From: Rhizorhabdus histidinilytica
GTDB taxonomy: Bacteria > Pseudomonadota > Alphaproteobacteria > Sphingomonadales > Sphingomonadaceae
NCBI RefSeq assembly: GCF_900167915.1
Contig: NZ_FUYM01000004.1
Location: forward strand, 434,001-498,000
DNA: 64,000 bases
Reading direction: 5' to 3'
Position numbers and translations under genes: made by a program. Positions 1-64,000 of this stretch are shown here, piece after piece (within the stretch, counting starts at the first letter, position 1; each line of letters begins with the position of its first letter). Below the pieces are notes generated by a model. The model ran no database searches. It was not told the DNA's origin and was given only the letters and a program-made list of their open reading frames with translations.

Positions 1-872
1 AGCGCCTTTACCCCGCCGATCCGATCGGCCAGCGCGCCGCCGAGTGGGCGGACCAGCGATCCGGCGAAGACGCAGGCGGCGGTGCAATAGCCGGCCATCA
101 CCGCGGTCAGGCCGAACTGGTCGGTGAAGTAGATCGGCAGCGATGCGGCAAGGCCGACGAAGCCGCCGAAGGTGACGCTGTAGAACAGCATCAGCCACCA
201 GGCGTCGACGGTCCTGAGCGGTTCGAGATAGGCGGCCAGCTTCTTCGGCGCCGGCGCGCCCGGCGCGTCCTTCGCCATCAGCATATAGGCGACGAAGACC
301 AGGACCAGCGGAATGCAGGCGAGACCCAGCACCGCGTTCCAGCCGAACAGATGCGCGAGGCCCGGCGCGAACAGCGCCGCGAGCACGGTGCCCGAATTGC
401 CCATGCCGGCGATGCCCATCGCCTTGCCCTGATGCTCCGGCGGATACCAGCGGCTGGCGAGCGGCAGCGCGATCGCGAAGCTCGCCCCGGCGAAGCCGAG
501 GACGACGCCCAGCGCCAGCGTGCCCGCGAAGCTGGTCACGCCCGTCAGCCAGGCCGTGAACAGGCCTGCGATGACGATGAGCTGGCTGATCGCGCCCGAT
601 CGCTTCGGCCCGATCCGATCGACCAGCAGGCCGTTGACGACGCGCAGGATCGCACCCGCCAGGGTCGGAGTCGCAACCATCAGCCCCTTCTGCGCCGGCG
701 TGAGGCCGAGCGATGCGGCGATGTCGGGGCCGAGCGGGCCGAGCATCACCCAGACCATGAAGGCCAGGTCGAAATAGAGAAAGGCCGCGATCAGCGTGGG
801 CTTGTGCCCTGCGCTCCAGAAACCGTCGCCCTTCGCCGGGCGATCCTGATCTTCCCAATATGCGGTAGCCAT
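1..872 (-). CDS. nasA: NarK/NasA-type nitrate/nitrite MFS transporter (3' end cut by window edge)
   Basis: Inner-membrane MFS transporter of the nitrate-nitrite porter family, predicted to import nitrate for assimilation. The ATG at 872 opens a frame that stays open to base 1, so about 290 N-terminal residues are visible and the C-terminal helices are missing. The first part has the expected hydrophobic helices, an MFS loop (residues around LLVDRIGPKRSG) and the nitrate-signature stretch GMGNSGTVLA. Loss of the 3' end is due only to the window. It is the first gene downstream of nasT-nasS and of a terminator-bearing leader, which supports nitrate over another MFS substrate. Family assignment is from motif reading; nitrate specificity is inferred from context. 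Confidence 0.85.
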   Translation of the reverse strand, partial: MATAYWEDQDRPAKGDGFWSAGHKPTLIAAFLYFDLAFMVWVMLGPLGPDIAASLGLTPAQKGLMVATPTLAGAILRVVNGLLVDRIGPKRSGAISQLIVIAGLFTAWLTGVTSFAGTLALGVVLGFAGASFAIALPLASRWYPPEHQGKAMGIAGMGNSGTVLAALFAPGLAHLFGWNAVLGLACIPLVLVFVAYMLMAKDAPGAPAPKKLAAYLEPLRTVDAWWLMLFYSVTFGGFVGLAASLPIYFTDQFGLTAVMAGYCTAACVFAGSLVRPLGGALADRIGGVKA

Positions 873-1064
873 ATGCCAGCCCCCAATCTCGTGGAAAAAC
901 GAAAAAAGCCGCCTCCGATCAGCCCTTGGCGGGGATCGGACAGCGGCTTTGCTGCTATTCGCTGGAAACGCCCCCGGCGTTGGGAGCAGGTTCCTCTGGG
1001 CGCGCTTCGTCGCGCGACGGACCCTTGATCGGCTATCGGCGCCTTGTTCGCAAGTGCAAAAAAA
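873..1064 (-). promoter_or_regulatory. Putative NasT-responsive (ANTAR) antitermination leader
   Basis: This 192-bp stretch separates nasS from the nitrate transporter and ends in an intrinsic terminator only about 30 bp before the transporter start. Read on the minus strand it holds a GC-rich hairpin (arms about 997-1001 and 1008-1012, hexaloop ACGAAG or GACGAA depending on pairing register). A second hairpin, AACGCC-GGG-GGCGTT (about 968-982), is flanked by CTGCT and AGCAG arms. NasT/NasR-type ANTAR proteins act by binding two hexaloop hairpins before a terminator. One plausible hexaloop is visible; I could not define the second. Confidence 0.5.
904..950 (-). terminator. Intrinsic terminator inside the nitrate-transporter leader
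   Basis: On the minus strand the arm AAAGCCGC.TCCGATC (934-950) pairs with GATCGGA.GCGGCTTT (905-920) around a 13-nt loop, with a one-base bulge, and is followed by a T run. It lies upstream of a gene in the same direction, not at an operon end, so it is best read as a conditional terminator. Confidence 0.8.
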
Positions 1065-2297
1065 TCACTTGGCCGACAGGCCGGCCAGATAGGCCTCGAT
1101 ATTGTGCGGATCGAACACGCGGCCGTCGAAGAAGCGATCGGGGCCGAGGGTCAGCGCCCCGCTGTGCGATCCGACGCCGGTCGGGGTCGCGATCGCGCCC
1201 TCCACCTTCATGCTCGCGCCCGGCATCGGCACGTCGCTGCCGGCCAGCGCGCGGCGATAGACGTCCGACCGGAATACGTCGGCGGCGCGGCGCTCGATCG
1301 TCTCGTCCTTCTCCACCATCCTCCAGCGGACGAGCTGCGAATAGATCCACAGCGCCTGGCTGCGCCACGGGAAGTTCGCCGCCTCGCGGTCGAAGATCAT
1401 GAAATCGTCGATCGCCACCGGCGCGGTGCCCGGCCGCAGCAGGAGCCTGCCTTCCAGGGCGGGCAGGATCGTCGCAGCCGGTTGACCGACATAGCTGGCC
1501 CGTGCGAGCAGCGCCGCCAGCTCGCCATGATGGGCGGGATCGTCGCACCAAGCCGCCGCCCGCGCCATCGCGCCCAGGAAGCGGTCGACCATGCCGGCAT
1601 GGCCCTCCATCCAGTCGGTGCGGAAGGCGAGGACCTTTTCCACGCCGCGCCGCCAGATCCGCGATCCCACCGCGACGATCTCCGCCAGCCCCGCCGCGAC
1701 CGCGACGCTGCTCCACGGTTCGCCCGCGATGAAGCCGTCGATCTCGCCCGACCGCAGCGCCTCGACCATCAACGACGGCGGCAGCACGCGCAGCGCCAGA
1801 TCGCGATCGGGGTCGACCCCGGCATAGCCGAGCCAATAGCGCAGCATCAGCGCATGGCTCGAATAGCGGTGGACGATGCCGACCACCGGCTTGCGGCGAT
1901 GCAGGCCGATGGCGGCCGCAAAATCATGGGCCGCACCCTCCGGATCGGCGATGCGCTTGGCGGGATCGGGATCGAGCGCCGCGGCGAACTCGGTCGACAT
2001 CGCCAGCGCATTGCCGTTCAGGTTGAGCTTGAAGGGCGCCGAGAGCGCCGCCGGATGCTGGCTGAGCCCCAGCGTCACGGCGATGGCAAGGGGCGCCAGC
2101 ATGTGCGCGCCCTGCACCTGTCCATAGACCAGCATGTCGCGCACCGTCGCCCAGCTCGTCGCGCGGTGCAGCGAGAGGTCGAAGCCCGCCTCTGCCGCGA
2201 ATCCCTTCTCTCGCGCGGCTATCAGCGGGGCGCTGTCGGTCAGCGGCAGGAAGGCGATCGAGATCGGCGTCGGGCCCGACATCGGCTGGGCGCTCAT
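1065..2297 (-). CDS. nasS: NasS-type nitrate sensor (NrtA/CmpA-like binding protein without signal peptide)
   Basis: 410-residue protein of the NrtA/CmpA nitrate-bicarbonate binding family. It has no N-terminal signal peptide or lipobox: the first residues run straight into the first beta strand (PISIAFLPLTDSAPL). That marks the cytoplasmic sensor NasS rather than a transporter component. In characterised systems NasS sequesters NasT without nitrate and releases it when nitrate binds. The ATG at 2297 overlaps the nasT stop by 4 bp, so the two are translationally coupled, matching their known 1:1 complex. Typical ligand-pocket segments are present (ATSWATVRDML, GFIAGEPWSSVA). No ABC permease or ATPase genes follow, which also favours the sensor role. 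Confidence 0.88.
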   Translation of the reverse strand: MSAQPMSGPTPISIAFLPLTDSAPLIAAREKGFAAEAGFDLSLHRATSWATVRDMLVYGQVQGAHMLAPLAIAVTLGLSQHPAALSAPFKLNLNGNALAMSTEFAAALDPDPAKRIADPEGAAHDFAAAIGLHRRKPVVGIVHRYSSHALMLRYWLGYAGVDPDRDLALRVLPPSLMVEALRSGEIDGFIAGEPWSSVAVAAGLAEIVAVGSRIWRRGVEKVLAFRTDWMEGHAGMVDRFLGAMARAAAWCDDPAHHGELAALLARASYVGQPAATILPALEGRLLLRPGTAPVAIDDFMIFDREAANFPWRSQALWIYSQLVRWRMVEKDETIERRAADVFRSDVYRRALAGSDVPMPGASMKVEGAIATPTGVGSHSGALTLGPDRFFDGRVFDPHNIEAYLAGLSAK

Positions 2298-2875
2298 TCC
2301 GTGCCCCCCAGCAGGCTGTGGGCGGTGATCAGGGCTTCGGCCACCTCGACGATCTTCCTTCCCTGGTTCATCGCGGTCGACCGGAGCAGCGCATAGGCCT
2401 CGGGCTCCGGCAGGTCGCGGCTCTTCATCAGCAGCGCCTTGGCGCGATCGATCGTCTTGCGGTCGGCCAGCGCCGAGCGGGCTTCGTCCAAATCGGCCTG
2501 CATCCTGGCGAAGGCGTTGAAGCGGCGGATGGCGAGGTCGAGGATCGGCTTCACCCGCTCCTTGCGCAGCCCGTCGACCACATAGGCCGATACCCCGGCA
2601 TCGATCGCCGCGCCGATCATCTGGTCGTCCGACTGGTCGACGAACATCGCGATCGGCCGGGCGAGGGCGCGGCTCACCGCCAGCATCTCCTCCAGGCTGT
2701 CGCGGCTGGGACTGCCCAGGTCCATCAGGACGACGTCGGGCGCCATCCGTTCCAGCTTGGCGACCCAGGCGCCGAGCGGGGGAACGAGTTGGATATCGTC
2801 ATAGCCGGCTTCGCGCAGCCCGTCCTCGAGGACGGTGGCGCGCAACCCGCTGTCGTCGACGATCACGATCCGCAA
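2294..2875 (-). CDS. nasT: NasT-type response regulator with C-terminal ANTAR RNA-binding domain
   Basis: Two-domain antiterminator. A receiver-like domain begins LRIVIVDDSG and is followed by a C-terminal ANTAR helical domain (ALADRKTIDRAKALLMKS and the following YALLRSTAMNQGRKIVEVAEALI). NasT binds hairpins in the nas leader RNA to prevent termination when nitrate is present. I chose the TTG at 2875 because it places the start exactly at the receiver domain, with GGAG about 10 bases upstream and the family's usual length (about 193 residues). In-frame ATGs at 2902, 2917, 2926 and 2959 would add a 9-28 residue extension without family resemblance. It is the first gene of the nasT-nasS unit and overlaps nasS by 4 bp. 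Confidence 0.88.
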   Translation of the reverse strand: MRIVIVDDSGLRATVLEDGLREAGYDDIQLVPPLGAWVAKLERMAPDVVLMDLGSPSRDSLEEMLAVSRALARPIAMFVDQSDDQMIGAAIDAGVSAYVVDGLRKERVKPILDLAIRRFNAFARMQADLDEARSALADRKTIDRAKALLMKSRDLPEPEAYALLRSTAMNQGRKIVEVAEALITAHSLLGGTE

Positions 2876-3117
2876 GATGCCCCCACTCCAAACCGCCCCC
2901 ATAACGGCAAGCGCCGCCATCCCCCTCATCGGGAAGACTTCATTCTCTCCAGATCCCATTGCGGCTTCGGACCCATGGTTCCGGCCGCGAACGTGGTTCA
3001 GACGCGACGGCTTCCCTGCGGTACGCCGTTCTCATCAGAGAGACGTACAAGCATCTTCTCCAGAACATCAACAGCTAGAATTCCGCAGCGGGCGGCTTTG
3101 GTGCGGAGCGACCGAAC

Positions 3118-5748
3118 CTATTGGAGGCTCTCGAGCGCCATGGCCTCAGAGTGGGCCGACATGTTCGACTGACGCGCATAAGAAATCGCCGCCGAGCGGC
3201 AGTTGACGCCGATCTTGCGGTAGAGGCTCTTGCGATAGCCCAACACTGTCCCGACCGAGAGCGACATCCGCCAGGCGATCTCCTTGCTCGACAGGCCTTC
3301 GACGATGAAGCCCAGCACCTCGCGCTCGCGCGGGCCGAGGCGGGGCTGGTTGCGCTCCTCGACCTCGATCAGGTCGCCACGCGACGGCGCCAGGCGTCGC
3401 ATCGCATGCCGACCGGTATCGGGCCGGAGCACGAGAATTCCGCCCGCTGCGCTCTCGCTGGAGGCGAGCTCATGTTCGAAATGGCCACGCAGGTCGCTCT
3501 GCACCGCCAGCCTCTGCGCCTCGGCGACCAGATCCCCCGCCGCGCGGGCTTCGCCGCTCGCCGCGTGGCAGGCCGCCTTCAGCACCGTCGCCGTGATCAG
3601 CCGGCGCGCGCATTCGCGGACCGCGGGCTGGTCGAGCAGCGCATCGACTCCGGCCAGCGCGGCGGGCACGTCCCCGCGCTTGAGCCCGACCCGGACGTTG
3701 AGGAAGGCGCTCTCGACCGGCTCGACGTGCTGAAGCTCCTCCACCCCGCGTTCGATCGCCCGGATGTCGCGCTCGCTCTGTACGAGCATCTCGGCACGGA
3801 GCGACCGAAGATAGCGCGACAGCAGGCCGAGATTGCGGTTCTCCATCCGGTCCAGCACGGTGTCGAGGAAGCTGATCGCCCGCTCGGTGCCTTCGCGATG
3901 CTGCACCCGGATCGAGGCGATCCGGTAGAAGGGCCGGAGCATCTCGTACCAGGGGTCGAGCTCGTCGATACGATCGAACACCGCCTCGATGATCGCATAG
4001 GCCTGCTCCGCCTCGCCGCGCTCGAATTCGAGTTCCGCCAGGAATATCTTCGCCGCGACCATCTGGTTCGAATCGGCGCCGAAGCAATTCTCGGCGATGT
4101 CGAGCACCGCCGCGAAGCGCCGGCTCGCGTCGCGGGTGTTGCCGCTCTGGAGATGGGCATGACCAAGCCAGAGCTGGACATAGGCCTCGACGAAGGTCGC
4201 CTTGGCCGCCTGGCATTTGAGCGTCGCCTCGCGACCGGTCGCCTCGGCCTCGACGAACAGCCCCTCGCGAATCTGATAGCCGCCCTTGAGGTTGAGGATC
4301 ATCGCATCGGCGATGTTGCGGATGTCGGCCGGTCCATGGTCGCGGAGCCGTTCGAGCGAGGGGAAGTCGATCGGCCGCATCTCGTAGGAGCGGAGTACGC
4401 CGTCGATCAGCGCATAGCCGATCCGGAAGCTGTGGAACGCCTCCTCGTCGGGGAAGCTCGCAGGATCGAGATCGGTCGATATCTCGTCGAGCAGATGGCG
4501 CGCCTCGTCGATCGCGCGCGCCTGCATCAGCACATAGACCTTGGTCAGCAGCATCGCCGGCCTTCCCCCGAGCCGACCGATCGGGATCGCGTTGACGGCA
4601 TAGAGGATCGGGGCGCCCCATTGCAGGATCAGCAGCCAGCCGCCGCCCGCCTCGATCAGGTCGCAGAGCAGATCGAGATCGCCGGTCTCCAACGCATGGC
4701 GGATCGCGCCGACCCGGTCGCCGCTCGCGACCAGCGAGGTCGACAGCGACCGGTGGATGTCCGAGATGCGCTTTTGCGAGGAGCGGCGGCCGAGCCGGTC
4801 GACCGCGAAACGCACCGCCGCATGCGGCTCATAGACCAGCCGCGTCCCTTCCGACCGGAGCTTGACCAGTCCGTCGCGGGCTAGACGGGTGACGATCTCG
4901 CCCGCGCTGGCGAAATCGTCATGCTCGAAGATCGGCGCGGTGGCGTTGCCGAAGGCGAAGGCGGCCGCCAGTACCTCGATGTCGCGCGATGACGGAGCGA
5001 CGTCCATCAGGTCGCGGACGAAATCAGCGATCATGTCGCCCGCCTCGCCCCCAGTGCCGAAGCCGTGGTCGGCCGGCGAATGCCCCGTCCCGTGCCGCAC
5101 CGACGCAATCAGCGCCGGCCAGCCGCCGGTGGTCGCGACCAGCGCCGCGACCTCGCGTTCGGGCAGGCCCCCGTCGAACAGCTCGGCCACCTCGGCGGCG
5201 GAGAAGGCGAGTTCGGCTGGAGTGTACATGATCCCGCCGTCGCCGAGCACGCCCGCCAGCCGCGGCGGCGCGACCCGCGAGGAGACGACCAGCTTCGCCT
5301 TCTCGCCAAAATGCTTGCCGATCATCTGCGAGAGGCCGAGCACGGTGTCGAGATCGCCGGGCGCGACCTCGTCGAGATAGAGCGACACGGATCCGTCCCG
5401 CCGGCAGGTCGCGTCGACCTCGGCGAGCAGGTCGTCGATCCCGAACGGGCCCGCGCCGGGGGCGATGTCCCGTGCTTCGCCGTTATCCCTGAGTGCAAGG
5501 CAGAGATAGTGCGGGAAGCCGTCCGTCCCGGCAGGGCGGTGATAGAGGTTCAGCCAGCGGGCGCTCTCGCCTTCCGACCGGGCGAGATCGAACGCCTGCG
5601 CCATCAGCGTCGACTTCCCGAAACCGCTGGGCGAGGCGAGGAAGGTCAGCGGATAAGGCGACCGCGATATCCTCGAAGCGATGGCGCGGGGAATGAAGCT
5701 GCGTTGCGGGATCGGCGGCGCGAAGCGATATCGAGAAACAATATCCAT
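3118..5748 (-). CDS. Large MalT/LAL-like LuxR-family transcriptional regulator
   Basis: About 876-residue ATP-dependent regulator. The N-terminus has a Walker A loop (ASPSGFGKST, residues about 39-48) in an AAA/NACHT-like module. The middle is a long helical region rich in TPR-like segments. The C-terminus is a LuxR helix-turn-helix (LGPREREVLGFIVEGLSSKE and the following SVGTVLGYRKSLYRKIG). This is the MalT/LAL architecture, whose members bind an inducer and ATP, oligomerise and activate transcription. I chose ATG 5748 (MDIVSRYRF) since family members begin shortly before the P-loop; an in-frame start at 5844 would add 32 unconserved residues. It is divergent from the molybdenum hydroxylase genes at 5963 and is the only regulator in that cluster, so it probably controls them. 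The ligand is unknown. Confidence 0.88.
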   Translation of the reverse strand: MDIVSRYRFAPPIPQRSFIPRAIASRISRSPYPLTFLASPSGFGKSTLMAQAFDLARSEGESARWLNLYHRPAGTDGFPHYLCLALRDNGEARDIAPGAGPFGIDDLLAEVDATCRRDGSVSLYLDEVAPGDLDTVLGLSQMIGKHFGEKAKLVVSSRVAPPRLAGVLGDGGIMYTPAELAFSAAEVAELFDGGLPEREVAALVATTGGWPALIASVRHGTGHSPADHGFGTGGEAGDMIADFVRDLMDVAPSSRDIEVLAAAFAFGNATAPIFEHDDFASAGEIVTRLARDGLVKLRSEGTRLVYEPHAAVRFAVDRLGRRSSQKRISDIHRSLSTSLVASGDRVGAIRHALETGDLDLLCDLIEAGGGWLLILQWGAPILYAVNAIPIGRLGGRPAMLLTKVYVLMQARAIDEARHLLDEISTDLDPASFPDEEAFHSFRIGYALIDGVLRSYEMRPIDFPSLERLRDHGPADIRNIADAMILNLKGGYQIREGLFVEAEATGREATLKCQAAKATFVEAYVQLWLGHAHLQSGNTRDASRRFAAVLDIAENCFGADSNQMVAAKIFLAELEFERGEAEQAYAIIEAVFDRIDELDPWYEMLRPFYRIASIRVQHREGTERAISFLDTVLDRMENRNLGLLSRYLRSLRAEMLVQSERDIRAIERGVEELQHVEPVESAFLNVRVGLKRGDVPAALAGVDALLDQPAVRECARRLITATVLKAACHAASGEARAAGDLVAEAQRLAVQSDLRGHFEHELASSESAAGGILVLRPDTGRHAMRRLAPSRGDLIEVEERNQPRLGPREREVLGFIVEGLSSKEIAWRMSLSVGTVLGYRKSLYRKIGVNCRSAAISYARQSNMSAHSEAMALESLQ

Positions 5749-5962
5749 GGATCGGCCAGCTTTCCCGATGCGGCTTCCTGCCTCGCCGTCCGCGCCTTCG
5801 CGGTCCGGTCCGAAATTGTACCATGAGGGGGCGGGAGCCGACAAGCTGACGCCGGGCGCGCGCCTTCCTCCTTCCCTCCCCCTCCCATATTAGGGGATTG
5901 CGCCGCGCCGCCCCGACTGGTTGCCTCCGGACGCAACCTCGCCACCGCTAACGGGTCACCAG
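5749..5962. promoter_or_regulatory. Divergent promoter region between LuxR regulator and molybdenum hydroxylase genes
   Basis: 214 bp with no convincing gene. It must carry the promoters for the LuxR-type regulator (minus) and the 2Fe-2S subunit gene (plus). I could not pick out -35/-10 boxes or a clear operator by eye. Confidence 0.4.
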
Positions 5963-6445
5963 ATGCAGCCCACTCCGGCCTCCGTCTCCTTCGATCTCAA
6001 CGGCGCCGCCGTCAGCGAACAGGTCCCTCCGGCAACCCTGCTCGCGGCGCTGCTGCGCGATCGGCTCGGCATGAAGAGCGTCCGGCTCGGATGCGGCGAA
6101 GGGGTGTGCGGAAGCTGCTCGATCCTCGTCGACGGGCGCAGCATGCGCTCCTGCCTGATGCTCGCCGCCCAGGCCGACGGCACATCCATCACAACGGTCG
6201 AGGGCTATGCCGCCCGACCCGACCTCGCAACGGTACAGGCCGCCTTCGTCGAGGGTTTCGGTGCGCAATGCGGCTTCTGCACCTCGGGCATGATGGCCAC
6301 GGTCGCCGAATATCTGGCGGACGGCTCGGTCTCCGACCATGGCGATCCGGTGACGATCCGGTCCGCGCTCAACGCGGTCGCCTGCCGCTGCACCGGTTAT
6401 CAGCAGATCGTCCGGCTCGTCGCCGGCCTCGCCGGGGAACGCTGA
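5963..6445 (+). CDS. Molybdenum hydroxylase small subunit, two [2Fe-2S] clusters
   Basis: 160-residue CoxS/XdhA-type iron-sulfur subunit of the xanthine dehydrogenase/CO dehydrogenase family. It passes electrons from the molybdenum cofactor to the FAD subunit. The plant-type ferredoxin cluster has C44, C49, C52 and C64 (CGEGVCGSC and MRSC). The second cluster has C103/C106 (CGFC) and C141/C143 (CRC). Length is normal. Start taken at the ATG at 5963; a TTG at 5921 would add 14 residues outside the fold. The large subunit starts 1 bp after its stop, so the two are co-translated. The FAD subunit is not here but at 15349. Confidence 0.93.
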   Translation: MQPTPASVSFDLNGAAVSEQVPPATLLAALLRDRLGMKSVRLGCGEGVCGSCSILVDGRSMRSCLMLAAQADGTSITTVEGYAARPDLATVQAAFVEGFGAQCGFCTSGMMATVAEYLADGSVSDHGDPVTIRSALNAVACRCTGYQQIVRLVAGLAGER

Positions 6446-6446
6446 G

Positions 6447-8834
6447 ATGGACGCGCCGACCGCTCCCTCCTGCCGTTCGACCGGAACCTCGGTCCGGCGG
6501 CGCGGGCTGGCGCGGATCGTCGCCGGCAAGGCGGCCTATGTCCCCGACCAGCACCTGCCCGGCACGCTCGACGTCGCCTTCGCACGCAGCCCCGTCGCAC
6601 ACGCCCATATCCGCTCGATCGACATCGGGCGGGCCGCCGCGCTGCCGGGCGTGGTCGCGGTCCGCACGATGCGCGACCTGCCCGGCCTCGGCAGCCTGTC
6701 ATCGACCTGGGAGGTAGCCGGCCAGCGCCATTGCCCCGAACATGCGCTCGCGACCGACCGGCTGCGGCATGTCGGCCAGGCCTTCGCGGTGGTCGTGGCG
6801 AACGACCGCGCCACCGCCGAACGCGCCGCGGCGCTGGTCGAGATCGACCTGGAGCCGCTGCCCGCCCTCCTGTCGGTCGACGCGGCGCTGGAGCCCGACG
6901 CCCCCCGCCTCTATCCCGACTGGCCGGACAACGAAGCAGCCCGCGCCGAATGGCTGGTCGGCGATCCCGACGCCGCACTCGACGGCGCCGCACTGGTCGT
7001 CGAGGAGAGCTTCACCAGCCAACGGGTCCATCCGCTCAGCCTGGAGACGCGCGGCATTCTCGCCGCGCCCGACGGAGAGGGCGGCGTGACGCTGTGGGTG
7101 TCGACCCAGGCGCCGCACCAGGTGAAGATGGCTGTCGCATCGGCGCTCGGCCTGCCCGAGCATCGGCTGCGGGTGATCGTGCCCAATGTCGGCGGCGGTT
7201 TCGGCATGAAGGCCTATCCCCATGCCGACGAGGCGCTGCTCGCCCGCCTCGCCCTCGATCTCGGCCGGCCGGTGCGCTGGATCGAGGACCGCCGCGAATC
7301 CTTCGTCAGCTCGGCGATGGGGCGCGACCAGCGAGTCGATCTGCGCGTCGGCTTCGACGCGACCGGACGCATCCTCGCGCTCGACGGGGTCGTCACGCTC
7401 GACAAGGGCGCGCTGATCGGTCAATCGTCGCTCGGCACGGCCTGGGTCGGCGCGGCCTTCCTGCCCGGCGGCTACGCCATTCCGGCGGTACGTATCATCG
7501 CCCGCGCGATCGTCACCAACACGCCGCAGACCGGCGCCTATCGCGGTTATGGCCAGCCTGAAACCAATCTCGCGCTCGAGCGGACGCTCGACATCGCGGC
7601 GGATCGGCTCGGCATCAGCCCCGCGGAGATCCGGCAGCGCAACTTCATCGTCCCCGCGCAGATGCCGCACATGATCGCGACCGGCGTGACGCTCGACAGC
7701 GGTGACTATCCCCGCCTGCTCGACATGACGCTCGAACGCTTCGGCTATGAGGAGGCCCGCGCCCGCTGCGCCGCGGCGGCGGCATCGCCGGTCCGGCGCG
7801 GCGTCGGGATCGCCTGCTATATCGAGACGAGCAACATGGCGCCCTCGGCGGCGGCGGCCTATCTCGGCATCCGCGCGGGCAGCTTCGACCTGCTTACGAT
7901 CCGGATGGAGCCGACCGGCCATGTCCGTATCGATACCGGCCAGACCGAACTGGGCCAGGGCATCTCCATCACCCTCGCCCAGCTATGCGCCGACGAGTTG
8001 ATGATGCCGGTGGAGGACGTCGTCGTCGCGCATGGCGACACCGCCCTTCCCGCCTTCACCTCCTACGGCACCGCCGGCAGCGCGGGGGCCGGAGTCGGCG
8101 GCGCGGCGGTGATCAAGGGTGCCGCCAGGCTGCGCGACAAGCTGCTGCTCTGGGGCGCGCACCTGCTCCAGCTCGACGCCGCGGCGGTCGAGCTGGCGAG
8201 CGCCCGGCCGCTGGGCGACGAAGGCGCTCCGCGCGCCGTGGTCCGTGACAAGGCCGATCCCGGCCGCCAGGTCGCCGTGTCCGAGATCGCCCGCGCCGCC
8301 TATTTCTTCCACTCGGCGCCGGACGGCGTCGATCCGGGGCTGGAGGCGTCCGTCGGCTATGATCCGCCGGGCTTCGCCATCTCCTACGGCGCGGTGGCGG
8401 TGGAGGTCGCGGTCGACGCCGAGACGGGCAAGGTTGCGATCGAGCGGATGACCTTCGGCCATGATTGCGGCCGGGTGATCAACCCCGCCATCGTCGAGGG
8501 CCAGATCAGTGGCGCGGTGGCGCAGGCGATCGGGGCTACGCTCTACGAAGCCGCGCGCTACGACGAGGAAGGCCGCCCGCTCTCGACATCGCTGATGGAC
8601 TATATGCTGCCGCTCGCCGCCGACGTGCCGCCAATCGACCTCGTCCATCTCGAGACCCCCTCCCCCCTCTATCCCCACGGGGTGAAGGGCGTCGGGGAAA
8701 GCGGCACCATCGCGGTGCCGGCGGCGATCATGAACGCCGTCCAGCACGCGATCGGCACCGGAACGACGCTGACCGCGCTGCCGCTGTCGGCCGAGCGTGT
8801 CTGGGAAGCGATGCGCACCACCGCCCAGATATGA
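6447..8834 (+). CDS. Xanthine dehydrogenase/CoxL-family molybdopterin-binding large subunit
   Basis: 795-residue catalytic subunit expected to bind molybdopterin cytosine dinucleotide and hydroxylate a carbon next to a heteroatom or carbonyl, using water as oxygen donor. Visible signatures are the GGGFG loop (249-253), AYRGYGQPE (364-372) at the position of the active-site loop, QTELGQGI, and the C-terminal GVGESG with the catalytic Glu near 751. The active-site loop is not the AYxCSFR of true form I CO dehydrogenase, so a CO substrate is unlikely; an aldehyde, purine-like or N-heterocyclic substrate is more plausible. It follows the 2Fe-2S subunit with a 1-bp gap and ends at a convergent terminator. 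Confidence 0.92.
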   Translation: MDAPTAPSCRSTGTSVRRRGLARIVAGKAAYVPDQHLPGTLDVAFARSPVAHAHIRSIDIGRAAALPGVVAVRTMRDLPGLGSLSSTWEVAGQRHCPEHALATDRLRHVGQAFAVVVANDRATAERAAALVEIDLEPLPALLSVDAALEPDAPRLYPDWPDNEAARAEWLVGDPDAALDGAALVVEESFTSQRVHPLSLETRGILAAPDGEGGVTLWVSTQAPHQVKMAVASALGLPEHRLRVIVPNVGGGFGMKAYPHADEALLARLALDLGRPVRWIEDRRESFVSSAMGRDQRVDLRVGFDATGRILALDGVVTLDKGALIGQSSLGTAWVGAAFLPGGYAIPAVRIIARAIVTNTPQTGAYRGYGQPETNLALERTLDIAADRLGISPAEIRQRNFIVPAQMPHMIATGVTLDSGDYPRLLDMTLERFGYEEARARCAAAAASPVRRGVGIACYIETSNMAPSAAAAYLGIRAGSFDLLTIRMEPTGHVRIDTGQTELGQGISITLAQLCADELMMPVEDVVVAHGDTALPAFTSYGTAGSAGAGVGGAAVIKGAARLRDKLLLWGAHLLQLDAAAVELASARPLGDEGAPRAVVRDKADPGRQVAVSEIARAAYFFHSAPDGVDPGLEASVGYDPPGFAISYGAVAVEVAVDAETGKVAIERMTFGHDCGRVINPAIVEGQISGAVAQAIGATLYEAARYDEEGRPLSTSLMDYMLPLAADVPPIDLVHLETPSPLYPHGVKGVGESGTIAVPAAIMNAVQHAIGTGTTLTALPLSAERVWEAMRTTAQI

Positions 8835-8835
8835 A

Positions 8836-8873
8836 AAGGCCGGGCGCGCGTACGCACCCGGCCCCCCGGCCTT
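8836..8873. terminator. Bidirectional intrinsic terminator between convergent operons
   Basis: AAGGCCGGG (8836-8844) pairs perfectly with CCCGGCCTT (8865-8873), with an inner CCCGGCC alternative at 8857-8863. It sits in the 48-bp gap between the plus-strand hydroxylase stop and the minus-strand RidA stop. The A-rich 5' side supplies the U-tract for the minus-strand transcript. Confidence 0.75.
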
Positions 8874-8882
8874 CCCGCGAAA

Positions 8883-9278
8883 TCAACGGTTGAAATAGGC
8901 GATCGCCTCGATCTCGATCATGAAATCGGTGTTGACGAGCCGATTGATCTCCACCCCGGTCGCGGCCGGCGGGACGACGCCCTGATAGAAGTCCGCCCGC
9001 GCCTGTGCGCCGTCGAAGAATTTGTCCATGTCGGTGACGTAGATGGTCTCCTTGACGATATCGGTCGGATCGAGGCCGTGATGCTTCAGCGTCCGGCCGA
9101 TGTCGGCGTAGATCGAACGCATCTGCGCCCCCATGTCGCCGACATTGGTCGGGGTGCCGTCGTCGTCCCAGCTCACGCAGCCCGAGATGAACAGGAAATC
9201 GCCGGCGCGCACCGCCTGCGAAAAGCCATAGTCGTTCTCGATCGGCCGCGGGCGAAACGCCTTGTCGATATCCACCAT
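8883..9278 (-). CDS. RidA family (YjgF/YER057c) imine/enamine deaminase-like protein
   Basis: 131-residue RidA-family protein. Members hydrolyse reactive enamine/imine intermediates or take part in catabolism of N-containing ring cleavage products. The C-terminal segment keeps the family pattern EINRLVN...IEIEAIA with an Arg at the usual substrate-carboxylate position. Start ATG 9278 is preceded by AAGGAGCAG at good spacing. It lies last in a minus-strand group (TonB receptor, Rieske oxygenase, RidA) with 60 bp to the oxygenase. A RidA paralogue next to an oxygenase and a molybdenum hydroxylase suggests a substrate or intermediate containing nitrogen, which is an inference. Confidence 0.88.
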   Translation of the reverse strand: MVDIDKAFRPRPIENDYGFSQAVRAGDFLFISGCVSWDDDGTPTNVGDMGAQMRSIYADIGRTLKHHGLDPTDIVKETIYVTDMDKFFDGAQARADFYQGVVPPAATGVEINRLVNTDFMIEIEAIAYFNR

Positions 9279-9338
9279 AATCTGCTCCTTCGTGAGAAGG
9301 GAGGATGGCACCGGCACGGGGGCATCCTCCCAGGACGG

Positions 9339-10379
9339 CTAGTGAATGAACGGCGCGCTCGGATGAGCACGCGGATAGGCGCGCAGATAATCGAGGAAAC
9401 GCGCCAGCGTCTTGTCCGATTTTGTGAGCGTTCCGGGCCGATATCTGATCGTGTTGAGCACGGGCAAATCCTCGTTCAGCACATGGCTCTCGAAGACCTT
9501 CATCTCGTTGAGCAGAGCCAGTCCGGCGGCGTTGCCGTCGTCTTCGGACCGCCGCGTCACGATCCCGGCATAGATGCCGGACTTGTTGGGGCGGCTGCAT
9601 CCGAAGACGGTGAAGGCCCCGTACCAGCGGCCGTTGTGGGTGCCTTCCTGGAAGAAGATGTTCGAGCCGTGGATGCCGAGCTTCCAGGCCAGCTCGGCCT
9701 CGCCCTTCTGGTTCTGCTCGGCGGTGCCGCCGGAGAAATTATAGTGGAAACCCCATTCGTGCCAGTGGACCAGCTTATGGGGGTCCTCATGCTCGAAGCT
9801 GACGCCGTGCAGCACCTTGAGATGCTGCATGTCGGGCGTGTTCGCGGCGAATACCCATCCATCGCAGTCCATCACGGCACCGCGGAAGGTGCTGATGTTC
9901 AGCTCGCTTTCGTCATGGGGGAAGAGGTCGGGGAAATCGAACAGCGGCTTGACCCCGTTGAACGCCATCACCAGCCCGAGCCGCTCGATCGTCGGGAATT
10001 TGAAGAGGCGTGCCGTCCGCGGCGGATGATCGCCGATCGCCGTCTTCACGCAATGGCCCGCCGAATCGAACTGCCAGTGATGGAAGGGGCATTGCACATT
10101 GTCGCCGACCACCGCACCGACGCCGATATCCGCCCCCAGATGGGGACAATAGGCGCTCATCACATGCGCCTTGCCCTCGCTGTCGCGGTAGACCAACACC
10201 CGTCCGCCGAGGAACTCGCGGCTGATCACGCGCCCCGTTTCGAGCTCGTCGCTGAGGCAAAGGGGAAACCAGCTCTGCGTGTAGACGCCATTCTCGCCTT
10301 CGCCCGGAATGGGGGCTGCGAGATGGCGGACCGGGACGTCCGCCTCCTCGTCATGGTTCTGCAGCGGCTGGCCGGTCAT
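9339..10379 (-). CDS. Rieske non-heme iron oxygenase, terminal oxygenase component
   Basis: 346-residue single-subunit aromatic/steroid ring-hydroxylating oxygenase. The Rieske cluster motif is C78-x-H80 and C97-x2-H100 (CPH...CPFH). The mononuclear iron site shows N180-x2-D183-x2-H186-x4-H191 (NTPDMQHLKVLH), as in KshA/VanA-like oxygenases. Later residues include VLNEDLPVL with the usual Glu-Asp. Start ATG 10379 has GGAG at 9-base spacing; an ATG 15 bases upstream lacks a ribosome site. No ferredoxin or reductase gene is nearby, so electrons must come from partners elsewhere. It sits between RidA and a TonB receptor. The substrate is unknown; KshA-like and phenylpropionate-type monooxygenases are the nearest groups by motif. 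Confidence 0.92.
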   Translation of the reverse strand: MTGQPLQNHDEEADVPVRHLAAPIPGEGENGVYTQSWFPLCLSDELETGRVISREFLGGRVLVYRDSEGKAHVMSAYCPHLGADIGVGAVVGDNVQCPFHHWQFDSAGHCVKTAIGDHPPRTARLFKFPTIERLGLVMAFNGVKPLFDFPDLFPHDESELNISTFRGAVMDCDGWVFAANTPDMQHLKVLHGVSFEHEDPHKLVHWHEWGFHYNFSGGTAEQNQKGEAELAWKLGIHGSNIFFQEGTHNGRWYGAFTVFGCSRPNKSGIYAGIVTRRSEDDGNAAGLALLNEMKVFESHVLNEDLPVLNTIRYRPGTLTKSDKTLARFLDYLRAYPRAHPSAPFIH

Positions 10380-10479
10380 GGCAGGATTCTCCATATCATC
10401 TGGTTTGAGTGTGCCGTCTCGGGGGCCGAGCGGCCGGAAGGACGGCGACCGACGCCGCCGCCTCCCGGCGCGGCGCCCG

Positions 10480-12834
10480 TCAGTAGCGCCAGCTTGCCTG
10501 CAGCCCGTAGGTACGGGGCATGCCGGTGAAGCGGACGATCGACGACAGGCTGTCGAGAACGTTGGTCCAGTAATATTTGTTGGTGAGGTTGCGGACGAAG
10601 GCCCCGACCTTCACCTTGTTCTCGCCGAAGGAGACGCCCGCGCGCACGTCGATCAGCGTATAGGCCTTGATCACCTGCCGCGTGTCGGCGCTGGTGAAGG
10701 CGGTGTCGCGGTTCGCCAGCACCGAGGAGGTCGCGCTGTTGTAGACCGCGGAGACGCCTGCATAGCCCTCATGCCCGGTGCCAAGCGGGAAGCGATATTC
10801 GGCATCGCCGACCAGCGACCATTTGGGCGCATAGGGGAAGCGCTGCCCCTTGAAGTTGGTCGGCGTGCCGAAGGCGTCGAAGCCGTCATAGCGGGTCACC
10901 CGCGTCTGGAGATAGGTGCCGCCCGCACTGAGCGTCAGCCCATCGACTGGGCGCAGGGTCAGCGACGCCTCGATGCCCTTGCTCCAGCTGCTGGGAATCT
11001 GGACCAGTCCGTCGAGCGTTCCGAACAGTGGATCGGGTTTGCGGCTGCGGAGCTGCTTGTTCTTGTAGTCGTTGTAGAAGCCCGCGATCGTCAGCTCGCC
11101 GAGCCGGTCGGGCAGCGACGCCTTGAGGCCCAGCTCGTAGGTGAGCACCGATTCCTGGTGGACCGGGAGCAAGCCGGTATAGCTGACCACCGAAGCGGTC
11201 GGGAAGCTGCCGGCCTTGTAGCCCTTGGCGATGCGGCCATAGACCATCGCCTTGTCGCTGAGCTTATAGTCGACGACCGCGTTCCACGAGAGATTGTCCT
11301 CGTTGAGCTTGTCGAACAGCAGCGGGTCGTAGGTCTGCGGGAAGTTCGGCGTGAACACCGAGCATTGCCCGTCGGCGAGGCTGGTCCCGAAGATCTGGTT
11401 GAACCAGTCGGCGGTGACGCCGAGCACGAAGGAACAGCCGCTGAACGATCGCCTCACATTGGTGTAGCGGGCGCCGGCGGTGAGCTTCACCCGATCGGTG
11501 AGCTGGACTTCGCCATTGAGGAAGGCGGCATAGGTCTTCGAAATCTGATGGGTGAAACTGTACGTATATTCGGGCAGCAGGTGACCCGGCACGAAATAGA
11601 GCGGATCGGCCGAGACCGACTGGCCGATATTGTAGAAGATCCGATCGTAGACGTTGAACCTGTCATAGTTGAGGCCCGAGGTGATCCGGACCTTGTCGAA
11701 ATCGGCGTTGAGCCGAAGCTCCTGCGAAAACGCGTGGATATAGCCGGTCGTGTTATTGTCGGCCGAGTTGAGCGTGGTGCCGTCGAAATCCTGCACCGAG
11801 TCGGTCTTGTAACGCGAATAGGAGGTGATCGAGATCAGCTTGAGATTGTCGGTCAGCCCCTTTTCGAGGCGCAGCGATCCCTGGATGAAGCTGTCGTCGC
11901 GCTTGTTCGCGCGGCCGTAGACGCCCGCCCCCCAGTCGGCCGAGCGATTGTCGCGCGGCGGGCGCGGATAGGCGCGGAACGCCGCCGCCTCGGGATTGCC
12001 GCAGGTGCCGGCGGTCGACGCCCCACAACTGTCGACCAGCAACTGGGGCGCCTGGGTGTCGCCCCGGTCCTGCCAGGCGCTCAGCATCGCGCGGACGGTG
12101 AAGTCCGGCCCGGCGTCCCAGGTGACGATCGCGCGGCCCTGGAGCTGCTTGACCTTGCCGAGGTCGTCGTTGCGGGTGATGCTCTTCTGCCAGGGCCCGC
12201 CCTGGACGACGCGCGCCGCGACGCGGGCCGATAGCCTGTCGCTCAGCGGGCCGCTGACGAACCCCTGCGCGTCATAGGTGGAGAAGCGCGACAGGGTGAG
12301 ATCGGCGCCCGCCGCAAGCGCGGCGGTCGGCTGCGCGGCGATATAGTTGATCGCGCCGCCGGTCGTGTTCTGGCCGAACAGCGTCCCCTGCGGCCCCTTG
12401 AGCACCTCGACCCGCTGGAGGTCGAGCACCGCGAGCTTGGTCGTTGCGCTGAACGGCAGCGGCACCTCGTCGACATAGACCGCGACGGTGGGCGCGGCCG
12501 ACAGGCTGGTCTCGTAGAAGCCGATGCCGCGCATGGTGTAGACAGGCGTATTGAACGGCGACGGCTGGACGGTCAGGCCGGGAACGATCTTCACCAGGTC
12601 CTCGGGCGAGCGGACGCCCGCGCTGAGCAGCTTGTCGCCGCTGGCGATGGTCAGCGACATCGGCACGGTCCGCGCGCTTTCCTCGCGCTTGTTGGCGGTG
12701 ACGATGATCTCGGCCGGATCATCCGCGACCGCGGGCGCCGCCTCGGCAGCATGGAGCGGGGTAGTCAGCCCCTGGCTCGCGACGACGGTCAGGCAACTGG
12801 CCGCGAGCAGCCGGGCGATGGTGGAATTGGCCAT
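10480..12834 (-). CDS. TonB-dependent outer-membrane receptor
   Basis: 784-residue receptor with a signal peptide (cleavage near HAAEA), a plug domain beginning around EIIVTANKREESARTVPMS and containing RVEVLKGPQGTLFGQNTTGG, and a C-terminal barrel ending RTYGLQASWRY with a terminal aromatic residue. There is no STN signalling domain, so it is a pure transporter. It is the first gene of the minus-strand TonB receptor-Rieske-RidA group, with GAGGGGAT before ATG 12834. Sphingomonads use such receptors to bring catabolic substrates through the outer membrane, so it probably imports the substrate of this cluster. Confidence 0.95.
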   Translation of the reverse strand: MANSTIARLLAASCLTVVASQGLTTPLHAAEAAPAVADDPAEIIVTANKREESARTVPMSLTIASGDKLLSAGVRSPEDLVKIVPGLTVQPSPFNTPVYTMRGIGFYETSLSAAPTVAVYVDEVPLPFSATTKLAVLDLQRVEVLKGPQGTLFGQNTTGGAINYIAAQPTAALAAGADLTLSRFSTYDAQGFVSGPLSDRLSARVAARVVQGGPWQKSITRNDDLGKVKQLQGRAIVTWDAGPDFTVRAMLSAWQDRGDTQAPQLLVDSCGASTAGTCGNPEAAAFRAYPRPPRDNRSADWGAGVYGRANKRDDSFIQGSLRLEKGLTDNLKLISITSYSRYKTDSVQDFDGTTLNSADNNTTGYIHAFSQELRLNADFDKVRITSGLNYDRFNVYDRIFYNIGQSVSADPLYFVPGHLLPEYTYSFTHQISKTYAAFLNGEVQLTDRVKLTAGARYTNVRRSFSGCSFVLGVTADWFNQIFGTSLADGQCSVFTPNFPQTYDPLLFDKLNEDNLSWNAVVDYKLSDKAMVYGRIAKGYKAGSFPTASVVSYTGLLPVHQESVLTYELGLKASLPDRLGELTIAGFYNDYKNKQLRSRKPDPLFGTLDGLVQIPSSWSKGIEASLTLRPVDGLTLSAGGTYLQTRVTRYDGFDAFGTPTNFKGQRFPYAPKWSLVGDAEYRFPLGTGHEGYAGVSAVYNSATSSVLANRDTAFTSADTRQVIKAYTLIDVRAGVSFGENKVKVGAFVRNLTNKYYWTNVLDSLSSIVRFTGMPRTYGLQASWRY

Positions 12835-13176
12835 GTTTCGATCCCCTCTTTTATTGAGTCCTTGAAGCCAACGAGGCTCCGATAATCCCGGCCAAGCCCC
12901 TCTTCACGATAGCCCATAAATCTGGACGGCCTCCGCGCCGGCCAGTCCGAAGCGCACATCCCATCCCACCCGATTCATGGGGGGCGGTCCGGAAATTCCC
13001 GATTTCCCTGCAGTTCGCCAAGGCCCCGACCCGCCGCCGGCACCCCATTTTTTTCGGGGCTGTCCTCGTCCGGCGATCGCGTCATGCATCGCTGGACAAT
13101 GGGCGCGGGCCTCCCGCCTCCATGCCGCTCATAGAACAATACCGGACTTCGGCCCGGCCCCTGGAGAGACGGAGAG
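12835..13176. promoter_or_regulatory. Divergent intergenic region with an inverted repeat
   Basis: 342 bp between the TonB receptor (minus) and the E1 alpha gene (plus), with no plausible gene. It contains the perfect inverted repeat GGAAAT-5-ATTTCC at 12991-13007, a candidate operator near the middle of the divergent region. A C/T-rich then T-rich run lies at about 13043-13059. The ribosome site for E1 alpha (GGAGAGACGGAGAG) is at its right end. Confidence 0.4.
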
Positions 13177-14031
13177 ATGTCGAACTATCCGAAGCCCGAC
13201 GGCCCCACCCTGCGGGCCATCTACGAGAAAGCCGCCCGCATCCAGTTCAACGACGAACGGGTGATCAAGGAGATCAAGGCCGGCAAGCTGGTGATGCCCT
13301 TCTACAGCACCCGCGGCCAGGAGATCATACCGGCAGCGATCTCGGTCTCGCTGACCGACGACGATTATGTGAACACCATCTATCGCGGCGGCCACGACCA
13401 GATCGCCAAGGGCTTCCCGCTCGCCGATTATTGGGCCGAGATCGCCGGCCGCGTGACCGGCGCATGCAAGGGCAAGGGCGGCCCGATGCACCTGACCTAC
13501 CCCGCCAAGGGGATCATGGTGACGACCGGCATCGTCGGCAGCACCGCCCCCATCGCCAACGGCCTGGCCTGGGCGGCCAAGCTCGAAGGCAAGGGCCGCG
13601 TCACCATCGCCAATTTCGGAGACGGCGCCGCCAATATCGGCGCGGTCCACGAGGCGATGGAAGGGATCCGGGTCGACGGCAACGATCCCGACGAGATGTA
13701 CGGCGTGGCGCGCTGGGCGATCGATCGCGCCCGCGCCGGCGAGGGTCCGACCTTCATCGAGGCGACCACCTTCCGCTTCAACGGGCACCTGATCGGCGAG
13801 GCCGGCGGCTATATGGACAAGGAACTCTACGCCGCCTCGCAGACGCGCGATCCGATGCCGATCCTGCGCCGCCGCCTCGTCGAGGAGGGGATCGTCGCGG
13901 CCGGGGAACTCGACGCGCTCGACGCCTCGATCCGCGCCGAGATCGATGCCGCGGTCAGGACGGCCTACGCCGCCGACTATCCCGATCCTTCCGAACTGAA
14001 GGTCGACGTGCTCGTCGACGCGATCGCCTGA
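13177..14031 (+). CDS. ThDP-dependent dehydrogenase E1 component alpha subunit with internal in-frame deletion
   Basis: 284-residue AcoA/PdhA-type E1 alpha subunit. Family members are near 325-330 residues. The start of the thiamine diphosphate motif is present (NFGDGAANIGAVHEAM, GDG at 148-150). It is followed directly by EGIRVDGNDP, a segment that normally lies about 44 residues further on. The missing part includes the Asn-Asn that closes the GDG-x(24-27)-NN motif and helps hold ThDP and Mg. The rest is well conserved (FYSTRGQE, YRGGHDQIAKG, GKGGPMHL, FRFNGH), and the frame is intact. As written the protein may not bind ThDP normally. The start has a strong GGAG region. E1 beta starts 14 bp after the stop. 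Confidence 0.85.
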   Translation: MSNYPKPDGPTLRAIYEKAARIQFNDERVIKEIKAGKLVMPFYSTRGQEIIPAAISVSLTDDDYVNTIYRGGHDQIAKGFPLADYWAEIAGRVTGACKGKGGPMHLTYPAKGIMVTTGIVGSTAPIANGLAWAAKLEGKGRVTIANFGDGAANIGAVHEAMEGIRVDGNDPDEMYGVARWAIDRARAGEGPTFIEATTFRFNGHLIGEAGGYMDKELYAASQTRDPMPILRRRLVEEGIVAAGELDALDASIRAEIDAAVRTAYAADYPDPSELKVDVLVDAIA

Positions 14032-14045
14032 GCGGAGACACGACC

Positions 14046-15029
14046 ATGACCGACCCCGTCAAGATGACGATGATCGACGCGATCAACCGCGCCCTCCACG
14101 ACGCGATGGAGGAGAATGGCAGGATATTGCTGCTCGGCGAGGACGTCGCCGATCCCGAGGACGGCGGCGTCTTCGGCGCGACCCGGGGGCTTTCCACCAG
14201 GTTCGGCGAGGACCGGGTCAAATCCACCCCGATCTCCGAACAGGCGATCGTCGGCGCCGCCATCGGCGCGTCGCTGGTCGGCTACCGCCCGGTCGCCGAG
14301 GTGATGCTGATGAACTTCATGACCGTCGCGATGGACATGCTGGTCAACCATGCCGCCAAGCTGCGCTTCATGTCGGGCGGCCAGACGAGCGTGCCGATCA
14401 CGGTCCGCACGATGACCGGCAGCGGCCTCTCGCTCGGTGGCCAGCACAGCGATTTCGTCGAGGCCTGGTTCGCGCACACCGCCGGCATGAAAGTGGTGAT
14501 CCCGTCGAGCGCCAACGACGCCTACGGCCTGCTCCGTTCGGCGATCGACGACGAGGATCCGGTGATCTTCGTCGAGACGCTGCCGATCTACTGGGCGCAG
14601 GGCGACGTCAGCTTCGAGCGGATTCCGATCGGCAGGGCCCGCGTGTGCCGCGAGGGCAGCGACCTGACGATCATCGCCTATGGGCAGATGGTGCCGCACA
14701 GCCTGACCGTCGCGGCCGAGCTCGCCAAGCAGGGCAAGTCTGTCGAGGTGGTCGACCTCCGGACCGTTTCCCCCTGGGACCGGGACACCGTGCTGGCGAG
14801 CGTCGCCAAGACCGGCCGCGCGCTGATCGTCCATGAGGCGGTCAAGGAATATGGCGTCGGCGCGGAGATCGCCTCGGTGATCGGCGAGGCGCTGTTCGGC
14901 CAACTCAAGGCGCCGATCCAGCGGCTCGGCGGCGCCTATTGCCCGGTGCCGTTCAGTAAGCCGCTCGAACAGGCCTTCGCCCCCAATGCCGACAGCATCG
15001 GCGCCGCGGCGACCGCGCTGCTTTCCTGA
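14046..15029 (+). CDS. ThDP-dependent 2-oxoacid/acetoin dehydrogenase E1 component beta subunit
   Basis: 327-residue transketolase-fold beta subunit (AcoB/PdhB type). Conserved stretches include LLLGEDVADPEDGGVFGATRG, TPISEQAIVGAAIG with the Glu that activates the ThDP aminopyrimidine, GGQHSDFVEAWFAHTAG, and the C-terminal transketolase domain (VDLRTVSPWD, VHEAVKEYGVGAEIA). Length is normal, unlike its alpha partner. It is expected to form an alpha2-beta2 E1 with the upstream gene and to pass an acyl or hydroxyalkyl group to a lipoyl arm. ATG 14046 lies 14 bp after E1 alpha; the lipoyl protein gene follows after 22 bp. Confidence 0.93.
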   Translation: MTDPVKMTMIDAINRALHDAMEENGRILLLGEDVADPEDGGVFGATRGLSTRFGEDRVKSTPISEQAIVGAAIGASLVGYRPVAEVMLMNFMTVAMDMLVNHAAKLRFMSGGQTSVPITVRTMTGSGLSLGGQHSDFVEAWFAHTAGMKVVIPSSANDAYGLLRSAIDDEDPVIFVETLPIYWAQGDVSFERIPIGRARVCREGSDLTIIAYGQMVPHSLTVAAELAKQGKSVEVVDLRTVSPWDRDTVLASVAKTGRALIVHEAVKEYGVGAEIASVIGEALFGQLKAPIQRLGGAYCPVPFSKPLEQAFAPNADSIGAAATALLS

Positions 15030-15051
15030 CGAAGAGGATCGGAACCGGACG

Positions 15052-15282
15052 ATGACGACACAGGTGCTGCTGCCCAAGCTGGGCTTTTCGATGAGCGAGG
15101 GCGAGCTGAGCGAATGGCTGGTGCCCGACGGGGCGATGGTCACCGAGGGCCAGCCGCTCTATGCGCTCGAAAGCGAGAAATCGACGCAGGAGGTCGAGGC
15201 CCCGGCCAGCGGCCGGCTGCGGATCATCGCCGCCATCGGCCAGACCTATGAGGTCGGCGCCGTCCTGGCCGAGATCGAATAA
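15052..15282 (+). CDS. Stand-alone lipoyl/biotinyl-domain carrier protein
   Basis: 76-residue protein consisting only of a lipoyl domain: VLLPKLGFSMSEGELSEWLV, then the swinging-arm hairpin with Lys43 in LESEKSTQEVEAP, then GQTYEVGAVLAEIE. Normally this domain is fused to the E2 acyltransferase; here the frame stops right after it, and no E2 catalytic or E3-binding domain follows. It probably acts as a free lipoyl carrier for the E1 subunits encoded upstream, working with an E2/E3 from elsewhere or in another reaction type. Intact frame and spacing make it look like a deliberate small gene, not a remnant. Confidence 0.88.
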   Translation: MTTQVLLPKLGFSMSEGELSEWLVPDGAMVTEGQPLYALESEKSTQEVEAPASGRLRIIAAIGQTYEVGAVLAEIE

Positions 15283-15348
15283 TTGAGGCTTGCTTTCTGG
15301 AAGGCGCGGCCCAAGCCTGGGCGGCATCATGCCGCTCCAGGTTCAGCC

Positions 15349-16167
15349 ATGACCGATACTGCCGCCGGCGGCGCCACGCCCCTACGCTATTCGGCGCCAA
15401 CGACCATCGAGGAGATGGTGGCACTGCTCGCCGGGGACCGGGGCGCAACGCTGATCGCCGGCGGTCAGAGCCTGTTGCCGCCGCTGCTGGCCGGCGTCGG
15501 CGCCGCGACCCATCTCGTCGACATCCGCAACGTCGAGCGGCTTCGCGCGATCGAGATCGGCGAGGACGAGATCTTCATCGGCGCGGGCAACCGCTTCTCC
15601 GACCTGCTGCGCGGCCCGGTCGCCGGACTGCTGCCCGCGCTCGCCGAGGCGCTGCGCCATGTCGGCACGACCACCATCCGCAACCGCGCCACGCTCGGCG
15701 GCAACATCGCCTGGGCCGATCCCCGCGCCGAGGCGCCGATGGTGCTGATGCTCCACGGCGCGACGGTGCGGACCGACCGCCGCGCCATCCCGATGGCGAC
15801 GCTGCCCGTCGGTCCTTTCAAGACCCGGCTGGCGCGCGACGAGGTCATCCTGGGCGTGACCGTGCCGCGCCGTCCCGATCCCGCCGCGATGCGCTTCGCC
15901 GAACTGCTCGACCGCCACAGCGCCGGCAAGGCGGTGGTGTCGGTCGCGGTCCGACCGGCCGGCGACGCGATCGACTTCGCGATCGCCGGGCTGCTCGACC
16001 GGCCGGTGACCGCCACCGCGCCGGTCGCCTCGCTCGATCGCAGCCTGAGCGAGATCGAGCGCAGCCACCGGCCGCTCGAGGACCCGTTCCATTCCTACCG
16101 CTACCGCCGCGAAATGGCGCTCGTGCTGCTGCATCGGGCGCTGGCGGCCTCGATCGAAGGACGTTGA
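15349..16167 (+). CDS. Molybdenum hydroxylase FAD-binding medium subunit (CoxM/XdhB type)
   Basis: 272-residue FAD subunit of the xanthine dehydrogenase/CO dehydrogenase family. It shows both FAD motifs: LIAGGQSLLPPLLAGV, and TTIRNRATLGGNIAWADPRA, plus the C-terminal CO_deh_flav domain ending in FHSYRYRREMALVLLHRAL. It would accept electrons from the 2Fe-2S subunit encoded at 5963. The usual order is M-S-L or M-L-S in one operon; here M sits 6.5 kb from the S-L pair, between a lipoyl protein and an acyl-CoA ligase. ATG 15349 is the only good start. The ligase starts 4 bp after its stop. It is the sole FAD-subunit gene in the window. Confidence 0.9.
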   Translation: MTDTAAGGATPLRYSAPTTIEEMVALLAGDRGATLIAGGQSLLPPLLAGVGAATHLVDIRNVERLRAIEIGEDEIFIGAGNRFSDLLRGPVAGLLPALAEALRHVGTTTIRNRATLGGNIAWADPRAEAPMVLMLHGATVRTDRRAIPMATLPVGPFKTRLARDEVILGVTVPRRPDPAAMRFAELLDRHSAGKAVVSVAVRPAGDAIDFAIAGLLDRPVTATAPVASLDRSLSEIERSHRPLEDPFHSYRYRREMALVLLHRALAASIEGR

Positions 16168-16171
16168 GAAC

Positions 16172-17713
16172 ATGTATCCCGCGCCTCCGCCACAAGGCCA
16201 ATCACTGTCGCTGATGCTGCGGCGATCCGCCTTGCGCCACCGCGACAAGACGGCGCTGGTCTTCGAGGACGACGCCTGGAGCTATGCCGAGCTCGACCGG
16301 CTGGTCGACGAGCTGGGCGAAGGCCTGTTGCGGCTCGGGGTCGAGGCCGGGGATCGGGTCGCGATCCTCGCCCGCAACAGCCATGCCTTCCTGGCGCTGC
16401 GCTTCGCGGTCGCGCGGATCGCGGCGGTGCTGGTGCCGGTCAACGTGATGCTCGGACCTGCCGAGGTCGCCTATGTCCTCGACCATTCGGGCGCGCGGCT
16501 GCTGTTCACAGACGCCGCGCTGCTCCCCCTCGCCCGCGAGGCCACGCCGGCCACGGTCGAGGAGATACTGATCCTCACCGGCCGGGACGACAGCGGCGAA
16601 TGCCGGGGCTGGCGCGCATTGCTCGTCCCCGGCGGGGCGCCCGGCGATCGCGCCGACGGCGCCGACCTGCTCCAGATCATCTACACCAGCGGCACCGAGA
16701 GCCGGCCCAAGGGCGCGATGCTCAGCCATGCCGCGGTGCTGTGGCAATATCAGAGCTGCCTGTTCGATTGCGACTGGTCGCCCGACGTGATCGCCCTGCA
16801 CGCCTTGCCGCTGTTCCACTGCGCCGCGCTCGACGCGATGGCCGGCCCCGCCCTGCTCGCCGGTGCGACCAGCATCATCGCGGCGTCGCCCGCACCCGAG
16901 CTGATCATCCCGATGATCGAGCGCCACCGCATATCCTCCTTCTTCGCCCCTCCGACGGTATGGATCGCGCTGCTGCGCTCCCCGCTGTTCGAGAAGCACG
17001 ATCTTTCGTCGCTGACGCGCGGCTTCTATGGCGCAGCGATCATGCCGGCCGCGGTGATCGACGAACTGGGCGCACGGCTGCCGGGCTTGAGGCTCTGGAA
17101 CCTCTACGGCCAGACCGAGATCGCACCGGTCGCGACGGTGCTTCGCCCCGAGGAGCATGCGGCCAGGCCGACCTCGGCAGGCCGCCCGACGCTCCACGTC
17201 CAAACCCGGGTGGTCGACGACCAGATGCGCGACGTCGCCCCCGGGGAGATCGGCGAGATCGTCCACCGTTCGCCCCAGCTCCTGTCCGGCTATTGGCGGC
17301 AGCCCGAGATCAGCGAAGCGGCCTTCGCGGGCGGCTGGTTCCATAGCGGCGACCTCGCCACGATCGATGCGGAAGGCTTCATCACCGTCGTCGATCGCAA
17401 GAAAGACATGATCAAGAGCGGCGGCGAGAACGTCTCCTCGCGCGAGGTCGAGGAGGCGATCTACGCCCATCCGCATGTCTCGGAGGTTGCGGTGATCGGC
17501 CTTCCCGACCCCCATTGGATCGAGGCAGTGACCGCCTTCATCGTCCCACGCAACGGCGCCGATGTGTCGGCGGAGGACATCCACGCGCATTGCGCGGGCC
17601 GCCTCGCCGGCTTCAAGCGGCCCAAGCGAATCTGCTTCGTCCCCGAACTGCCGCGCAACGCCGCCGGCAAGATCCTCAAACGGGAGCTGCGCGATCAGGC
17701 GCCGGGCGCCTGA
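16172..17713 (+). CDS. AMP-forming acyl-CoA synthetase/ligase
   Basis: 513-residue ANL-superfamily ligase that activates a carboxylic acid to its CoA thioester through an acyl-AMP. Motifs are the P-loop variant TSGTESRPKGAMLSH (usually TSGTTGxPKG), NLYGQTE, YWRQPE, HSGDLATIDAEGFITVVDRK, and the C-terminal lid lysine in RNAAGKILKREL. Length is normal. It follows the FAD subunit by 4 bp and is the last gene in the plus-strand run starting at 13177. The product may feed the ThDP/lipoyl enzymes or beta-oxidation. The fatty versus aromatic acid specificity cannot be judged by eye. Confidence 0.92.
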   Translation: MYPAPPPQGQSLSLMLRRSALRHRDKTALVFEDDAWSYAELDRLVDELGEGLLRLGVEAGDRVAILARNSHAFLALRFAVARIAAVLVPVNVMLGPAEVAYVLDHSGARLLFTDAALLPLAREATPATVEEILILTGRDDSGECRGWRALLVPGGAPGDRADGADLLQIIYTSGTESRPKGAMLSHAAVLWQYQSCLFDCDWSPDVIALHALPLFHCAALDAMAGPALLAGATSIIAASPAPELIIPMIERHRISSFFAPPTVWIALLRSPLFEKHDLSSLTRGFYGAAIMPAAVIDELGARLPGLRLWNLYGQTEIAPVATVLRPEEHAARPTSAGRPTLHVQTRVVDDQMRDVAPGEIGEIVHRSPQLLSGYWRQPEISEAAFAGGWFHSGDLATIDAEGFITVVDRKKDMIKSGGENVSSREVEEAIYAHPHVSEVAVIGLPDPHWIEAVTAFIVPRNGADVSAEDIHAHCAGRLAGFKRPKRICFVPELPRNAAGKILKRELRDQAPGA

Positions 17714-17760
17714 TTTCTGCATCCGTCACTGCAGGACGATCACATCGGACCGGCAGGGCG

Positions 17761-17901
17761 TCAGCCCACCTCGGCCAGGAAATCGGTCATCAGCCGCGCC
17801 GCATTCGGATGCGCGGTGCCCCTCATGAGCCCGACCTTGCGGACGATGACGAGCGTCGGCCCCGGCGTGAAGCCCCATGCGATCTCCCTGTAGGCCGGGT
17901 A
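17761..17901 (-). pseudogene. C-terminal remnant of an ABC-type extracellular solute-binding protein
   Basis: A 46-codon minus-strand stretch ending in TGA at 17761 encodes text typical of the C-terminus of periplasmic solute-binding proteins: GFTPGPTLVIVRKVGLMRGT, then HPNAARLMTDFLAEVG (compare the common pattern of a small residue, then PHPNAA.L..DFL). Upstream codons turn into an Arg run and then unrelated sequence, with no start and no N-terminal lobe. It is therefore a truncated relic. No permease or ATPase genes are nearby. The family call rests on this short motif. Confidence 0.5.
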
Positions 17902-17917
17902 GCGCCGCCGGCGCCGG

Positions 17918-18070
17918 CTAAGCCTTCAGGGCCGCGGCGATCATCGCCGATAGCGTCTCTTCGGCGCGGCCGCGGGCCGCGAGGTCCTTCGATGCGAGAT
18001 CCTGACGGAGCCACTCGGGCGCATGCTCGACGACCCTGGCGATCTTCTTCGATATCTCATCCGACGTCAT
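17918..18070 (-). CDS. Small DUF6771-like sphingomonad protein (50 aa)
   Basis: A 50-residue frame from ATG 18070 to TAG 17918. It reads as a compact helical acidic/basic peptide: IARVVEHAPEWLRQDLASKD followed by LAARGRAEETLSAMIAAAL. This resembles the small conserved proteins of unknown function that I recall from sphingomonad genomes (DUF6771 type: IA.V.E.AP.W.R.DL.S.D...R.RAEE.LAAMIAAAL). Codon use is normal for the genome (GC-rich third positions). The function is unknown. It stands alone between two unrelated transcription units, next to a solute-binding-protein relic. Confidence 0.7.
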   Translation of the reverse strand: MTSDEISKKIARVVEHAPEWLRQDLASKDLAARGRAEETLSAMIAAALKA

Positions 18071-18293
18071 GAGACCGCATTAGCGCGGGATAGATCGACA
18101 GAAGCTGAACCGCTGTGATGAAGCCATCGAGCGCCGACCCGATCTCCGTTCGAGCAACGCAACGACAATCCTGGGCGGCATCAGGCTTCGTCGCGTGGCA
18201 TTTGCTGCATGGAGAGGTGAAGAGGATCGCGTGCCATGTTCCGATGCATCGAAGCCGCGAGGCCTTCGGAGATCGGCTCGTCGTCGTGGAACG
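18071..18293. other. Intergenic stretch without a supported gene
   Basis: 223 bp between the 50-residue gene and the AhpD-like gene. Short frames exist on both strands, but none has a ribosome site, a recognisable domain or a sensible length. One minus-strand frame contains a CxxCH, which I judged accidental. Confidence 0.35.
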
Positions 18294-18767
18294 CTACCGA
18301 TCTCGCGCCCGATCATGTTCGACGACGGCTTGCGGCGTGTTTCGGAAACTGATCGCCATTCGATTGTAGGCGTTCATCAGGCTGATCGCGATCGTGAGAT
18401 CGACCAGTTGCTTCTCGTCGAACACTTCGCGCGCAGTCTCGTAGACGCCGCCCGGTACGCCGGTCTCCGCGACGCGTGTGACACTTTCGGCCCAGGCGAG
18501 TGCCGCGCGCTCGGTCTGGCTGAACAACTCGCCAGCTTCCTCCCACGCCTGCACCAGCGCGATCTTCCCGACGGCTACGCCTTTCTTGACGAGATCGCGG
18601 GTGTGCATGTCGAGGCAATAGGCGCAATTGTTGATCTGGGAGACCCGGAGATAGACCAGGTCCACGAGTTCGGCGGACAAGCCGCACTGCGCGACATAGC
18701 CGTATACGCTGCCGAGCGCCTTGGCGCCGAGGGGAGCGATCTGGTTGTAATCAAGCCGTTTGGACAT
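18294..18767 (-). CDS. Carboxymuconolactone decarboxylase/AhpD-like family protein
   Basis: 157-residue all-helical protein of the AhpD/CMD family. The redox site Cys48-x2-Cys51-x3-His55 (NCAYCLDMHTRD) is present, with the usual helices after it (LFSQTERAALAWAESVTRV and LMNAYNRMAISF). Members are alkylhydroperoxidase-like thiol enzymes; this one belongs to the broad group without assigned substrate. It lies 19 bp downstream of the cupin gene in the same direction, so the two form a small operon. A divergent MocR regulator probably controls it. Confidence 0.88.
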   Translation of the reverse strand: MSKRLDYNQIAPLGAKALGSVYGYVAQCGLSAELVDLVYLRVSQINNCAYCLDMHTRDLVKKGVAVGKIALVQAWEEAGELFSQTERAALAWAESVTRVAETGVPGGVYETAREVFDEKQLVDLTIAISLMNAYNRMAISFRNTPQAVVEHDRARDR

Positions 18768-18786
18768 CGTTCAGTTCCATCTCATC

Positions 18787-19197
18787 TTACTTGGCGGGGG
18801 TAGTGAGCGGCTTGTCATCGGAATCCACGACAAAGACCGCGAGAAGCTTCGCCGGCTTCGTTGCGCTCGCGTTCCGGCTGATCTGATGCCGTGCTTTCGG
18901 CGTTTCGTACCAACCCTCGCCCGCCTTGTAGACGCGAGCCTCTTCGCCATTCACCTTCGACTCGATCTCACCCGACAGGACATAAGCGTAGATGAAGGCT
19001 GACGGCGCATGGGTGTGCGAAGGGGAAGCGGCACCGGGCGCATAGTCGACTTCGACGATGACGAGCGACTTGCCAGGAACGTTCGTGATCGCTCGATCGA
19101 ATTTGGGCGTGACGGTTTCAGCATGGCCGTCATGGGCCAGGGCCGCCCCTGCAAGGGTCGCGACGAAGACGACGGCGAGAGCGATTGGTATCTTCAT
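18787..19197 (-). CDS. Secreted single-domain cupin protein
   Basis: 136-residue cupin with a clear signal peptide (MKIPIALAVVFVATLAGAALA, followed by HDGHAET). The small barrel contains HTHAPSAFIYAYVLSGEIES and a later EGWYETPKARHQISRN, giving His residues at the metal-binding positions of cupin motifs 1 and 2. ATG 19197 has GGAGAAGGTC upstream. It is the first gene of the cupin-AhpD pair and divergent from the MocR regulator. Likely a periplasmic stress-response or metal-dependent protein; no substrate can be inferred. Confidence 0.85.
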   Translation of the reverse strand: MKIPIALAVVFVATLAGAALAHDGHAETVTPKFDRAITNVPGKSLVIVEVDYAPGAASPSHTHAPSAFIYAYVLSGEIESKVNGEEARVYKAGEGWYETPKARHQISRNASATKPAKLLAVFVVDSDDKPLTTPAK

Positions 19198-19222
19198 GAC
19201 CTTCTCCTTCGGGTGGGTTGAA

Positions 19223-19278
19223 GATACCACCGGTCAGGCCAGGAAAAAGTACCAAGAAACTCAAGAAATAATGTACCA
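19223..19278. promoter_or_regulatory. Three phased TACCA direct repeats in the MocR/cupin divergent promoter
   Basis: TACCA occurs at 19225-19229, 19250-19254 and 19274-19278, spaced 25 and 24 bp; the last two are GTACCA. They lie between the cupin start (19197) and the MocR start (19271). MocR regulators are known to bind direct repeats near their own gene, so these are operator candidates. The third copy overlaps the first codons of MocR if ATG 19271 is used. Confidence 0.45.
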
Positions 19279-20722
19279 CGGCATGATGAGCGAGCCCCTC
19301 AACCTGACCCTCGACCGCACGGCGAAGACATCTTTGACCGAGCAGATCCGAAGCGGCGTGACCACCGCCATCGAGCAAGGCGTGCTGGAGCCGGGGGCAC
19401 GTTTGCCATCGTGGCAGGATCTCGCTGCGCAACTCGGCGTTTCGCGGGGCACCGTGCGGGTCGCATATGAGAAACTGGCGGCAGCCCAATTGATCGAGGC
19501 AACGCGAGCGGCCGGCACGCGCGTCACCCGACGGCCTCGTGGCATCGAGAAGAGCGAGCCTCCGCCGAATCCGGGCTCGTTCATCAGACTCTATCAGGAA
19601 ATGACGCAGGGCCCCGCGCTATACCAGATGGGGATACCGTCGGCCGAGACGTTTCCTGCCACCTTGTTCGCGCGGATCCGCGCCCATGCAGTCCGGGCGG
19701 AGACAAGCGCTGCGCCGCTTTATCCAGATCCTCGCGGCGAGGTCGAGCTCAGACGGGAGATAGCGGGTCACCTCGCCGTCTCGCGAGGCATCAATTGTTC
19801 GGTATCGCAGGTCATCGTGACGGGAGGCTTCAGTGCGGGGCTCGGCCTGACACTGAGCGTGCTCCGCCTCGCCGGCGAGCGGGCCTGGGTCGAGGAGCCG
19901 GGTTTTCCATGGTCCAGAAAGGGGCTGGAACTTGCGGGTCTGTCCCTTGCCCCGATCCCAGTCGATAGCCAGGGCATCGATGTCGACGACGGCCTTCGTC
20001 GTCATCCCGATGCGAGGCTCGTCCTCGTCACCCCCGGTCAACAAGCGCCGCTCGGTTCCACCTTGTCGCTCGATCGGCGCATTCGCCTGCTCGAATGGGC
20101 CAATGCGTGCGAAAGCTGGATCATCGAAGATGATTATCTGAGCGACCTGCAACTATCGGGCAGGGCCGCGCCGGCGCTCGCGTCGCTCGATCGCGGCGGG
20201 CGCGTCATTCATATCGGCTCTTTCAGCAAGACGCTCAGCCCGAGCATTCGCCTCGGCTTTGTGGTCGCGCCCGTCGAACTGGCTTCCCGGTTCGCCGAAG
20301 TGGCGGCATGCCTCGCTCCGCCCCCCGGACCTGCCGTCCAACTCGCGACGGCGGAGTTCATGCGGGAAGGACATTATATGCGCCACCTCCGCCGCACGAA
20401 GCGCGCTTACGCCGCCAAACGCGACGCATTGTTGGAATGCCTCCGTACGTCGGCGCGCGCCGGGCAGATCGCCGCGCCCGGCTTGGCGGTACTGCTGAGA
20501 CTGCCGGAGGGAACATCGGACGTAGCGGTGACGCGTGAAGCTTCCGCGCTCGGCATGTCGCCGTCGCCGCTGTCGACATGGTATTCGTCGACCGAAAACA
20601 TGGAAAGCGGGCTTCTGCTCGGTGTCGCGACCGCGCCGGCGCGAAACCTGGCCGAATCCTGTGCTCGGCTCTTCGAGCTGATCGATCGCTCTAGCTACGC
20701 CGCTGACGGACCATTGCCTTGA
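19271..20722 (+). CDS. MocR-type (GntR HTH + aminotransferase class I) transcriptional regulator
   Basis: About 483-residue PLP-dependent regulator. The N-terminus is a GntR winged helix (TSLTEQIRSGVTTAIEQGVL, RLPSWQDLAAQLGVSRGTVR). After a linker comes an aminotransferase fold with the PLP lysine segment IGSFSKTLSPSIRLGFVVAP and IIEDDYLSD. PdxR, TauR and GabR have this layout and sense PLP-linked ligands. In-frame ATGs at 19271, 19283 and 19286 are all possible; no strong ribosome site separates them. It is divergent from the cupin-AhpD pair. The 3' end overlaps the DUF72 gene by 32 bp on the opposite strand. Confidence 0.9.
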   Translation: MYHGMMSEPLNLTLDRTAKTSLTEQIRSGVTTAIEQGVLEPGARLPSWQDLAAQLGVSRGTVRVAYEKLAAAQLIEATRAAGTRVTRRPRGIEKSEPPPNPGSFIRLYQEMTQGPALYQMGIPSAETFPATLFARIRAHAVRAETSAAPLYPDPRGEVELRREIAGHLAVSRGINCSVSQVIVTGGFSAGLGLTLSVLRLAGERAWVEEPGFPWSRKGLELAGLSLAPIPVDSQGIDVDDGLRRHPDARLVLVTPGQQAPLGSTLSLDRRIRLLEWANACESWIIEDDYLSDLQLSGRAAPALASLDRGGRVIHIGSFSKTLSPSIRLGFVVAPVELASRFAEVAACLAPPPGPAVQLATAEFMREGHYMRHLRRTKRAYAAKRDALLECLRTSARAGQIAAPGLAVLLRLPEGTSDVAVTREASALGMSPSPLSTWYSSTENMESGLLLGVATAPARNLAESCARLFELIDRSSYAADGPLP

Positions 20723-21464
20723 GGGTGAGCGCGTCATGGATCGCCGCGGCCTCCATGTCATTGTTGAAATAGGCCCAGACCGATCGGCCCGCAGCAGCCT
20801 GCGCCGTCATCCAGTCCGTCCAGTCCAGCAGCACCCGCTCGGCATAGCGGCCATGATATTTCCCCACCCCGCCATGGAAGCGCACATAGGCGACGGGCCC
20901 GCCCGCCCATCGCGGCGACGCGACGGTGGGGAAATCATGCGCGACGACGCCGGCGCCGTACCGATCGAGAAGCGCGGCGGTCTCCTCGAGGTACCAGCTC
21001 TTGTGACGGAACTCGAAGACATGCGTAAGATCGCTCGGCAGCAGCCGCAGAAACGCCTCTAGCCGGGCCAGATCAAGCCCTAGCATCGGCGGCAATTGGT
21101 AGAGGATCGGGCCCAGCGTCTCGCCGAGATGCCGGGTCGGCGCCATCATGCGGGCGACCGGCTCCTCGCAATCCCTGAGCTTCTTCGCCTGGGTTATGAA
21201 CCGATTGGCCTTGACGGCGTAACGGAAGCCCTCGGGTGCCTGCTCCCGCCACTTGTCGAACGTCTCAGCCTTGGGCAGGCGATAGAAGCTGTTGTTGATC
21301 TCCACCGTATCGAACTGTTCGGCGTAGAAGCCGAACCAGCGCCTGGCCGCCATCGCCTGCGGGTAGAAGGATCCCCGCCAATGGCGGTAATTCCAACCCG
21401 AGCAGCCGATCCGTATCGACGCGGCTTGCGATGGCGGAGCGGAGGCATGGGCTCGACCGGTCAT
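20691..21464 (-). CDS. DUF72 (YecE family) protein
   Basis: 257-residue TIM-barrel-like DUF72 protein. Family features are IRIGCSGWNYRHWRGSFYP near the N-terminus, VEINNSFYRLP, FRYAVKANRFITQAKKL, LPPMLGLDL, FEFRHKSWY, and a C-terminal WAYFNNDMEAAA. Biochemical function is not established for the family. ATG 21464 is chosen because the conserved fold starts about 15 residues later; longer frames run into unrelated sequence. Its stop overlaps the convergent MocR gene by 32 bp. It is 89 bp downstream of the MlrC-family gene and could be at the end of that operon or separate. Confidence 0.85.
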   Translation of the reverse strand: MTGRAHASAPPSQAASIRIGCSGWNYRHWRGSFYPQAMAARRWFGFYAEQFDTVEINNSFYRLPKAETFDKWREQAPEGFRYAVKANRFITQAKKLRDCEEPVARMMAPTRHLGETLGPILYQLPPMLGLDLARLEAFLRLLPSDLTHVFEFRHKSWYLEETAALLDRYGAGVVAHDFPTVASPRWAGGPVAYVRFHGGVGKYHGRYAERVLLDWTDWMTAQAAAGRSVWAYFNNDMEAAAIHDALTLKAMVRQRRS

Positions 21465-21553
21465 CGTCGGCGAACGGTTCAAGCGCCCCGCGGTTGCACG
21501 GACGGGCGCGCACGCGTTGGCGAGCGGGAAGCGGAACGGACCGGCGATCCCTG

Positions 21554-23095
21554 TCAGTGGGAAAGCGATGGCGGATAGCAGCTCCATTCGACAGCACGAT
21601 CGATATGGAAGGCGCCGACCCCAGTCACGAACCCTACATGGCGGTACGGCAGCGCCGTGAGTTCGACGCTGAGCGAGCCCGGCGCGTTGCAGTAGATCGT
21701 ACGCCGCGCGATCGGATCGAACCGCGCCCGGAAGTGCTGGCTCGACTTGACCACCACGACATCCTTCCCGGCAAGGTCGATACCAAGTCCGGTAAAACAT
21801 TCGGGCGAGAAGACCTGCTGCCGGATGCTGTTGATCACGATATCGATCCCGCCGACGCGCAACCATATCGCAAGCCCCAGCGGGTCGCTCGGGACGTCGC
21901 TGAACACGCGCTGCCGAAGGTCGTCGCGGATCGCGACCACCTCGGCACCGGCCAGATCGACCGGATCGCCCGAAAGAGCGCCGATCTTCCCGCCGATCCT
22001 CAGGTCCATCCGCGCACCGACTCCGGCATCGGCGGCGATGATGGCCGCCTGCGGATCCCAGATCATGCCGATCGCGGCGCGATCGACCTTGCGATCGAGC
22101 AGCTCGCGCAACAGGAAGCTGCTGTCGCAGGCGGCGCCTCCGCCGGGATTGTCAGAGCTGTCGGCGATCACCACGGGTCCCGGTCCACGCGGTGTCGCCA
22201 GCGCTTCACGGACCGCCTCGCCGACGCCGAGGCGCTCGGCTGGTGCCGCTTCGAGATTGTCCACGAAGCGGCCGGCGACCTCATCTGCAATGGCCTTCGC
22301 CGCGCCCTCCGCTCCCGGTGCCGCTACGATCAGGACCGAAGCGCCGGTGCGCTCCCAATCCGACCAGGGAAAGCCGTGCATCAGCGTCACCGAGAGAATA
22401 TGATCGCGCTCCTCATAGGCCGAGAGCGCGGCTACCAGGCTGCGCATCGGCTCCTCGGTCGTCCCCTGGAGGCTGAGGATGGGGATCGAGCGCCACACGG
22501 TGCATGGCCGCACCCTTCCCGCCGCCATCTCGGCGAGTATCGCGACCAGTTCCCCGGCGCGGGGACGATAGTCGACATGGGGATATTCCTTCACGCCGAC
22601 GATCACCGTACCGCTTCCGATCATCTGCGGAGAGACGTTGCCATGCAGATCGAGCAGGGCGCCGATCGGCATGTCGGGCCCGACGATCCGGCGGACATGC
22701 GCCAGAAGATCGCCTTCGCAATCGTCCAGCCCCTGGGCCATCATCGCCCCATGGAGGTTGAGCAGGACCATGTCGACCGGCTGCGCCGCCCGCAATCCTT
22801 CGAGGATTTCCTCGCGCAGCTCCTCATAGAGCGCCCGCGTCACCGGTCCGGAGGGCTGGGTCCAGAAGCAGGGACCCTCGACCACGGAGAAGCCGCGCTC
22901 GCGGGCCACGGCAACGGCGTCGCCATATCCGGGAAAGGCCAGCGCCGCGGCGCGACCGGCCTCGTCGCCGGGCCGGTAGCAGACGTCGCTCTCGAAGCTG
23001 CGCATGCTGGTGGGGATCGGCGAGAAGCTGTTGGTCTCGTGCGACAGCCCGGCCACGTAGATCCGCAGAGGTTCGGGACCCGTGCGCCCGTTCAC
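21554..23095 (-). CDS. MlrC-family M81 (DUF1485) metallopeptidase-like protein
   Basis: 513-residue member of the M81/MlrC family, whose best-known member cleaves linearised microcystin peptides. Metal-site motifs are all visible: His19-Glu20 (LSHETNSFS), His115 (NLHGAM), Asp149/His151 (LLDLHGN) and His173/Asp175 (KEYPHVDY). The C-terminal DUF1485 half includes IADSSDNPGGGAACDSS. The GTG at 23095 overlaps the stop of the upstream serine hydrolase (GTGA), so translation is coupled. The pairing with a serine beta-lactamase-fold hydrolase and an MFS transporter resembles mlrC-mlrB-mlrD. The substrate is not known; it need not be microcystin. Confidence 0.88.
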   Translation of the reverse strand: MNGRTGPEPLRIYVAGLSHETNSFSPIPTSMRSFESDVCYRPGDEAGRAAALAFPGYGDAVAVARERGFSVVEGPCFWTQPSGPVTRALYEELREEILEGLRAAQPVDMVLLNLHGAMMAQGLDDCEGDLLAHVRRIVGPDMPIGALLDLHGNVSPQMIGSGTVIVGVKEYPHVDYRPRAGELVAILAEMAAGRVRPCTVWRSIPILSLQGTTEEPMRSLVAALSAYEERDHILSVTLMHGFPWSDWERTGASVLIVAAPGAEGAAKAIADEVAGRFVDNLEAAPAERLGVGEAVREALATPRGPGPVVIADSSDNPGGGAACDSSFLLRELLDRKVDRAAIGMIWDPQAAIIAADAGVGARMDLRIGGKIGALSGDPVDLAGAEVVAIRDDLRQRVFSDVPSDPLGLAIWLRVGGIDIVINSIRQQVFSPECFTGLGIDLAGKDVVVVKSSQHFRARFDPIARRTIYCNAPGSLSVELTALPYRHVGFVTGVGAFHIDRAVEWSCYPPSLSH

Positions 23096-24690
23096 GCGTC
23101 CGCTCCCGCCGTCCGCTCGAAACGCAGCGCCTGCATCCGGCCCGCGGTGACCGAAAGGCGGTCCCCGCCTTCCGAAAAGGTCAGAATTGCGCCGATCGCA
23201 CCAATCGGCCCCAGCGAGATCGCCTTCCAGATGCGATCGGCAAGCGGTTCGAGCCTGTAGCGGGCGCTGCCCTGCGGCCCCCACATCGTCATGGTCGGCC
23301 CGCCTTCTTCGTCGGCTATCTGGAGGCCGGTGTCCGCGATGGACGAACCGTAGCGGCCGCAGCGACTGCCCAGGCGGCCTCCTTCGACCACGTCGAGCGG
23401 ATCGAGACGGTGCCGATGGCCGAATTCCATGAAGCCAAGTCCTTCATCCTCGAAGGTCACGCTCTGCTGGCAGAACAGCAGGATGTCGGGGAGCTGGAGC
23501 ACCCCTTGGTCGTCGGCGCGCATGGGCACCGGCGGCCCGCCGTCGATCGCCACGAGCTGCATCTCGCCAGTCTCGCTGAGCTCGACCACGCGGCCGTTCG
23601 CCGCCGAAACGAAGATGCCGGTCCGTCGCTCGACCGCCTTGCCCTCGGGAACGGGATCGAGTCCTTCGACACAGGCGTCGATGACGCGGTTGGCGAGATC
23701 GGCGGCGCTCACGTCGGCGCGGTTGCTGGCAATCGTGATGTCGAGCCCGGCGGCCGGCACCTTGATCATCTGCGAATTGCCGGCCAGGACGCCGCCGCCG
23801 TGCGACAGGGTCTCTACCCCGCGATAGGGCATGGTGATGAGCCCGAGGCCGTACCCGGTCGAGATGCCGTTCGCCAGGCGCATCGGCTCACGCATCAGTT
23901 GCCAGCTTCCCGCGGAGCCGACGATCGGCGCGTCCATGTGCTTCATCCAGCGCAGCATGTCGTCCATCGTCGATACGATCCCGCCCGCGCCACTCACCTC
24001 CATGCCCATATAATCGCGGGTGAAGCGCCCGTCGGCCCGACGGAAATGCAAGGTGGCGCTATTGGGGACGAAATCCGTGTCCCAGCGGCGCAATAGCGTA
24101 TCGTACATGCCGACCGGCTCGAATATCCGTTCGCGCAGCACATCGTCGAGCGATTGGCCGGTGATATTCTCGATCGCGGCGGTCAACAGCATGTAGCCGC
24201 CGTTGTTGTAGCTCCAGCTGGTTCCCGGCGCGAAGTCGCGATCGTCGATGGTTCGGTAGAAATCGATCAGCTCGGCGTCGGTCGCCGGCGTGGAAGGGCC
24301 CTGGAGCAGAAGGGTGATCGCCATCACGTCGCGAAGGCCGCTGACATGGCCCATCAGCTGGCGCATCGTCGCGTCGCGGCTTGCCGCGTGCAGGCCCGGC
24401 ACATGCGCACCGACCGGATCGTCGATTCCGGCACGCCCCTCCTCGCACAGCAGCATATAGGCGAGCGCGGTGAAATGCTTGGTCGTCGAGCCGATCCGCA
24501 TCCGCATCGACGGGCTCAGCACCACCGGCAGTTCCATATGGGCGAGGCCGAAGCCCTTGCGGTAGACGGGCTTGCCGTCGATCGCGATCGCCACCGCCAC
24601 GCCGGGCTGCCGCCCCTGATCGACCGGCGCGAAGATCGCGTCGACCTTGCCCTCGTCCAGCGTTGCAACCATCGACCGTTGGGGCATCAT
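23092..24690 (-). CDS. Beta-lactamase-fold serine hydrolase (MlrB-like peptidase candidate)
   Basis: 532-residue penicillin-binding/class C beta-lactamase-family hydrolase. Catalytic motifs are Ser68-x-x-Lys71 (IGSTTKHF), Tyr161-x-Asn163 (SYNNGGYMLL) and His297-Gly-Gly (LSHGGG). A C-terminal extension of about 170 residues follows, as in esterase EstB-like, DD-peptidase-like and MlrB-like enzymes. No signal peptide is apparent, so it is likely cytoplasmic, consistent with peptides entering through the transporters encoded beside it. The stop overlaps the GTG of the MlrC gene. D-amino-acid peptidase activity is common in this fold, which matches the DAO-type flavoprotein in the same run. Specificity is inferred from context only. 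Confidence 0.85.
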   Translation of the reverse strand: MMPQRSMVATLDEGKVDAIFAPVDQGRQPGVAVAIAIDGKPVYRKGFGLAHMELPVVLSPSMRMRIGSTTKHFTALAYMLLCEEGRAGIDDPVGAHVPGLHAASRDATMRQLMGHVSGLRDVMAITLLLQGPSTPATDAELIDFYRTIDDRDFAPGTSWSYNNGGYMLLTAAIENITGQSLDDVLRERIFEPVGMYDTLLRRWDTDFVPNSATLHFRRADGRFTRDYMGMEVSGAGGIVSTMDDMLRWMKHMDAPIVGSAGSWQLMREPMRLANGISTGYGLGLITMPYRGVETLSHGGGVLAGNSQMIKVPAAGLDITIASNRADVSAADLANRVIDACVEGLDPVPEGKAVERRTGIFVSAANGRVVELSETGEMQLVAIDGGPPVPMRADDQGVLQLPDILLFCQQSVTFEDEGLGFMEFGHRHRLDPLDVVEGGRLGSRCGRYGSSIADTGLQIADEEGGPTMTMWGPQGSARYRLEPLADRIWKAISLGPIGAIGAILTFSEGGDRLSVTAGRMQALRFERTAGADA

Positions 24691-24721
24691 CTCTTCTCCA
24701 TCGACACGGAACGGACCAACC

Positions 24722-26047
24722 TCATTGACGCGCCGGGCCGGTGAGGGCGAGGTCAGGCGACACTCCCGTCCCGGCCGAGGGGCGGCGCGTGGTCCACCAG
24801 AGGCACAGCGACGCGAGCATCGCCAATGGAGCGCCGACCAGCGCCATGCTCTCGCCGAGCCTGGCCTCGCCGCCCAGCCATTCGCTCACGAGCGCGACGA
24901 GCGGTCCCGACAGAGCCCCGCCAAGCGACACGGTGACCACGTACAACCCCATCACCAGGCCTCGCAATTCGTTGGGAATGCGGAAGTTGATCGCGATGAC
25001 GGGAATCGAGATCGCGATCGCATAGGCGACGATGAAGGTCACCGCGGCGATCGCGAAGCCGATCAGGCTGGGCATCATCGCCAGGAAGGAGGCCGGGGCG
25101 CACAGCAGCGCCGCGATCGCGGCGGGCCGGGTGATCCCCCCGCGGTCGCCGCGACGAAGCAGGTGATCGGCCAGCTTTCCGCCCGCCAGCAGCCCGACGA
25201 CGCTCGCCCCCAGCGAGACCGCTCCGAACCAACCGGCGAAATCGGCGGGCTGCTGTCCGTAGAGACGCGTGAGGGCGGGCGGTATCCAGCTCAATATGCC
25301 GGTCGACATTCCCGACAGGAAGGTCGTTCCACCGAGCAGCGGAAGCAGGAAGGTGCGAAAGGCCCAGAGTTCCACGAGGGTACCGCCGCCCCGGTCGCGA
25401 ACCTCCATGCGCGGGGGTTCGCGCAGCAGGGCGAGCAGGGGAATGAGCAGCACGCCGCCGGCGGCGAAGGCGAGCGACAGCACCCGCCAGGCGCTTAGCC
25501 CGAAGGGCAGGCCCCCCGGACCGGCGGAGACGGCCGCCAACGCCCCGAGACCAAGGCCGCCGATGATGATGGCGCCGCCCTGCCCCAGCCCCTGGCCGAT
25601 CGCATAGCTGCTGGTCGCCATCGCGCGATGGCGCGGGGCGAAATAGTCGCCGATCAGCGACATCGCCGCCGGCAGCGTGATAGCGTTGGCGATGCCGAGA
25701 ACCGCCTTGCTGAGCATGAGCGGCCACAGGCCGCCCGACAGGGCGGTTATCACGAGGCCGGTGCACCAGAGCAGCATGGCCGCCACCAGCATCCAAACCC
25801 GGTTGACCCGGTCGACGAGCATTCCCATGGGAATGCAGAACAGCGCATAGGCCGCGTAGAGGACGGTGGTGTTGGCGAGGCCCACCTGGACGTCGGAAAG
25901 ACCGAGTTCATGTTTGATCGGCTCGACGAGCAGCGAGATCACATAGATGTCCATCGCCGTGAAGAAGGCGATAGCGACGAACAGTATCTGCGCGCGGCGC
26001 GCCACCCCAAGGTCCGGATAGTGCCGATCCCCGATGTCGTCTTTCAC
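24722..26047 (-). CDS. MFS transporter
   Basis: 441-residue 12-helix major facilitator protein. The loop between helices 2 and 3 reads IPMGMLVDRVNRVWM, a normal MFS signature, and a second-half counterpart is KLADHLLRRGDRG. The start is a GTG at 26047 with AGGA upstream. It lies between the serine hydrolase and the TonB receptor in the same direction (31 and 65 bp gaps), so it probably moves the substrate from periplasm to cytoplasm in step with the outer-membrane receptor. In position it corresponds to MlrD of the microcystin cluster, though MFS subfamily membership cannot be decided by eye. Confidence 0.9.
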   Translation of the reverse strand: MKDDIGDRHYPDLGVARRAQILFVAIAFFTAMDIYVISLLVEPIKHELGLSDVQVGLANTTVLYAAYALFCIPMGMLVDRVNRVWMLVAAMLLWCTGLVITALSGGLWPLMLSKAVLGIANAITLPAAMSLIGDYFAPRHRAMATSSYAIGQGLGQGGAIIIGGLGLGALAAVSAGPGGLPFGLSAWRVLSLAFAAGGVLLIPLLALLREPPRMEVRDRGGGTLVELWAFRTFLLPLLGGTTFLSGMSTGILSWIPPALTRLYGQQPADFAGWFGAVSLGASVVGLLAGGKLADHLLRRGDRGGITRPAAIAALLCAPASFLAMMPSLIGFAIAAVTFIVAYAIAISIPVIAINFRIPNELRGLVMGLYVVTVSLGGALSGPLVALVSEWLGGEARLGESMALVGAPLAMLASLCLWWTTRRPSAGTGVSPDLALTGPARQ

Positions 26048-26112
26048 GGGAGGTCCTTTGCGAAGGAAGCAGGCGGGACGCGGCCGTCTGAAGCGGCTGC
26101 GCCCCTCCCCGC

Positions 26113-28323
26113 TCAGAAGCCGGTGGTCAGCTTCAGGCCGATGGTGCGCGGCTGCAGCATCGTCACTTGCGCAGGTCCGCCGAGGCTCGACAGGATGGTC
26201 TGGGCGCTCAGCTGGCCGCGGACATCGAGAAGGTTGCGCACATAGAGCTGCGCATCGACCGGTCCGACCGTGATCCCCGCGCGGACATCGATCGAGGTGT
26301 AGGCCGGTAGGTGATATTGCGGCACGCCGGGATTGGCGTCGAAACTCGCCTCGCGGTCCGAAACATAGCGCAGCGTGGCGCCGAGCCGCGGTTCGAGCGG
26401 ACTGTCGACCAGCCGATAGTCGGCGTTGAGCGCAGCGGTCAGGTGCGGCGTATTGGGCAGCCGCTCGCCCTTGCGGGCGCCGAGCGCCGCATTGGCTTCG
26501 GCGACATAGCCGTCATTATAGGCGAACGCGCCGCTGAACAGCCATCGGCGGCTGGGCCGTGCCGTGAGGGTCAGCTCGCTGCCCTTGATGTGCGCCCCGC
26601 CGGCATTGAGATAGGTCGACACGCCGGCCACCTGGCTGAGGAGCTGGATATTCTTCCAGTCGATGTAGAAGGCCGAAAGATCGATACCGAAGCTCCGATC
26701 GGCCGTCTCCGCCTTTATGCCGATCTCGTAGCTGTCGAGCGTATCCGACGCGTAGGTGTCGGGAGCGCCGCGCAGGCCGGTGGCCGGATCGATCACGAGG
26801 AAGTTGGGCCCGCCGGGACGATAGCCGGTGGCGAAGCGCGCATAGGCGGTGACGTGGCGGCTGAACTTGTAGCGCGCATTGGCGAGATAGGTGGTCACGC
26901 CTTCTTTCGACGTCCGACGCGGGCCGGAGGTGACAAGCAGCCCCGCGGCGTCCTGCTCGAACGCCTGCTTGTTGCGGGCGTAGCGGATGCCTCCGGTCAC
27001 GTCGAACCTGTCGGTCAGATGCCAGGTGACGTCGCCGAACAGCGCATATTCGCGGTAGGTGCTACGGATGCGCGCGTCGACGAGGTTGACCGGCAGCGGC
27101 GCGAGGCCGGCACCGAAGACGTTGCCGAACTGGTGCAGCAAGCTCTTCTCGCGGGTGTAGAAGCCGCCCAGCAGCCATTCGATCGGCTTGCCGCTTTCCG
27201 ACGCCAGCCGGATCTCCTGAGTGAACTTCCGCGTCCGGGCGAGCTCGTCGATGCCCACGGCCTGCGCGGGCACTCCGAACAGGAGGTTCAGCAGCGTCGC
27301 ATAGACAGCCGATCCGTCGGTGGTCTGAAACGCCTTGTTCGACTGGTAGCTGCTGATCGAGCTCAGCGTCGCGCCGCCGAAGTCATAGGCGAGCGTGCCG
27401 CTGACGAGCCGGAAATCGTTGCGGAACGGTTCGGCGAGCGGGTGAGCCTGATCGAGCGTGCCGGCGATGCGGTCCCCGGCAAGCGTATAGGCCGTATAGC
27501 CGTTGCCGTCGCGGCGGATGTTCTGCGCGAAACCGGTCAGGCGGACGGTCAGCTCATCGGTTGGACGGGCGTAGAGCTCGACCCTGCCACCGTAGACCTT
27601 GCCGCGATCGACATCCTTCCGCCCGGTCGCGACATTGTCGCTGAAGCCGCCGTCGCGCGAATAATAGCCGCTCGCGCGGACCGCGAGCTTGTCCCGCGCC
27701 ACGGGGGCGTTGAGGGTTGCGGCGACGTCATAGCTGGTGCCGCCCTGGCGGGTATCGGCCAGACCGAGCTGAGCGCTGCCGCCGAAATCCGACAGCGACG
27801 GCGTGCGCATCACATATTTGAGCACGCCGCCCATCGAGCTCGCGCCGTAGAGCGTACCCTGCGGGCCGCGCAGCACCTCGATCCGATCGAGGTCGAACAG
27901 GCCGACGTCGAGCGCGCGGCGCACGCCGTTGGCGAAGGCGGAGCTCGACCCATAGGGGACGTCGTCGACGTAGATGCCGACGGTCGGCCCCACGTCGGCG
28001 CCGGTGGTCACGCCACGCAGGCTGATCTGCGAAGTGCCCGCGCCCTGCGTCGTGAACTGCAGGCCGGGAACGGTGTTGGCGAAATCGGCGAAATCGGTGG
28101 CCGCCAGCTTGGCCAGATCCTCGGCGGCCAATGCCGTCACCGACTGCGGGGCCTCGATCAGCCGTTCGCTGCGCTTTTGCGCGGTGACGACGATGTCGCC
28201 GGGCATCGCGTCCTCGCCGGACGGAGAGGCCCCTCCCTGCGCATGGGCGGGCGCCGAGGCGGCGAGTAGCGCGATCGTGCTGATCGCTAGCAACCGGATT
28301 TCACGGGCAGTTGGAGTGAGCAT
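26113..28323 (-). CDS. TonB-dependent outer-membrane receptor
   Basis: 736-residue receptor with signal peptide (LLAISTIALLAASAPAHAQ), a plug starting at GDIVVTAQKRSERLIEAPQS and carrying RIEVLRGPQGTLYGASSMGG, and a barrel ending RTIGLKLTTGF. There is no STN domain, so no sigma-factor signalling is expected. ATG 28323 follows GGGGGACATCG. It is followed by the MFS, serine hydrolase and MlrC-family genes, and preceded by a DAO-type flavoprotein whose stop is 44 bp away. It likely imports the peptide or peptide-like substrate of this island. Confidence 0.95.
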   Translation of the reverse strand: MLTPTAREIRLLAISTIALLAASAPAHAQGGASPSGEDAMPGDIVVTAQKRSERLIEAPQSVTALAAEDLAKLAATDFADFANTVPGLQFTTQGAGTSQISLRGVTTGADVGPTVGIYVDDVPYGSSSAFANGVRRALDVGLFDLDRIEVLRGPQGTLYGASSMGGVLKYVMRTPSLSDFGGSAQLGLADTRQGGTSYDVAATLNAPVARDKLAVRASGYYSRDGGFSDNVATGRKDVDRGKVYGGRVELYARPTDELTVRLTGFAQNIRRDGNGYTAYTLAGDRIAGTLDQAHPLAEPFRNDFRLVSGTLAYDFGGATLSSISSYQSNKAFQTTDGSAVYATLLNLLFGVPAQAVGIDELARTRKFTQEIRLASESGKPIEWLLGGFYTREKSLLHQFGNVFGAGLAPLPVNLVDARIRSTYREYALFGDVTWHLTDRFDVTGGIRYARNKQAFEQDAAGLLVTSGPRRTSKEGVTTYLANARYKFSRHVTAYARFATGYRPGGPNFLVIDPATGLRGAPDTYASDTLDSYEIGIKAETADRSFGIDLSAFYIDWKNIQLLSQVAGVSTYLNAGGAHIKGSELTLTARPSRRWLFSGAFAYNDGYVAEANAALGARKGERLPNTPHLTAALNADYRLVDSPLEPRLGATLRYVSDREASFDANPGVPQYHLPAYTSIDVRAGITVGPVDAQLYVRNLLDVRGQLSAQTILSSLGGPAQVTMLQPRTIGLKLTTGF

Positions 28324-28367
28324 CGATGTCCCCCTTCTCTTGATGGGCTTCCCTGGACGATGTGGTT

Positions 28368-29531
28368 TCACGAAAGGACTTCGGCGCGGAGGCGTGCGGG
28401 CGAGAGGTCCGACGCGTCGATACCCTGATCCTGAAGGTCCGCAGGAACGGAGCGGCCGCTGATCAGCTCGGCTGCCAGTCGCGACAAGGCGGGCGAAGTC
28501 TGGATGCCATAGCCGCCTTGCCCGACCAGCCAGAAGAAGCCGGGTGCATCGGATGCGAAACCGACCACCGGCGTCTTATCGGCGACGAAGGTGCGCAGGC
28601 CCGCCCAGCTATGGGTGATGCGGCGCACCGGCAAGTCGAGCGCCTGCTGCACCCGGTCCACCGCGATCGCGAGGTCGAGTTCCTCCGGCGAGGCGTCACA
28701 CGGTTCCGATGGGGTCTCGTCGGCGGGCGAGATCAGGATGCGGCCGCCTTCGGGTTTGAAATAGAATTGCTCGGCGATGTCGATCGCTGCCGGCCAGCGC
28801 GACGGATCGACGCCCGCCGGAGCGTCGACGGTGAGCGCGCTTCGGCGCTTGGGCTGAAGGCCGACGGGACATATCCCCGCAACCGCCGCGATGCGATCGC
28901 CCCAGGCGCCGGCGGCGTTGACCAGGATCGGGGCGCGGAAGCTCCGCCCGGAGGCCGCGACCAGCCAGTCGCCGTTGGCCCGCTCGATCGCCTCGACCCC
29001 GCTCGAGCAATGCAGGCTTCCGCCATTAGCACGATGGCGCCTGAGGAAATGCTGGTGGATCGCCGCGACGTCGAGATCGAAGGCGCAGCGTTCCTCGAGC
29101 GCGGCGACGACATGGCCCGGCTTCAGCAAAGGGATACGCTCGCGCAGCACATCCCCGGAGACGCGGGACACGAATGGTCCGACCGTCGGCTGGCCGGCGA
29201 AGGCCTCGAGGGCGTCGAGCTGATCGGCACGGGCGATATGCACGCAACCGCGCGGATGGGCGAAATCCTGCCCGTCGGCGCCGGCCAGGAAGAAATCACG
29301 GCTCGACCGGGTCAGCGCGCGGATCGAGGCGTTGCCATAGACTTCGGAGTGCAAAGCTGCCGAACGGCCGGTGGCATGATAGCCCGGCTGAGCCTCCTGC
29401 TCGAGCAGCACTACCTGGTGGCTGGTAGACAGCTCGGCGGCGACCCCGGCCCCGGCTATTCCTGCCCCGATCACGATGACGTCGGCTTCGAGATGCACGT
29501 CCAACCCATTTCGTTCGAATCGATGGGTCAT
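28368..29531 (-). CDS. DAO-family FAD-dependent oxidoreductase (D-amino-acid/glycine oxidase type)
   Basis: 387-residue flavoprotein with an N-terminal Rossmann fold (DVIVIGAGIAGAGVAAELS, a GxGxxG dinucleotide site, then a Glu at the end of strand 2 in LLEQEA) and the family ATG motif (GYHATGRSAALH). The C-terminus has SWAGLRTFVADKTPVVGF and WLVGQGGYGIQTSP, as in DadA, sarcosine oxidase and glycine oxidase types. It would oxidise an amine or amino acid to an imine. It is first in the island's minus-strand run and divergent from the XRE-cupin regulator. The start codon overlaps a palindrome (29531-29543), so autorepression by the regulator is plausible. Confidence 0.9.
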   Translation of the reverse strand: MTHRFERNGLDVHLEADVIVIGAGIAGAGVAAELSTSHQVVLLEQEAQPGYHATGRSAALHSEVYGNASIRALTRSSRDFFLAGADGQDFAHPRGCVHIARADQLDALEAFAGQPTVGPFVSRVSGDVLRERIPLLKPGHVVAALEERCAFDLDVAAIHQHFLRRHRANGGSLHCSSGVEAIERANGDWLVAASGRSFRAPILVNAAGAWGDRIAAVAGICPVGLQPKRRSALTVDAPAGVDPSRWPAAIDIAEQFYFKPEGGRILISPADETPSEPCDASPEELDLAIAVDRVQQALDLPVRRITHSWAGLRTFVADKTPVVGFASDAPGFFWLVGQGGYGIQTSPALSRLAAELISGRSVPADLQDQGIDASDLSPARLRAEVLS

Positions 29532-29720
29532 TTCTGACAGAAAAATTTCTAATTGGAAAATTCTTTCTGATCAGGACTTACATAAACCGCTTTGCAATGA
29601 TCTCGCAAAGCCTCCGCCTTTCGCTGTTCACCATGATTTCCGGCTAATAGATGCCTTCCACCAGCCATTTATCCGGTATGCAGCCGTCACCGGATACGCT
29701 ACTGCGATCCTGATCAGGAC
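29531..29720. promoter_or_regulatory. Divergent control region with repeated CTGATCAGGAC sites and TTTCTG palindrome
   Basis: The 11-mer CTGATCAGGAC, containing the palindrome CTGATCAG, occurs at 29567-29577 and again at 29710-29720. One copy is 36 bp before the flavoprotein start, the other 20 bp before the XRE-cupin start. The perfect palindrome TTTCTG-A-CAGAAA is at 29531-29543, and TTTCTGA recurs at 29564-29570, 33 bp away. The zone between is AT-rich compared with its surroundings. These are good operator candidates for the XRE-cupin regulator. Confidence 0.55.
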
Positions 29721-29739
29721 AACATCATTGGAATCGAGG

Positions 29740-30348
29740 ATGTCTCGCGACGAAAAAACCCTGGGGGCCGTCCTCACCAAGCTGCGCACGCGCAACGGCT
29801 GGACGCTCAAGGAAATGAGCCAGCGCAGCGGCATCCCCATGTCGACCTTGTCGAAGGTCGAGCATGGCCGCCTTTCGCTGACCTATGACAAACTGCAAAA
29901 GCTCGGCGAACGGCTCGACATCCGGATGGCCGATCTCTTCGCGGAGGATGAACGCGAAGCGAGTCCGGTACCGATCATGGGCCGGCGGAGCATCGGCACA
30001 ATGGAATCGGCCGTTCGCGTCGACACGCCCAATTATGAATATCGTTATGTCTGCACTGAATTGCGCAACAAGCGCATGGTACCGGTCCTCACGCGGGTTC
30101 ACGTGCGCTCGATCGCGGACTTCGGCGATCTGGTCCGTCATCCGGGGGAGGAATTCATATATGTGGTGAAGGGCGCCCTTATCGTCCACACCGAATTCTA
30201 CGATCCGGTCCGGCTCGACGAGGGTCAGTCGCTCTACATCGATTCAGGCATGGGCCATGCCTATATATGCGCCGAGGGATATGACGAGGTCCTGTTGCTC
30301 GGCGTGATGTCCAGCGCCGAGGAACTGCCTCCCATCCGGGGTGCATAG
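29740..30348 (+). CDS. XRE-family regulator with C-terminal cupin domain
   Basis: 202-residue regulator. Residues about 9-65 form a helix-turn-helix of the XRE/Cro type (LGAVLTKLRTRNGWTLKEMS, SGIPMSTLSKVEHGRLSL). Residues about 110-195 form a cupin (HPGEEFIYVVKGALIVHTEF, DSGMGHAYICAEG), giving a PuuR/SutR-like sensor-repressor layout. ATG 29740 is the start because longer frames run through the AT-rich promoter. It is divergent from the DAO-MFS-peptidase run and likely controls it by binding the repeats in the intergenic region. The cupin would sense an amino acid, amine or similar small ligand. Confidence 0.9.
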   Translation: MSRDEKTLGAVLTKLRTRNGWTLKEMSQRSGIPMSTLSKVEHGRLSLTYDKLQKLGERLDIRMADLFAEDEREASPVPIMGRRSIGTMESAVRVDTPNYEYRYVCTELRNKRMVPVLTRVHVRSIADFGDLVRHPGEEFIYVVKGALIVHTEFYDPVRLDEGQSLYIDSGMGHAYICAEGYDEVLLLGVMSSAEELPPIRGA

Positions 30349-30489
30349 GGGCCATCGCGTACAGCGCGCCTTCCGGGTCCCGGTGCACCGGCTGCGAAAT
30401 ATGGCGCCAGCAACGGAACGACCGGCAGCACTGTCGTCCTTTCATTCGGCGATGCGCTTCAACCTCGAGCGCCAGTGAATTAATGGGGA

Positions 30490-31551
30490 TCAGCTGCGCT
30501 TTGCGCCGTAGAAGGCGACATAGCCGACATGGTCGGAGAGCATCGCTCCATCGGCATCATGGCCGAAGGGCGTGCTGAGGCCCTGCACGGCCAGTTGCAG
30601 GCGCGCGCCGGGAACGGCCAGTTGCCAGTCGCGGGCGCGGAGCATCGAATAGGCCGCGTCGGTCGGCATGCTGCCGCAAACCGTCTCCGACGCGCTGCAG
30701 GTGCGCAGCGCGTCCCTGACGATGCCGGGCGCCCGTTCGCCCCATTTGCGCAGGTGCGCTGCGAAATAGGCCCGGCGCGCGGGACGCTGGCCGACGTTGA
30801 AGTCGCCCGCGACGATGACCGGTGCGCCGGGCTTCACATTGGCGGCGAGGAACTGGTCGAGCGCGTCGATCTGGCGGCGATAGGCGTAGAGCGACCGATC
30901 ATCGGCGACGTGCGAGGCGCGGCGCGAATTGAGGTGGACGTCGACCACCGCGATCGGTTCGCCGAGCCCCGGCACCGAGATCATTGCCAGCACCGCTCCC
31001 TTGTTCGCGAGGCAATCGAAGCCGGCGCAGGTAGGAAAGGCCATCCTCCGCACCGACAGGATCGGATAGTCGGACAGGATCTGGAGGCCGCTATCGACGA
31101 TCTTGCCGCTGCGCTCGCCGCTGAAGAAGCTCGCCTCGCGCTGGAAGGCGCGGTCGGCCTCGGTGGTGATCGGGGCGCCAGCCAACGACCGGGCGGGGCC
31201 GTTGACGATATAGCGGTAGCCGCCTTCGACGCCGATCCGCTTCGCCTGGTCGGTGAACGCTTCCTGCAGCACGACGATGTGCGGCTGCTCGCCCAGCAGC
31301 CGCAGCGCTTCCAGCCGGGCGCCGATCTTGGCGAACGCCGCCTCGCGGCCCAGCCGGACCGGCCAGGGCAGCCCCTCGATATTATAGGTCATCACCGAGA
31401 GGCCGGGATGCCCGCGCATGTTGGTCATGACGAATGGCGTGTTGCCGTTGGCAGGGCGCAACAGGCCCGGCACCAGCAATACCAGGACGATCAGCCCCAG
31501 TCCGGCCACGACCCGCGCCGCCATCTTCCCTGCTTTCGATCCGATCGTCAT
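30490..31551 (-). CDS. Membrane-anchored endonuclease/exonuclease/phosphatase family protein
   Basis: About 353-residue EEP-fold phosphodiesterase with an N-terminal membrane segment (VVAGLGLIVLVLLVPGLL). Fold motifs are MTYNIEG (metal Asn), VVLQEAF (metal Glu), VDVHLNSR, VAGDFNVG (Asp-x-Asn), and the C-terminal SDHVGY with the catalytic His. Substrates in the family range from nucleic acids to inositol phosphates and sphingomyelin, so none can be assigned. ATG 31551 has GGAG at 9-base spacing; an ATG 6 bases upstream also fits. It is divergent from the glycerophosphotransferase-like gene and convergent with the XRE-cupin gene. Confidence 0.85.
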   Translation of the reverse strand: MTIGSKAGKMAARVVAGLGLIVLVLLVPGLLRPANGNTPFVMTNMRGHPGLSVMTYNIEGLPWPVRLGREAAFAKIGARLEALRLLGEQPHIVVLQEAFTDQAKRIGVEGGYRYIVNGPARSLAGAPITTEADRAFQREASFFSGERSGKIVDSGLQILSDYPILSVRRMAFPTCAGFDCLANKGAVLAMISVPGLGEPIAVVDVHLNSRRASHVADDRSLYAYRRQIDALDQFLAANVKPGAPVIVAGDFNVGQRPARRAYFAAHLRKWGERAPGIVRDALRTCSASETVCGSMPTDAAYSMLRARDWQLAVPGARLQLAVQGLSTPFGHDADGAMLSDHVGYVAFYGAKRS

Positions 31552-31666
31552 CGCCATGCGCTCCGTTTCGAGCGCCAAGACGGCAAGCGCCTGGCAAAGC
31601 CGCACCGCTTCGGCGTGCGAATCCGCCCTTTTCGCGCCGATGCGGGTTTCGCCGGACGGTGGCGTC

Positions 31667-32872
31667 ATGGCGCGCATGAGGATCGGATTTCTGTTCAATC
31701 ACGACCAGGTCCACCAGGTCGCCCACGCCCTGCCGATCGCCTTGGCGATACGCCGGCTCCATCCCACCGCCGAGATCGTCGTCGCCACGACCAACGACCG
31801 GCTGACGGCCGAGGTCCGCCGCCTGGCGGCCGACGCCGCCGAGGGGCTGACGATCGTCCAGCTTGCATTGCGCAGGCCGCTGACGCGCTTTCTCGCACGA
31901 CATTTCGAATGGGCGCTGCCGGTGCGCAAGATCGGGGTCTATCGCGACAATCTCGACCTGTTCGAAGGTCTCGACGCGCTCGTCGTCACCGAAAAGACCT
32001 CGCTCCTCCTCAAGACCCGCTACGGCCTGAGAGTACCGATCATCCATACGCGGCACGGCGCGGGCGATCGCGCGATCGGCTTCGACAAGGCCAGCGCCCG
32101 GTTCGACCGGGTGCTCGTGTCGGGACCCAAGATCCGCCGTCGCCTGATCCAGGAAGCCGGCGTCGCCCCCGACCGGATCGACACCGTCGGCTACGCCAAG
32201 TTCGACCTGATCGGAGAACGCTCGCCCCGCCTGCCCTTCCAGGACAACGGCAAGCCGACGGTGCTCTACAACCCGCACCTCTCACCGCACCTGTCGTCCT
32301 GGTATCGCCACGGCCGCGCGGTGCTCGACCATTTCCTCCACGACGACCAGTTCAACCTGATCTTCGCGCCGCACGTCATGCTGTTCCACCGCCGCTTCGT
32401 CGTCACGATCGACAAGTTGCGGATCGACCGGCCCGGCGTCATCGATCAACGCCATCTCGACGCACCCAACATCCATATCGACCTGGGCAGCCCAGCCTCG
32501 ACCGACATGACCTACACGCTCGCCGCCGACATCTACCTCGGCGACGTCAGCAGCCAGGTCTACGAATTCCTCCATCGCCCCCGCCCCTGCGTCTTTCTCA
32601 ACAGCCATGACGTCGATTGGCGCGGCAATCCCAATTACGCGCATTGGGCGGCGGGGCCGGTGATCCACGATCCGGCCAATCTCGGTGCCGCGATCGACTG
32701 GGCTATGGTCGCGCGCGACCAGTATGAGCCGATCCAGCAGCAATTGTTCGCCGACAGCTTCGATCTGTCGGAGGAGCCGTCCTCGCTTCGCGCGGCACGG
32801 GCCGTGCTGCGCTTCCTCGGCGTGCCGGCGATGGTCGAGCCGGCGCAGGGCGGCAAAGACCTGGCGGCCTGA
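31667..32872 (+). CDS. CDP-glycerol glycerophosphotransferase-like protein
   Basis: 401-residue GT-B-like protein resembling the CDP-glycerol:poly(glycerophosphate) glycerophosphotransferase family. Features are a first half with VPIIHTRHGAGDRAIGF and SGPKIRRRLI, and a second half with LYNPHLSPHLSSWYRHGRAV, NLIFAPHVMLF, STDMTYTLAADIYLGDVSSQ and RPCVFLNSH. These follow the family pattern (an early His-Gly, a D.SS near the C-terminus). Teichoic-acid-type enzymes are best known from Firmicutes; relatives in Gram-negatives modify capsule or lipid-linked glycans. It is followed after 2 bp by a GINT1-like gene, forming a two-gene unit. The donor and acceptor are unknown. Confidence 0.7.
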   Translation: MARMRIGFLFNHDQVHQVAHALPIALAIRRLHPTAEIVVATTNDRLTAEVRRLAADAAEGLTIVQLALRRPLTRFLARHFEWALPVRKIGVYRDNLDLFEGLDALVVTEKTSLLLKTRYGLRVPIIHTRHGAGDRAIGFDKASARFDRVLVSGPKIRRRLIQEAGVAPDRIDTVGYAKFDLIGERSPRLPFQDNGKPTVLYNPHLSPHLSSWYRHGRAVLDHFLHDDQFNLIFAPHVMLFHRRFVVTIDKLRIDRPGVIDQRHLDAPNIHIDLGSPASTDMTYTLAADIYLGDVSSQVYEFLHRPRPCVFLNSHDVDWRGNPNYAHWAAGPVIHDPANLGAAIDWAMVARDQYEPIQQQLFADSFDLSEEPSSLRAARAVLRFLGVPAMVEPAQGGKDLAA

Positions 32873-32874
32873 CC

Positions 32875-33783
32875 ATGCCGCTGCGCAAGGACATCTGGCG
32901 GCCCGCCATCGTCGAGCGTCGCATGAGCGACATCGTCGCCGCGGGCTCGATCGAGGGGGCGCCGCTGCGCTGGCTGCCCGCCTTGCGGCCCTACAGCTTC
33001 CTGGCCGATCCGTTCGGCTTATGGCGGGACGACCGCTTCCACCTGTTCGTCGAGCGCTTCGATTATCGCGACCGGCGCGGCGTGATCGAGCTGATCGTCC
33101 ACGATGCCGGCCTCACGCCGCTCTACCGCTGCAAGATATTGTCGGAGCGCTGGCACCTGTCCTACCCGTTCGTGTTCGAGGCCGAAGGGCAGATCTGGAT
33201 GCTGCCCGAAGCGCATCGCTCCGGCGGGTTGACGCTCTATCGCTGCTTCGACTTTCCCGACCGCTGGCAGCGTGCGGCGCGGATCGAACTGGATTGCGTG
33301 CCGGTCGACGCCACGCCCTTCTGGCACGACGGCCTGTGGTGGCTGTTCTACGCCGCCGCCGACGATCGCCACAGCAAGGTCGCCCATCTCCACGTCGCCT
33401 TCTCCGAACGGCTGACCGACGGATGGCGGCCGCACCCCGCCAACCCGGTCCGTCGCGATCCGGCGAGCGCCCGACCCGGGGGAACGCCGATCCTCCTCGA
33501 TGGGCGGATCATGCTGCCGGTGCAGGATTGCTCGCGCACCTATGGCGGCGGCATCGCCATGCTGGCGATCGAGCGGCTCACCCCCGACGACTTCGTCGCG
33601 CATGTCGAGCGGAGCATCGCCCCGCCCGCCGGGCTTCACCCGTTCGACGAGGGCATGCACACCTTGTCCGCCGCCGGCGAGGTAACGCTGATCGACGTCA
33701 AGCGGACGATGCTGTCGCTCCACGGCCTTGCGATCGAGGCACGGCGCGAGACGCAGCGCCTGTTCGCGCCGCGCCGCCGCTGA
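32875..33783 (+). CDS. GINT1-like (glucosamine inositolphosphorylceramide transferase N-terminal-like) beta-propeller protein
   Basis: 302-residue protein with repeated Trp/Phe-rich blades typical of a five-bladed glycosidase-like propeller: YSFLADPFGLWRDDRFHLFV, LSYPFVFEAEGQIWMLPEA, DATPFWHDGLWWLFYAA, and NPVRRDPASARPGGTPIL. The pattern matches the domain found at the N-terminus of plant GINT1, which also occurs alone in bacteria. It starts 2 bp after the glycerophosphotransferase-like gene. In a sphingolipid-producing bacterium a role in glycolipid or surface-glycan assembly is attractive but only inferred. The last 86 bp overlap the GT4 gene on the other strand. Confidence 0.7.
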   Translation: MPLRKDIWRPAIVERRMSDIVAAGSIEGAPLRWLPALRPYSFLADPFGLWRDDRFHLFVERFDYRDRRGVIELIVHDAGLTPLYRCKILSERWHLSYPFVFEAEGQIWMLPEAHRSGGLTLYRCFDFPDRWQRAARIELDCVPVDATPFWHDGLWWLFYAAADDRHSKVAHLHVAFSERLTDGWRPHPANPVRRDPASARPGGTPILLDGRIMLPVQDCSRTYGGGIAMLAIERLTPDDFVAHVERSIAPPAGLHPFDEGMHTLSAAGEVTLIDVKRTMLSLHGLAIEARRETQRLFAPRRR

Positions 33784-34873
33784 CCAGCCGCTCCATCACC
33801 GCGCGGCCGCGCGCCTCGAAGGCCTCGGCCCCGAAGCGTTCAAGCACCTTCGCCCGCGCCTGCGCGCCGATCGCCGCCATCCCGCGGGGGTCGGCGATCA
33901 TCGCCGCGATCTTCCCGGCGAGCGGCTCGACCGCGCCGGGCATCACCAGCTCGCCGGTCGCCCCCGGCTCGACCGACCGGGCCAGCTCGCCCACCGCCGA
34001 GGCGATGACGGGCAGGCCCGCCTGCATCGCCTCATGCGCGGCGATGCAGAAGCCTTCCGACCAAGACGGCTGCACATAGAGGTGGAGCCCCGCCAGGAAA
34101 GCGCGCGGATCGGCGACGAAGCCGGGGAAATGCACGCCGCGCACCCCCTTCTCCGCCGCCCAGGCCTCGAGCGCGGCGCGCTCGGCGCCTTCGCCGCCGA
34201 CGATCAGCTCGAACCGCAAGCCCAGCCGTTGCAGCCCGGCGACCGCCCGCAACAGCACGTCATAGCCCTTCACCGGATGCAGCCGGCCGAGGCTGCCGAT
34301 CCGGATCACCTCGCCCGGCCGCCATGGCGCCGCGCACGGCGCACCGGCATCGGCGCGGAAGATCGGCCAGGTCATCAGCCGGTCCGGGCCAACCTTCAGC
34401 CGATCTGCGGTCAGCGCGGCGACCGCGTCCGAATCCGCCACCCACAGGATCGTCAGGTGCCGCGTCATCCGCAGCAGGCGGCGATTGGCGGGCTTGAGGA
34501 AGGCGGCATGCTGCCAGCTCACGACCGGCAGCGACAGGCGGAGCCCGGCAATCTGGCCGAGCAGGGTCGCGCGAGTGAGCGACGTCCAGAGATGGGTCGG
34601 CCGCCAGTCGCGCAGGCGCCGGAGCAGCCAGCGAAGCGCCCGTCCATGGTCGCGTTCGCCGCCGGGGCGCACCTCGACCGCGATCCCCGCCGCCTCCAGC
34701 GCCGCCACGCCGCGTCCGTCGCGCCGGGTCAGCGCGAAGACTCGCACCTCGGCACCGCAGCGGCGCAGCACGTCGAGGATGGCGGGCACGGGCGACGATG
34801 CCCCGCCGCCCTCCATCGAATTGATGATGTAGGCGATGCGGAACGGAGGCGAACTCAGCGGCGCGTGCAGCAT
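33698..34873 (-). CDS. GT4-family glycosyltransferase
   Basis: 391-residue GT-B glycosyltransferase. The N-terminal domain starts RIAYIINSMEGGGASSPVPA. The donor domain includes GSLGRLHPVKGYDVLLRAV, GGEGAERAALE, VHFPGFVADPRAFLAG and the E-x7-E signature SEGFCIAAHEAMQAGLPVIA. ATG 34873 is the first codon of the fold. It is convergent with the GINT1-like gene and overlaps it by 86 bp; the C-terminal Arg/Ser-rich tail of about 25 residues is the overlapping part and looks unconserved. Probably transfers a sugar in surface polysaccharide or glycolipid synthesis. Confidence 0.9.
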   Translation of the reverse strand: MLHAPLSSPPFRIAYIINSMEGGGASSPVPAILDVLRRCGAEVRVFALTRRDGRGVAALEAAGIAVEVRPGGERDHGRALRWLLRRLRDWRPTHLWTSLTRATLLGQIAGLRLSLPVVSWQHAAFLKPANRRLLRMTRHLTILWVADSDAVAALTADRLKVGPDRLMTWPIFRADAGAPCAAPWRPGEVIRIGSLGRLHPVKGYDVLLRAVAGLQRLGLRFELIVGGEGAERAALEAWAAEKGVRGVHFPGFVADPRAFLAGLHLYVQPSWSEGFCIAAHEAMQAGLPVIASAVGELARSVEPGATGELVMPGAVEPLAGKIAAMIADPRGMAAIGAQARAKVLERFGAEAFEARGRAVMERLVSGGAARTGAASRAVPRSQGRGATASSA

Positions 34874-35014
34874 TGCCGAAAGACGCCGCCGGCCTGGTGC
34901 ACCCACACCTGTCCTGCCGTCCGAAGCGAAAAATTTTCCTGGTGCGGCATTTGCGATGCGCTGCCGTCTTTCGTGCAGCCGGCAGAGCCCGCCGGCGCGA
35001 TGGGAGGACAGCGA

Positions 35015-35812
35015 ATGCGAGCCGCCGCGACCGGGCCCGTCCTGACGCTGATGCTGGCCGCTGGCATGCCCGCCTATGCCGCGTTGACGCTGATGCCGTG
35101 CAGCGGATGCCAGTTGCCGACCCTCCCCCCGCGCCTGGCCGATAGCCGAAAGGCATGGAAGGCGCTGATCACCCCGCCGCGGTCGCAGCCATCTTATGAC
35201 GATCTGTTCCATGCCGGCCATGCGGCGGCGCGGGGCCTGACCGATCGCTGGGCTGCCCATGTCTTCGTGCCGGGCGAAAGCCGCTTCTCGATCGAGACGG
35301 TGCGCCGCTTCGCCCGCCGCTCGGCAGGGCCGGAAGCGATCGGCATGCGCCGCGACACGCTGTCGACGGGATCCGCCACCCTCCGCTATGCCCTCCCGCT
35401 CGGGCCCGCCGACAGCGTCTCGCTGGGGCTGATGGCCGGCATGGAGAAGCAGCGCTTCGCCTTCGACCTGTCGCGCGGCCACCATGTCCGCAGCCAGATG
35501 CTGGGCTTCGTCGCCAACTGGTCGCACGGAACGCCGTGGGGGCTGGAGACCGGCTATCGCTTCGACTTCGGCAGCCGCACCACCTCCAGCCTCGAGCGCG
35601 GCATCGAGCTCGCCGAAGGCGCGCAGCGCTCGCAGCGCGGCGCCTGGACCGCGCTCAGCTACACGATCGAGCGGGCAGACGCCCCCACCAGCCTGTCCTT
35701 CGGCGTGCGAGCCCAGGCCTTCCGGCTGACCGACGACGATCGGCTCGCGTTCGGTGCCGCCGGCCGCGCCGACAACCGCCTCGTCTTCACCACCTCTTTC
35801 CGGTTCCGCTGA
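35015..35812 (+). CDS. Secreted outer-membrane beta-barrel-like protein of unknown function
   Basis: 265-residue protein with a signal peptide (VLTLMLAAGMPAYA) and a mature N-terminus containing a CxxC (MPCSGCQLP). The second half alternates polar and hydrophobic residues in barrel-like strands (VSLGLMAGMEKQRFAFDL, MLGFVANWSHGTPWGLETGY, SLSFGVRAQAFRL) and ends in LVFTTSFRFR, a typical barrel C-terminus. GGGAGGACAGCG precedes ATG 35015. No known domain is recognised. It sits between the divergent GT4 gene and the ECF sigma gene, and its stop touches the possible upstream start of the sigma gene (TGATG), so it may belong to that operon. Confidence 0.65.
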   Translation: MRAAATGPVLTLMLAAGMPAYAALTLMPCSGCQLPTLPPRLADSRKAWKALITPPRSQPSYDDLFHAGHAAARGLTDRWAAHVFVPGESRFSIETVRRFARRSAGPEAIGMRRDTLSTGSATLRYALPLGPADSVSLGLMAGMEKQRFAFDLSRGHHVRSQMLGFVANWSHGTPWGLETGYRFDFGSRTTSSLERGIELAEGAQRSQRGAWTALSYTIERADAPTSLSFGVRAQAFRLTDDDRLAFGAAGRADNRLVFTTSFRFR

Positions 35813-35910
35813 TGGCTCTCCTGACCGCCGATCGCCGCACGCTCCGCCTACCGTCCCCAGTCCCACGCGGCTATGAAGTAAGCCCGACCGGGCCGAACGA
35901 GACGAATCGC

Positions 35911-36477
35911 ATGACCGGAGACGGCCTCGAAGCCATCTTCATGACCCATCGCCCGACGCTCTCGCGCTTCTTCGCGGCGCGCGGCGCGGGCGCGGACGTC
36001 GAGGATCTGTTGCAGGAACTGTGGCTCAAGGCGCGGTCTGCGCAGACCGGGCCGATCGCCGATCCCGCCTCCTATCTGTTCCGCATGGCTGACAACCTGC
36101 TGCTCGACCGCCGCCGGGCCGACCTGCGCCGCAGCCGCCGCGACGACCAGTGGACCGGCATGACGCGCGGCAGCGTCGTCGACGTCTCCGACACGCCGTC
36201 GGCCGAACAGGTGCTGATCGCCCGCGAAAGGCTGCGCATCGTCGACCGCGCGATCGACGCGCTCGGCGAGCGGACCGCCGCGATCTTCCGCAGCTACCGG
36301 ATCGACGGCCTCAACCAGCGCGACATCGCCGCCCGGATCGGCATCAGCCTCAGCGCGGTCGAAAAACATCTCCAGAAGGCTTATCGTGCGCTGGTGGAGG
36401 TTCGCGGCCGGCTGGATGCGGATTCCCCGGCACCGCGTCGTCTCGACGTCGAAGGAACGAACGATGTCGCAGATTGA
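35911..36477 (+). CDS. FecI-like ECF RNA polymerase sigma factor
   Basis: 188-residue ECF sigma factor. Region 2 reads THRPTLSRFFAARGAGADVE followed by DLLQELWLKARS. Region 4 reads ERTAAIFRSYRIDGLNQRDI followed by AARIGISLSAVEKHLQKAYR, a FecI-type pattern. ATG 35911 puts the start about 10 residues before region 2; an in-frame ATG at 35812 that overlaps the previous stop would add 33 residues. The FecR gene starts 14 bp before its end and a TonB receptor with STN domain follows, so this is a complete cell-surface signalling set: receptor senses ligand, FecR relays, sigma activates the operon. Confidence 0.9.
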   Translation: MTGDGLEAIFMTHRPTLSRFFAARGAGADVEDLLQELWLKARSAQTGPIADPASYLFRMADNLLLDRRRADLRRSRRDDQWTGMTRGSVVDVSDTPSAEQVLIARERLRIVDRAIDALGERTAAIFRSYRIDGLNQRDIAARIGISLSAVEKHLQKAYRALVEVRGRLDADSPAPRRLDVEGTNDVAD

Positions 36478-37420
36478 CGAAGCGAGGAGGGAGGAAGCCG
36501 CGGCCTGGTTCATCCAGCTGCGCGATCCCGCGACCGCCGATTGGGAGGGCTTCACCGCCTGGCTCGAACGCGATCCCGCCAACAACGGCGCCTATGAGGC
36601 GATCGCCCTGGCCGACGGCGACTATGCGTCGCTGGTCGAGCAGGCCGCCCCGCCGCAGCCGTCGAACGACAATCCCGCCGGGGAGCCGCGCCGCCTGGGC
36701 CGGGTCGCCGGATGGGCGACGGCTGCCGCCGCCGTCATGGTCGCCGCGGTCTCCTATCCGCTGCTGACCGGCTCGCCCGCCACCTATGCGGTCGAAACCG
36801 CGGCCGGGCAGCGCAACACCATCCGGCTCGACGACGGCACGCGGATCGACATCAACGGCGATTCGAAGGTCACGCTGCGCAAGGACGACAACCGCTTCGC
36901 ATCGCTCGAACGGGGCGAGGCGACCTTCACCGTCACCCACGACGCGAAGAATCCCTTCTCGGTGAAGGTCGGCGATGACGTGATCCAGGACGTCGGCACC
37001 GTCTTCAACATCGTCCGCGACGCGGACGGGATGGAGACGGCGGTGTCATCGGGCGTGGTCGTCTACAATCCCGGGGACGAAGCGGTGCGGGTGGCCGCGG
37101 GCCAGGTGCTGCGCCTGTCTGCCGACGGCAAGACAGTGACGGTCGGCGCGGTCGACCCGGCAGGCGTCGCCTCCTGGCGCAAGGACCGGCTGGTCTACGA
37201 CAATGTCACGCTGGCGCGGGTGGCTGCCGACCTGTCGCGCAACCTGGGGACGCCTGTGCGTATTTCGCCCGACATTGCCGCCCGCCCCTTCAGCGGCGTA
37301 ATCCTGCTCGGCGGCGATCAGGCCGCGCTGCTCCCGCGCATCGGGGCGATGCTGGACGTGACGATAACGCATGAAGTCGATGGTTGGCGCCTATCGTCGC
37401 ACAGTGGTGACGGCCGCTAG
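36464..37420 (+). CDS. FecR-family anti-sigma/sensor protein
   Basis: 318-residue inner-membrane regulator. The cytoplasmic N-terminal DUF4880 domain has EEAAAWFIQLRDPATADWEG and FTAWLERDPANNGAYE. A single membrane segment follows (VAGWATAAAAVMVAAVSYPLL). The periplasmic FecR domain contains RNTIRLDDGTRIDINGDSKV, GEATFTVTHDAKNPFSV and QDVGTVFNIVRD. ATG 36464 has AAGGAACGA upstream and overlaps the sigma gene by 14 bp. The TonB receptor starts 50 bp before its stop. It would receive the signal from the receptor STN domain and control the sigma factor. Confidence 0.92.
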   Translation: MSQIDEARREEAAAWFIQLRDPATADWEGFTAWLERDPANNGAYEAIALADGDYASLVEQAAPPQPSNDNPAGEPRRLGRVAGWATAAAAVMVAAVSYPLLTGSPATYAVETAAGQRNTIRLDDGTRIDINGDSKVTLRKDDNRFASLERGEATFTVTHDAKNPFSVKVGDDVIQDVGTVFNIVRDADGMETAVSSGVVVYNPGDEAVRVAAGQVLRLSADGKTVTVGAVDPAGVASWRKDRLVYDNVTLARVAADLSRNLGTPVRISPDIAARPFSGVILLGGDQAALLPRIGAMLDVTITHEVDGWRLSSHSGDGR

Positions 37421-39746
37421 GGGATTGGCCTGCATGGCGATGGCGGGGGCGCTGGCGCAGCCGGCGCACGCGCGCGACGTGCACTCCTTCGACATCAGGC
37501 CCGGCCACCTGTCCGACGCGATCGTCGCGCTGGGCGTGCAAGGCGGCGTCAGCATCGGCCTGCCGAACGCCACCGCGCAGAACCTGCCGGTCCCCGGCGT
37601 GCGCGGGCGGCTGTCGGTCGACCGGGCGTTGCGCCGACTGCTGGCGGGCAGCGGCTTCCACGCCGTGCGGATCGACGACCGCAGCTATACGATCGCGGCG
37701 GACCGGTCGAAGGCGCGGTCCGCACCCGTGGCGCTCCCCGCCGGGCCGGCCAGCCCACCGATCGACATCATCGTCACCGCCAGCAAGCGCGACATCCGCC
37801 TGCGCGACTTCCCCGGCACGATCGCGATGGTCGACGCGGCAGTCGCCGGGCTGAACGGCAACGCCCGCTACGGCACCCAGGCGCTGGTCGACATCATCCC
37901 CAGCCTGTCGTCGACCCATCTCGGCCCCGGCCGCAACAAGCTGATCATCCGCGGCGTCGCCGACAGCAGCTTCACCGGCCCCACCCAGGCGATCGTCGGC
38001 CAGTATCTCGGCGACATCCGGCTCAACTACAACGCGCCCGATCCCGATCTGAACCTCTACGACATGGCCAGCGTAGAGGTGCTCGAAGGGCCGCAGGGGA
38101 CGCTCTACGGTGCGGGGTCGCTCGGCGGGATCGTCCGGCTGGTGCCGACCTCGCCCGACCTGTCACAAGCTGCGGGTTCGATCGCGGCGGGGATTGGCAA
38201 GGTCGAGGGGGGCGGGCCGAGCAACGATCTCGCCGGCATGATCAACCTTCCCATCAGGACCGATCGGATCGGCCTGCGTGCAGTCGCCTACCGATCCGTC
38301 GACGGCGGCTATATTCGCGACGCCGGGCGCCGGCTGAACCACATCAATCGCTCGCAGGCGGCTGGCGGGCGGATCATCCTGCGCGCCCGGCTCGGCGACT
38401 GGACGGTCGATGCCGGCGGCACATTGCAGGACATGAAGAACCGCGACGGCCAATATGCCGAGCGCGGCCAGCCTCCCTACACCCGGCGCAGCGCGATCGC
38501 GGAGCCCTTCGACAACGACTATCGGCTGGGCCAGATCGTCGTCACCCGCAAGTGGGGCGATATCGCCCTGCTGTCGGCGACCGGCATCGTCGGCCATGAC
38601 GTCGACGAACGGTTCGATGCGACGCGCGCGAGCGACACGAGCCCGCGCCTGTTCCACCAGAGGAGCCAGATCACCCTCTTTTCGAACGAGAACAGGCTGA
38701 GCCGTCAGGATCCCGACGGGACCGGCTGGCTGGTCGGCACCAGCTTCGTGTCGAACAGCGAGCGGCTGATCCGCGAGCTGGGCGCGGCGACGGCGCCGAC
38801 GCGGATCGCCGGCGTGCGCAATTCGGTGCGCCAGGTCGCCGCCTATGGCGAGCTCAGCCTGGGTCTCGGCCCGCTGATCGTCACCGCCGGCGGGCGGCTG
38901 GCGCACAGCCGGCTGACCGGCGAGCTGCTCGACGACGGCAAGGACAGGAACGAGCCCAATCGCAGCGAAGTCGAGGTGCTGCCGTCGATCGCGCTGAGCT
39001 GGCGCCCAACGCCGCGCCTGACCACCTATCTCCGCTATCAGGAGGGATTCCGTCCCGGCGGTCTGTCGGTCGCAGCCGGCAGCGGCGGGATCGTCTCGCA
39101 ACGCTTCCTGGGCGACAGCATCGTCACGATCGAGGGCGGTGCGCGCTTCGGCCATCCGGTACGCGACCACTTCTCCGCCGCGCTCAGCCTGTCGTACAGC
39201 CATTGGGAGCATATCCAGGCCGACCTGGTGAACGCCGCGGGACTACCCATCACCGCCAATATCGGCAACGGCCGCATCCTCGGCTTCGAAGCGAGCCTGC
39301 GCTGGGCGCCCTTCGCCGGCTTCGTGGCCGAAGGCGGGCTGTTCCTCAACGACAGCGAGCTGACCAGCCCCTCGGCGGGGTTCGAGGATGCCGCCCATGC
39401 CGAACTACCCAACATCGCGCGGGTCGGCGTGCGCGGGGCGCTCAGCTACGATCGGCCGATCGGCGGCGGCCTGTCGCTGTCGCTGACCGGATCGGTGCGC
39501 TATTTCGGCCATTCGCAGCTCGGCGTCGGCAGCCTGCTCGCCATCGAGCAGGGCAATTATGCCGACACCGCGCTCGGCCTGCGGATCGGCACCGAGCGGC
39601 TCGGCGCATCGATCGACGTGACCAACCTGTTCGACACGGCCCAGAACCGCTTCTCGCTCGGCAACCCGTTCGGCGTGATGGACCGGCTGCAGGTCACGCC
39701 CCAGATTCCCCGCACCGTCCGGATCGGCGTCGATGCCCGCTTCTGA
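37371..39746 (+). CDS. TonB-dependent receptor with N-terminal STN signalling domain
   Basis: 791-residue FecA-like transducer. After a signal peptide (LACMAMAGALAQPAHA) an STN domain spans about residues 38-110 (HSFDIRPGHLSDAIVALGVQ, RLSVDRALRRLLAGSGFHAV). The plug starts near IDIIVTASKRDIRLRDFPGT and has SVEVLEGPQGTLYGAGSLGG. The barrel ends in RTVRIGVDARF. The STN domain fits its place directly after sigma and FecR genes. The gene overlaps FecR by 50 bp and DUF2334 by 14 bp. Such receptors usually take up siderophores, but this one is embedded among glycan genes, so the ligand may be a sugar or glycan, which is an inference. Confidence 0.95.
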   Translation: MKSMVGAYRRTVVTAARGLACMAMAGALAQPAHARDVHSFDIRPGHLSDAIVALGVQGGVSIGLPNATAQNLPVPGVRGRLSVDRALRRLLAGSGFHAVRIDDRSYTIAADRSKARSAPVALPAGPASPPIDIIVTASKRDIRLRDFPGTIAMVDAAVAGLNGNARYGTQALVDIIPSLSSTHLGPGRNKLIIRGVADSSFTGPTQAIVGQYLGDIRLNYNAPDPDLNLYDMASVEVLEGPQGTLYGAGSLGGIVRLVPTSPDLSQAAGSIAAGIGKVEGGGPSNDLAGMINLPIRTDRIGLRAVAYRSVDGGYIRDAGRRLNHINRSQAAGGRIILRARLGDWTVDAGGTLQDMKNRDGQYAERGQPPYTRRSAIAEPFDNDYRLGQIVVTRKWGDIALLSATGIVGHDVDERFDATRASDTSPRLFHQRSQITLFSNENRLSRQDPDGTGWLVGTSFVSNSERLIRELGAATAPTRIAGVRNSVRQVAAYGELSLGLGPLIVTAGGRLAHSRLTGELLDDGKDRNEPNRSEVEVLPSIALSWRPTPRLTTYLRYQEGFRPGGLSVAAGSGGIVSQRFLGDSIVTIEGGARFGHPVRDHFSAALSLSYSHWEHIQADLVNAAGLPITANIGNGRILGFEASLRWAPFAGFVAEGGLFLNDSELTSPSAGFEDAAHAELPNIARVGVRGALSYDRPIGGGLSLSLTGSVRYFGHSQLGVGSLLAIEQGNYADTALGLRIGTERLGASIDVTNLFDTAQNRFSLGNPFGVMDRLQVTPQIPRTVRIGVDARF

Positions 39747-40482
39747 CCGCCGGCTGCTGGCGTCGATCCACGACGTCTCGCCCCGCTTCGCCGGTCAGGT
39801 CGACCGGCTGGCCGATCGGCTGGCGCACCATCTCGGCGGACCCCGCTTCGCGATGCTGGTGGTGCCCGACCATTGGGGCGAAGCACCGATCGCTCACGAC
39901 CGCGCCTTCCACGCCCGGCTGCGCGACTGGCATGCGGCGGGGATCGAGCTGTTCGTCCATGGCTGGTTCCATCGCGACGACAGCCGCCACGCGGGGGCCG
40001 CCGCAGGCTTCAAGGCGCGCCACATGACCGCTGGCGAAGGCGAGTTCCTGGGCCTTGGCGAGGACGAGGCGCTCGACCGCATGCGCCGCGGCCGCGCGCT
40101 GATCGAGGATATCGTCGGCGCCGGGGTGGCCGGCTTCGTCGCCCCCGCCTGGCTCTACGGCCCCGGCGCGATCGCGGCGCTCGGGACCGCCGGCTTCGCG
40201 ATCGCCGAGGATCATCTGCGCGTCTGGTCTCCGGTCGACGGTCGCGTGCTGACGCGCGGGCCGGTGGTGACCTGGGCCAGCCGCAGCCGAGGGCGCATCG
40301 CCAGCTCGATCGCCTTCGCCGCGCTCGCCCGCCATGCGCTCGCCCCCATGCGGACGGTGCGGGTGGCGGTCCATCCGGGCGACACCGGCGTGCCCCGGCT
40401 GCTCGACAGCATCGACGCCGCCTTCGCCCGCCTGCTGTGCGGCCGGACGCCCGGGCGCTATCGCGATCTCCTGACAGGCTGA
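39733..40482 (+). CDS. DUF2334 polysaccharide-deacetylase-like protein
   Basis: 249-residue protein of the NodB-like deacetylase superfamily, DUF2334 branch: LLASIHDVSP (metal Asp), ELFVHGWFHRDDSRH (His-x3-His), FVAPAWLYGPGA, and a late RVAVHPGDTG. No signal peptide is visible. ATG 39733 overlaps the receptor gene by 14 bp, placing it in the same operon. Members probably deacetylate a glycan or lipid-linked sugar. Its place before a flippase-like protein and two glycosyltransferases supports a role in surface-glycan modification. Confidence 0.82.
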   Translation: MPASDRRLLASIHDVSPRFAGQVDRLADRLAHHLGGPRFAMLVVPDHWGEAPIAHDRAFHARLRDWHAAGIELFVHGWFHRDDSRHAGAAAGFKARHMTAGEGEFLGLGEDEALDRMRRGRALIEDIVGAGVAGFVAPAWLYGPGAIAALGTAGFAIAEDHLRVWSPVDGRVLTRGPVVTWASRSRGRIASSIAFAALARHALAPMRTVRVAVHPGDTGVPRLLDSIDAAFARLLCGRTPGRYRDLLTG

Positions 40483-40560
40483 AAAAATCGTCGCGCCGCC
40501 GTGCGGGAAAGCGGGTGCCGCGTCGTCCTCGCTGCGAAAAGGCAACGCGACGAGGACTGC

Positions 40561-41466
40561 GTGTCGTCCCATCCGAATAGCGCCACGGCGCAGCTTCCGT
40601 CGATCGACATCCCCAACCGCAACTGGCCCAAATGGATATCGGCCGCCGTGTCGATCCTGCTGCTGGCGGTGATCGGCCGGCAGCTGGGGCAGCTCGATCG
40701 CGCCGCGCTGCTCGCGTCGATCCCCGCCAGCCCCGGCTTCTGGGTGGCGCTGCTCGCTTATTATCTGGCCCTGCCGCTGTCCGAATGGATCATCTTCCGC
40801 CGGCTCTGGGGCCTTCCGATCGAGGGCTTCGCCGCACTGCTGCGCAAGCTGGTCAGCAATGAGGTGCTGCTCGGCTATAGCGGCGAGCTGAGCTTCTACG
40901 CCTGGGCTCGCCGCCGCTCGGGAATCAGCGCGGCGCCGTTCGGGGCGATCAAGGACGTCAGCATCCTCTCGGCGCTCGCCGGCAATGTCGCGACCCTGGC
41001 GATGATGGCGCTCGCCTGGCCCTTCGTCGCCCATCTCGGCAACGGCATCCGGCTGCGCGACGTGGCGCTGTCGATCGCAGCGGTGCTGCTGACCTCGATC
41101 GCGATCGGGCTGCTCAAGCGCAGGATATTCTCGCTGCCGGGCGACCAGCTCCGCTTCGTCATGGGCGTGCACCTCGCCCGGCTCGCGGCAACGACGCTGC
41201 TGTCGGGCCTGGTCTGGCACTGCGCGCTGCCCACCGTTCCGCTGACGCTGTGGATCGTGCTCGCCGCGCTCCAGCTGCTGGTGACGCGGCTGCCCTTCAT
41301 CCCCAACAAGGACCTGCTGTTCGCCGGCGCCGCCCTGCTGATCGCCGGGCCGGGCAGCGACATCAGCCGGCTGATCGCAATCGTCGCGAGCATCATCCTC
41401 GTGATTCACCTGCTCGTCGGCCTGCTGCTCTCGGCGGCCGACCTGGTGCGCGAGGCGCGCGAATGA
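40561..41466 (+). CDS. Lysylphosphatidylglycerol synthase/flippase-like integral membrane protein
   Basis: About 301-residue polytopic membrane protein with some 7-8 hydrophobic helices (WISAAVSILLLAVIG, FWVALLAYYLALPL, ATLAMMALAWPFVAHL, VALSIAAVLLTSIAIGLL, LIAIVASIILVIHLLVG). The overall look is that of the AglD/MprF-TM (LPG_synthase_TM) group, associated with lipid flipping or dolichol/undecaprenyl-linked glycan steps. I chose the GTG at 40561 because GAGG lies just upstream; a GTG at 40501 is possible. It overlaps DUF2141 by 4 bp. The family call is by helix pattern and neighbours, so it is tentative. Confidence 0.65.
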   Translation: MSSHPNSATAQLPSIDIPNRNWPKWISAAVSILLLAVIGRQLGQLDRAALLASIPASPGFWVALLAYYLALPLSEWIIFRRLWGLPIEGFAALLRKLVSNEVLLGYSGELSFYAWARRRSGISAAPFGAIKDVSILSALAGNVATLAMMALAWPFVAHLGNGIRLRDVALSIAAVLLTSIAIGLLKRRIFSLPGDQLRFVMGVHLARLAATTLLSGLVWHCALPTVPLTLWIVLAALQLLVTRLPFIPNKDLLFAGAALLIAGPGSDISRLIAIVASIILVIHLLVGLLLSAADLVREARE

Positions 41467-41972
41467 GCTTCGCTATCGCTATCGCCTTGGCCGCCGCGCT
41501 TCCCGCCTCCACGCCGGAGCTCGGCACGCGCGAAGGCGCCTGCCGGCCGAATGAACCGGGCCCGGCGCTGCTGATCGACGTCGTCGGCCTCAAGGACCGC
41601 TCGGGCCTGCTCCGCGCCGAACTCTATCCGGCGGTCGACGGCGATTTCCTGGCCGACGACAATGTCCTGATCGCGGCGGGCAAGACCTTCGCGCGGGTCG
41701 ACATGACGGTGCCGCCCAGCGGGCCGGTCCGGCTGTGCATCCGCGTGCCGCGTGCCGGCCACTACGCGCTCTCGCTGCTCCACGATCGCAACGCCAACCT
41801 GAAGTTCGACCTGTCGGGCGACGGTATCGGCTTTCCCGGCAATCCGAAGCTCGGCTGGTCGAAGCCGCACGCCGACAAGGCCGCGGTCCAGGCGGGACCG
41901 GGCCTCACCACCATCGCGATCCGGCTCAACTATCGCCGCGGCCTCACCATGCGTCCCCTGGAGGATCGATGA
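41463..41972 (+). CDS. DUF2141 secreted protein
   Basis: 169-residue exported protein with a short signal peptide (MSFAIAIALAAALPAS). The DUF2141 domain shows LIDVVGLKDRSGLLRAELYP, VRLCIRVPRAGHYALSLLHD and the signature RNANLKFDLSGDGIGFPGNP. The biochemical role of the family is unknown. It starts 4 bp inside the flippase-like gene (ATGA) and ends 4 bp inside the next glycosyltransferase gene, so it is firmly within the glycan operon. The GDGIG-F-NP segment matches family members in sphingomonads and other Gram-negatives. Confidence 0.85.
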   Translation: MSFAIAIALAAALPASTPELGTREGACRPNEPGPALLIDVVGLKDRSGLLRAELYPAVDGDFLADDNVLIAAGKTFARVDMTVPPSGPVRLCIRVPRAGHYALSLLHDRNANLKFDLSGDGIGFPGNPKLGWSKPHADKAAVQAGPGLTTIAIRLNYRRGLTMRPLEDR

Positions 41973-43144
41973 AGATCGTCGACGTCAGCGCCTTCTACGC
42001 CCCCGAGGGCGGCGGCGTGAAAACCTATGTCGAGCAGAAGATCCGTGCGCTGGCGGCACGCGGCCACGAACTGGTGGTCGTCGCACCGTCGGACCGCGAT
42101 GCGATCGAGCCGCGCGGACCGGGATGCCGGATCGTCCACCTGGCCTCGCCGACGATGCCGCTCGACCGGCGCTACCGCTATTTCGCCGAGGCCGGGCCGG
42201 TCCATGCGGTGCTCGACGCCGAACGCCCGGATTTCGTCGAGGCCTCGTCCCCCTGGCGCACGGCCTCGATCGTCGCCGGATGGCAGGGCGCCGCACCGCG
42301 CGCGCTGGTGATGCACGCCGATCCGCTGGCGGCCTATGCCTATCGCTGGTTCGGTCCGATCGCCGAGCGGGCGACGATCGACCGCCATTTCCAATGGTTC
42401 TGGAACCATCTGCGCCGCAATGCCCGCCGGTTCGACCGGGTGATCTGCGCCAATCACGGCTTCGCCGCCCGGCTTTCGGCGGGCGGCGTCGCGCATGTGG
42501 CGACGGTGCCGCTGGGGATCGACGCCGGTATCTTCAGCCCCGTACATCGCGACGAGGCGTTGCGCGCCGACCTGCTCGCCCGCTGCGGGCTCGGGCCCGA
42601 CGCGCGGCTGCTGCTCGGGATCGGCCGGCACAGTCCGGAGAAGCGCTGGCCGATGGTGATCGACGCCTGCCAGCGCGCCAGCCTGAAGCGCCCGATCGGG
42701 CTGGTGCTGGTCGGCGGCGGGCGCGACAGCGCGCGAATCCGTCGGCACATCGGCGGCAATCCGCACGTCCACCTGCTCGCCCCGGTGCGCGACCGTATGT
42801 TGCTCGCCCGATTGATGGCGAGCGCCGACGCCCTGATCCACGGATGCGAGGCCGAGACCTATGGGCTTGCCGCCGCCGAAGCCGCGGCATCGGGCCTGCC
42901 GCTGATCGTCCCCGCAGAAGGGGGGGCCGCCGATCTGCTCCTGGCCGGCCAGGGCGAGCGATACCGGCCGGCGAGCAGCCGGTCGGCCGCCGCCGCGATC
43001 GATCGGTTGTTCGCCCGCGACATCGTCGGCCTCCACGCCGCGACCCGTGCCGCCGCAGGGCGGATCGCCACGATCGACGATCATTTCGATCGGCTGATCG
43101 CCGACTATACGGGGCTGTCGACGACGGCCCGGATCGTCGCCTGA
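41969..43144 (+). CDS. GT4-family glycosyltransferase
   Basis: 391-residue GT-B enzyme. The N-terminal domain opens MKIVDVSAFYAPEGGGVKTY with the Gly-rich acceptor-side loop. The donor domain has LLGIGRHSPEKRWPMVIDAC, LVLVGGGRDSARI and the E-x7-E motif ETYGLAAAEAAASGLPLIVP. GGAGGATCG precedes ATG 41969, which overlaps the DUF2141 stop (ATGA). The second GT gene starts 11 bp after its stop. It resembles mannosyl/glucosyl transferases acting on lipid or polyprenyl acceptors, but the sugar cannot be read from sequence. Confidence 0.92.
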   Translation: MKIVDVSAFYAPEGGGVKTYVEQKIRALAARGHELVVVAPSDRDAIEPRGPGCRIVHLASPTMPLDRRYRYFAEAGPVHAVLDAERPDFVEASSPWRTASIVAGWQGAAPRALVMHADPLAAYAYRWFGPIAERATIDRHFQWFWNHLRRNARRFDRVICANHGFAARLSAGGVAHVATVPLGIDAGIFSPVHRDEALRADLLARCGLGPDARLLLGIGRHSPEKRWPMVIDACQRASLKRPIGLVLVGGGRDSARIRRHIGGNPHVHLLAPVRDRMLLARLMASADALIHGCEAETYGLAAAEAAASGLPLIVPAEGGAADLLLAGQGERYRPASSRSAAAAIDRLFARDIVGLHAATRAAAGRIATIDDHFDRLIADYTGLSTTARIVA

Positions 43145-43155
43145 GGGGAACGGCC

Positions 43156-44286
43156 ATGAGGCATCCGCCGACGCCATTCGCCCAGGCAACCCATATCGCG
43201 ATCGTCATGCACGACTTCTCGAACGGCGGGACCGAACGGATCGCGATCCGCCTGGCCAACCGCTGGGCGCGGACGGGGCGCCGCGTATCGATCCTGTGCG
43301 GCACGGCCGAAGGGCCCGCCCGCGCGCTGGTCGATCCGGGGGTCGCGGTGATCGCGGTCTGGCCTGAGATCCAGCGGAGCCCCCTGTCGCGCTTCGCGCT
43401 GGGCCGCGCGCTCGCCGAATGCGTCGGGCTGCTCCGGCCGGACCTGCTGTTCGTCCCGGGCAATTTCCATATCCTGGTGATCGCGACCCTGGCCCATATG
43501 CTGGGGCCCGATCGGCCGGCGATCATCTGCAAGCTCAGCAATCCGCTCCGCCGCCCCGGCCGGGCACGCCCGCTTCAATGGCTGTTCGAGAGGATCGTCC
43601 GGCGCATGACCGGTGCCGTCGACGGCTTCGTCGCGATGTCGGCGGCCCTGGCGGACGAGGCGCGGCAGGTGCTGCGGCGGCCCGAGGTGCGGCTGATCCC
43701 CGAACCCAATCTCGACGAAAGCTATCGCCCGCCGCGCGGTACCGGACAGCGCGACGGCCGCACCATCCTGTGCGCCGGCCGGCTGGCGCCGCAAAAGAAT
43801 TTCGACCTGGCGGTCAAGGCTTTCGCCCGTGTCGACCCCGCCTTCGACGCCCGCCTGCTCATCCTGGGCGAAGGCGAGGCACGCCTGAAGCTGGAGATCC
43901 TCGTCGACCGGCTCTGCCTCAACGATCGCGTCCGGTTCGCCGGCCATGTTCCCGACATCCGTCCGGCCCTGGCGCGCGCCAGCCTGTTCCTGCTCAGTTC
44001 GCGCTATGAGGGCTATCCGGCGGTAGTCGTCGAGGCACTGGCCGCTGGCGTCCCCGTCGTCGCCACCGACTGCTCGCCTGCGATGGGGGAGATCATGGAT
44101 GACCCCACCTTCGGCCAGGTCGTTCCCGCCGATCCCGCCCGGCTGGCCGAAGCGATGGAGAGCCTGCTGCTCGACCCCTGGCGGCGGGTCGATGCGAGCC
44201 GCCTTGTCGAGCGGCATCGCGCGGATGCGGTCGGCGATCGCTACCTGGCCTTCTTCGACGCCGCAGTACAGGCCCGCCGGGGTTGA
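43156..44286 (+). CDS. GT4-family glycosyltransferase
   Basis: 376-residue GT-B glycosyltransferase, last gene of the overlapping glycan operon. Recognisable parts are IAIVMHDFSNGGTERIAIRL at the N-terminus, ILCAGRLAPQKNFDLAVKAF, ILGEGEARLKLE, VRFAGHVPDIRPALARA and the E-x7-E motif YEGYPAVVVEALAAGVPVVA. AGGGGAACGGCC precedes ATG 43156. It is distinct in sequence from the preceding GT, so the pair probably adds two different sugars or linkages. The convergent amidase gene ends 114 bp away, and I saw no strong terminator hairpin between them. Confidence 0.92.
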   Translation: MRHPPTPFAQATHIAIVMHDFSNGGTERIAIRLANRWARTGRRVSILCGTAEGPARALVDPGVAVIAVWPEIQRSPLSRFALGRALAECVGLLRPDLLFVPGNFHILVIATLAHMLGPDRPAIICKLSNPLRRPGRARPLQWLFERIVRRMTGAVDGFVAMSAALADEARQVLRRPEVRLIPEPNLDESYRPPRGTGQRDGRTILCAGRLAPQKNFDLAVKAFARVDPAFDARLLILGEGEARLKLEILVDRLCLNDRVRFAGHVPDIRPALARASLFLLSSRYEGYPAVVVEALAAGVPVVATDCSPAMGEIMDDPTFGQVVPADPARLAEAMESLLLDPWRRVDASRLVERHRADAVGDRYLAFFDAAVQARRG

Positions 44287-44399
44287 AATTCACTTCCATC
44301 ACCGGCGGTCGACCGGGCCCTCTTCACCAACGGACCCAGAAGGCCTGCGATATCAGGCCCAACACTGCAGCAGGTCGTCATATCGGTCGATTTCCGCTG

Positions 44400-45866
44400 C
44401 TAATCGCCATGGCTGGCATCGTCGCGCGCGTCAGGCACGGACAGATCCGCAGCACGCCCGAACCATGGCCGGGCTTCTTCGAGTTGGGCCGCCAGCGCGA
44501 AGATCGTCTCCTCGTCGCCGAAGCGGGCGGCGAATTGCGATCCGACCGGAATGCCCTGCTCAGTCCAATAGAGCGGGATCGAGGCGGCCGGCTGGCCCGT
44601 CACATTGTGAATCTGGGTAAAGGCCACCGACGCGGCCAGCGCGGCATCGAGTTGATCCTGATCGGGATTGGACGGATCGAGCACACCGATCTGCGGCGCG
44701 ACCTGCGCGGTCGTCGGCGACAGCACCAGGTCGAACGCGTCGGACTGGGCGCGGAACAGGCGTGACACCTCGGTCATGCTCTCCAGCCCGGCGATGAAGT
44801 CGCCGGCGCTCGCCCGCCGCGCGCCGTCGACCAGCCGCGCGACGTAGGTTTCGAGCTCTTCCATCCGCACCGGCCGGCCGGTCGCGCGGGCATGCTGGTC
44901 GAGGCTGTGCATCACCAGCATCGGCCAGACGACGAAATATATCTCGCGCAGCCGGCCATGATCGAAGCGCAGGTCCGCCTCGATCACCTCATGGCCGAGC
45001 TTCTCGCACAGCCTGGCGGTCTCCTCGATCGCGCGGATGCAATCGGCGTCGACCGGCGTATCGTCGAAGGCGCGGCGCTGCAGCGCGATGCGCAACCGCT
45101 TCGGCCGGGTCCGCGTCGCGGCGAGAAAGCCCCGGCGGGGCGGCGGAGCGGCATAAGGCGCGCCGGTGTCGGGCCCGTGCGTCACGTCCAGCAGCAGCGC
45201 GCTGTCGCGCACGGAGCGGCTGAGCACATGGGTTGTCGAGAAGCCGAGGAAGGCGCCATGGGCGGGCCCCGCCGGCACCCGGGCGCGGGTCGGCTTGATC
45301 CCGAACAGACCCGAGAAGGAGGCCGGGATGCGGATTGAGCCGCCGGCGTCGCCGCCCTGCGCGGCGGGCACGACCCCCGCCGCGACGGCCGCCGCCGCCC
45401 CGCCCGAGGAGCCCCCCGCCGTCCGCGACAGGTCCCAGGGATTCCGCGTCGGCCCGAACAGGCGGGATTCCGCGCTCGCCGCATAGCCGAACTCGGGCGT
45501 CGTGGTGCGGCCGAACAGAACCAGCCCTGCTGCCAGATAGCGCTTCACCACCTCGCTGTCGAAGCTCGACACCTGATCGCGCATCACCAGGCTGCCGCTG
45601 GTCATCGGCCAGCCGCGTCGATGGGTGGTGATGTCCTTCAACAGGAAGGGAACGCCAGCGAGCGGCGCCGACAAGGCGGCAGCCGCCGCGTCTACACGGC
45701 CGGCCTCGTACATCGGGTGGCAGATCGCGTTGAGCACCGGATTGACCGCTTCGGCCCGGGCGATCGCGGTTTCGAGCAGCTCGGCCGGCGTCACCTGGCC
45801 CGATCGGACGAGCTCCGCCATGGCGACGGCATCGAGCCCGCGATATTCGGAAAAGGAAAGGGCCAT
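44400..45866 (-). CDS. Amidase (amidase-signature family)
   Basis: 488-residue amidase-signature hydrolase with a complete Ser-cisSer-Lys triad: the Lys in VPFLLKDITT, and the Gly/Ser-rich loop RTAGGSSGGAAAAVAAGVVP followed by GGDAGGSIRIPASFSGLFGI holding both serines. Length is normal. It cleaves amide bonds of small molecules or linear amides; substrate unknown. ATG 45866 (MALSFSEYRG) is the first codon of the fold. It is divergent from a TetR regulator at 46018, which likely controls it. Confidence 0.92.
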   Translation of the reverse strand: MALSFSEYRGLDAVAMAELVRSGQVTPAELLETAIARAEAVNPVLNAICHPMYEAGRVDAAAAALSAPLAGVPFLLKDITTHRRGWPMTSGSLVMRDQVSSFDSEVVKRYLAAGLVLFGRTTTPEFGYAASAESRLFGPTRNPWDLSRTAGGSSGGAAAAVAAGVVPAAQGGDAGGSIRIPASFSGLFGIKPTRARVPAGPAHGAFLGFSTTHVLSRSVRDSALLLDVTHGPDTGAPYAAPPPRRGFLAATRTRPKRLRIALQRRAFDDTPVDADCIRAIEETARLCEKLGHEVIEADLRFDHGRLREIYFVVWPMLVMHSLDQHARATGRPVRMEELETYVARLVDGARRASAGDFIAGLESMTEVSRLFRAQSDAFDLVLSPTTAQVAPQIGVLDPSNPDQDQLDAALAASVAFTQIHNVTGQPAASIPLYWTEQGIPVGSQFAARFGDEETIFALAAQLEEARPWFGRAADLSVPDARDDASHGD

Positions 45867-46017
45867 GCGCGCTCTGTTCGTGAGGATCGACAGGAATCGA
45901 CGCAGGACTATCAGCCCCGCCGATCGTGGGGCAGGTGCGAATTGGCCACTTTGAGCCTCGTCTGCATGACCGGCGATTGCTAGTCTCGCCGGCCGGAACA
46001 TCGTCGGGAGATTTGCA

Positions 46018-46752
46018 TTGCCGCTGGATTCTTGGGCTGGAAGAGGGATCGTCTACGATCCGGCGGTCGCTGCCAGGCTGCTGAAGCGCAAGGACAGCGA
46101 GCGCGAGAAATCGCGCAACAAGAAGATCAGCGACATATTGGCGGTGGCGGTCAACATCTTCGCCCAGGAAGGCATCAGCGGCTTCTCGATCCGCCGCATC
46201 GCATCCGAGGCCGGCATCTCGCTCAGCACGCTCCAGCATTATTTCGGCACGCGCGACAATCTGCTGGTGCTGACGATCAATTCGCTGCTGGCCGGCTATA
46301 TCGCCGACTATACCGACATCAGCCGCGACACCCGCCTGTCCCCGCGCGAGCGGATGGTGAAGGTGATCGACGATCTGCTGCAGGTCATCTCCAACCCGCT
46401 GATTTGCGCCTTCTACGTCAATCTCTGGCCGACCGCGACGAAGGCCGACCCGGTCGCTGACATCGTCCGCGAAAGCTACACCCAATATTATGAGGCGCTG
46501 ACCACGATCATCTCGGGCATGCGGCCCGAACTGTCGCTGGAGAAAGCGTCGACGCTGAGCTGCCTGATCGGCTCGCAGATCGACGGCTTGGTCGTCACCC
46601 GCCTGATCGCGCCGCACGGCTTGCCCGACTGGGAGGTCATCGTCGATCGTTCGAAGGCAGCATGGCTGGCGATCATCGACGATTTCGATGCGCAGGAGGT
46701 CGCACCGGCCCCGGCCAGGAAGCCGGCGCGCAGGCCCCGCGCCAAGGACTAG
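46018..46752 (+). CDS. TetR/AcrR-family transcriptional regulator
   Basis: 244-residue regulator. The HTH is at about residues 35-85 (KISDILAVAVNIFAQEGISG, FSIRRIASEAGISLSTLQHY, FGTRDNLL), followed by a helical ligand-binding domain and a basic C-terminal tail (ARKPARRPRAKD). The start is a TTG at 46018 with GGGAG 7 bases upstream; no ATG precedes the HTH. It lies divergent from the amidase gene with 151 bp between, and upstream of a GabT-type aminotransferase in the same direction. It probably controls one or both. Confidence 0.88.
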   Translation: MPLDSWAGRGIVYDPAVAARLLKRKDSEREKSRNKKISDILAVAVNIFAQEGISGFSIRRIASEAGISLSTLQHYFGTRDNLLVLTINSLLAGYIADYTDISRDTRLSPRERMVKVIDDLLQVISNPLICAFYVNLWPTATKADPVADIVRESYTQYYEALTTIISGMRPELSLEKASTLSCLIGSQIDGLVVTRLIAPHGLPDWEVIVDRSKAAWLAIIDDFDAQEVAPAPARKPARRPRAKD

Positions 46753-46921
46753 GCGCGCACCGCCCGTCGGACGCCGGGGCGGACCATCGACCGACCATCA
46801 CGATATGGCCAGTTCCAACCTTGGGAAGCCGTCGCTTTCCACCGATGGATCATGCCGTGATCGATCCGGGGGCAAGCCTGGGCGACGCGCCTTTCTTTCC
46901 TCCATCAAAGATCGAAGGACC

Positions 46922-48226
46922 ATGTCGAAGCCCTTGACCTCATCGAATGACACCCTCTGGGACCGACGGTTGGCGGCGGTTCCGCACGGCGTCGCCACCG
47001 CTGCACCGATCTTCGCCGCCCGCGCGGAGAATGCGGAGATCTGGGACGTCGAAGGGCGGCGCTACATCGACTTCGCGTCCGGCATCGCGGTGCTCAACGT
47101 CGGCCATCGCCATCCGAGGATCATCGCCGCGGTCGAGGAGCAGCTCGGCCGCTTCACCCATACCGCCTTCCAGGTCGTCGGCTATGAGCCCTATGTCCGG
47201 CTGGCCGAGCGGCTGAACGCGCTGGCGCCAGTGGTCGGCCCCGCGAAGACGATCTTCTTCACCACCGGCGCGGAAGCAACCGAGAATGCAGTGAAGATCG
47301 CCCGCTACGCCAGCGGCCGCAGCGCGGTGATCGCCTTCGTCAACGGCTTTCACGGCCGCACCCTGCTCGCCTCGGCCATGACAGGGAAAGTCCTGCCCTA
47401 CAAGAAGGGCTTCGGCCCGCTCCCCGGCGATATCTACCATATCCCCTTTCCCAGCGAGGCGCACGGCGTCACGGTCGAGCACAGTCTCGCCGCGCTCGCC
47501 AACATCCTCAGCTCGGACGTCGAGGCGGCCAATGTCGCCGCGATCATCCTCGAACCCGTGCAGGGCGAAGGCGGCTTCCACGTCGCGCCGTTCACATTCC
47601 TGCGCGCGCTGCGCAGCCTGTGCGACGAGCATGGCATCGCACTGATCGCCGACGAGGTGCAGACCGGCATCGGCCGTACCGGCAAGCTGTTCGCGGTCGA
47701 ACATGCCGGGGTGCGGCCCGACCTGATCACCGTCGCCAAGTCGCTCGGCGGCGGCTTCCCGCTGTCGGCCGTCGTCGGCAACGCCGCACTGATCGACCGG
47801 GTGCCGCCCGGCGGCCTGGGCGGCACCTATGCCGGCTCGCCGATCGCCTGTGCCGCCGGCCTCGCCGTGCTCGACGTGATCGAGCAGGACGGACTCTGCG
47901 ACCGTGCCGAGCGGATGGGACGACGGATCACCGAGCGATTGGGTGCCATCGCCGCCCGCCGCGAGCTGCCGATCGGCATGCCGCGCGGCCTCGGCGCGAT
48001 GATCGCGTTCGATATCCGCGCCGGATTGGAGGACCTTCGGCCCGACGGCGGGGCTGCGAAGCGGGTCTGTGTCCGTGCGCTGGAACTCGGCCTGATCCTG
48101 CTGACCTGCGGCCAGCATGGCGAGGCGATCCGCCTGCTGGCGCCGCTGACCGCGTCCGATGCCGTGCTCGACGAAGGGCTCGACATCCTCGCACGGGCGC
48201 TGGCCGATACGCTGGGCACCGCATGA
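46922..48226 (+). CDS. gabT: 4-aminobutyrate aminotransferase-type class III transaminase
   Basis: 434-residue PLP enzyme very close in pattern to GabT: YIDFASGIAVLNVGHRHPRI, FFTTGAEATENAVKIARYAS, FHGRTLLASAMTGKVLPYKK, the aspartate in LIADEVQTGIGRTG, the PLP lysine in TVAKSLGGGFPLSAV, and GGTYAGSPIACAA. It would transfer the amino group of 4-aminobutyrate (or a related omega-amino acid) to 2-oxoglutarate and yield a semialdehyde. ATG 46922 has AAGGACC upstream. A GabD-like dehydrogenase is present at 56889, though 9 kb away and in another operon. The LysR gene starts 41 bp after its stop. Confidence 0.88.
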   Translation: MSKPLTSSNDTLWDRRLAAVPHGVATAAPIFAARAENAEIWDVEGRRYIDFASGIAVLNVGHRHPRIIAAVEEQLGRFTHTAFQVVGYEPYVRLAERLNALAPVVGPAKTIFFTTGAEATENAVKIARYASGRSAVIAFVNGFHGRTLLASAMTGKVLPYKKGFGPLPGDIYHIPFPSEAHGVTVEHSLAALANILSSDVEAANVAAIILEPVQGEGGFHVAPFTFLRALRSLCDEHGIALIADEVQTGIGRTGKLFAVEHAGVRPDLITVAKSLGGGFPLSAVVGNAALIDRVPPGGLGGTYAGSPIACAAGLAVLDVIEQDGLCDRAERMGRRITERLGAIAARRELPIGMPRGLGAMIAFDIRAGLEDLRPDGGAAKRVCVRALELGLILLTCGQHGEAIRLLAPLTASDAVLDEGLDILARALADTLGTA

Positions 48227-48267
48227 CGGGCTGGCGCGGCGCGCGGACGGATTGACCGGAGCGGCGA

Positions 48268-49224
48268 ATGGACCGCAGGAAATTCCTTCCGCCCTTCGCT
48301 GCCCTGCGCGCCTTCGAAGCGGTCGGGCGGCTACGCGGCGTCCGCAAGGCGGCCGAGACGCTGATGGTCGATCATGCGATCGTCAGCCGCCACGTCCGCG
48401 CGCTCGAGGCCTGGACCGGCGTCACCCTGCTCGACCGATCGCGCGGCGCCGGCATGCTGACCGAACAGGGCGCCGCCTATCATACCCGGATCACCGCCGC
48501 GTTCGCCGAGATCGCGAACGCCACCGCGGACCTGATGCATGTGCCCGACACACGGCTACTGCGGCTGTGGTGCGTGCCGGGCTTCGCGTCGCGCTGGCTG
48601 ATGCCCCGGCTCGATCGTTTCCATAAGCGCCATCCCGACATTGAGCTGGAGGTCCGGCCGAGCGACCGGCCGCCCGACTTCGCCGCTGACGAGGCGGACG
48701 TCGACATCCGCTATGTTCGCGACGGATCGCCGGCCCGGCAGGACCGGATCCGGCGGATCGAGTTGGCACGCCCCGCCGTCTACCCTGTGATCAGCCCATC
48801 CTTTCCGCTGGGCGGGGGCAGGCTGTTCGGCCCGCTCGACCTGCTGCGCGCGCCGCTGCTGCACGAGGAGGGCGATGGCGAATGGCGCGCCTGGCTGGCC
48901 GCGCAGGGCGTCACGGTGCCCAGCCAGTTGCCGGGCGTCCGGCTGTGGCACGCCCATGTCTGCATCGATGCCGCACGCCAGGGACAGGGCGTCGCGCTGG
49001 GCAACGACTTCCTCGTCGCAGCGGAGCTCGACACAGGCGCGCTCCGTCGGCTGGAACCGGCCGAGGCCGCTTTCCGGCCGGCGATCCTCGGCAGCTATGC
49101 ACTGATGGCGCGAGAGGACCGCTGGTCGGCCGATCCGGTCGCCAAGTTCCGGCGCTGGCTGCGCGCCGCGATCCGCAACGACATGCCGCCCGCCCCGGAC
49201 GAAGCCGGGGCGCACGCCGACTGA
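48268..49224 (+). CDS. LysR-family transcriptional regulator (GcvA-like)
   Basis: 318-residue LysR regulator. The winged helix occupies about residues 8-66 (PPFAALRAFEAVGRLRGVRK, AAETLMVDHAIVSRHVRALE). The PBP2-type effector domain contains LWCVPGFASRWLMPRLDRFH, LLHEEGDGEWRAWL and GQGVALGNDFLVAAEL, resembling GcvA-type regulators. Its stop is directly adjacent to the stop of the convergent CoA-transferase subunit B gene (no gap). It follows the GabT gene closely and may regulate it or the convergent GST-CoA transferase operon. Confidence 0.9.
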   Translation: MDRRKFLPPFAALRAFEAVGRLRGVRKAAETLMVDHAIVSRHVRALEAWTGVTLLDRSRGAGMLTEQGAAYHTRITAAFAEIANATADLMHVPDTRLLRLWCVPGFASRWLMPRLDRFHKRHPDIELEVRPSDRPPDFAADEADVDIRYVRDGSPARQDRIRRIELARPAVYPVISPSFPLGGGRLFGPLDLLRAPLLHEEGDGEWRAWLAAQGVTVPSQLPGVRLWHAHVCIDAARQGQGVALGNDFLVAAELDTGALRRLEPAEAAFRPAILGSYALMAREDRWSADPVAKFRRWLRAAIRNDMPPAPDEAGAHAD

Positions 49225-49860
49225 TCAGACGAACCGCGCACTCGTCCGCGCGCGAAGCTCCTCCAGCCCGATGCCGGGCGCGGTTTCCAGCAGCCTGAAG
49301 GGCGAATGCCGGTCGGATCGCGCGAACACCGCCAGGTTGGTGATCAGCATGTCGACCACATTCGCCCCGGTCAGCGGCAGGGTACAGTGATCGCGGAACT
49401 TCGGCGCGCCGTCCTTGGAGACGTGCTCCATCAGCACGATCACGCGGCGGACGCCGGCGACCAGGTCCATTGCCCCGCCCGGCCCCTTCACCAGCTTGCC
49501 GGGGATCGTCCAGTTGGCGAGGTCGCCATCCTCGGATACCTCCATCGCGCCCAGCACCGATGCGTCGATATGGCCGCCGCGGACCATCGCGAAGCTCTCC
49601 GCCGACGAGACGTAGCTCGTCCGGTCGAGCTCGGTGATCGTCTCCTTGCCGGCGTTGATCAGGTCGGCGTCGGCCTCGCCCGCCAGCGGGAAGGGTCCCA
49701 GCCCCAATATGCCGTTCTCCGAATGGAGCATGAGGTCGACGCCTGCCGGGATGTGGTTGGCGACCAGCGTCGGGATACCAATGCCCAGGTTGACGTAGAA
49801 GCCGTCCTCCAGCTCGCGCGCGGCACGCGCCGCCATCTGGTCGCGGGTCCAGCCCGTCAT
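49225..49860 (-). CDS. scoB: 3-oxoacid CoA-transferase subunit B
   Basis: 211-residue beta subunit of a family I CoA transferase. The N-terminus has [20 protein letters not shown]; the catalytic Glu is in [15 protein letters not shown]. The C-terminus ends in [16 protein letters not shown]. It moves CoA from succinyl-CoA to a 3-oxoacid such as acetoacetate or 3-oxoadipate, as a heteromer with the upstream subunit A. ATG 49860 overlaps the subunit A stop by 4 bp. It is the last gene of a minus-strand operon with two GST-like genes. The choice between ScoB, AtoA and PcaJ cannot be made by eye. Confidence 0.92.
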
Positions 49861-50564
49861 GCCGCTTCCTCCCGCACGGTCAGCCGTTCGATGCGCTTCT
49901 CGTTGCTCGTCGCCAGGATCAGGCGATCGACATAGATGCCGGGCGTGTGGATCCGGTCCGCCCCGATCTCGCCAGGGCCGACCAGTTCCTCGACTTCGGC
50001 GACCGTCACCCGGCCGCAGGTGGCGACCACCGGATTGAAGTTGCGCGCGGACTTGCGGAACAACAGGTTGCCGTGCGGATCGCCCTTCCACGCCTTGACC
50101 AGCGCGACATCGGCCCGCAGCCCGCTTTCGAGCAGATAGGCCGTGTCGCCGAACATCCGCACCTCCTTGCCTTCAGCGATCAACGTGCCGACGCCGGTGC
50201 GCGTGTAGAAACCGGGAATGCCCGCTCCCCCCGCGCGGATGCGCTCGGCCAGCGTCCCTTGCGGACAGAACTCCACCTCGACCTCCCCGGCCAGATATTG
50301 CCGCTCGAACTCGCGGTTGCCGCCCATGAAGGAGCTGATCATCTTCGCGACCTGCCGCGTCTGCAGCAGCTTGCCGAGACCGAAATCCTCGATCCCGGCA
50401 TTGTTGGAGATGATGGTGAGCCGCCCGACCGCGCTGCGCCGCACCTCGTCGATCAGCGTCTCCGGTATGCCGCACAGGCCGAAGCCCCCGGCCGCGATGG
50501 TGATGCCGTCGCGGAGCAGCCCGTCGAGCGCGGAGCGCGCGTCCTCATATATCTTCCGTGCCAT
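49857..50564 (-). CDS. scoA: 3-oxoacid CoA-transferase subunit A
   Basis: 235-residue alpha subunit of a family I CoA transferase, with the CoA-binding Gly-rich segment [59 protein letters not shown] and [20 protein letters not shown]. It pairs with subunit B downstream (4-bp overlap). The stop of the upstream GST gene lies 2 bp before its ATG, so all four genes of the unit are closely packed. The close match to succinyl-CoA:3-ketoacid transferases suggests ketone-body or 3-oxoadipate metabolism. Confidence 0.92.
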
Positions 50565-50566
50565 CG

Positions 50567-51250
50567 TTACACCATCGCCTCGTGCAGGACGGCAGCGGAC
50601 CACCAGCGCCCCTGCAACCGCTCGCGCTGCGCTTCGGTTATATGGGCAAAGCCCGCCTCGCGCCCGCGCGCCACCGCCGGCCGCGCCGACATCGCCGCGA
50701 ACCAGCGCGCGAGATTGGCGAAGCGTTCGACCAGCCGCCCGTTGAACCAGACCCAGCCCCAGCAGGCGATGTCGGCGATCGAATAGTCGCCGGCGATCCA
50801 GTCGCGATCGGCCAGCCGCCGGTCGAGCACGCCATAGAGCCGTTCCGTCTCCCGCACGAAACGGGTGGCGCCCAGCGCCGCGCCGGGGCCTTCGGCGCTT
50901 AGGAAATGATGCGCCTGCCCCGAACTGGGGCCGAGTGCGCCGACCTGCCAGAACAGCCAGCCCAGCACGTCCGACCGGGCGGCGCCCGACGCCGGCAGGA
51001 ACCGGCCCGTCTTCTCTGCGAGATGGACCAGGATCGCGCCGGATTCGAAGATCGCGACCGGCCCGCCCGCTCCGTCATGGTCGACGATGGCGGGTACCTT
51101 GCCATTGGGGCTGATCGCCAGGAAGGCGGGGTCGAACTGCTCGCCCTTGCCGATGTCGACCGGCAGGACGCGATAGGGCAGCCCGCATTCCTCGAGCATG
51201 ATGCTGACCTTCCACGTATTGGGGGAAGGCGTGGTGTAGAGATCGATCAT
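50567..51250 (-). CDS. Glutathione S-transferase (YfcG/YghU-like)
   Basis: 227-residue GST. The thioredoxin-fold N-terminal domain reads LYTTPSPNTWKVSIMLEECG and SPNGKVPAIVDHD with a conserved cis-Pro; FESGAILVHLAEKTGRFLP carries the glutathione-gamma-Glu binding ES. The helical C-terminal domain has DYSIADIACWGWVWFNGRL. The early Thr-x-x-Asn arrangement (TPSPNTWK) is like the nu-class YfcG/YghU enzymes, which act as disulfide reductases or on conjugated substrates. It lies between a second GST-like gene (2-bp gap) and the CoA transferase genes (2-bp gap). Confidence 0.92.
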   Translation of the reverse strand: MIDLYTTPSPNTWKVSIMLEECGLPYRVLPVDIGKGEQFDPAFLAISPNGKVPAIVDHDGAGGPVAIFESGAILVHLAEKTGRFLPASGAARSDVLGWLFWQVGALGPSSGQAHHFLSAEGPGAALGATRFVRETERLYGVLDRRLADRDWIAGDYSIADIACWGWVWFNGRLVERFANLARWFAAMSARPAVARGREAGFAHITEAQRERLQGRWWSAAVLHEAMV

Positions 51251-51252
51251 CG

Positions 51253-52038
51253 TCAGAAATCGAGCGGCAGCGTCAGGTGGCGTTCGAAGATCATCAGGCG
51301 ATGCGCGAGCAACTCGTCGGACACCGAGGGGGCGATGACGGGACCGACGCCGCCATAGATCGGCCGGATCGTCTCCGGCATCGGGTTCAGCTCGTGCGGC
51401 AGCGGTGCGATCAGGTTGGAGAAGGCCGCCCAATGCAGGTCGGCGACGCTCAGCCGATCGCCGACGAGATATTCCGATCCCGCCTGCTTCTGGCGGCGCA
51501 GTTGCCCGGTCAATCCGTCGAGGATGTGGACGATGCGCGCCGGTGCGGCCGCCATCGCCTCGGCCGAGATGCGATATTCATTGGCCAGCTTCGCCTGCAC
51601 CGGCGGCGCGATCTTGCCATAGGCGGCGCTGATGTCCTCCTCAGGCGTTTCCGCCAGGATCTGGTAGCGCCGGTTCCAGCCCAGCCCGCCCGGCGAGCTG
51701 ATCTCGCTGGTGATGCCGAGCGCCAGAGCGCGGTCGCGATAATCCTCGGGCAGCAGCGACGGACCCGATCCGATGCGTTCGGCGAGATGGAGGATGTCCA
51801 GCCAGCCAGCGACGGGATGCTCGTCATTGTAGATGGCGATCGGCGCGTTGCGGATGCCGGTCCATTCGACCAGTTCCTCATTCGCCTGGAGCGGCACCTG
51901 CTCGACCGGAAGGAACGGCACGTTGCGGACGTGGAGCACGGCCTTCGCCGCCTCGCCCCACGGCCCGGGCAGGCCGGCCGACAGGACGAGGCGCAGCCCC
52001 TTCATCGTGCGCGCCTCGGAAACACTCAGATATCTCAT
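51253..52038 (-). CDS. Divergent glutathione S-transferase-like protein
   Basis: 261-residue GST-fold protein. The N-terminal part (LRLVLSAGLPGPWGEAAKAV, NAPIAIYNDEHPVAGWLDIL, LHLAERIG) follows the thioredoxin domain order, but the usual Ser/Cys site is not clear. The C-terminal helical domain has YLVGDRLSVADLHWAAFSNL with the conserved N-capping Asp. It is the first gene of the GST-GST-CoA transferase unit, starting at ATG 52038 beneath a GAACGGGA region. The divergent oxidase gene at 52257 starts 218 bp away. It may be a structural or non-canonical GST partner; function is uncertain. Confidence 0.8.
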   Translation of the reverse strand: MRYLSVSEARTMKGLRLVLSAGLPGPWGEAAKAVLHVRNVPFLPVEQVPLQANEELVEWTGIRNAPIAIYNDEHPVAGWLDILHLAERIGSGPSLLPEDYRDRALALGITSEISSPGGLGWNRRYQILAETPEEDISAAYGKIAPPVQAKLANEYRISAEAMAAAPARIVHILDGLTGQLRRQKQAGSEYLVGDRLSVADLHWAAFSNLIAPLPHELNPMPETIRPIYGGVGPVIAPSVSDELLAHRLMIFERHLTLPLDF

Positions 52039-52256
52039 TCCCGTTCCCCTTCCGGCCCATTCTTTCTCCGGGCAGTGCGGCCCATCGACGGAAGGAAGGC
52101 TGGCATGGCGCGGGTTCGCCCCGACAGGTTAACAGCGACCAAAACCGAAACCCGGCACAGCCGCGCGGAATGGCCGGCCGTCACATTGCCGCCCTGCGGC
52201 CAACCACTACCCGATGGTCCCAGGGCCGCGACGGCCGGGCAGCATGGGCAACGACG

Positions 52257-53615
52257 ATGGACATTCCTTCCGGTTTCGAAGGCGAGCTGATCGCGGCGGG
52301 CATGCCCGGCTATGACGAGGCCCGGCGCGTGTTCGACCGGCGCGCGGACAAGCGGCCCGGCGCGATCCTCCGATGCCGGTCGGTTGAGGATGTCCGCGCC
52401 GCGCTGCGCTTCGCGCGCGACCGGCGGTCGCCGATCGCGGTGCGCAGCGGCGGACATGGCTTCACCGGCCGCTCGACGATCGACGACGGCGTGCTGATCG
52501 ACCTCTCGGCCATGGACGGCGTCATCCTCGACGCGGATCGGCGGACGGTGCGGATCGAGCCCGGCGCGCGCACCGGCCGGGTGCTGCGCGCCACCGTTCC
52601 CGCGGGGCTGGCGCCGGTGACCTGCGCGGGCAACGACATCGGCGTGGTCGGCGCCGCCCTGTTCGCCGGGCAGGGCTATCTGTCCCCCCGCCACGGCAAT
52701 ATGTGCGACAACGTCCTGTCGTTCGATCTGCTGCTCGCCGACGGGCGGATGATCCGCGTGTCGCGCGACGAGCATCCCGACCTGTTCTGGGCGATGCGCG
52801 GCGCTGGCGACAATTTCGGCATCGTCGTCGCGGCCGAGATGCGGGTGCATGCGGTGCCGCCCCTCATCCACGCCTGCGCGATCGAATATGACGGAAGCGA
52901 TGCCGCGGCGGCGATGCGCCTCTACCGCGATCATCGCTGGGCCTCGCCGCTCCCCTGGCTGCTCGGCAGCCTGTTCCTTGACGCGGCGGGAGGCGAACCG
53001 CGCCTGTCCTACCTGTTCGCGCTGACCGGCAGCGAGGAGGAGGCCCGCCGCGATCTCGACGCGCTCGACCGGAGCGTGAAGCCCCGCGCGTCGACCGTCG
53101 ATCGGATGGACTGGGTCGGCCTGCACGACTGCCTGGCCTTCCCCCCCGATATCCGCTTCCATATCGCCCAGCGCGAGCTGCATGCGCTGGACGAGACCTC
53201 GATCGCGCTGATGCTCGACGAACTGCCCCGCCTCGCCGCCGATCCCGACCGGCCGACTCCTGTCGACGGCGAGCCCGCGGCGATGATCCTCTTCTATCCC
53301 ACCGACGCGGCGATGGGACGCCCCGCCGATCCGCCCAACGCCTACAGCCTGCGCGGCGGCTATGACCTGGAGGCGGTCGCGCTATGGCGGGATCCGGCGC
53401 GGGACGCGCACCATGCCGGCTGGGCGGAAGGCGCGATCGACCGCTTTGTCGCCTCCGGCCTTGCCACGCGCGCCTCGGTGCTCGCGAACAGCTTCGTGGA
53501 CGAGGCGCTGTCGCGCAACTGCTTCGCCGGCGACTATGCCCGGCTCGCCGCGCTCAAGCGGGTCTATGATCCAGGCGGCCTGTTCGGCTCGACCGCGATC
53601 ATCCGCTCCGCCTGA
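52257..53615 (+). CDS. BBE-type FAD-linked oxidoreductase
   Basis: 452-residue flavoprotein of the FAD_binding_4/berberine-bridge-enzyme group. The FAD domain has FARDRRSPIAVRSGGHGFTG, where the His is the usual covalent flavin site, then VGAALFAGQGYLSPRHGNMC and GDNFGIVVAAEMRVHAVPP. The C-terminal BBE segment ends NCFAGDYARLAALKRVYDPG. The second covalent Cys position found in bicovalent enzymes is not obvious, though a Cys lies nearby (APVTCAGND). No signal peptide. It oxidises alcohols, sugars or similar substrates with O2. A PQQ dehydrogenase gene starts 85 bp downstream. Confidence 0.9.
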   Translation: MDIPSGFEGELIAAGMPGYDEARRVFDRRADKRPGAILRCRSVEDVRAALRFARDRRSPIAVRSGGHGFTGRSTIDDGVLIDLSAMDGVILDADRRTVRIEPGARTGRVLRATVPAGLAPVTCAGNDIGVVGAALFAGQGYLSPRHGNMCDNVLSFDLLLADGRMIRVSRDEHPDLFWAMRGAGDNFGIVVAAEMRVHAVPPLIHACAIEYDGSDAAAAMRLYRDHRWASPLPWLLGSLFLDAAGGEPRLSYLFALTGSEEEARRDLDALDRSVKPRASTVDRMDWVGLHDCLAFPPDIRFHIAQRELHALDETSIALMLDELPRLAADPDRPTPVDGEPAAMILFYPTDAAMGRPADPPNAYSLRGGYDLEAVALWRDPARDAHHAGWAEGAIDRFVASGLATRASVLANSFVDEALSRNCFAGDYARLAALKRVYDPGGLFGSTAIIRSA

Positions 53616-53700
53616 TCCGGCCGGCCACGCATATTGGCCTTCCCCCACCTCGCGCGGCCCGCCGCCGCCGCGTGACAATCGTCGGCAGAGGGAGAGCGCG

Positions 53701-55773
53701 ATGAAGATTTCGAAACGAGCCATGACGATGACCGGCGTGGCGGCGGCCCTGCTCGCCATGGGCTGCGCGGCGATCGGCGGGTCGAGGCCGCCGGCGCAGT
53801 GGGAATATCGCGGCGGCAATGCCGAAGGGCAGCATTTCAGCCCGCTGGAGCAGATCGACGAGCAGAGCATCGGCCGGCTCGGCCTGGCCTGGTACGCCGC
53901 CATCCCATCCCCCGACGGCCCGGTCGGCACGCCGATCGTCGTCGACGGGGTCAGCTACGTCATCAGCACGCTCAACATCGTCTATGCCCACGACCTGCGC
54001 ACCGGCAAGCTGCTATGGGCGTTCGATCCCAAGGTCCGCTTCGGCAGCGCGCTGCTCGCCTCCTGGGGCAACCGGATCACGCGCGGCCTGGGCTATGGCA
54101 ATGGCAAGATCGTGCTGACCACCGGCGATTGCCGGGTGATCGCGATCGACGCCAGGACCGCCGCCAAGCAATGGGAAGCGCGCGCCTGCCCCGACCAGGG
54201 CGACTATACGATCACCTCCGCCCCGCGCGTCGGCGGCGGCAAGGTGTTCGTCGGGCCCAACAATGCCGATCTCGGCACCGCGCGCGGCTATGTCGTGGCG
54301 TTCGACCTGGAGACCGGCAAGCAGCTCTGGCGCTTCGACACCATCCCCGACGGCCCCGACCCGACCGACCCGACCATGAAGATGGCCGCGAAGACCTGGG
54401 ACCCGGCGTTCCTGCGCACCGCCGCGGGCGGCAGTGTCTGGGAGGACATGACCTACGATCCGGTCACCAGGCTGCTCTACATCGGCGTTGGCGGCGCCAC
54501 CCCGTGGAACCCGATGAACCGCGGCGCCAAACGCGGCGACGAGCTGTTCACCAACTCGATCGTCGCGGTGAAGGCCGATACCGGCGCATATGTCTGGCAC
54601 TACCAGACCACGCCCGACGACGGCTGGAACCTCGAGCCGACCATGCCGATGGTGATCGCCGACATGGAGATCGACGGCAGGAAGCGCCGGGTGGTGATGG
54701 AAGCGCCGAAGAACGGCTTCTTCTACATGCTCGACGCCCATGACGGAACGCTGGTCAACAAGCCGAACAACTTCGTGCCGGTGAACTGGGCGAAGGAGAT
54801 CGACGGCAAGACCGGCCGTCCGGTGATGAACCCGGAGGCGGAATATTGGAAGAAGGACGGCGGCGCGGTGGTCTTCCCCGGCCCGCTCGGCGCCCACAAC
54901 TTCAACCCGATGAGCTACGATCCGAGCACGGGACTGGTCTATATCCCGACGCTCGATCTGCCGACCCGGATGGAGATCGACAAGACCGCATCGGTCGGTT
55001 CCTCGGTCGGCGGCGCGACCTACACCCGTTACCTGAGCCATATGGACCAGGCCAAATGGCCGCTCGTCGCCTGGGATCCGATCCGGCAGAAGGCGCGCTG
55101 GCAGACCGCCGGCACCATTCCGCTGGGCAGCGGCGTGCTGTCGACCGCCGGCAACATCGTCTTCCAGGGAGGCGCCGACGGCGTGCTGCGCGCCTATCGC
55201 GCGTCGGACGGCGTGGAGCTCTGGTCGTTCAGGACGGGGTCGGCGATCGCCGCCGCGCCGGTGACGGTCGATATCGACGGGGTCCAGACGCTGATCGTCG
55301 TCGCCGGCCCGCCCGGCACCTCGGCCGCCGTCCGCGCCTTTCCGGGCCTCTATGGACGGGCGGACACCAACGGCCCGCCCCGGATCTTCGCGTTCCGCCT
55401 CGACGCCAGGGCAGCCGCGCCGGCGATGACCACGGCCTCGGCCAGGCCCTTCGCCAAGCCGCCCTATCCGCGTCCCGACGCGGCGCTGGCGGCCAGGGGC
55501 AGGATGCTGTTCGAAACCCGCTCCTGCGACCTGTGCCACGGCGCCGGCGCCCATGCGGTGACGGGATCGGTGCCCGACCTGCGACGCGCCTCGGCCGCGA
55601 CCTATGACGGGTTCGAGGGCATCGTCCGCGGCGGCGCATTGCAGGACAAGGGCATGCCGATGTTCTTCGACCTGGTGACCGAAGAGGAATCGGCCGCGCT
55701 GCGCGCCTTCGTGCTCGACGCCGCCTGGGACGCCTATCGGGCGCAGCAGGGCCAGCCGACCGCATCGCGCTGA
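53701..55773 (+). CDS. PQQ-dependent quinohemoprotein dehydrogenase (alcohol-dehydrogenase-like) with atypical active-site residues
   Basis: 690-residue exported protein. A signal region (GVAAALLAMGCAA, possibly a lipobox) precedes an eight-bladed PQQ propeller, with W-motifs such as DLRTGKLLWAFDP and DLETGKQLWRFD. A C-terminal cytochrome c domain has CDLCH (609-613) and a late Met ligand candidate (MPM, 652-654). Compared by eye with known type II alcohol dehydrogenases, the catalytic Asp of WDY is Asn310 (DDGWNLEP). The Ca-binding Asn of GNGSPWN is replaced in GVGGATPWN (around 264). The Ca-binding Glu is Asp190 (NNADLGTARG). The vicinal Cys pair is replaced by Ser-Trp (121-122). It may use another substrate or metal, or be impaired. 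Confidence 0.85.
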   Translation: MKISKRAMTMTGVAAALLAMGCAAIGGSRPPAQWEYRGGNAEGQHFSPLEQIDEQSIGRLGLAWYAAIPSPDGPVGTPIVVDGVSYVISTLNIVYAHDLRTGKLLWAFDPKVRFGSALLASWGNRITRGLGYGNGKIVLTTGDCRVIAIDARTAAKQWEARACPDQGDYTITSAPRVGGGKVFVGPNNADLGTARGYVVAFDLETGKQLWRFDTIPDGPDPTDPTMKMAAKTWDPAFLRTAAGGSVWEDMTYDPVTRLLYIGVGGATPWNPMNRGAKRGDELFTNSIVAVKADTGAYVWHYQTTPDDGWNLEPTMPMVIADMEIDGRKRRVVMEAPKNGFFYMLDAHDGTLVNKPNNFVPVNWAKEIDGKTGRPVMNPEAEYWKKDGGAVVFPGPLGAHNFNPMSYDPSTGLVYIPTLDLPTRMEIDKTASVGSSVGGATYTRYLSHMDQAKWPLVAWDPIRQKARWQTAGTIPLGSGVLSTAGNIVFQGGADGVLRAYRASDGVELWSFRTGSAIAAAPVTVDIDGVQTLIVVAGPPGTSAAVRAFPGLYGRADTNGPPRIFAFRLDARAAAPAMTTASARPFAKPPYPRPDAALAARGRMLFETRSCDLCHGAGAHAVTGSVPDLRRASAATYDGFEGIVRGGALQDKGMPMFFDLVTEEESAALRAFVLDAAWDAYRAQQGQPTASR

Positions 55774-55808
55774 ATCGCGTCCGCCCTTTCCCCCCGAACG
55801 GATGCGAA

Positions 55809-55837
55809 AAGCCCGCCCGATCATCGATCGGGCGGGC
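55809..55837. terminator. Bidirectional intrinsic terminator
   Basis: GCCCGCCCGATC (55811-55822) and GATCGGGCGGGC (55826-55837) form a perfect 12-bp stem with a 3-base loop. AAAA on the left and TTCCTTATT on the right give U-tracts for both directions. It sits between the convergent PQQ dehydrogenase and NmrA-type genes. Confidence 0.9.
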
Positions 55838-55855
55838 TTCCTTATTAGCCGGCGA

Positions 55856-56752
55856 TCAGGCGAAATAGTCGCGGTTCTCGGCGATATAGGCGCGCAGCGA
55901 TTGCGGCGGGCGGCCCATCAGCCGCTCGAAGGTGGGATCGGGATCGACGTTGCCGCAATGCCGCCGCTCGCAGCTTATGTAGGAGATGAGCTGCTCCGCA
56001 TTGGCGCCGGCGGCGCGGCGCAGGCCGTCCTCGGTGTCGCGCAGCTCGACCTTCTCGCCGACCTCGTCGCTCAGCATCGCGACCACGTCGTCGAAGCCGA
56101 TCTTCTCGGTGCCGGTCAGCACATATTCCTGGCCGGCGTGGGTGGCCGGCCCGTCGCTCAGCACCTTGGCCGCGACCCTGGCGATATCGCTCTCGGAGAT
56201 CCAGGTGCGCTGCGCGTCGAGCCGCGCCGGCAGCGGCAGGTAGCGCTTTTCCTGGATGTCGGCTTCCGCGAACCACATCAGGTTGAAGCCGATCCAGGCG
56301 GAGACGTTGATCAGCGTCGTCGGCAAGCCGCTGCGGCGGTGGAGCGGGATGGTGACGTTCTTGAGCGCGCTGCCGGTGCGCGTCGCGAACCATTCCTCGG
56401 TGATGTCGGCATCGGTGACGCCGGGATAGACGGCGATGTGGCGGACGATCAGGTCGATCGGCGCAGCCTTGGCCGCTTCCAGGATGTTGCTGGTCGCCAC
56501 CACCTCGTCGGTGATGAAGTCGGGGGTGATGATCAGCACCCGGTTCACCCCCTCCAGCGCGGCCGGCAGGCTCGCCTGGTCGTGCCAGTCGGCCTTGACG
56601 ACCTCGGCCTCGGGATAGAGCGCCTTGAGCTGCTCGACCCCCTCGTCGCGCGTGCTCGACAGCCGCAACTGGTGTCGGCCTTCCTCGGCTAGGATGGAGG
56701 TGACGATCGACGCGATGTTGCCGGTCGCGCCCAATATCAGAATTCTGGCCAT
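55856..56752 (-). CDS. NmrA/NAD(P)H-binding atypical SDR-type oxidoreductase
   Basis: 298-residue Rossmann protein: ARILILGATGNIASIVTSIL carries the GxxGxxG site; VLIITPDFITDEVVATSNIL and VRHIAVYPGV follow the NmrA/azoreductase-like pattern, without a clear YxxxK. ATG 56752 has GAGGAC upstream. Members use NADPH for quinone or unsaturated ketone reduction or act as redox sensors. It is the most downstream gene of the minus-strand run that starts beyond 64000 and stops at the bidirectional terminator. A 136-bp gap separates it from the ALDH gene, so it may be in the same operon. Confidence 0.85.
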   Translation of the reverse strand: MARILILGATGNIASIVTSILAEEGRHQLRLSSTRDEGVEQLKALYPEAEVVKADWHDQASLPAALEGVNRVLIITPDFITDEVVATSNILEAAKAAPIDLIVRHIAVYPGVTDADITEEWFATRTGSALKNVTIPLHRRSGLPTTLINVSAWIGFNLMWFAEADIQEKRYLPLPARLDAQRTWISESDIARVAAKVLSDGPATHAGQEYVLTGTEKIGFDDVVAMLSDEVGEKVELRDTEDGLRRAAGANAEQLISYISCERRHCGNVDPDPTFERLMGRPPQSLRAYIAENRDYFA

Positions 56753-56888
56753 TGCCTGTCCTCTTGAGAATATCCGCATCCCGCGCTTCGCTGCGCGGCG
56801 GCGGCTCGGGAAAGGTGCAATGGGGCCCGGTCGGCAGACAGGTCATCGAAGGCCAATCGCGGGGCCGGGATCGCCGGCTCCCGTGCGA

Positions 56889-58322
56889 TCAGAAGCCCAG
56901 GCAGATATATTTGATCTCGAGATAGTCCTCGATGCCGTGGCGCGATCCCTCGCGCCCGAGGCCCGACAGCTTGACGCCGCCGAACGGCGCGACCTCGGTC
57001 GAGATCAGGCCGGTGTTGACGCCGACGATGCCGGCCTCGATCGCCTCGGCAACCTTCCAGACCCGGCCGACGTCGCGCGCGTAGAAATAGGCGGCGAGGC
57101 CGAAAGGCGTGGCATTGGCCATCGCCACCACATCCTCGTCGCGTTCGAAGCGGATCACGGGCGCCACCGGCCCGAACGTCTCCTCCCGCGTGACCAGCAT
57201 GTCATGGGTGACGTCGCGGATCACGGTGGGAACGTAATAACGATCGCCGAGCGGATCGCGCCGGCCGCCGGTGACGATCGCGCCGCCCTTGTCCAGTGCG
57301 TCGGCGACATGCTCCTCCACCTTGGCGACGGCCGCAGCGTCGATCAGCGGGCCGATCTGGGTATCGGCGGCGCGGCCGTCGCCGACCCTGAGCGCCGCCG
57401 CCGCCTCGGCCAGCCGCGCGACGAAGGCGTCGTAGACGTCGGCCTGGGCATAGAGCCGGTTCGCACAGACGCAGGTCTGCCCGGCGTTGCGGAATTTGGA
57501 AGCGATGGCCCCTTCGACCGCCGCATCGATGTCGGCGTCGGAGAAGACGATGAAGGGCGCGTTGCCGCCCAGCTCGAGGCTGAGCTTCTTGATGGTCGAC
57601 GCGGACCGGGCATAGAGCGCCGCGCCGACCTCGGTCGATCCGGTGAAGCTGAGCTTGCGGACCACCGCACTGTCGAGCAGTGCCGCGCCGATATCGGCCG
57701 CACCGCCGGTGACGACGTTGAGCACGCCGGCCGGGATGCCCGCCTCCTCCGCCAGCGCCGCGATGGCGAGCGCGGTGAACGGGGTCTGCGACGCCGGCTT
57801 GACGATCGCGGTGCAGCCGGCCGCCAGCGCGGGACCGATCTTGCGGGTGATCATCGCCGCCGGAAAGTTCCAGGGCGTGATCGCCGCGATCACGCCGATC
57901 GGCTGCTTCAGGACGATGATGCGCTTGTCGGCGGCGTGCGGCGGGACGACCTCGCCATAGACGCGCTTCGCCTCCTCGGCATACCATTCGATGAAGGCGG
58001 CGGCGTAGCGTATCTCGCCCTTCGCCTCGGCGATCGGCTTGCCCTGCTCGGCGGTCAGCAGCGCGGCCAGATCGTCGATCCGCTCGACCATCAGCTCGTG
58101 GAAGCGGCGCAGGATGCGGGCGCGATCGGCAGCGAGCAGCGCGCTCCACGCCGGCAGCGCGCGCTCGGCCGCGGCGATCGCGCGTTCGGTCTCCGCCCGG
58201 CCCAGCCTCGGTACGCGACCGAGGGCGCCTCCGGTCGCGGGGTTGTCGACCATGATCCAGTCGTCGGCCGACACCCACTCGCCGTCGATCAGGCAGGCCT
58301 CGCGCTGCAGCGCCATGCCCAT
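56889..58322 (-). CDS. gabD: Succinate-semialdehyde dehydrogenase-type NAD(P)+ aldehyde dehydrogenase
   Basis: 477-residue aldehyde dehydrogenase with GabD-like motifs: PWNFPAAMITRKIGPALAAG, FTGSTEVGAALYARSASTIK, the catalytic Glu in LSLELGGNAPFIVFSDADID, the catalytic Cys in FRNAGQTCVCANRLY and the C-terminal PFGGVKLSGLGREGSRHGIE. It oxidises succinate semialdehyde or a similar aldehyde. Two in-frame ATGs (58322 and 58316) are equivalent choices. It starts 5 bp after the stop of the dienelactone hydrolase gene. The neighbouring flavin amine oxidase and LLM monooxygenase could supply an aldehyde substrate, an inference. Confidence 0.9.
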   Translation of the reverse strand: MGMALQREACLIDGEWVSADDWIMVDNPATGGALGRVPRLGRAETERAIAAAERALPAWSALLAADRARILRRFHELMVERIDDLAALLTAEQGKPIAEAKGEIRYAAAFIEWYAEEAKRVYGEVVPPHAADKRIIVLKQPIGVIAAITPWNFPAAMITRKIGPALAAGCTAIVKPASQTPFTALAIAALAEEAGIPAGVLNVVTGGAADIGAALLDSAVVRKLSFTGSTEVGAALYARSASTIKKLSLELGGNAPFIVFSDADIDAAVEGAIASKFRNAGQTCVCANRLYAQADVYDAFVARLAEAAAALRVGDGRAADTQIGPLIDAAAVAKVEEHVADALDKGGAIVTGGRRDPLGDRYYVPTVIRDVTHDMLVTREETFGPVAPVIRFERDEDVVAMANATPFGLAAYFYARDVGRVWKVAEAIEAGIVGVNTGLISTEVAPFGGVKLSGLGREGSRHGIEDYLEIKYICLGF

Positions 58323-58327
58323 GCCCG

Positions 58328-59041
58328 TCAGCCCAGCACGTCGAGGAACAGCGCGCGCATCGCCTCCCACGACCGGCGGTCGGCATCGGCATCATAGCCA
58401 TAGGCCTCCGATCCGAGCGCGTCGGCGTCGCGGTTGGTGAAGCTGTGGCGGGCGCGGCCGTAGAGATTCATCTGCCAATCGACCCCGCCGGCGATCATCT
58501 CGTTGCTGAACGCCTGCAGGATCTCCGGCGTCACGAACGGGTCCTGCGCGCCGTTGCAGATCAGCAGCTTGCCGCGGATCGCGCCCGCATCGGTGCTGCC
58601 GGTGCCCTGGAGGCCGGCGTGGAAGCCCACGACCGCCTTCAGGTCGGCGCCCGTCCCCGCCAGTTCGATCGCCGAGGTGCCGCCGAAGCAATGACCGACC
58701 GCCGCCAGCCGGTCGGGGTCGACCATCGGCTGCTCGGCCAGCCCGCGCAGCGCCGCGGCCAGCCGGCCGTGGAGCTCGGCGGGATCGCCCAGCAGCTTGC
58801 CGATCCAGCCGAGGATCGCATCCATGTCGGCCGGCGTCTCGCCGAATTCGTCCATCGCATAGGCGACATAGCCGAACTCGCGGACGATCCGCTCGGCGCG
58901 CTCGATCGCGTGCTCGCCGAGGCCGGTGGCCTCGTGGATGACGAGGACGCCGGGCCGCCTGCCCGTCCGCGTCTCGTCCCAGATGAGCCGTCCGGTCAGG
59001 GCGGTTCCGTCATGGACGACGGTAAGATCCTGGCTCTGCAT
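58328..59041 (-). CDS. Dienelactone hydrolase family protein
   Basis: 237-residue alpha/beta hydrolase with the dienelactone-hydrolase triad arrangement: Glu in LVIHEATGLGEHA, catalytic Cys in AVGHCFGGTSAIE (usual GYCFGG), Asp in NGAQDPFVTPE and His in GRARHSFTNRDAD. It hydrolyses lactones or esters in ring-cleavage pathways. ATG 59041 is clean. It is tightly linked to the downstream ALDH gene (5-bp gap); the upstream LLM gene stops 54 bp away. The C-terminus (SEAYGYDADADRRSWEAMRA) is typical for the family. Confidence 0.9.
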   Translation of the reverse strand: MQSQDLTVVHDGTALTGRLIWDETRTGRRPGVLVIHEATGLGEHAIERAERIVREFGYVAYAMDEFGETPADMDAILGWIGKLLGDPAELHGRLAAALRGLAEQPMVDPDRLAAVGHCFGGTSAIELAGTGADLKAVVGFHAGLQGTGSTDAGAIRGKLLICNGAQDPFVTPEILQAFSNEMIAGGVDWQMNLYGRARHSFTNRDADALGSEAYGYDADADRRSWEAMRALFLDVLG

Positions 59042-59095
59042 AAGCCGCCTCCAGCATGATATTCGGGTTGGGAAAAAGGGATGCCGGCCGGCGGA

Positions 59096-60157
59096 TCACC
59101 AGCCCTTGATCTCGGGCATCACCTTGTCGACGAACAGCTTCCGCGACGCGTAGACATCGTCATAGGGCATCCCGGCATAACCGAGCGAAACCGCCAGGTC
59201 GAAGTCGCCGATCAGTTCGCGCCGCTCGCACAGCTTGTCGACGATCCGGGCGGGATCGCCCCACAGATTGGCTTCGAGATAGGCGTCGATCACCGCCTGC
59301 TGGTCGGTCTCGCGCAATGTCCTGGCCATTTCGGCATAGGAAGCATAGGCGCCGCCCGACTGGGCGAAATTCTCGCTGAGCAACTCATAATGCTCGAGCA
59401 CCTGGACATAATAGCCGGCCATGTAGGTGCGGGCCATCTCCTCGGCGCGCTTCAGGTCCTTGTCGACGAACATCAGGTCGGACGTGATCGGCGGCGGTGC
59501 GTCGGCGCCGTTGGCCGCGCGATAGATGTCACGGTGGCGCTGGACGTCGGCCGCCGCGACGGCCCATGGCGCGTTCGAGAACTTCATGCAGCCCAGGCCC
59601 AGCGCGCCGGCGGCCTCGACCGATTGGGGCGACATGCCGACCATGTAGACGCGCCCCTTGAAGCTGCGCGACGGGCGCGGACGAACCTCGATGCGCGGCT
59701 GCTTGTAGAAGTGGGTATCGGCCTCGACGAAGCCGGTTTCCAGGCCGTTCAGCACGATCTCCGCCGCCTCGTCGAAGCGCTGGCGCGATTCCGAAAAGGG
59801 CACGCGCAGCGCGTCGAACTCGCGCTTGGCGAGGCCCCGCCCCATGCCGATGACGACCCGGCCGTCCGAAACATAGTCGAGCATGATCGCCTTCTCGACA
59901 ACGCGCAGCGGATCGTTCCAGGGCAGGATGAACGCCGCCGGCATCAACTTGATACGCTTCGTCTTTCCTGCAATATAGCTCAGCAACTGGGCGTTGTCGG
60001 GCACCATTGCATAATCAAAGAAGTGATGCTCGACCGGCATCAGCATGTCGAAGCCCATGGCTTCGCCTTCGATCGCTATATCGAGTTCTCGACGATATAT
60101 TTCGCTATCGTCCATTCCAGGGCGACCCTGGAACAGAAGCTGGATACCGATCTGCAT
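59096..60157 (-). CDS. LLM-class flavin-dependent monooxygenase (luciferase-like)
   Basis: 353-residue bacterial luciferase-fold oxidoreductase: MQIGIQLLFQGRPGMDDSEI, MGFDMLMPVEHHFFDYAMVP, VEKAIMLDYVSDGRVVIGMG and RGLAKREFDALRVP fit the alkanal-monooxygenase-like group, with the variant EHHF in place of the more common EHHGF. It uses reduced flavin from a separate reductase, none of which is encoded in the window. ATG 60157 follows GGAG at 6-base spacing. It lies 54 bp upstream of the dienelactone hydrolase gene; the amine oxidase gene stops 100 bp upstream of its start. Confidence 0.9.
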   Translation of the reverse strand: MQIGIQLLFQGRPGMDDSEIYRRELDIAIEGEAMGFDMLMPVEHHFFDYAMVPDNAQLLSYIAGKTKRIKLMPAAFILPWNDPLRVVEKAIMLDYVSDGRVVIGMGRGLAKREFDALRVPFSESRQRFDEAAEIVLNGLETGFVEADTHFYKQPRIEVRPRPSRSFKGRVYMVGMSPQSVEAAGALGLGCMKFSNAPWAVAAADVQRHRDIYRAANGADAPPPITSDLMFVDKDLKRAEEMARTYMAGYYVQVLEHYELLSENFAQSGGAYASYAEMARTLRETDQQAVIDAYLEANLWGDPARIVDKLCERRELIGDFDLAVSLGYAGMPYDDVYASRKLFVDKVMPEIKGW

Positions 60158-60257
60158 TATGAACTCCAATGTCTTGACTATGACTGGTCGATGGACAAGC
60201 GATGCAACGGACGCTTTCCAGCGGCGAGGTTAGGGTTGGCCAAAGGGCGTCGGCGGC

Positions 60258-61655
60258 TCAGCCCCGCCTCAGGATCCCGCCGATCCGCCGCGCGGCGCGG
60301 GCGCCGGACTCGATCGCCCCCGTCAGGAATCCGGCGAATTGCGGGGCGAAGTCCGCCCCGGCAAAGCACAGCCGCCCGATCGGCCGGTCGAGCCGGTCGA
60401 CGAAGCGGGCCATCTGCCCGCGCTTGAGCGATCCGCTGCCACCAAGCGAGAAGGGCTCGCGGCCCCAGTCATGGCCGACGAAGCCGGCCAGCCGGGCCTC
60501 CGGCGCGAAGCGGCGCAGCGCCGCCTCCATCCGGGCCGCGCCGTCGCGAACGCCGAGCGCGCCCTCCATCGCATAGGCCGACAGCAACTGGCCGTCGTCG
60601 AGGATGCTGTGGGTGAAGGTGAACTCGAACGGGTCGGTGCCGGTAGGCGCGAAACTGTTAACCGCCCCCGGCAGGCCGCGCACATGCAGGATGAAGTTGC
60701 TGAGACGCGGCGCGGCCATGCCCTCGGCCGCCGCCTGGCGATGATCCGCAGGGAGATCGGGCGAGAAGCGGATCGCGCGCCACGCCTCCACCGGGGTGGC
60801 AACCACCGCGGCGCGGGCGGCGAAGGCCGTGCCGTCGGCGGTGCGGACCGAAACGCCCTCGGCGCCCTGAGCCACCTGCGTCACCGGCGCGCCGAGCCGA
60901 AGGTCGAACCCGCCGTCGGCGCGGATCGCCTCGCATAGCGCGCGCATGGTGCCGCGCAGCCGATAGACCGCGAACAGCGCCATGAAGCTCTCATAGGTCC
61001 ACAGGCCGTTGGCCATGCGCTGCATCGCCCAGGCGAGGCTCACCTGATCGAGCGGGCGACCGAAATCGCTGAAGATCGCCCGCAGCGCGCTATCGTCGAC
61101 CGGATCGAGCCGGATCGCGCGTAGCCGATCCTCGACCGACATGCGATCGAGCGCGACGAGGCGATCGCCGCTGGCCTGGACGGCGAAAGGCGTGGCGAGC
61201 GCTGCCTGAAGCGCGGGATCGCCCCAGAAGGCGGCGAGGCCGCGCCGCAGCCGGCCATCGAGCTCCTCGGGCGGCATCGCGCGGAGGGGGCCGCCGGCGC
61301 CGATGAAATAATGGTCGGCAACCGGCCGTTCGACCACCTCCAGCTCGTAGCGCTGCACCTCGCGCCAGATCGCCGCCTGGTGCCAGTGGAACCATGTCCC
61401 GCCGCTGTCGACCGCCTGCCCGGCAAGCTGGCCCCAGGCGACCCGGCCGCCGAGCCGCGGCCGCGCTTCGAGCAGCAGGACGCGATGTCCATCCCTGGCG
61501 AGGTCGCGCGCGGCGATCAGGCCGGCGAGACCGCCGCCGATCACGAGCACGTCGATCGGCCGGTCAGCCGCCACCGCCGGCGTCGCCGCAGCCCCCGCCA
61601 GCAGCCCGATCCCGCCCGCGATCACGCCGCGCCGACCGACAGCCACCCCATCCAT
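60258..61655 (-). CDS. Flavin-containing amine oxidase family protein with Tat-like signal
   Basis: 465-residue FAD amine oxidase. The N-terminus has a twin-Arg-like leader (VAVGRRGVIAGGIGLLAGAA). FAD binding is shown by DVLVIGGGLAGLIAARDLAR, LLLEARPRLGGRVAWG, and the C-terminal RLCFAGADFAPQFAGFLTGA. It would oxidise a primary or secondary amine to an aldehyde with release of ammonia, giving a substrate for the GabD-type dehydrogenase of the same run. ATG 61655 has GGGGAGGTCGGC upstream. The monoamine-oxidase-type aromatic cage cannot be assigned by eye, so substrate class is open. Confidence 0.88.
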   Translation of the reverse strand: MDGVAVGRRGVIAGGIGLLAGAAATPAVAADRPIDVLVIGGGLAGLIAARDLARDGHRVLLLEARPRLGGRVAWGQLAGQAVDSGGTWFHWHQAAIWREVQRYELEVVERPVADHYFIGAGGPLRAMPPEELDGRLRRGLAAFWGDPALQAALATPFAVQASGDRLVALDRMSVEDRLRAIRLDPVDDSALRAIFSDFGRPLDQVSLAWAMQRMANGLWTYESFMALFAVYRLRGTMRALCEAIRADGGFDLRLGAPVTQVAQGAEGVSVRTADGTAFAARAAVVATPVEAWRAIRFSPDLPADHRQAAAEGMAAPRLSNFILHVRGLPGAVNSFAPTGTDPFEFTFTHSILDDGQLLSAYAMEGALGVRDGAARMEAALRRFAPEARLAGFVGHDWGREPFSLGGSGSLKRGQMARFVDRLDRPIGRLCFAGADFAPQFAGFLTGAIESGARAARRIGGILRRG

Positions 61656-61755
61656 GCCGACCTCCCCGGAAAAGCGTCCGCGCGCCATGCTGGCGTCACG
61701 GGTGCGGCTTCACGAGGTGGAGGGAGGCCAAAGCACCGCAGGCCCCCTTCCCTCT

Positions 61756-62904
61756 TCAGGCTCGGACGGACACCGGCAGCTCGCGCCGCGCCGACAGGGC
61801 CAGAGCGAGGCCGATCGCCAGCACACCGATCGACAGCAGCCCGATCGGTGCCCGGCTGGGCATCACAACCAGCAGCGCCGCCAGCGCCGGGCCGGCCGCC
61901 GCGCCGAAATTGATCGCGCTGCCGCCCAGCGACGTCCCCCGCCCGCTCTCGTCAAGGCCGGCGAGCAGGCTCATCAGATAGGATGTCGTGAAGGGGGTGG
62001 TCATGTTGAAGACCATGATCCCGGCCGCATAGGCCTCGATCGACTTCAGGCAATAGACGGCGAAGGCGACGAACATCTGCACCCCGAAGCCGATCGCGAG
62101 CGGCAGCGCGTAGCCGAAGCGGTCGCGCATCGCCGCGGCGGCGAACCCGCCCAACGGGGTGGTGAAGGCGGCGATGGTGAGCAGCAGCGCGAGACCGGCC
62201 GCGCCGAAGCCGACGCCCGTTCCCGCCTGCTCGGCATAGGCCCAGACCGCCGCCTGCGACAGGTACATCAGCGCGAGTGCGCCGAGCGCCCGCAGCGATC
62301 CGCGCGGCAGCCGGCCCGGCCCCGCGCCGGCCGAGACGGCGGGATCGGCGATGCCGGGGGCCAGGAAGAAGCCCGCGCCGCCGACCGTCGCGAGTAGCAG
62401 CAGCTCGACCAGGAAGGCCGCCTCGCGACCGATCGGCGCCGCCAGGGCGCCGGCGCCGTAGATCGACACGCCGAAGTTGATCGCGATCATGATCTGCATC
62501 CAGGCGATGGTCCGCTCGGGATGGCGCGCGAAAACCGGCAGCGCGTTGGTCGCGGCCGCGATCAGGCCCGACCCGATCCCGAAGAGCAGCCGCAGCGGGA
62601 TCAGCCATGGCGTGTCCGCGACGACGATCGATCCGGCCGAGGCGAGGAGCGCCAGCGCGATGCCGGCCAGGGTGAGCCTGCGCTTGTCGAGCGAGACGAT
62701 GCGCGGGCTGATCGACACCACGGTGAGCGCGAGGGCGAGCAGTTCGCAAGCGGCGATCCAGCCGGCCGCCGACGGCCCCATGCCATAGTCGACCGCCAGC
62801 GCGGTGACCTCATAGGGCAGCAGGGTGATGGTGAGCCACGCGAGCGGGCTCACCACGATCAGGGCGACGTTCTGCGCCGGGCTCAGCGCGGTGGTAGCGA
62901 TCAT
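61756..62904 (-). CDS. MFS transporter
   Basis: 382-residue 12-helix major facilitator protein (helices such as VALIVVSPLAWLTITLLPY, LALALTVVSISPRIVSL, LIPLRLLFGIGSGLIAAATN, LPLAIGFGVQMFVAFAVY). It lies within the minus-strand catabolic run between the amine oxidase and two SnoaL-like genes, with 100-112 bp gaps. It likely imports the substrate or exports an intermediate. ATG 62904 is the first codon of the first helix region. The MFS subgroup was not resolved. Confidence 0.88.
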   Translation of the reverse strand: MIATTALSPAQNVALIVVSPLAWLTITLLPYEVTALAVDYGMGPSAAGWIAACELLALALTVVSISPRIVSLDKRRLTLAGIALALLASAGSIVVADTPWLIPLRLLFGIGSGLIAAATNALPVFARHPERTIAWMQIMIAINFGVSIYGAGALAAPIGREAAFLVELLLLATVGGAGFFLAPGIADPAVSAGAGPGRLPRGSLRALGALALMYLSQAAVWAYAEQAGTGVGFGAAGLALLLTIAAFTTPLGGFAAAAMRDRFGYALPLAIGFGVQMFVAFAVYCLKSIEAYAAGIMVFNMTTPFTTSYLMSLLAGLDESGRGTSLGGSAINFGAAAGPALAALLVVMPSRAPIGLLSIGVLAIGLALALSARRELPVSVRA

Positions 62905-63016
62905 CGGCGGGCAGGTCCTTCCGCGCCGATGCCCCGCGCTCCGGGCCGGAACGGGAGCTGGCGGGTCCGGTCCGCCCATGAGCGAGGCTATGCCGGGCGA
63001 CGGCGGAGGTAAATCG

Positions 63017-63433
63017 TCAGCCGCCGATGCCGAGCTGCGTCGACAGCGCGACCATGTCCCAATAATCGGCGAGATAGCTGATCTTGCCGTCCTCGAACCG
63101 CAGGAAGGAGGCGCCACGGATCTCGAAGCGCTTGCCGGTCGGCTTGCCCAGCAGCTCGGTCTCGCCGGTGAAGGTGCCCGACAGCGTCCATTCGGCGCCG
63201 CCGGCCTTCGCATCCGCAGTCGCGGCCACCAGCGTCATGGCGATGTCGGGGAAGGCGACGATGCTCGTTTCGTAGAATTCGCGGAACTGGTCATGACCCT
63301 TCATGACCTTGCCCAGCGGCACGTCGTCATAGACGACGTCATGATGAAACAGCTCGAAAAAGACCTGGCTATCCCTGGTCTTCCAGGCGCCGATGACGCG
63401 TTCGACAAGCTTCAGGTTGTGGGGATCGGACAT
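63017..63433 (-). CDS. SnoaL-like (NTF2 fold) polyketide-cyclase/isomerase family protein
   Basis: 138-residue cone-shaped NTF2-fold protein: LKLVERVIGAWKTRDSQVFF, ELFHHDVVYDDVPLGKVMKG, FYETSIVAFPDIAMTLVAAT, FEIRGASFLRFEDGKISYLA and the terminal DYWDMVALSTQLGI. This is the SnoaL/ketosteroid-isomerase-like layout, used as small isomerases, hydrolases or dehydratases. ATG 63433 has GGAGAGAGTGCG upstream. The next gene encodes a second NTF2-fold protein 51 bp upstream, so the two are probably co-transcribed. Confidence 0.88.
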   Translation of the reverse strand: MSDPHNLKLVERVIGAWKTRDSQVFFELFHHDVVYDDVPLGKVMKGHDQFREFYETSIVAFPDIAMTLVAATADAKAGGAEWTLSGTFTGETELLGKPTGKRFEIRGASFLRFEDGKISYLADYWDMVALSTQLGIGG

Positions 63434-63484
63434 CGCACTCTCTCCAGTTCTGGATCGCACTCTTCGCTTCAGCATCGTTGCGGC

Positions 63485-63871
63485 TCAGGATTTGGCGCTG
63501 CCCTGCGGATCGTCGATCGCGAAGCGCCAGCTTCCGTCCGCCTGCTTGCGGACGACCGCGAGGGTGTGGAACGGAACGCTCATCGGCTGGCCGTCGGGGC
63601 CGGTGCCATCGATCCGGCCGCGAGCCCGGGTGGTGGCGAGCTTGCCGTCGACGCTCTCGATCACCGCGACCTCGTCCAGCGCCACCTTCGGCTTCATCGC
63701 GATCAGGCCGGCGAGCTCGGCGCGGATGTCGGCTGCGGAAGTGGTGACCTCGCCGCTGAAGCGGACGAAGGCGCAGCCCTCCTCATAGAGCGTCAGCGCC
63801 CCTTCGATGTCGCCTTCCTCGAACGCGCGCGAAACCGCGGCGTCGATCTCCCTGGGATCGAAAACCTTCAT
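63485..63871 (-). CDS. DUF4440/SnoaL-like NTF2-fold protein
   Basis: 128-residue NTF2-fold protein: EIDAAVSRAFEEGDIEGALT, LYEEGCAFVRFSGEVTTSAA, DIRAELAGLIAMKPKVALDE, then LATTRARGRIDGTGPDG and LAVVRKQADGSWRFAIDDP. The ending (DGSWRFAIDDPQGSA) is typical of DUF4440. Function unknown; such proteins often accompany aromatic and steroid catabolic genes. ATG 63871 has GGAGAATGGTCG upstream. It is the gene before the partial TonB receptor in the same orientation, 73 bp from its stop. Confidence 0.87.
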   Translation of the reverse strand: MKVFDPREIDAAVSRAFEEGDIEGALTLYEEGCAFVRFSGEVTTSAADIRAELAGLIAMKPKVALDEVAVIESVDGKLATTRARGRIDGTGPDGQPMSVPFHTLAVVRKQADGSWRFAIDDPQGSAKS

Positions 63872-63944
63872 CGACCATTCTCCTGCCGGGCCGGCGCCGC
63901 CCACGATGCGTCGCTCGGGCGGGCGCCGGCATTGCGGTGTTGCG

Positions 63945-64000
63945 TCAGAATTCGAAGCGCGCCTCGATGCCATATTCGCGGGGCCGGCCGCGCTGGGCGA
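63945..64000 (-). CDS. TonB-dependent receptor, C-terminal end only (cut by window edge)
   Basis: The last 17 codons of a minus-strand frame read GRPREYGIEARFEF then TGA at 63945. The PREYG-(I/L)-EARF-F ending with terminal Phe is the hallmark C-terminal strand of sphingomonad TonB-dependent receptors. The gene lies upstream of the SnoaL, MFS, amine oxidase, LLM, hydrolase and ALDH genes and probably heads or precedes their operon. Only the terminus is visible, so subclass and substrate are unknown. Confidence 0.8.
   Translation of the reverse strand, partial: AQRGRPREYGIEARFEF

Follow-up and report, generated by a model that had tools for sequence, protein, structure and literature searches.

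Which pathway is served by a six-gene locus of Rhizorhabdus histidinilytica, in which two putative peptidases, a receptor, a transporter, a flavoprotein and a regulator are encoded side by side? The original prediction described it as an mlr-like peptide-degradation island that lacks mlrA. Here, we analysed the window, the whole stretch of 64,000 nucleotides around the locus, and compared it with related loci in other genomes.

Gene content and conserved residues

A Pfam domain search confirmed the six-gene locus at positions 21554..30348 of the window. The order on the minus strand is DauA-like gene, TonB receptor, MFS transporter, S12 serine hydrolase and M81 metallopeptidase. The expected layout of five same-strand genes and a divergent XRE-cupin repressor was borne out, with all six families matched:

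28368..29531, minus strand: predicted DauA-like FAD D-amino-acid dehydrogenase (PF01266 DAO, 172.4 bits; phmmer against DauA 3nyc)
26113..28323, minus strand: TonB-dependent outer-membrane receptor (PF00593 barrel, 137 bits; PF07715 plug, 78.2 bits; start from the gene caller)
24722..26047, minus strand: MFS_1 inner-membrane transporter (PF07690, 127.2 bits)
23092..24690, minus strand: S12 serine hydrolase, D-aminopeptidase-like (PF00144, 200.9 bits)
21554..23095, minus strand: M81 metallopeptidase with MlrC_C (PF07364, 284.6 bits; PF07171, 176.6 bits)
29740..30348, plus strand (divergent): XRE-cupin transcriptional regulator (HTH_3, 36.5 bits; Cupin_2, 37 bits)
29708..29719, no strand: palindrome TCCTGATCAGGA, a candidate operator lying about 20 bases upstream of the XRE start
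29565..29576, no strand: second copy of the candidate operator, TTCTGATCAGGA, lying about 34 bases upstream of the dehydrogenase start

The S12 stop overlaps the likely M81 start (GTGA, 23092-23095); the listed M81 reading frame is over-extended, and its likely start is the GTG at 23095. For the XRE gene, the codon-score gene caller indicates 29740 as the probable start instead of 29476.

The D-amino-acid-oxidase-like enzyme, predicted as an addition to the mlr gene set, is indeed present, and besides its DAO domain it has near full-length homology to DauA 3nyc (303.6 bits, phmmer). In the alignment, the residues that define the DauA type (Arg222, Arg305, Tyr53 and Tyr249) are retained together with E246 and G332. 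In contrast to the D-arginine dehydrogenase DauA of Pseudomonas aeruginosa, Glu87 and His48 are replaced (E87->C, H48->L) and the gene is linked to peptidases. The arginines that bind the substrate carboxylate are retained in 44 of 44 DauA homologues, whereas Glu87, which contacts the guanidinium group, is absent in all 43 homologues with a letter at this position (the remaining one of the 44 has a gap). The missing Glu87 together with the kept carboxylate arginines suggests that substrates may carry side chains other than arginine. Since Glu87 is missing (a cysteine in the window), we consider a D-arginine pathway unlikely, although the other guanidinium contact, Glu246, is retained.

These arginines also bear on a reading in which the substrates of the hydrolases are non-peptide amides or esters and that of the flavoprotein is an amine or imino acid instead of an alpha-D-amino acid. 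Given their conservation and the D-amino-acid genes near relatives, we consider this reading very unlikely, even though the S12 and DAO families are broad, a proline racemase stands beside another DAO in one relative locus, and the best model for the XRE-cupin regulator is PuuR (43.4 bits, below the cut-off of 211).

The best NCBIfam model for the S12 protein is D-aminopeptidase NF009622, but the score is far under the cut-off (136 vs 443 bits). The window protein resembles the D-aminopeptidase 1ei5, presumably from Ochrobactrum anthropi, also in length and in its S12 motifs. SxxK (S68/K71), YxN (Y161/N163) and HxG (H297/G299), which we take to be hallmarks of S12 enzymes, are invariant across 18 aligned sequences. 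In a tree of 28 rows with long branches, which omitted L084, L098, L137, L047 and frames shorter than 330 residues, the window protein groups with D-aminopeptidase and MlrB (SH-aLRT 98).

We propose the paired palindromes as an operator of this locus only weakly, because no inverted repeat was found in the corresponding region of Novosphingobium organovorum at the settings used and the core TGATCA is missing from 39 of 45 other XRE upstream regions.

Relation to the mlr microcystin cluster

In microcystin, MlrC cleaves the Adda-Glu bond and MlrB the Ala-X bond (PMC12474180, PMC4810221). The window shares M81 and S12 peptidases and an MFS transporter with the mlrCADBEF cluster, and the mlr copy L040 likewise has a TonB receptor and an MFS_1 transporter alongside its mlr genes. 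Unlike the mlr cluster, the six genes include no mlrA, no PTR2 transporter and no MlrE- or MlrF-type gene, and they add the DauA-like dehydrogenase and the XRE-cupin regulator. The predicted absence of MlrA held, since no match was found in the genome at E 0.01, while the control, source genome G179, matches at 1.6e-228.

The window M81 protein has both domains of its family together with the metal-site residues E14, H109, D143, H145 and H167 (numbered from 23077). All five match the reference residues of MlrC (PMC12474180) and are invariant across 13 aligned sequences; D143, H145 and H167 correspond to D167, H169 and H191, which are needed in MlrC (PMC4810221). The identity to MlrC is about 40%, and the score on the MlrC model NF041767 is 342.6 bits, below the cut-off of 999. 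The first M81 tree (59 rows) omitted L084, L098 and L137, which come from the same genomes as other loci, as well as L047; L028 was outside the set. It placed MlrC outside the window clade and disfavoured a joint clade, with a p-AU of 1.2e-5 that rose to 0.0035 when L047 was added (60 rows; window clade intact, 100), both values being optimistic since the tested clade was chosen from the tree itself. Among the relatives listed, L047 is the one most like MlrC after L040 (45%). We found little on M81 enzymes besides MlrC in the open-licence literature.

The other two assignments to mlr counterparts did not hold either. The serine hydrolase, predicted as MlrB-like, shares 22% identity with the MlrB of L040 in the multiple alignment (29.5% over 332 residues in a local alignment), and, judged by eye, its N terminus has no signal-like stretch; that of the TonB receptor looks signal-like by the same judgement. 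The transporter, predicted in the position of MlrD, matched only PF07690 in Pfam and had no PTR2 match, whereas PTR2 is matched by the MlrD of L040 and by two relatives. Identity with the mlr cluster was rejected on the MlrA search, the M81 clade, the low S12 identity and the MFS_1 assignment, and "mlr-like" in the sense of kinship is not supported.

A divergent mlr-type pathway for cyanobacterial cyclic peptides such as microcystins, in which another ring-opener would replace MlrA, would account for the joint presence of enzymes from the MlrC and MlrB superfamilies. Moreover, within the same family, one genome harbours a genuine mlr cluster, with an MlrC at 1172.3 bits against the cut-off of 999; the MFS transporter and TonB receptor of that cluster share blast clusters with those of the window. 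However, MlrC lies outside the window clade, the transporter is of another type, MlrA is unmatched here and in 15 of 16 genomes with related loci (Sphingosinicella microcystinivorans alone has a match), and the hosts are taxonomically varied. We regard such a pathway as quite unlikely.

Recurrence of the gene set in other genomes

The gene set clearly recurs elsewhere, in line with the co-occurrence expected from the original prediction. Of the two grounds named there for refuting it, the phylogeny did place the M81 protein outside MlrC, but a lack of co-occurrence was not borne out. Novosphingobium organovorum has all six gene kinds in the same order, and similar sets occur in distantly related bacteria. 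Because the same gene kinds are found together in other genomes, their grouping is more than chance. Among the 80 named M81 loci, which are the best 80 of at least 572 relatives, 35 have a DauA-like gene within about 10 kb; we found an XRE-cupin gene in 36, an S12 gene in 24, a TonB receptor in 20 and an MFS transporter in 8. In 20 of these best 80, DauA and M81 give tblastn matches on one strand that are separated by less than 150 bases; in 45 there is no DauA-like gene at the thresholds used, which applies to 22 of the 52 loci that span 18 kb or more.

In 16 of the genomes behind these loci, with about 90 Mb of sequence, we counted 25 DauA-like matches. Eleven of the 16 have exactly one such match, and for 10 of the eleven a DauA-like gene is present at the M81 locus. 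An M81 tree of 102 rows requires at least 13 switches between presence and absence of a linked DauA-like gene; tree-aware paired-trait tests gave median p values of 0.125, 0.125 and 0.5, none of them significant. Within the order of the window, the linkage is rare: among 23 M81 loci read around hits in the order, only L039 has a DauA-like gene, and six have another DAO. The single-copy result and the rarity in this order weigh in opposite directions. L061, from the same genus as the window, was found via its flavoprotein.

Further genes occur near a few of the best 80 (of at least 572) M81 loci: a RidA cluster near 8, DgcN near 3 and DgcA near 4. The RidA, DgcN and ABC family counts are blast clusters from the codon-score gene caller, with one or two representatives checked in Pfam. 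One relative's DgcA scores above its NCBIfam cut-off (420.7 vs 400). In one stretch of a Paucibacter genome (L139), two M81, three S12, a DauA-like and DgcN-DgcA genes stand together. The DgcN-DgcA pathway for D-glutamate adjoins M81 and S12 genes in a few relatives but is missing from the window cluster, which counts against a D-peptide reading; the window genome has a DUF1611 gene elsewhere, outside the cluster.

Cell-wall peptides of bacteria contain D-Ala and D-Glu, and their salvage would fit this D-Glu route near M81 genes and the D-aminopeptidase-like S12 enzyme. In addition, the relative's DgcA has L-Ala-D/L-Glu epimerase as its second model (253.6 bits, below the cut-off of 343). The six genes include neither a muropeptide amidase nor an LD-carboxypeptidase by Pfam, however, and TonB uptake is unusual for muropeptides. 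We consider cell-wall salvage unlikely.

Predicted pathway and its wider meaning

On the strength of gene content, retained residues and recurrence in other genomes, we favour the locus as a regulated catabolic unit, probably for D-amino-acid-containing peptides or N-acyl amides. The TonB receptor would take the peptide through the outer membrane, and the MFS transporter would carry it on through the inner membrane. In the cytoplasm, the S12 enzyme may cleave C-terminally to a D-residue, like D-aminopeptidase, and the M81 enzyme would cleave the bond before a D-residue, in the way that MlrC cleaves microcystin at Adda-Glu, so that both jointly release D-residues. Glu and Ala at the microcystin cleavage sites are D residues. 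The DauA-like flavoprotein would then convert free D-amino acids to imino acids, which would yield keto acids and ammonia; oxidation to imino acids has been demonstrated in print for DauA. In the weakest step of the scheme, the XRE-cupin protein may sense a pathway molecule and control both promoters via the paired palindromes.

Two further points count against D-peptides as substrates: DauA is reported not to oxidise D-Glu or D-Asp, and the S12, MFS and TonB receptor families each cover a wide range of functions. Of the pathway originally predicted, D-amino-acid-containing peptides as substrates, uptake across both membranes and local regulation fit the gene content, whereas the mlr kinship is not supported. 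In the open-licence literature, we found no description of such a system that would contradict the original claim of novelty.

More tentatively, the M81 branch of the window might generally cut at D-residues; the set would then be a widespread and horizontally moving system that salvages nonribosomal peptides with D-amino acids, and mlr a specialised offshoot of it, which we regard as possible though doubtful. If true, such clusters could explain peptide breakdown in mlr-less bacteria, compare the Paucibacter stretch. According to PMC8068134, P. toxinivorans, whose genome is outside this comparison, degrades microcystins without mlr genes. The recurrent linkage of DauA-like genes provides a direct, testable prediction for the widespread M81 family and a lead on how peptides with D-amino acids may be recycled by bacteria and how cyanobacterial peptides may be broken down in those that are mlr-negative.

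Layout and recurrence of the gene cluster

The gene set of the original prediction, consisting of M81, S12, MFS, TonB receptor and flavoprotein genes with a divergent XRE-cupin gene, was confirmed by family matches and gene reading:

29531 to 21554, minus strand: five-gene run of DauA-like flavoprotein, TonB receptor, MFS transporter, S12 serine hydrolase and M81 metallopeptidase
Divergent from the five-gene run: XRE-cupin gene

Only short gaps separate the genes of this run, and a GTGA is common to the S12 stop and the likely M81 start. The source genome is a draft (5.47 Mb, 59 contigs) with a single M81 gene by family search. Close to the cluster end lies a GntR-aminotransferase fusion (19196-20722), a MocR-type regulator, which has no blast cluster in relatives. 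The region 13177-17713 encodes E1 dehydrogenase and transketolase-type subunits, then a molybdopterin-dehydrogenase FAD subunit and an AMP-binding enzyme.

In Novosphingobium organovorum (locus L068), the XRE, DauA-like, TonB receptor, MFS, S12 and M81 genes are present in the window's order, with identities of 71, 62, 59, 51, 56 and 67 %, respectively. An extra M81 gene (43 %) separates S12 from M81, with a gene after it whose small product falls in the RidA blast cluster. Using the locus-count thresholds, all six kinds were also detected in Aerophototrophica (L069), Brevundimonas (L073) and Scleromatobacter (L132); gene calling places all six in the relative locus L039, which, with a weak MFS match, stands outside this count. 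The anticipated co-occurrence was also seen among 80 named M81 loci, the best 80 of at least 572 relatives: 35 contain a DauA-like gene, 36 XRE, 24 S12, 20 a TonB receptor, 8 MFS, 8 RidA, 16 an MlrF-family amidohydrolase, 28 an ABC peptide transporter and 5 TRAP, and 14 carry two or more M81 genes. For the 52 of these best 80 that span at least 18 kb, the counts were 30 (DauA-like), 30 (XRE), 19 (S12), 17 (TonB) and 7 (MFS). In the ABC-transporter version, largely from Variovorax and Cupriavidus, the DauA-like gene adjoins M81 on one strand. A literature search of open-licence papers found no described system of this kind.

Relation to the microcystin-degradation (mlr) cluster

The window M81 protein matches MlrC (7ylq) with 332 bits and 39.5 % identity over 463 aligned positions. 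Five residues surround the zinc in MlrC, as described in PMC12474180, and all five were found in the window protein by alignment; three of its metal-site residues are counterparts of MlrC residues whose mutants are described as having lost activity (PMC4810221). On the NCBIfam MlrC model it scored 342.6 against a cut-off of 999, and the MlrC of a same-family genome (L040, a true mlr locus) scored 1172.3. In an M81 tree of 117 rows, the window protein falls into a 14-row clade (SH-aLRT 100), and MlrC is placed elsewhere on a long branch. Forcing MlrC into this clade was disfavoured, with p-AU values of 1.2e-5 (59 rows) and 0.0035 (60 rows, with one added MlrC relative) that are optimistic because the clade was picked from the tree itself. 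Within the 14 rows, window included, DauA-like (12), S12 (12), TonB receptor (10), MFS (6) and XRE-cupin (12) genes are found nearby.

The window S12 protein contains the three S12 motifs and has 22 % identity to MlrB in a multiple alignment. Its top-scoring model is D-aminopeptidase, yet the score is under the model cut-off; among solved structures the PBP-related beta-lactamase 2qmi ranked first and the D-aminopeptidase 1ei5 third. In an S12 tree of 55 rows with long-branch warnings, it shares a 28-row group (support 98) with D-aminopeptidase, MlrB and further S12 proteins from fetched loci.

The claimed absence of mlrA held: a whole-genome search with a positive control gave no MlrA match in the window genome. 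MlrD in L040 matches PTR2, whereas the window transporter has no PTR2 match. With these two results, the window M81 in a clade apart from MlrC and the 22 % identity of S12 to MlrB, membership in mlr was rejected, and mlr-like as a statement of kinship was not supported. An MFS_1 transporter and a TonB receptor lying next to the mlr genes of L040 belong to the same blast clusters as those of the window, and on these shared clusters the two systems may be distantly related. For mlrE and mlrF, PMC6256522 gives similarity to dipeptidase and D-aminoacylase.

In L040, an MFS_1 transporter, an AMP-binding enzyme and a TonB receptor (11085-16247) adjoin the true mlr cluster. An MlrA match was found in one of 16 genomes with related loci, Sphingosinicella microcystinivorans. 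This species also carries a relative of the window M81 in two tblastn pieces (L081, 942-2412), beside which the other five kinds were not found in the 12.4 kb locus; of the four DauA-like matches in its genome, one is about 12 kb away from mlrA (G321:C2:81691-96009).

The DauA-like flavoprotein and its linkage to M81

Two DauA sequences are the nearest solved relatives of the window flavoprotein (303.6 and 301.6 bits, nearly full length), the third-ranked reaching only 41.9 bits. PMC11193025 describes R222/R305 as the carboxylate network of DauA and assigns the guanidinium contacts to E87 and E246. Across 44 homologues from fetched loci, counting the window's own, there is no variation at R222, R305 and G332, and Tyr occupies position 249; 41 retain Glu246, and Glu87 and His48 occur in none (one gap each). 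Five of these loci (L059, L060, L062, L063, L064) came from a flavoprotein search and show no M81. RidA-family proteins are reported to accelerate the DauA reaction (PMC5619798).

Across the Sphingomonadales, most genomes have a DauA-like match (277 of 296, E 1e-50), whereas M81 is rare (20 of 296, window genome counted, E 1e-30). The window genome has a second DauA-like copy elsewhere, 45 % identical. A search of 16 of the genomes behind the named loci, picked for holding window-type or compound loci, gave 25 DauA-like matches at E 1e-15; over about 90 Mb this is one for every 3.6 Mb. A match would then be expected in about 0.6 % of 20 kb stretches, or in about 0.4 of 80 loci, an estimate by arithmetic from these 16 genomes, versus 35 observed among the best 80 of at least 572 relatives. 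Exactly one match was present in 11 of the 16 genomes, and in 10 of these 11 it lies in the M81 locus, where it is thus the sole copy found. On an M81 tree of 102 rows, including L061, which was found via its flavoprotein, DauA linkage changed at least 13 times. Paired-trait tests on the M81 tree gave a median p of 0.125 for DauA with XRE and for S12 with TonB receptor, and of 0.5 for TonB receptor with ABC.

Candidate control region and a possible D-residue pathway

Between the divergent starts lies a perfect 12-base palindrome with a near copy. Allowing up to one mismatch, the window-wide scan found one further place in 64 kb; the palindrome matches number 6 versus 0.31 expected (64 kb, each palindrome counted on both strands). 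Its core TGATCA is missing from 39 of 45 other XRE upstream regions. Seven Variovorax-type loci (L095, L096, L104, L108, L109, L113, L117) have a common palindrome, TTGCGTATACGCAA, upstream of XRE-cupin as a candidate operator.

DgcN- and DgcA-type genes occur amid M81 and S12 genes in Paucibacter (L139) and Stenotrophobium (L128). In L139, DgcA is above the NCBIfam cut-off (420.7 of 400) and DgcN under it (448.8 of 480). PMC12363236 describes a route for acidic D-amino acids and their amides in which DgcN is the key gene. The L128 stretch (1387-18745) comprises two M81, two S12 and one DauA-like gene, plus two pairs of DgcN-DgcA type (DUF1611 with an enolase fold). Outside the cluster, a DUF1611 (DgcN-type) gene of the window genome adjoins a match to an MlrF-like amidohydrolase (G000:C10:4818-6823).

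The island had been proposed to serve linear or D-amino-acid-containing peptides or related amides. The scarcity of DauA-like genes at M81 loci of the window's order counts against the D-peptide reading: among 23 loci around hits, L039 alone has one, and six have another DAO cluster. The relative locus L038 (1913-13427) encodes proline racemase, DAO, a RidA-family protein, TonB receptor, MFS, XRE, M81, M19 dipeptidase and aldehyde dehydrogenase; its DAO is another one than the DauA-like kind.

The Glu and Ala at the microcystin bonds cut by MlrC and MlrB are D-residues. MlrC is described as cutting Adda-Glu and MlrB Ala-X (PMC12474180, PMC4810221). For the window cluster, the analysis establishes which genes and residues are present, how the proteins place in trees and that the set recurs; substrate, transport direction, step order and control are what we infer. 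By analogy with MlrC and MlrB on microcystin, the S12 enzyme would cleave after a D-residue and the M81 enzyme before one, and the flavoprotein would oxidise what they release.
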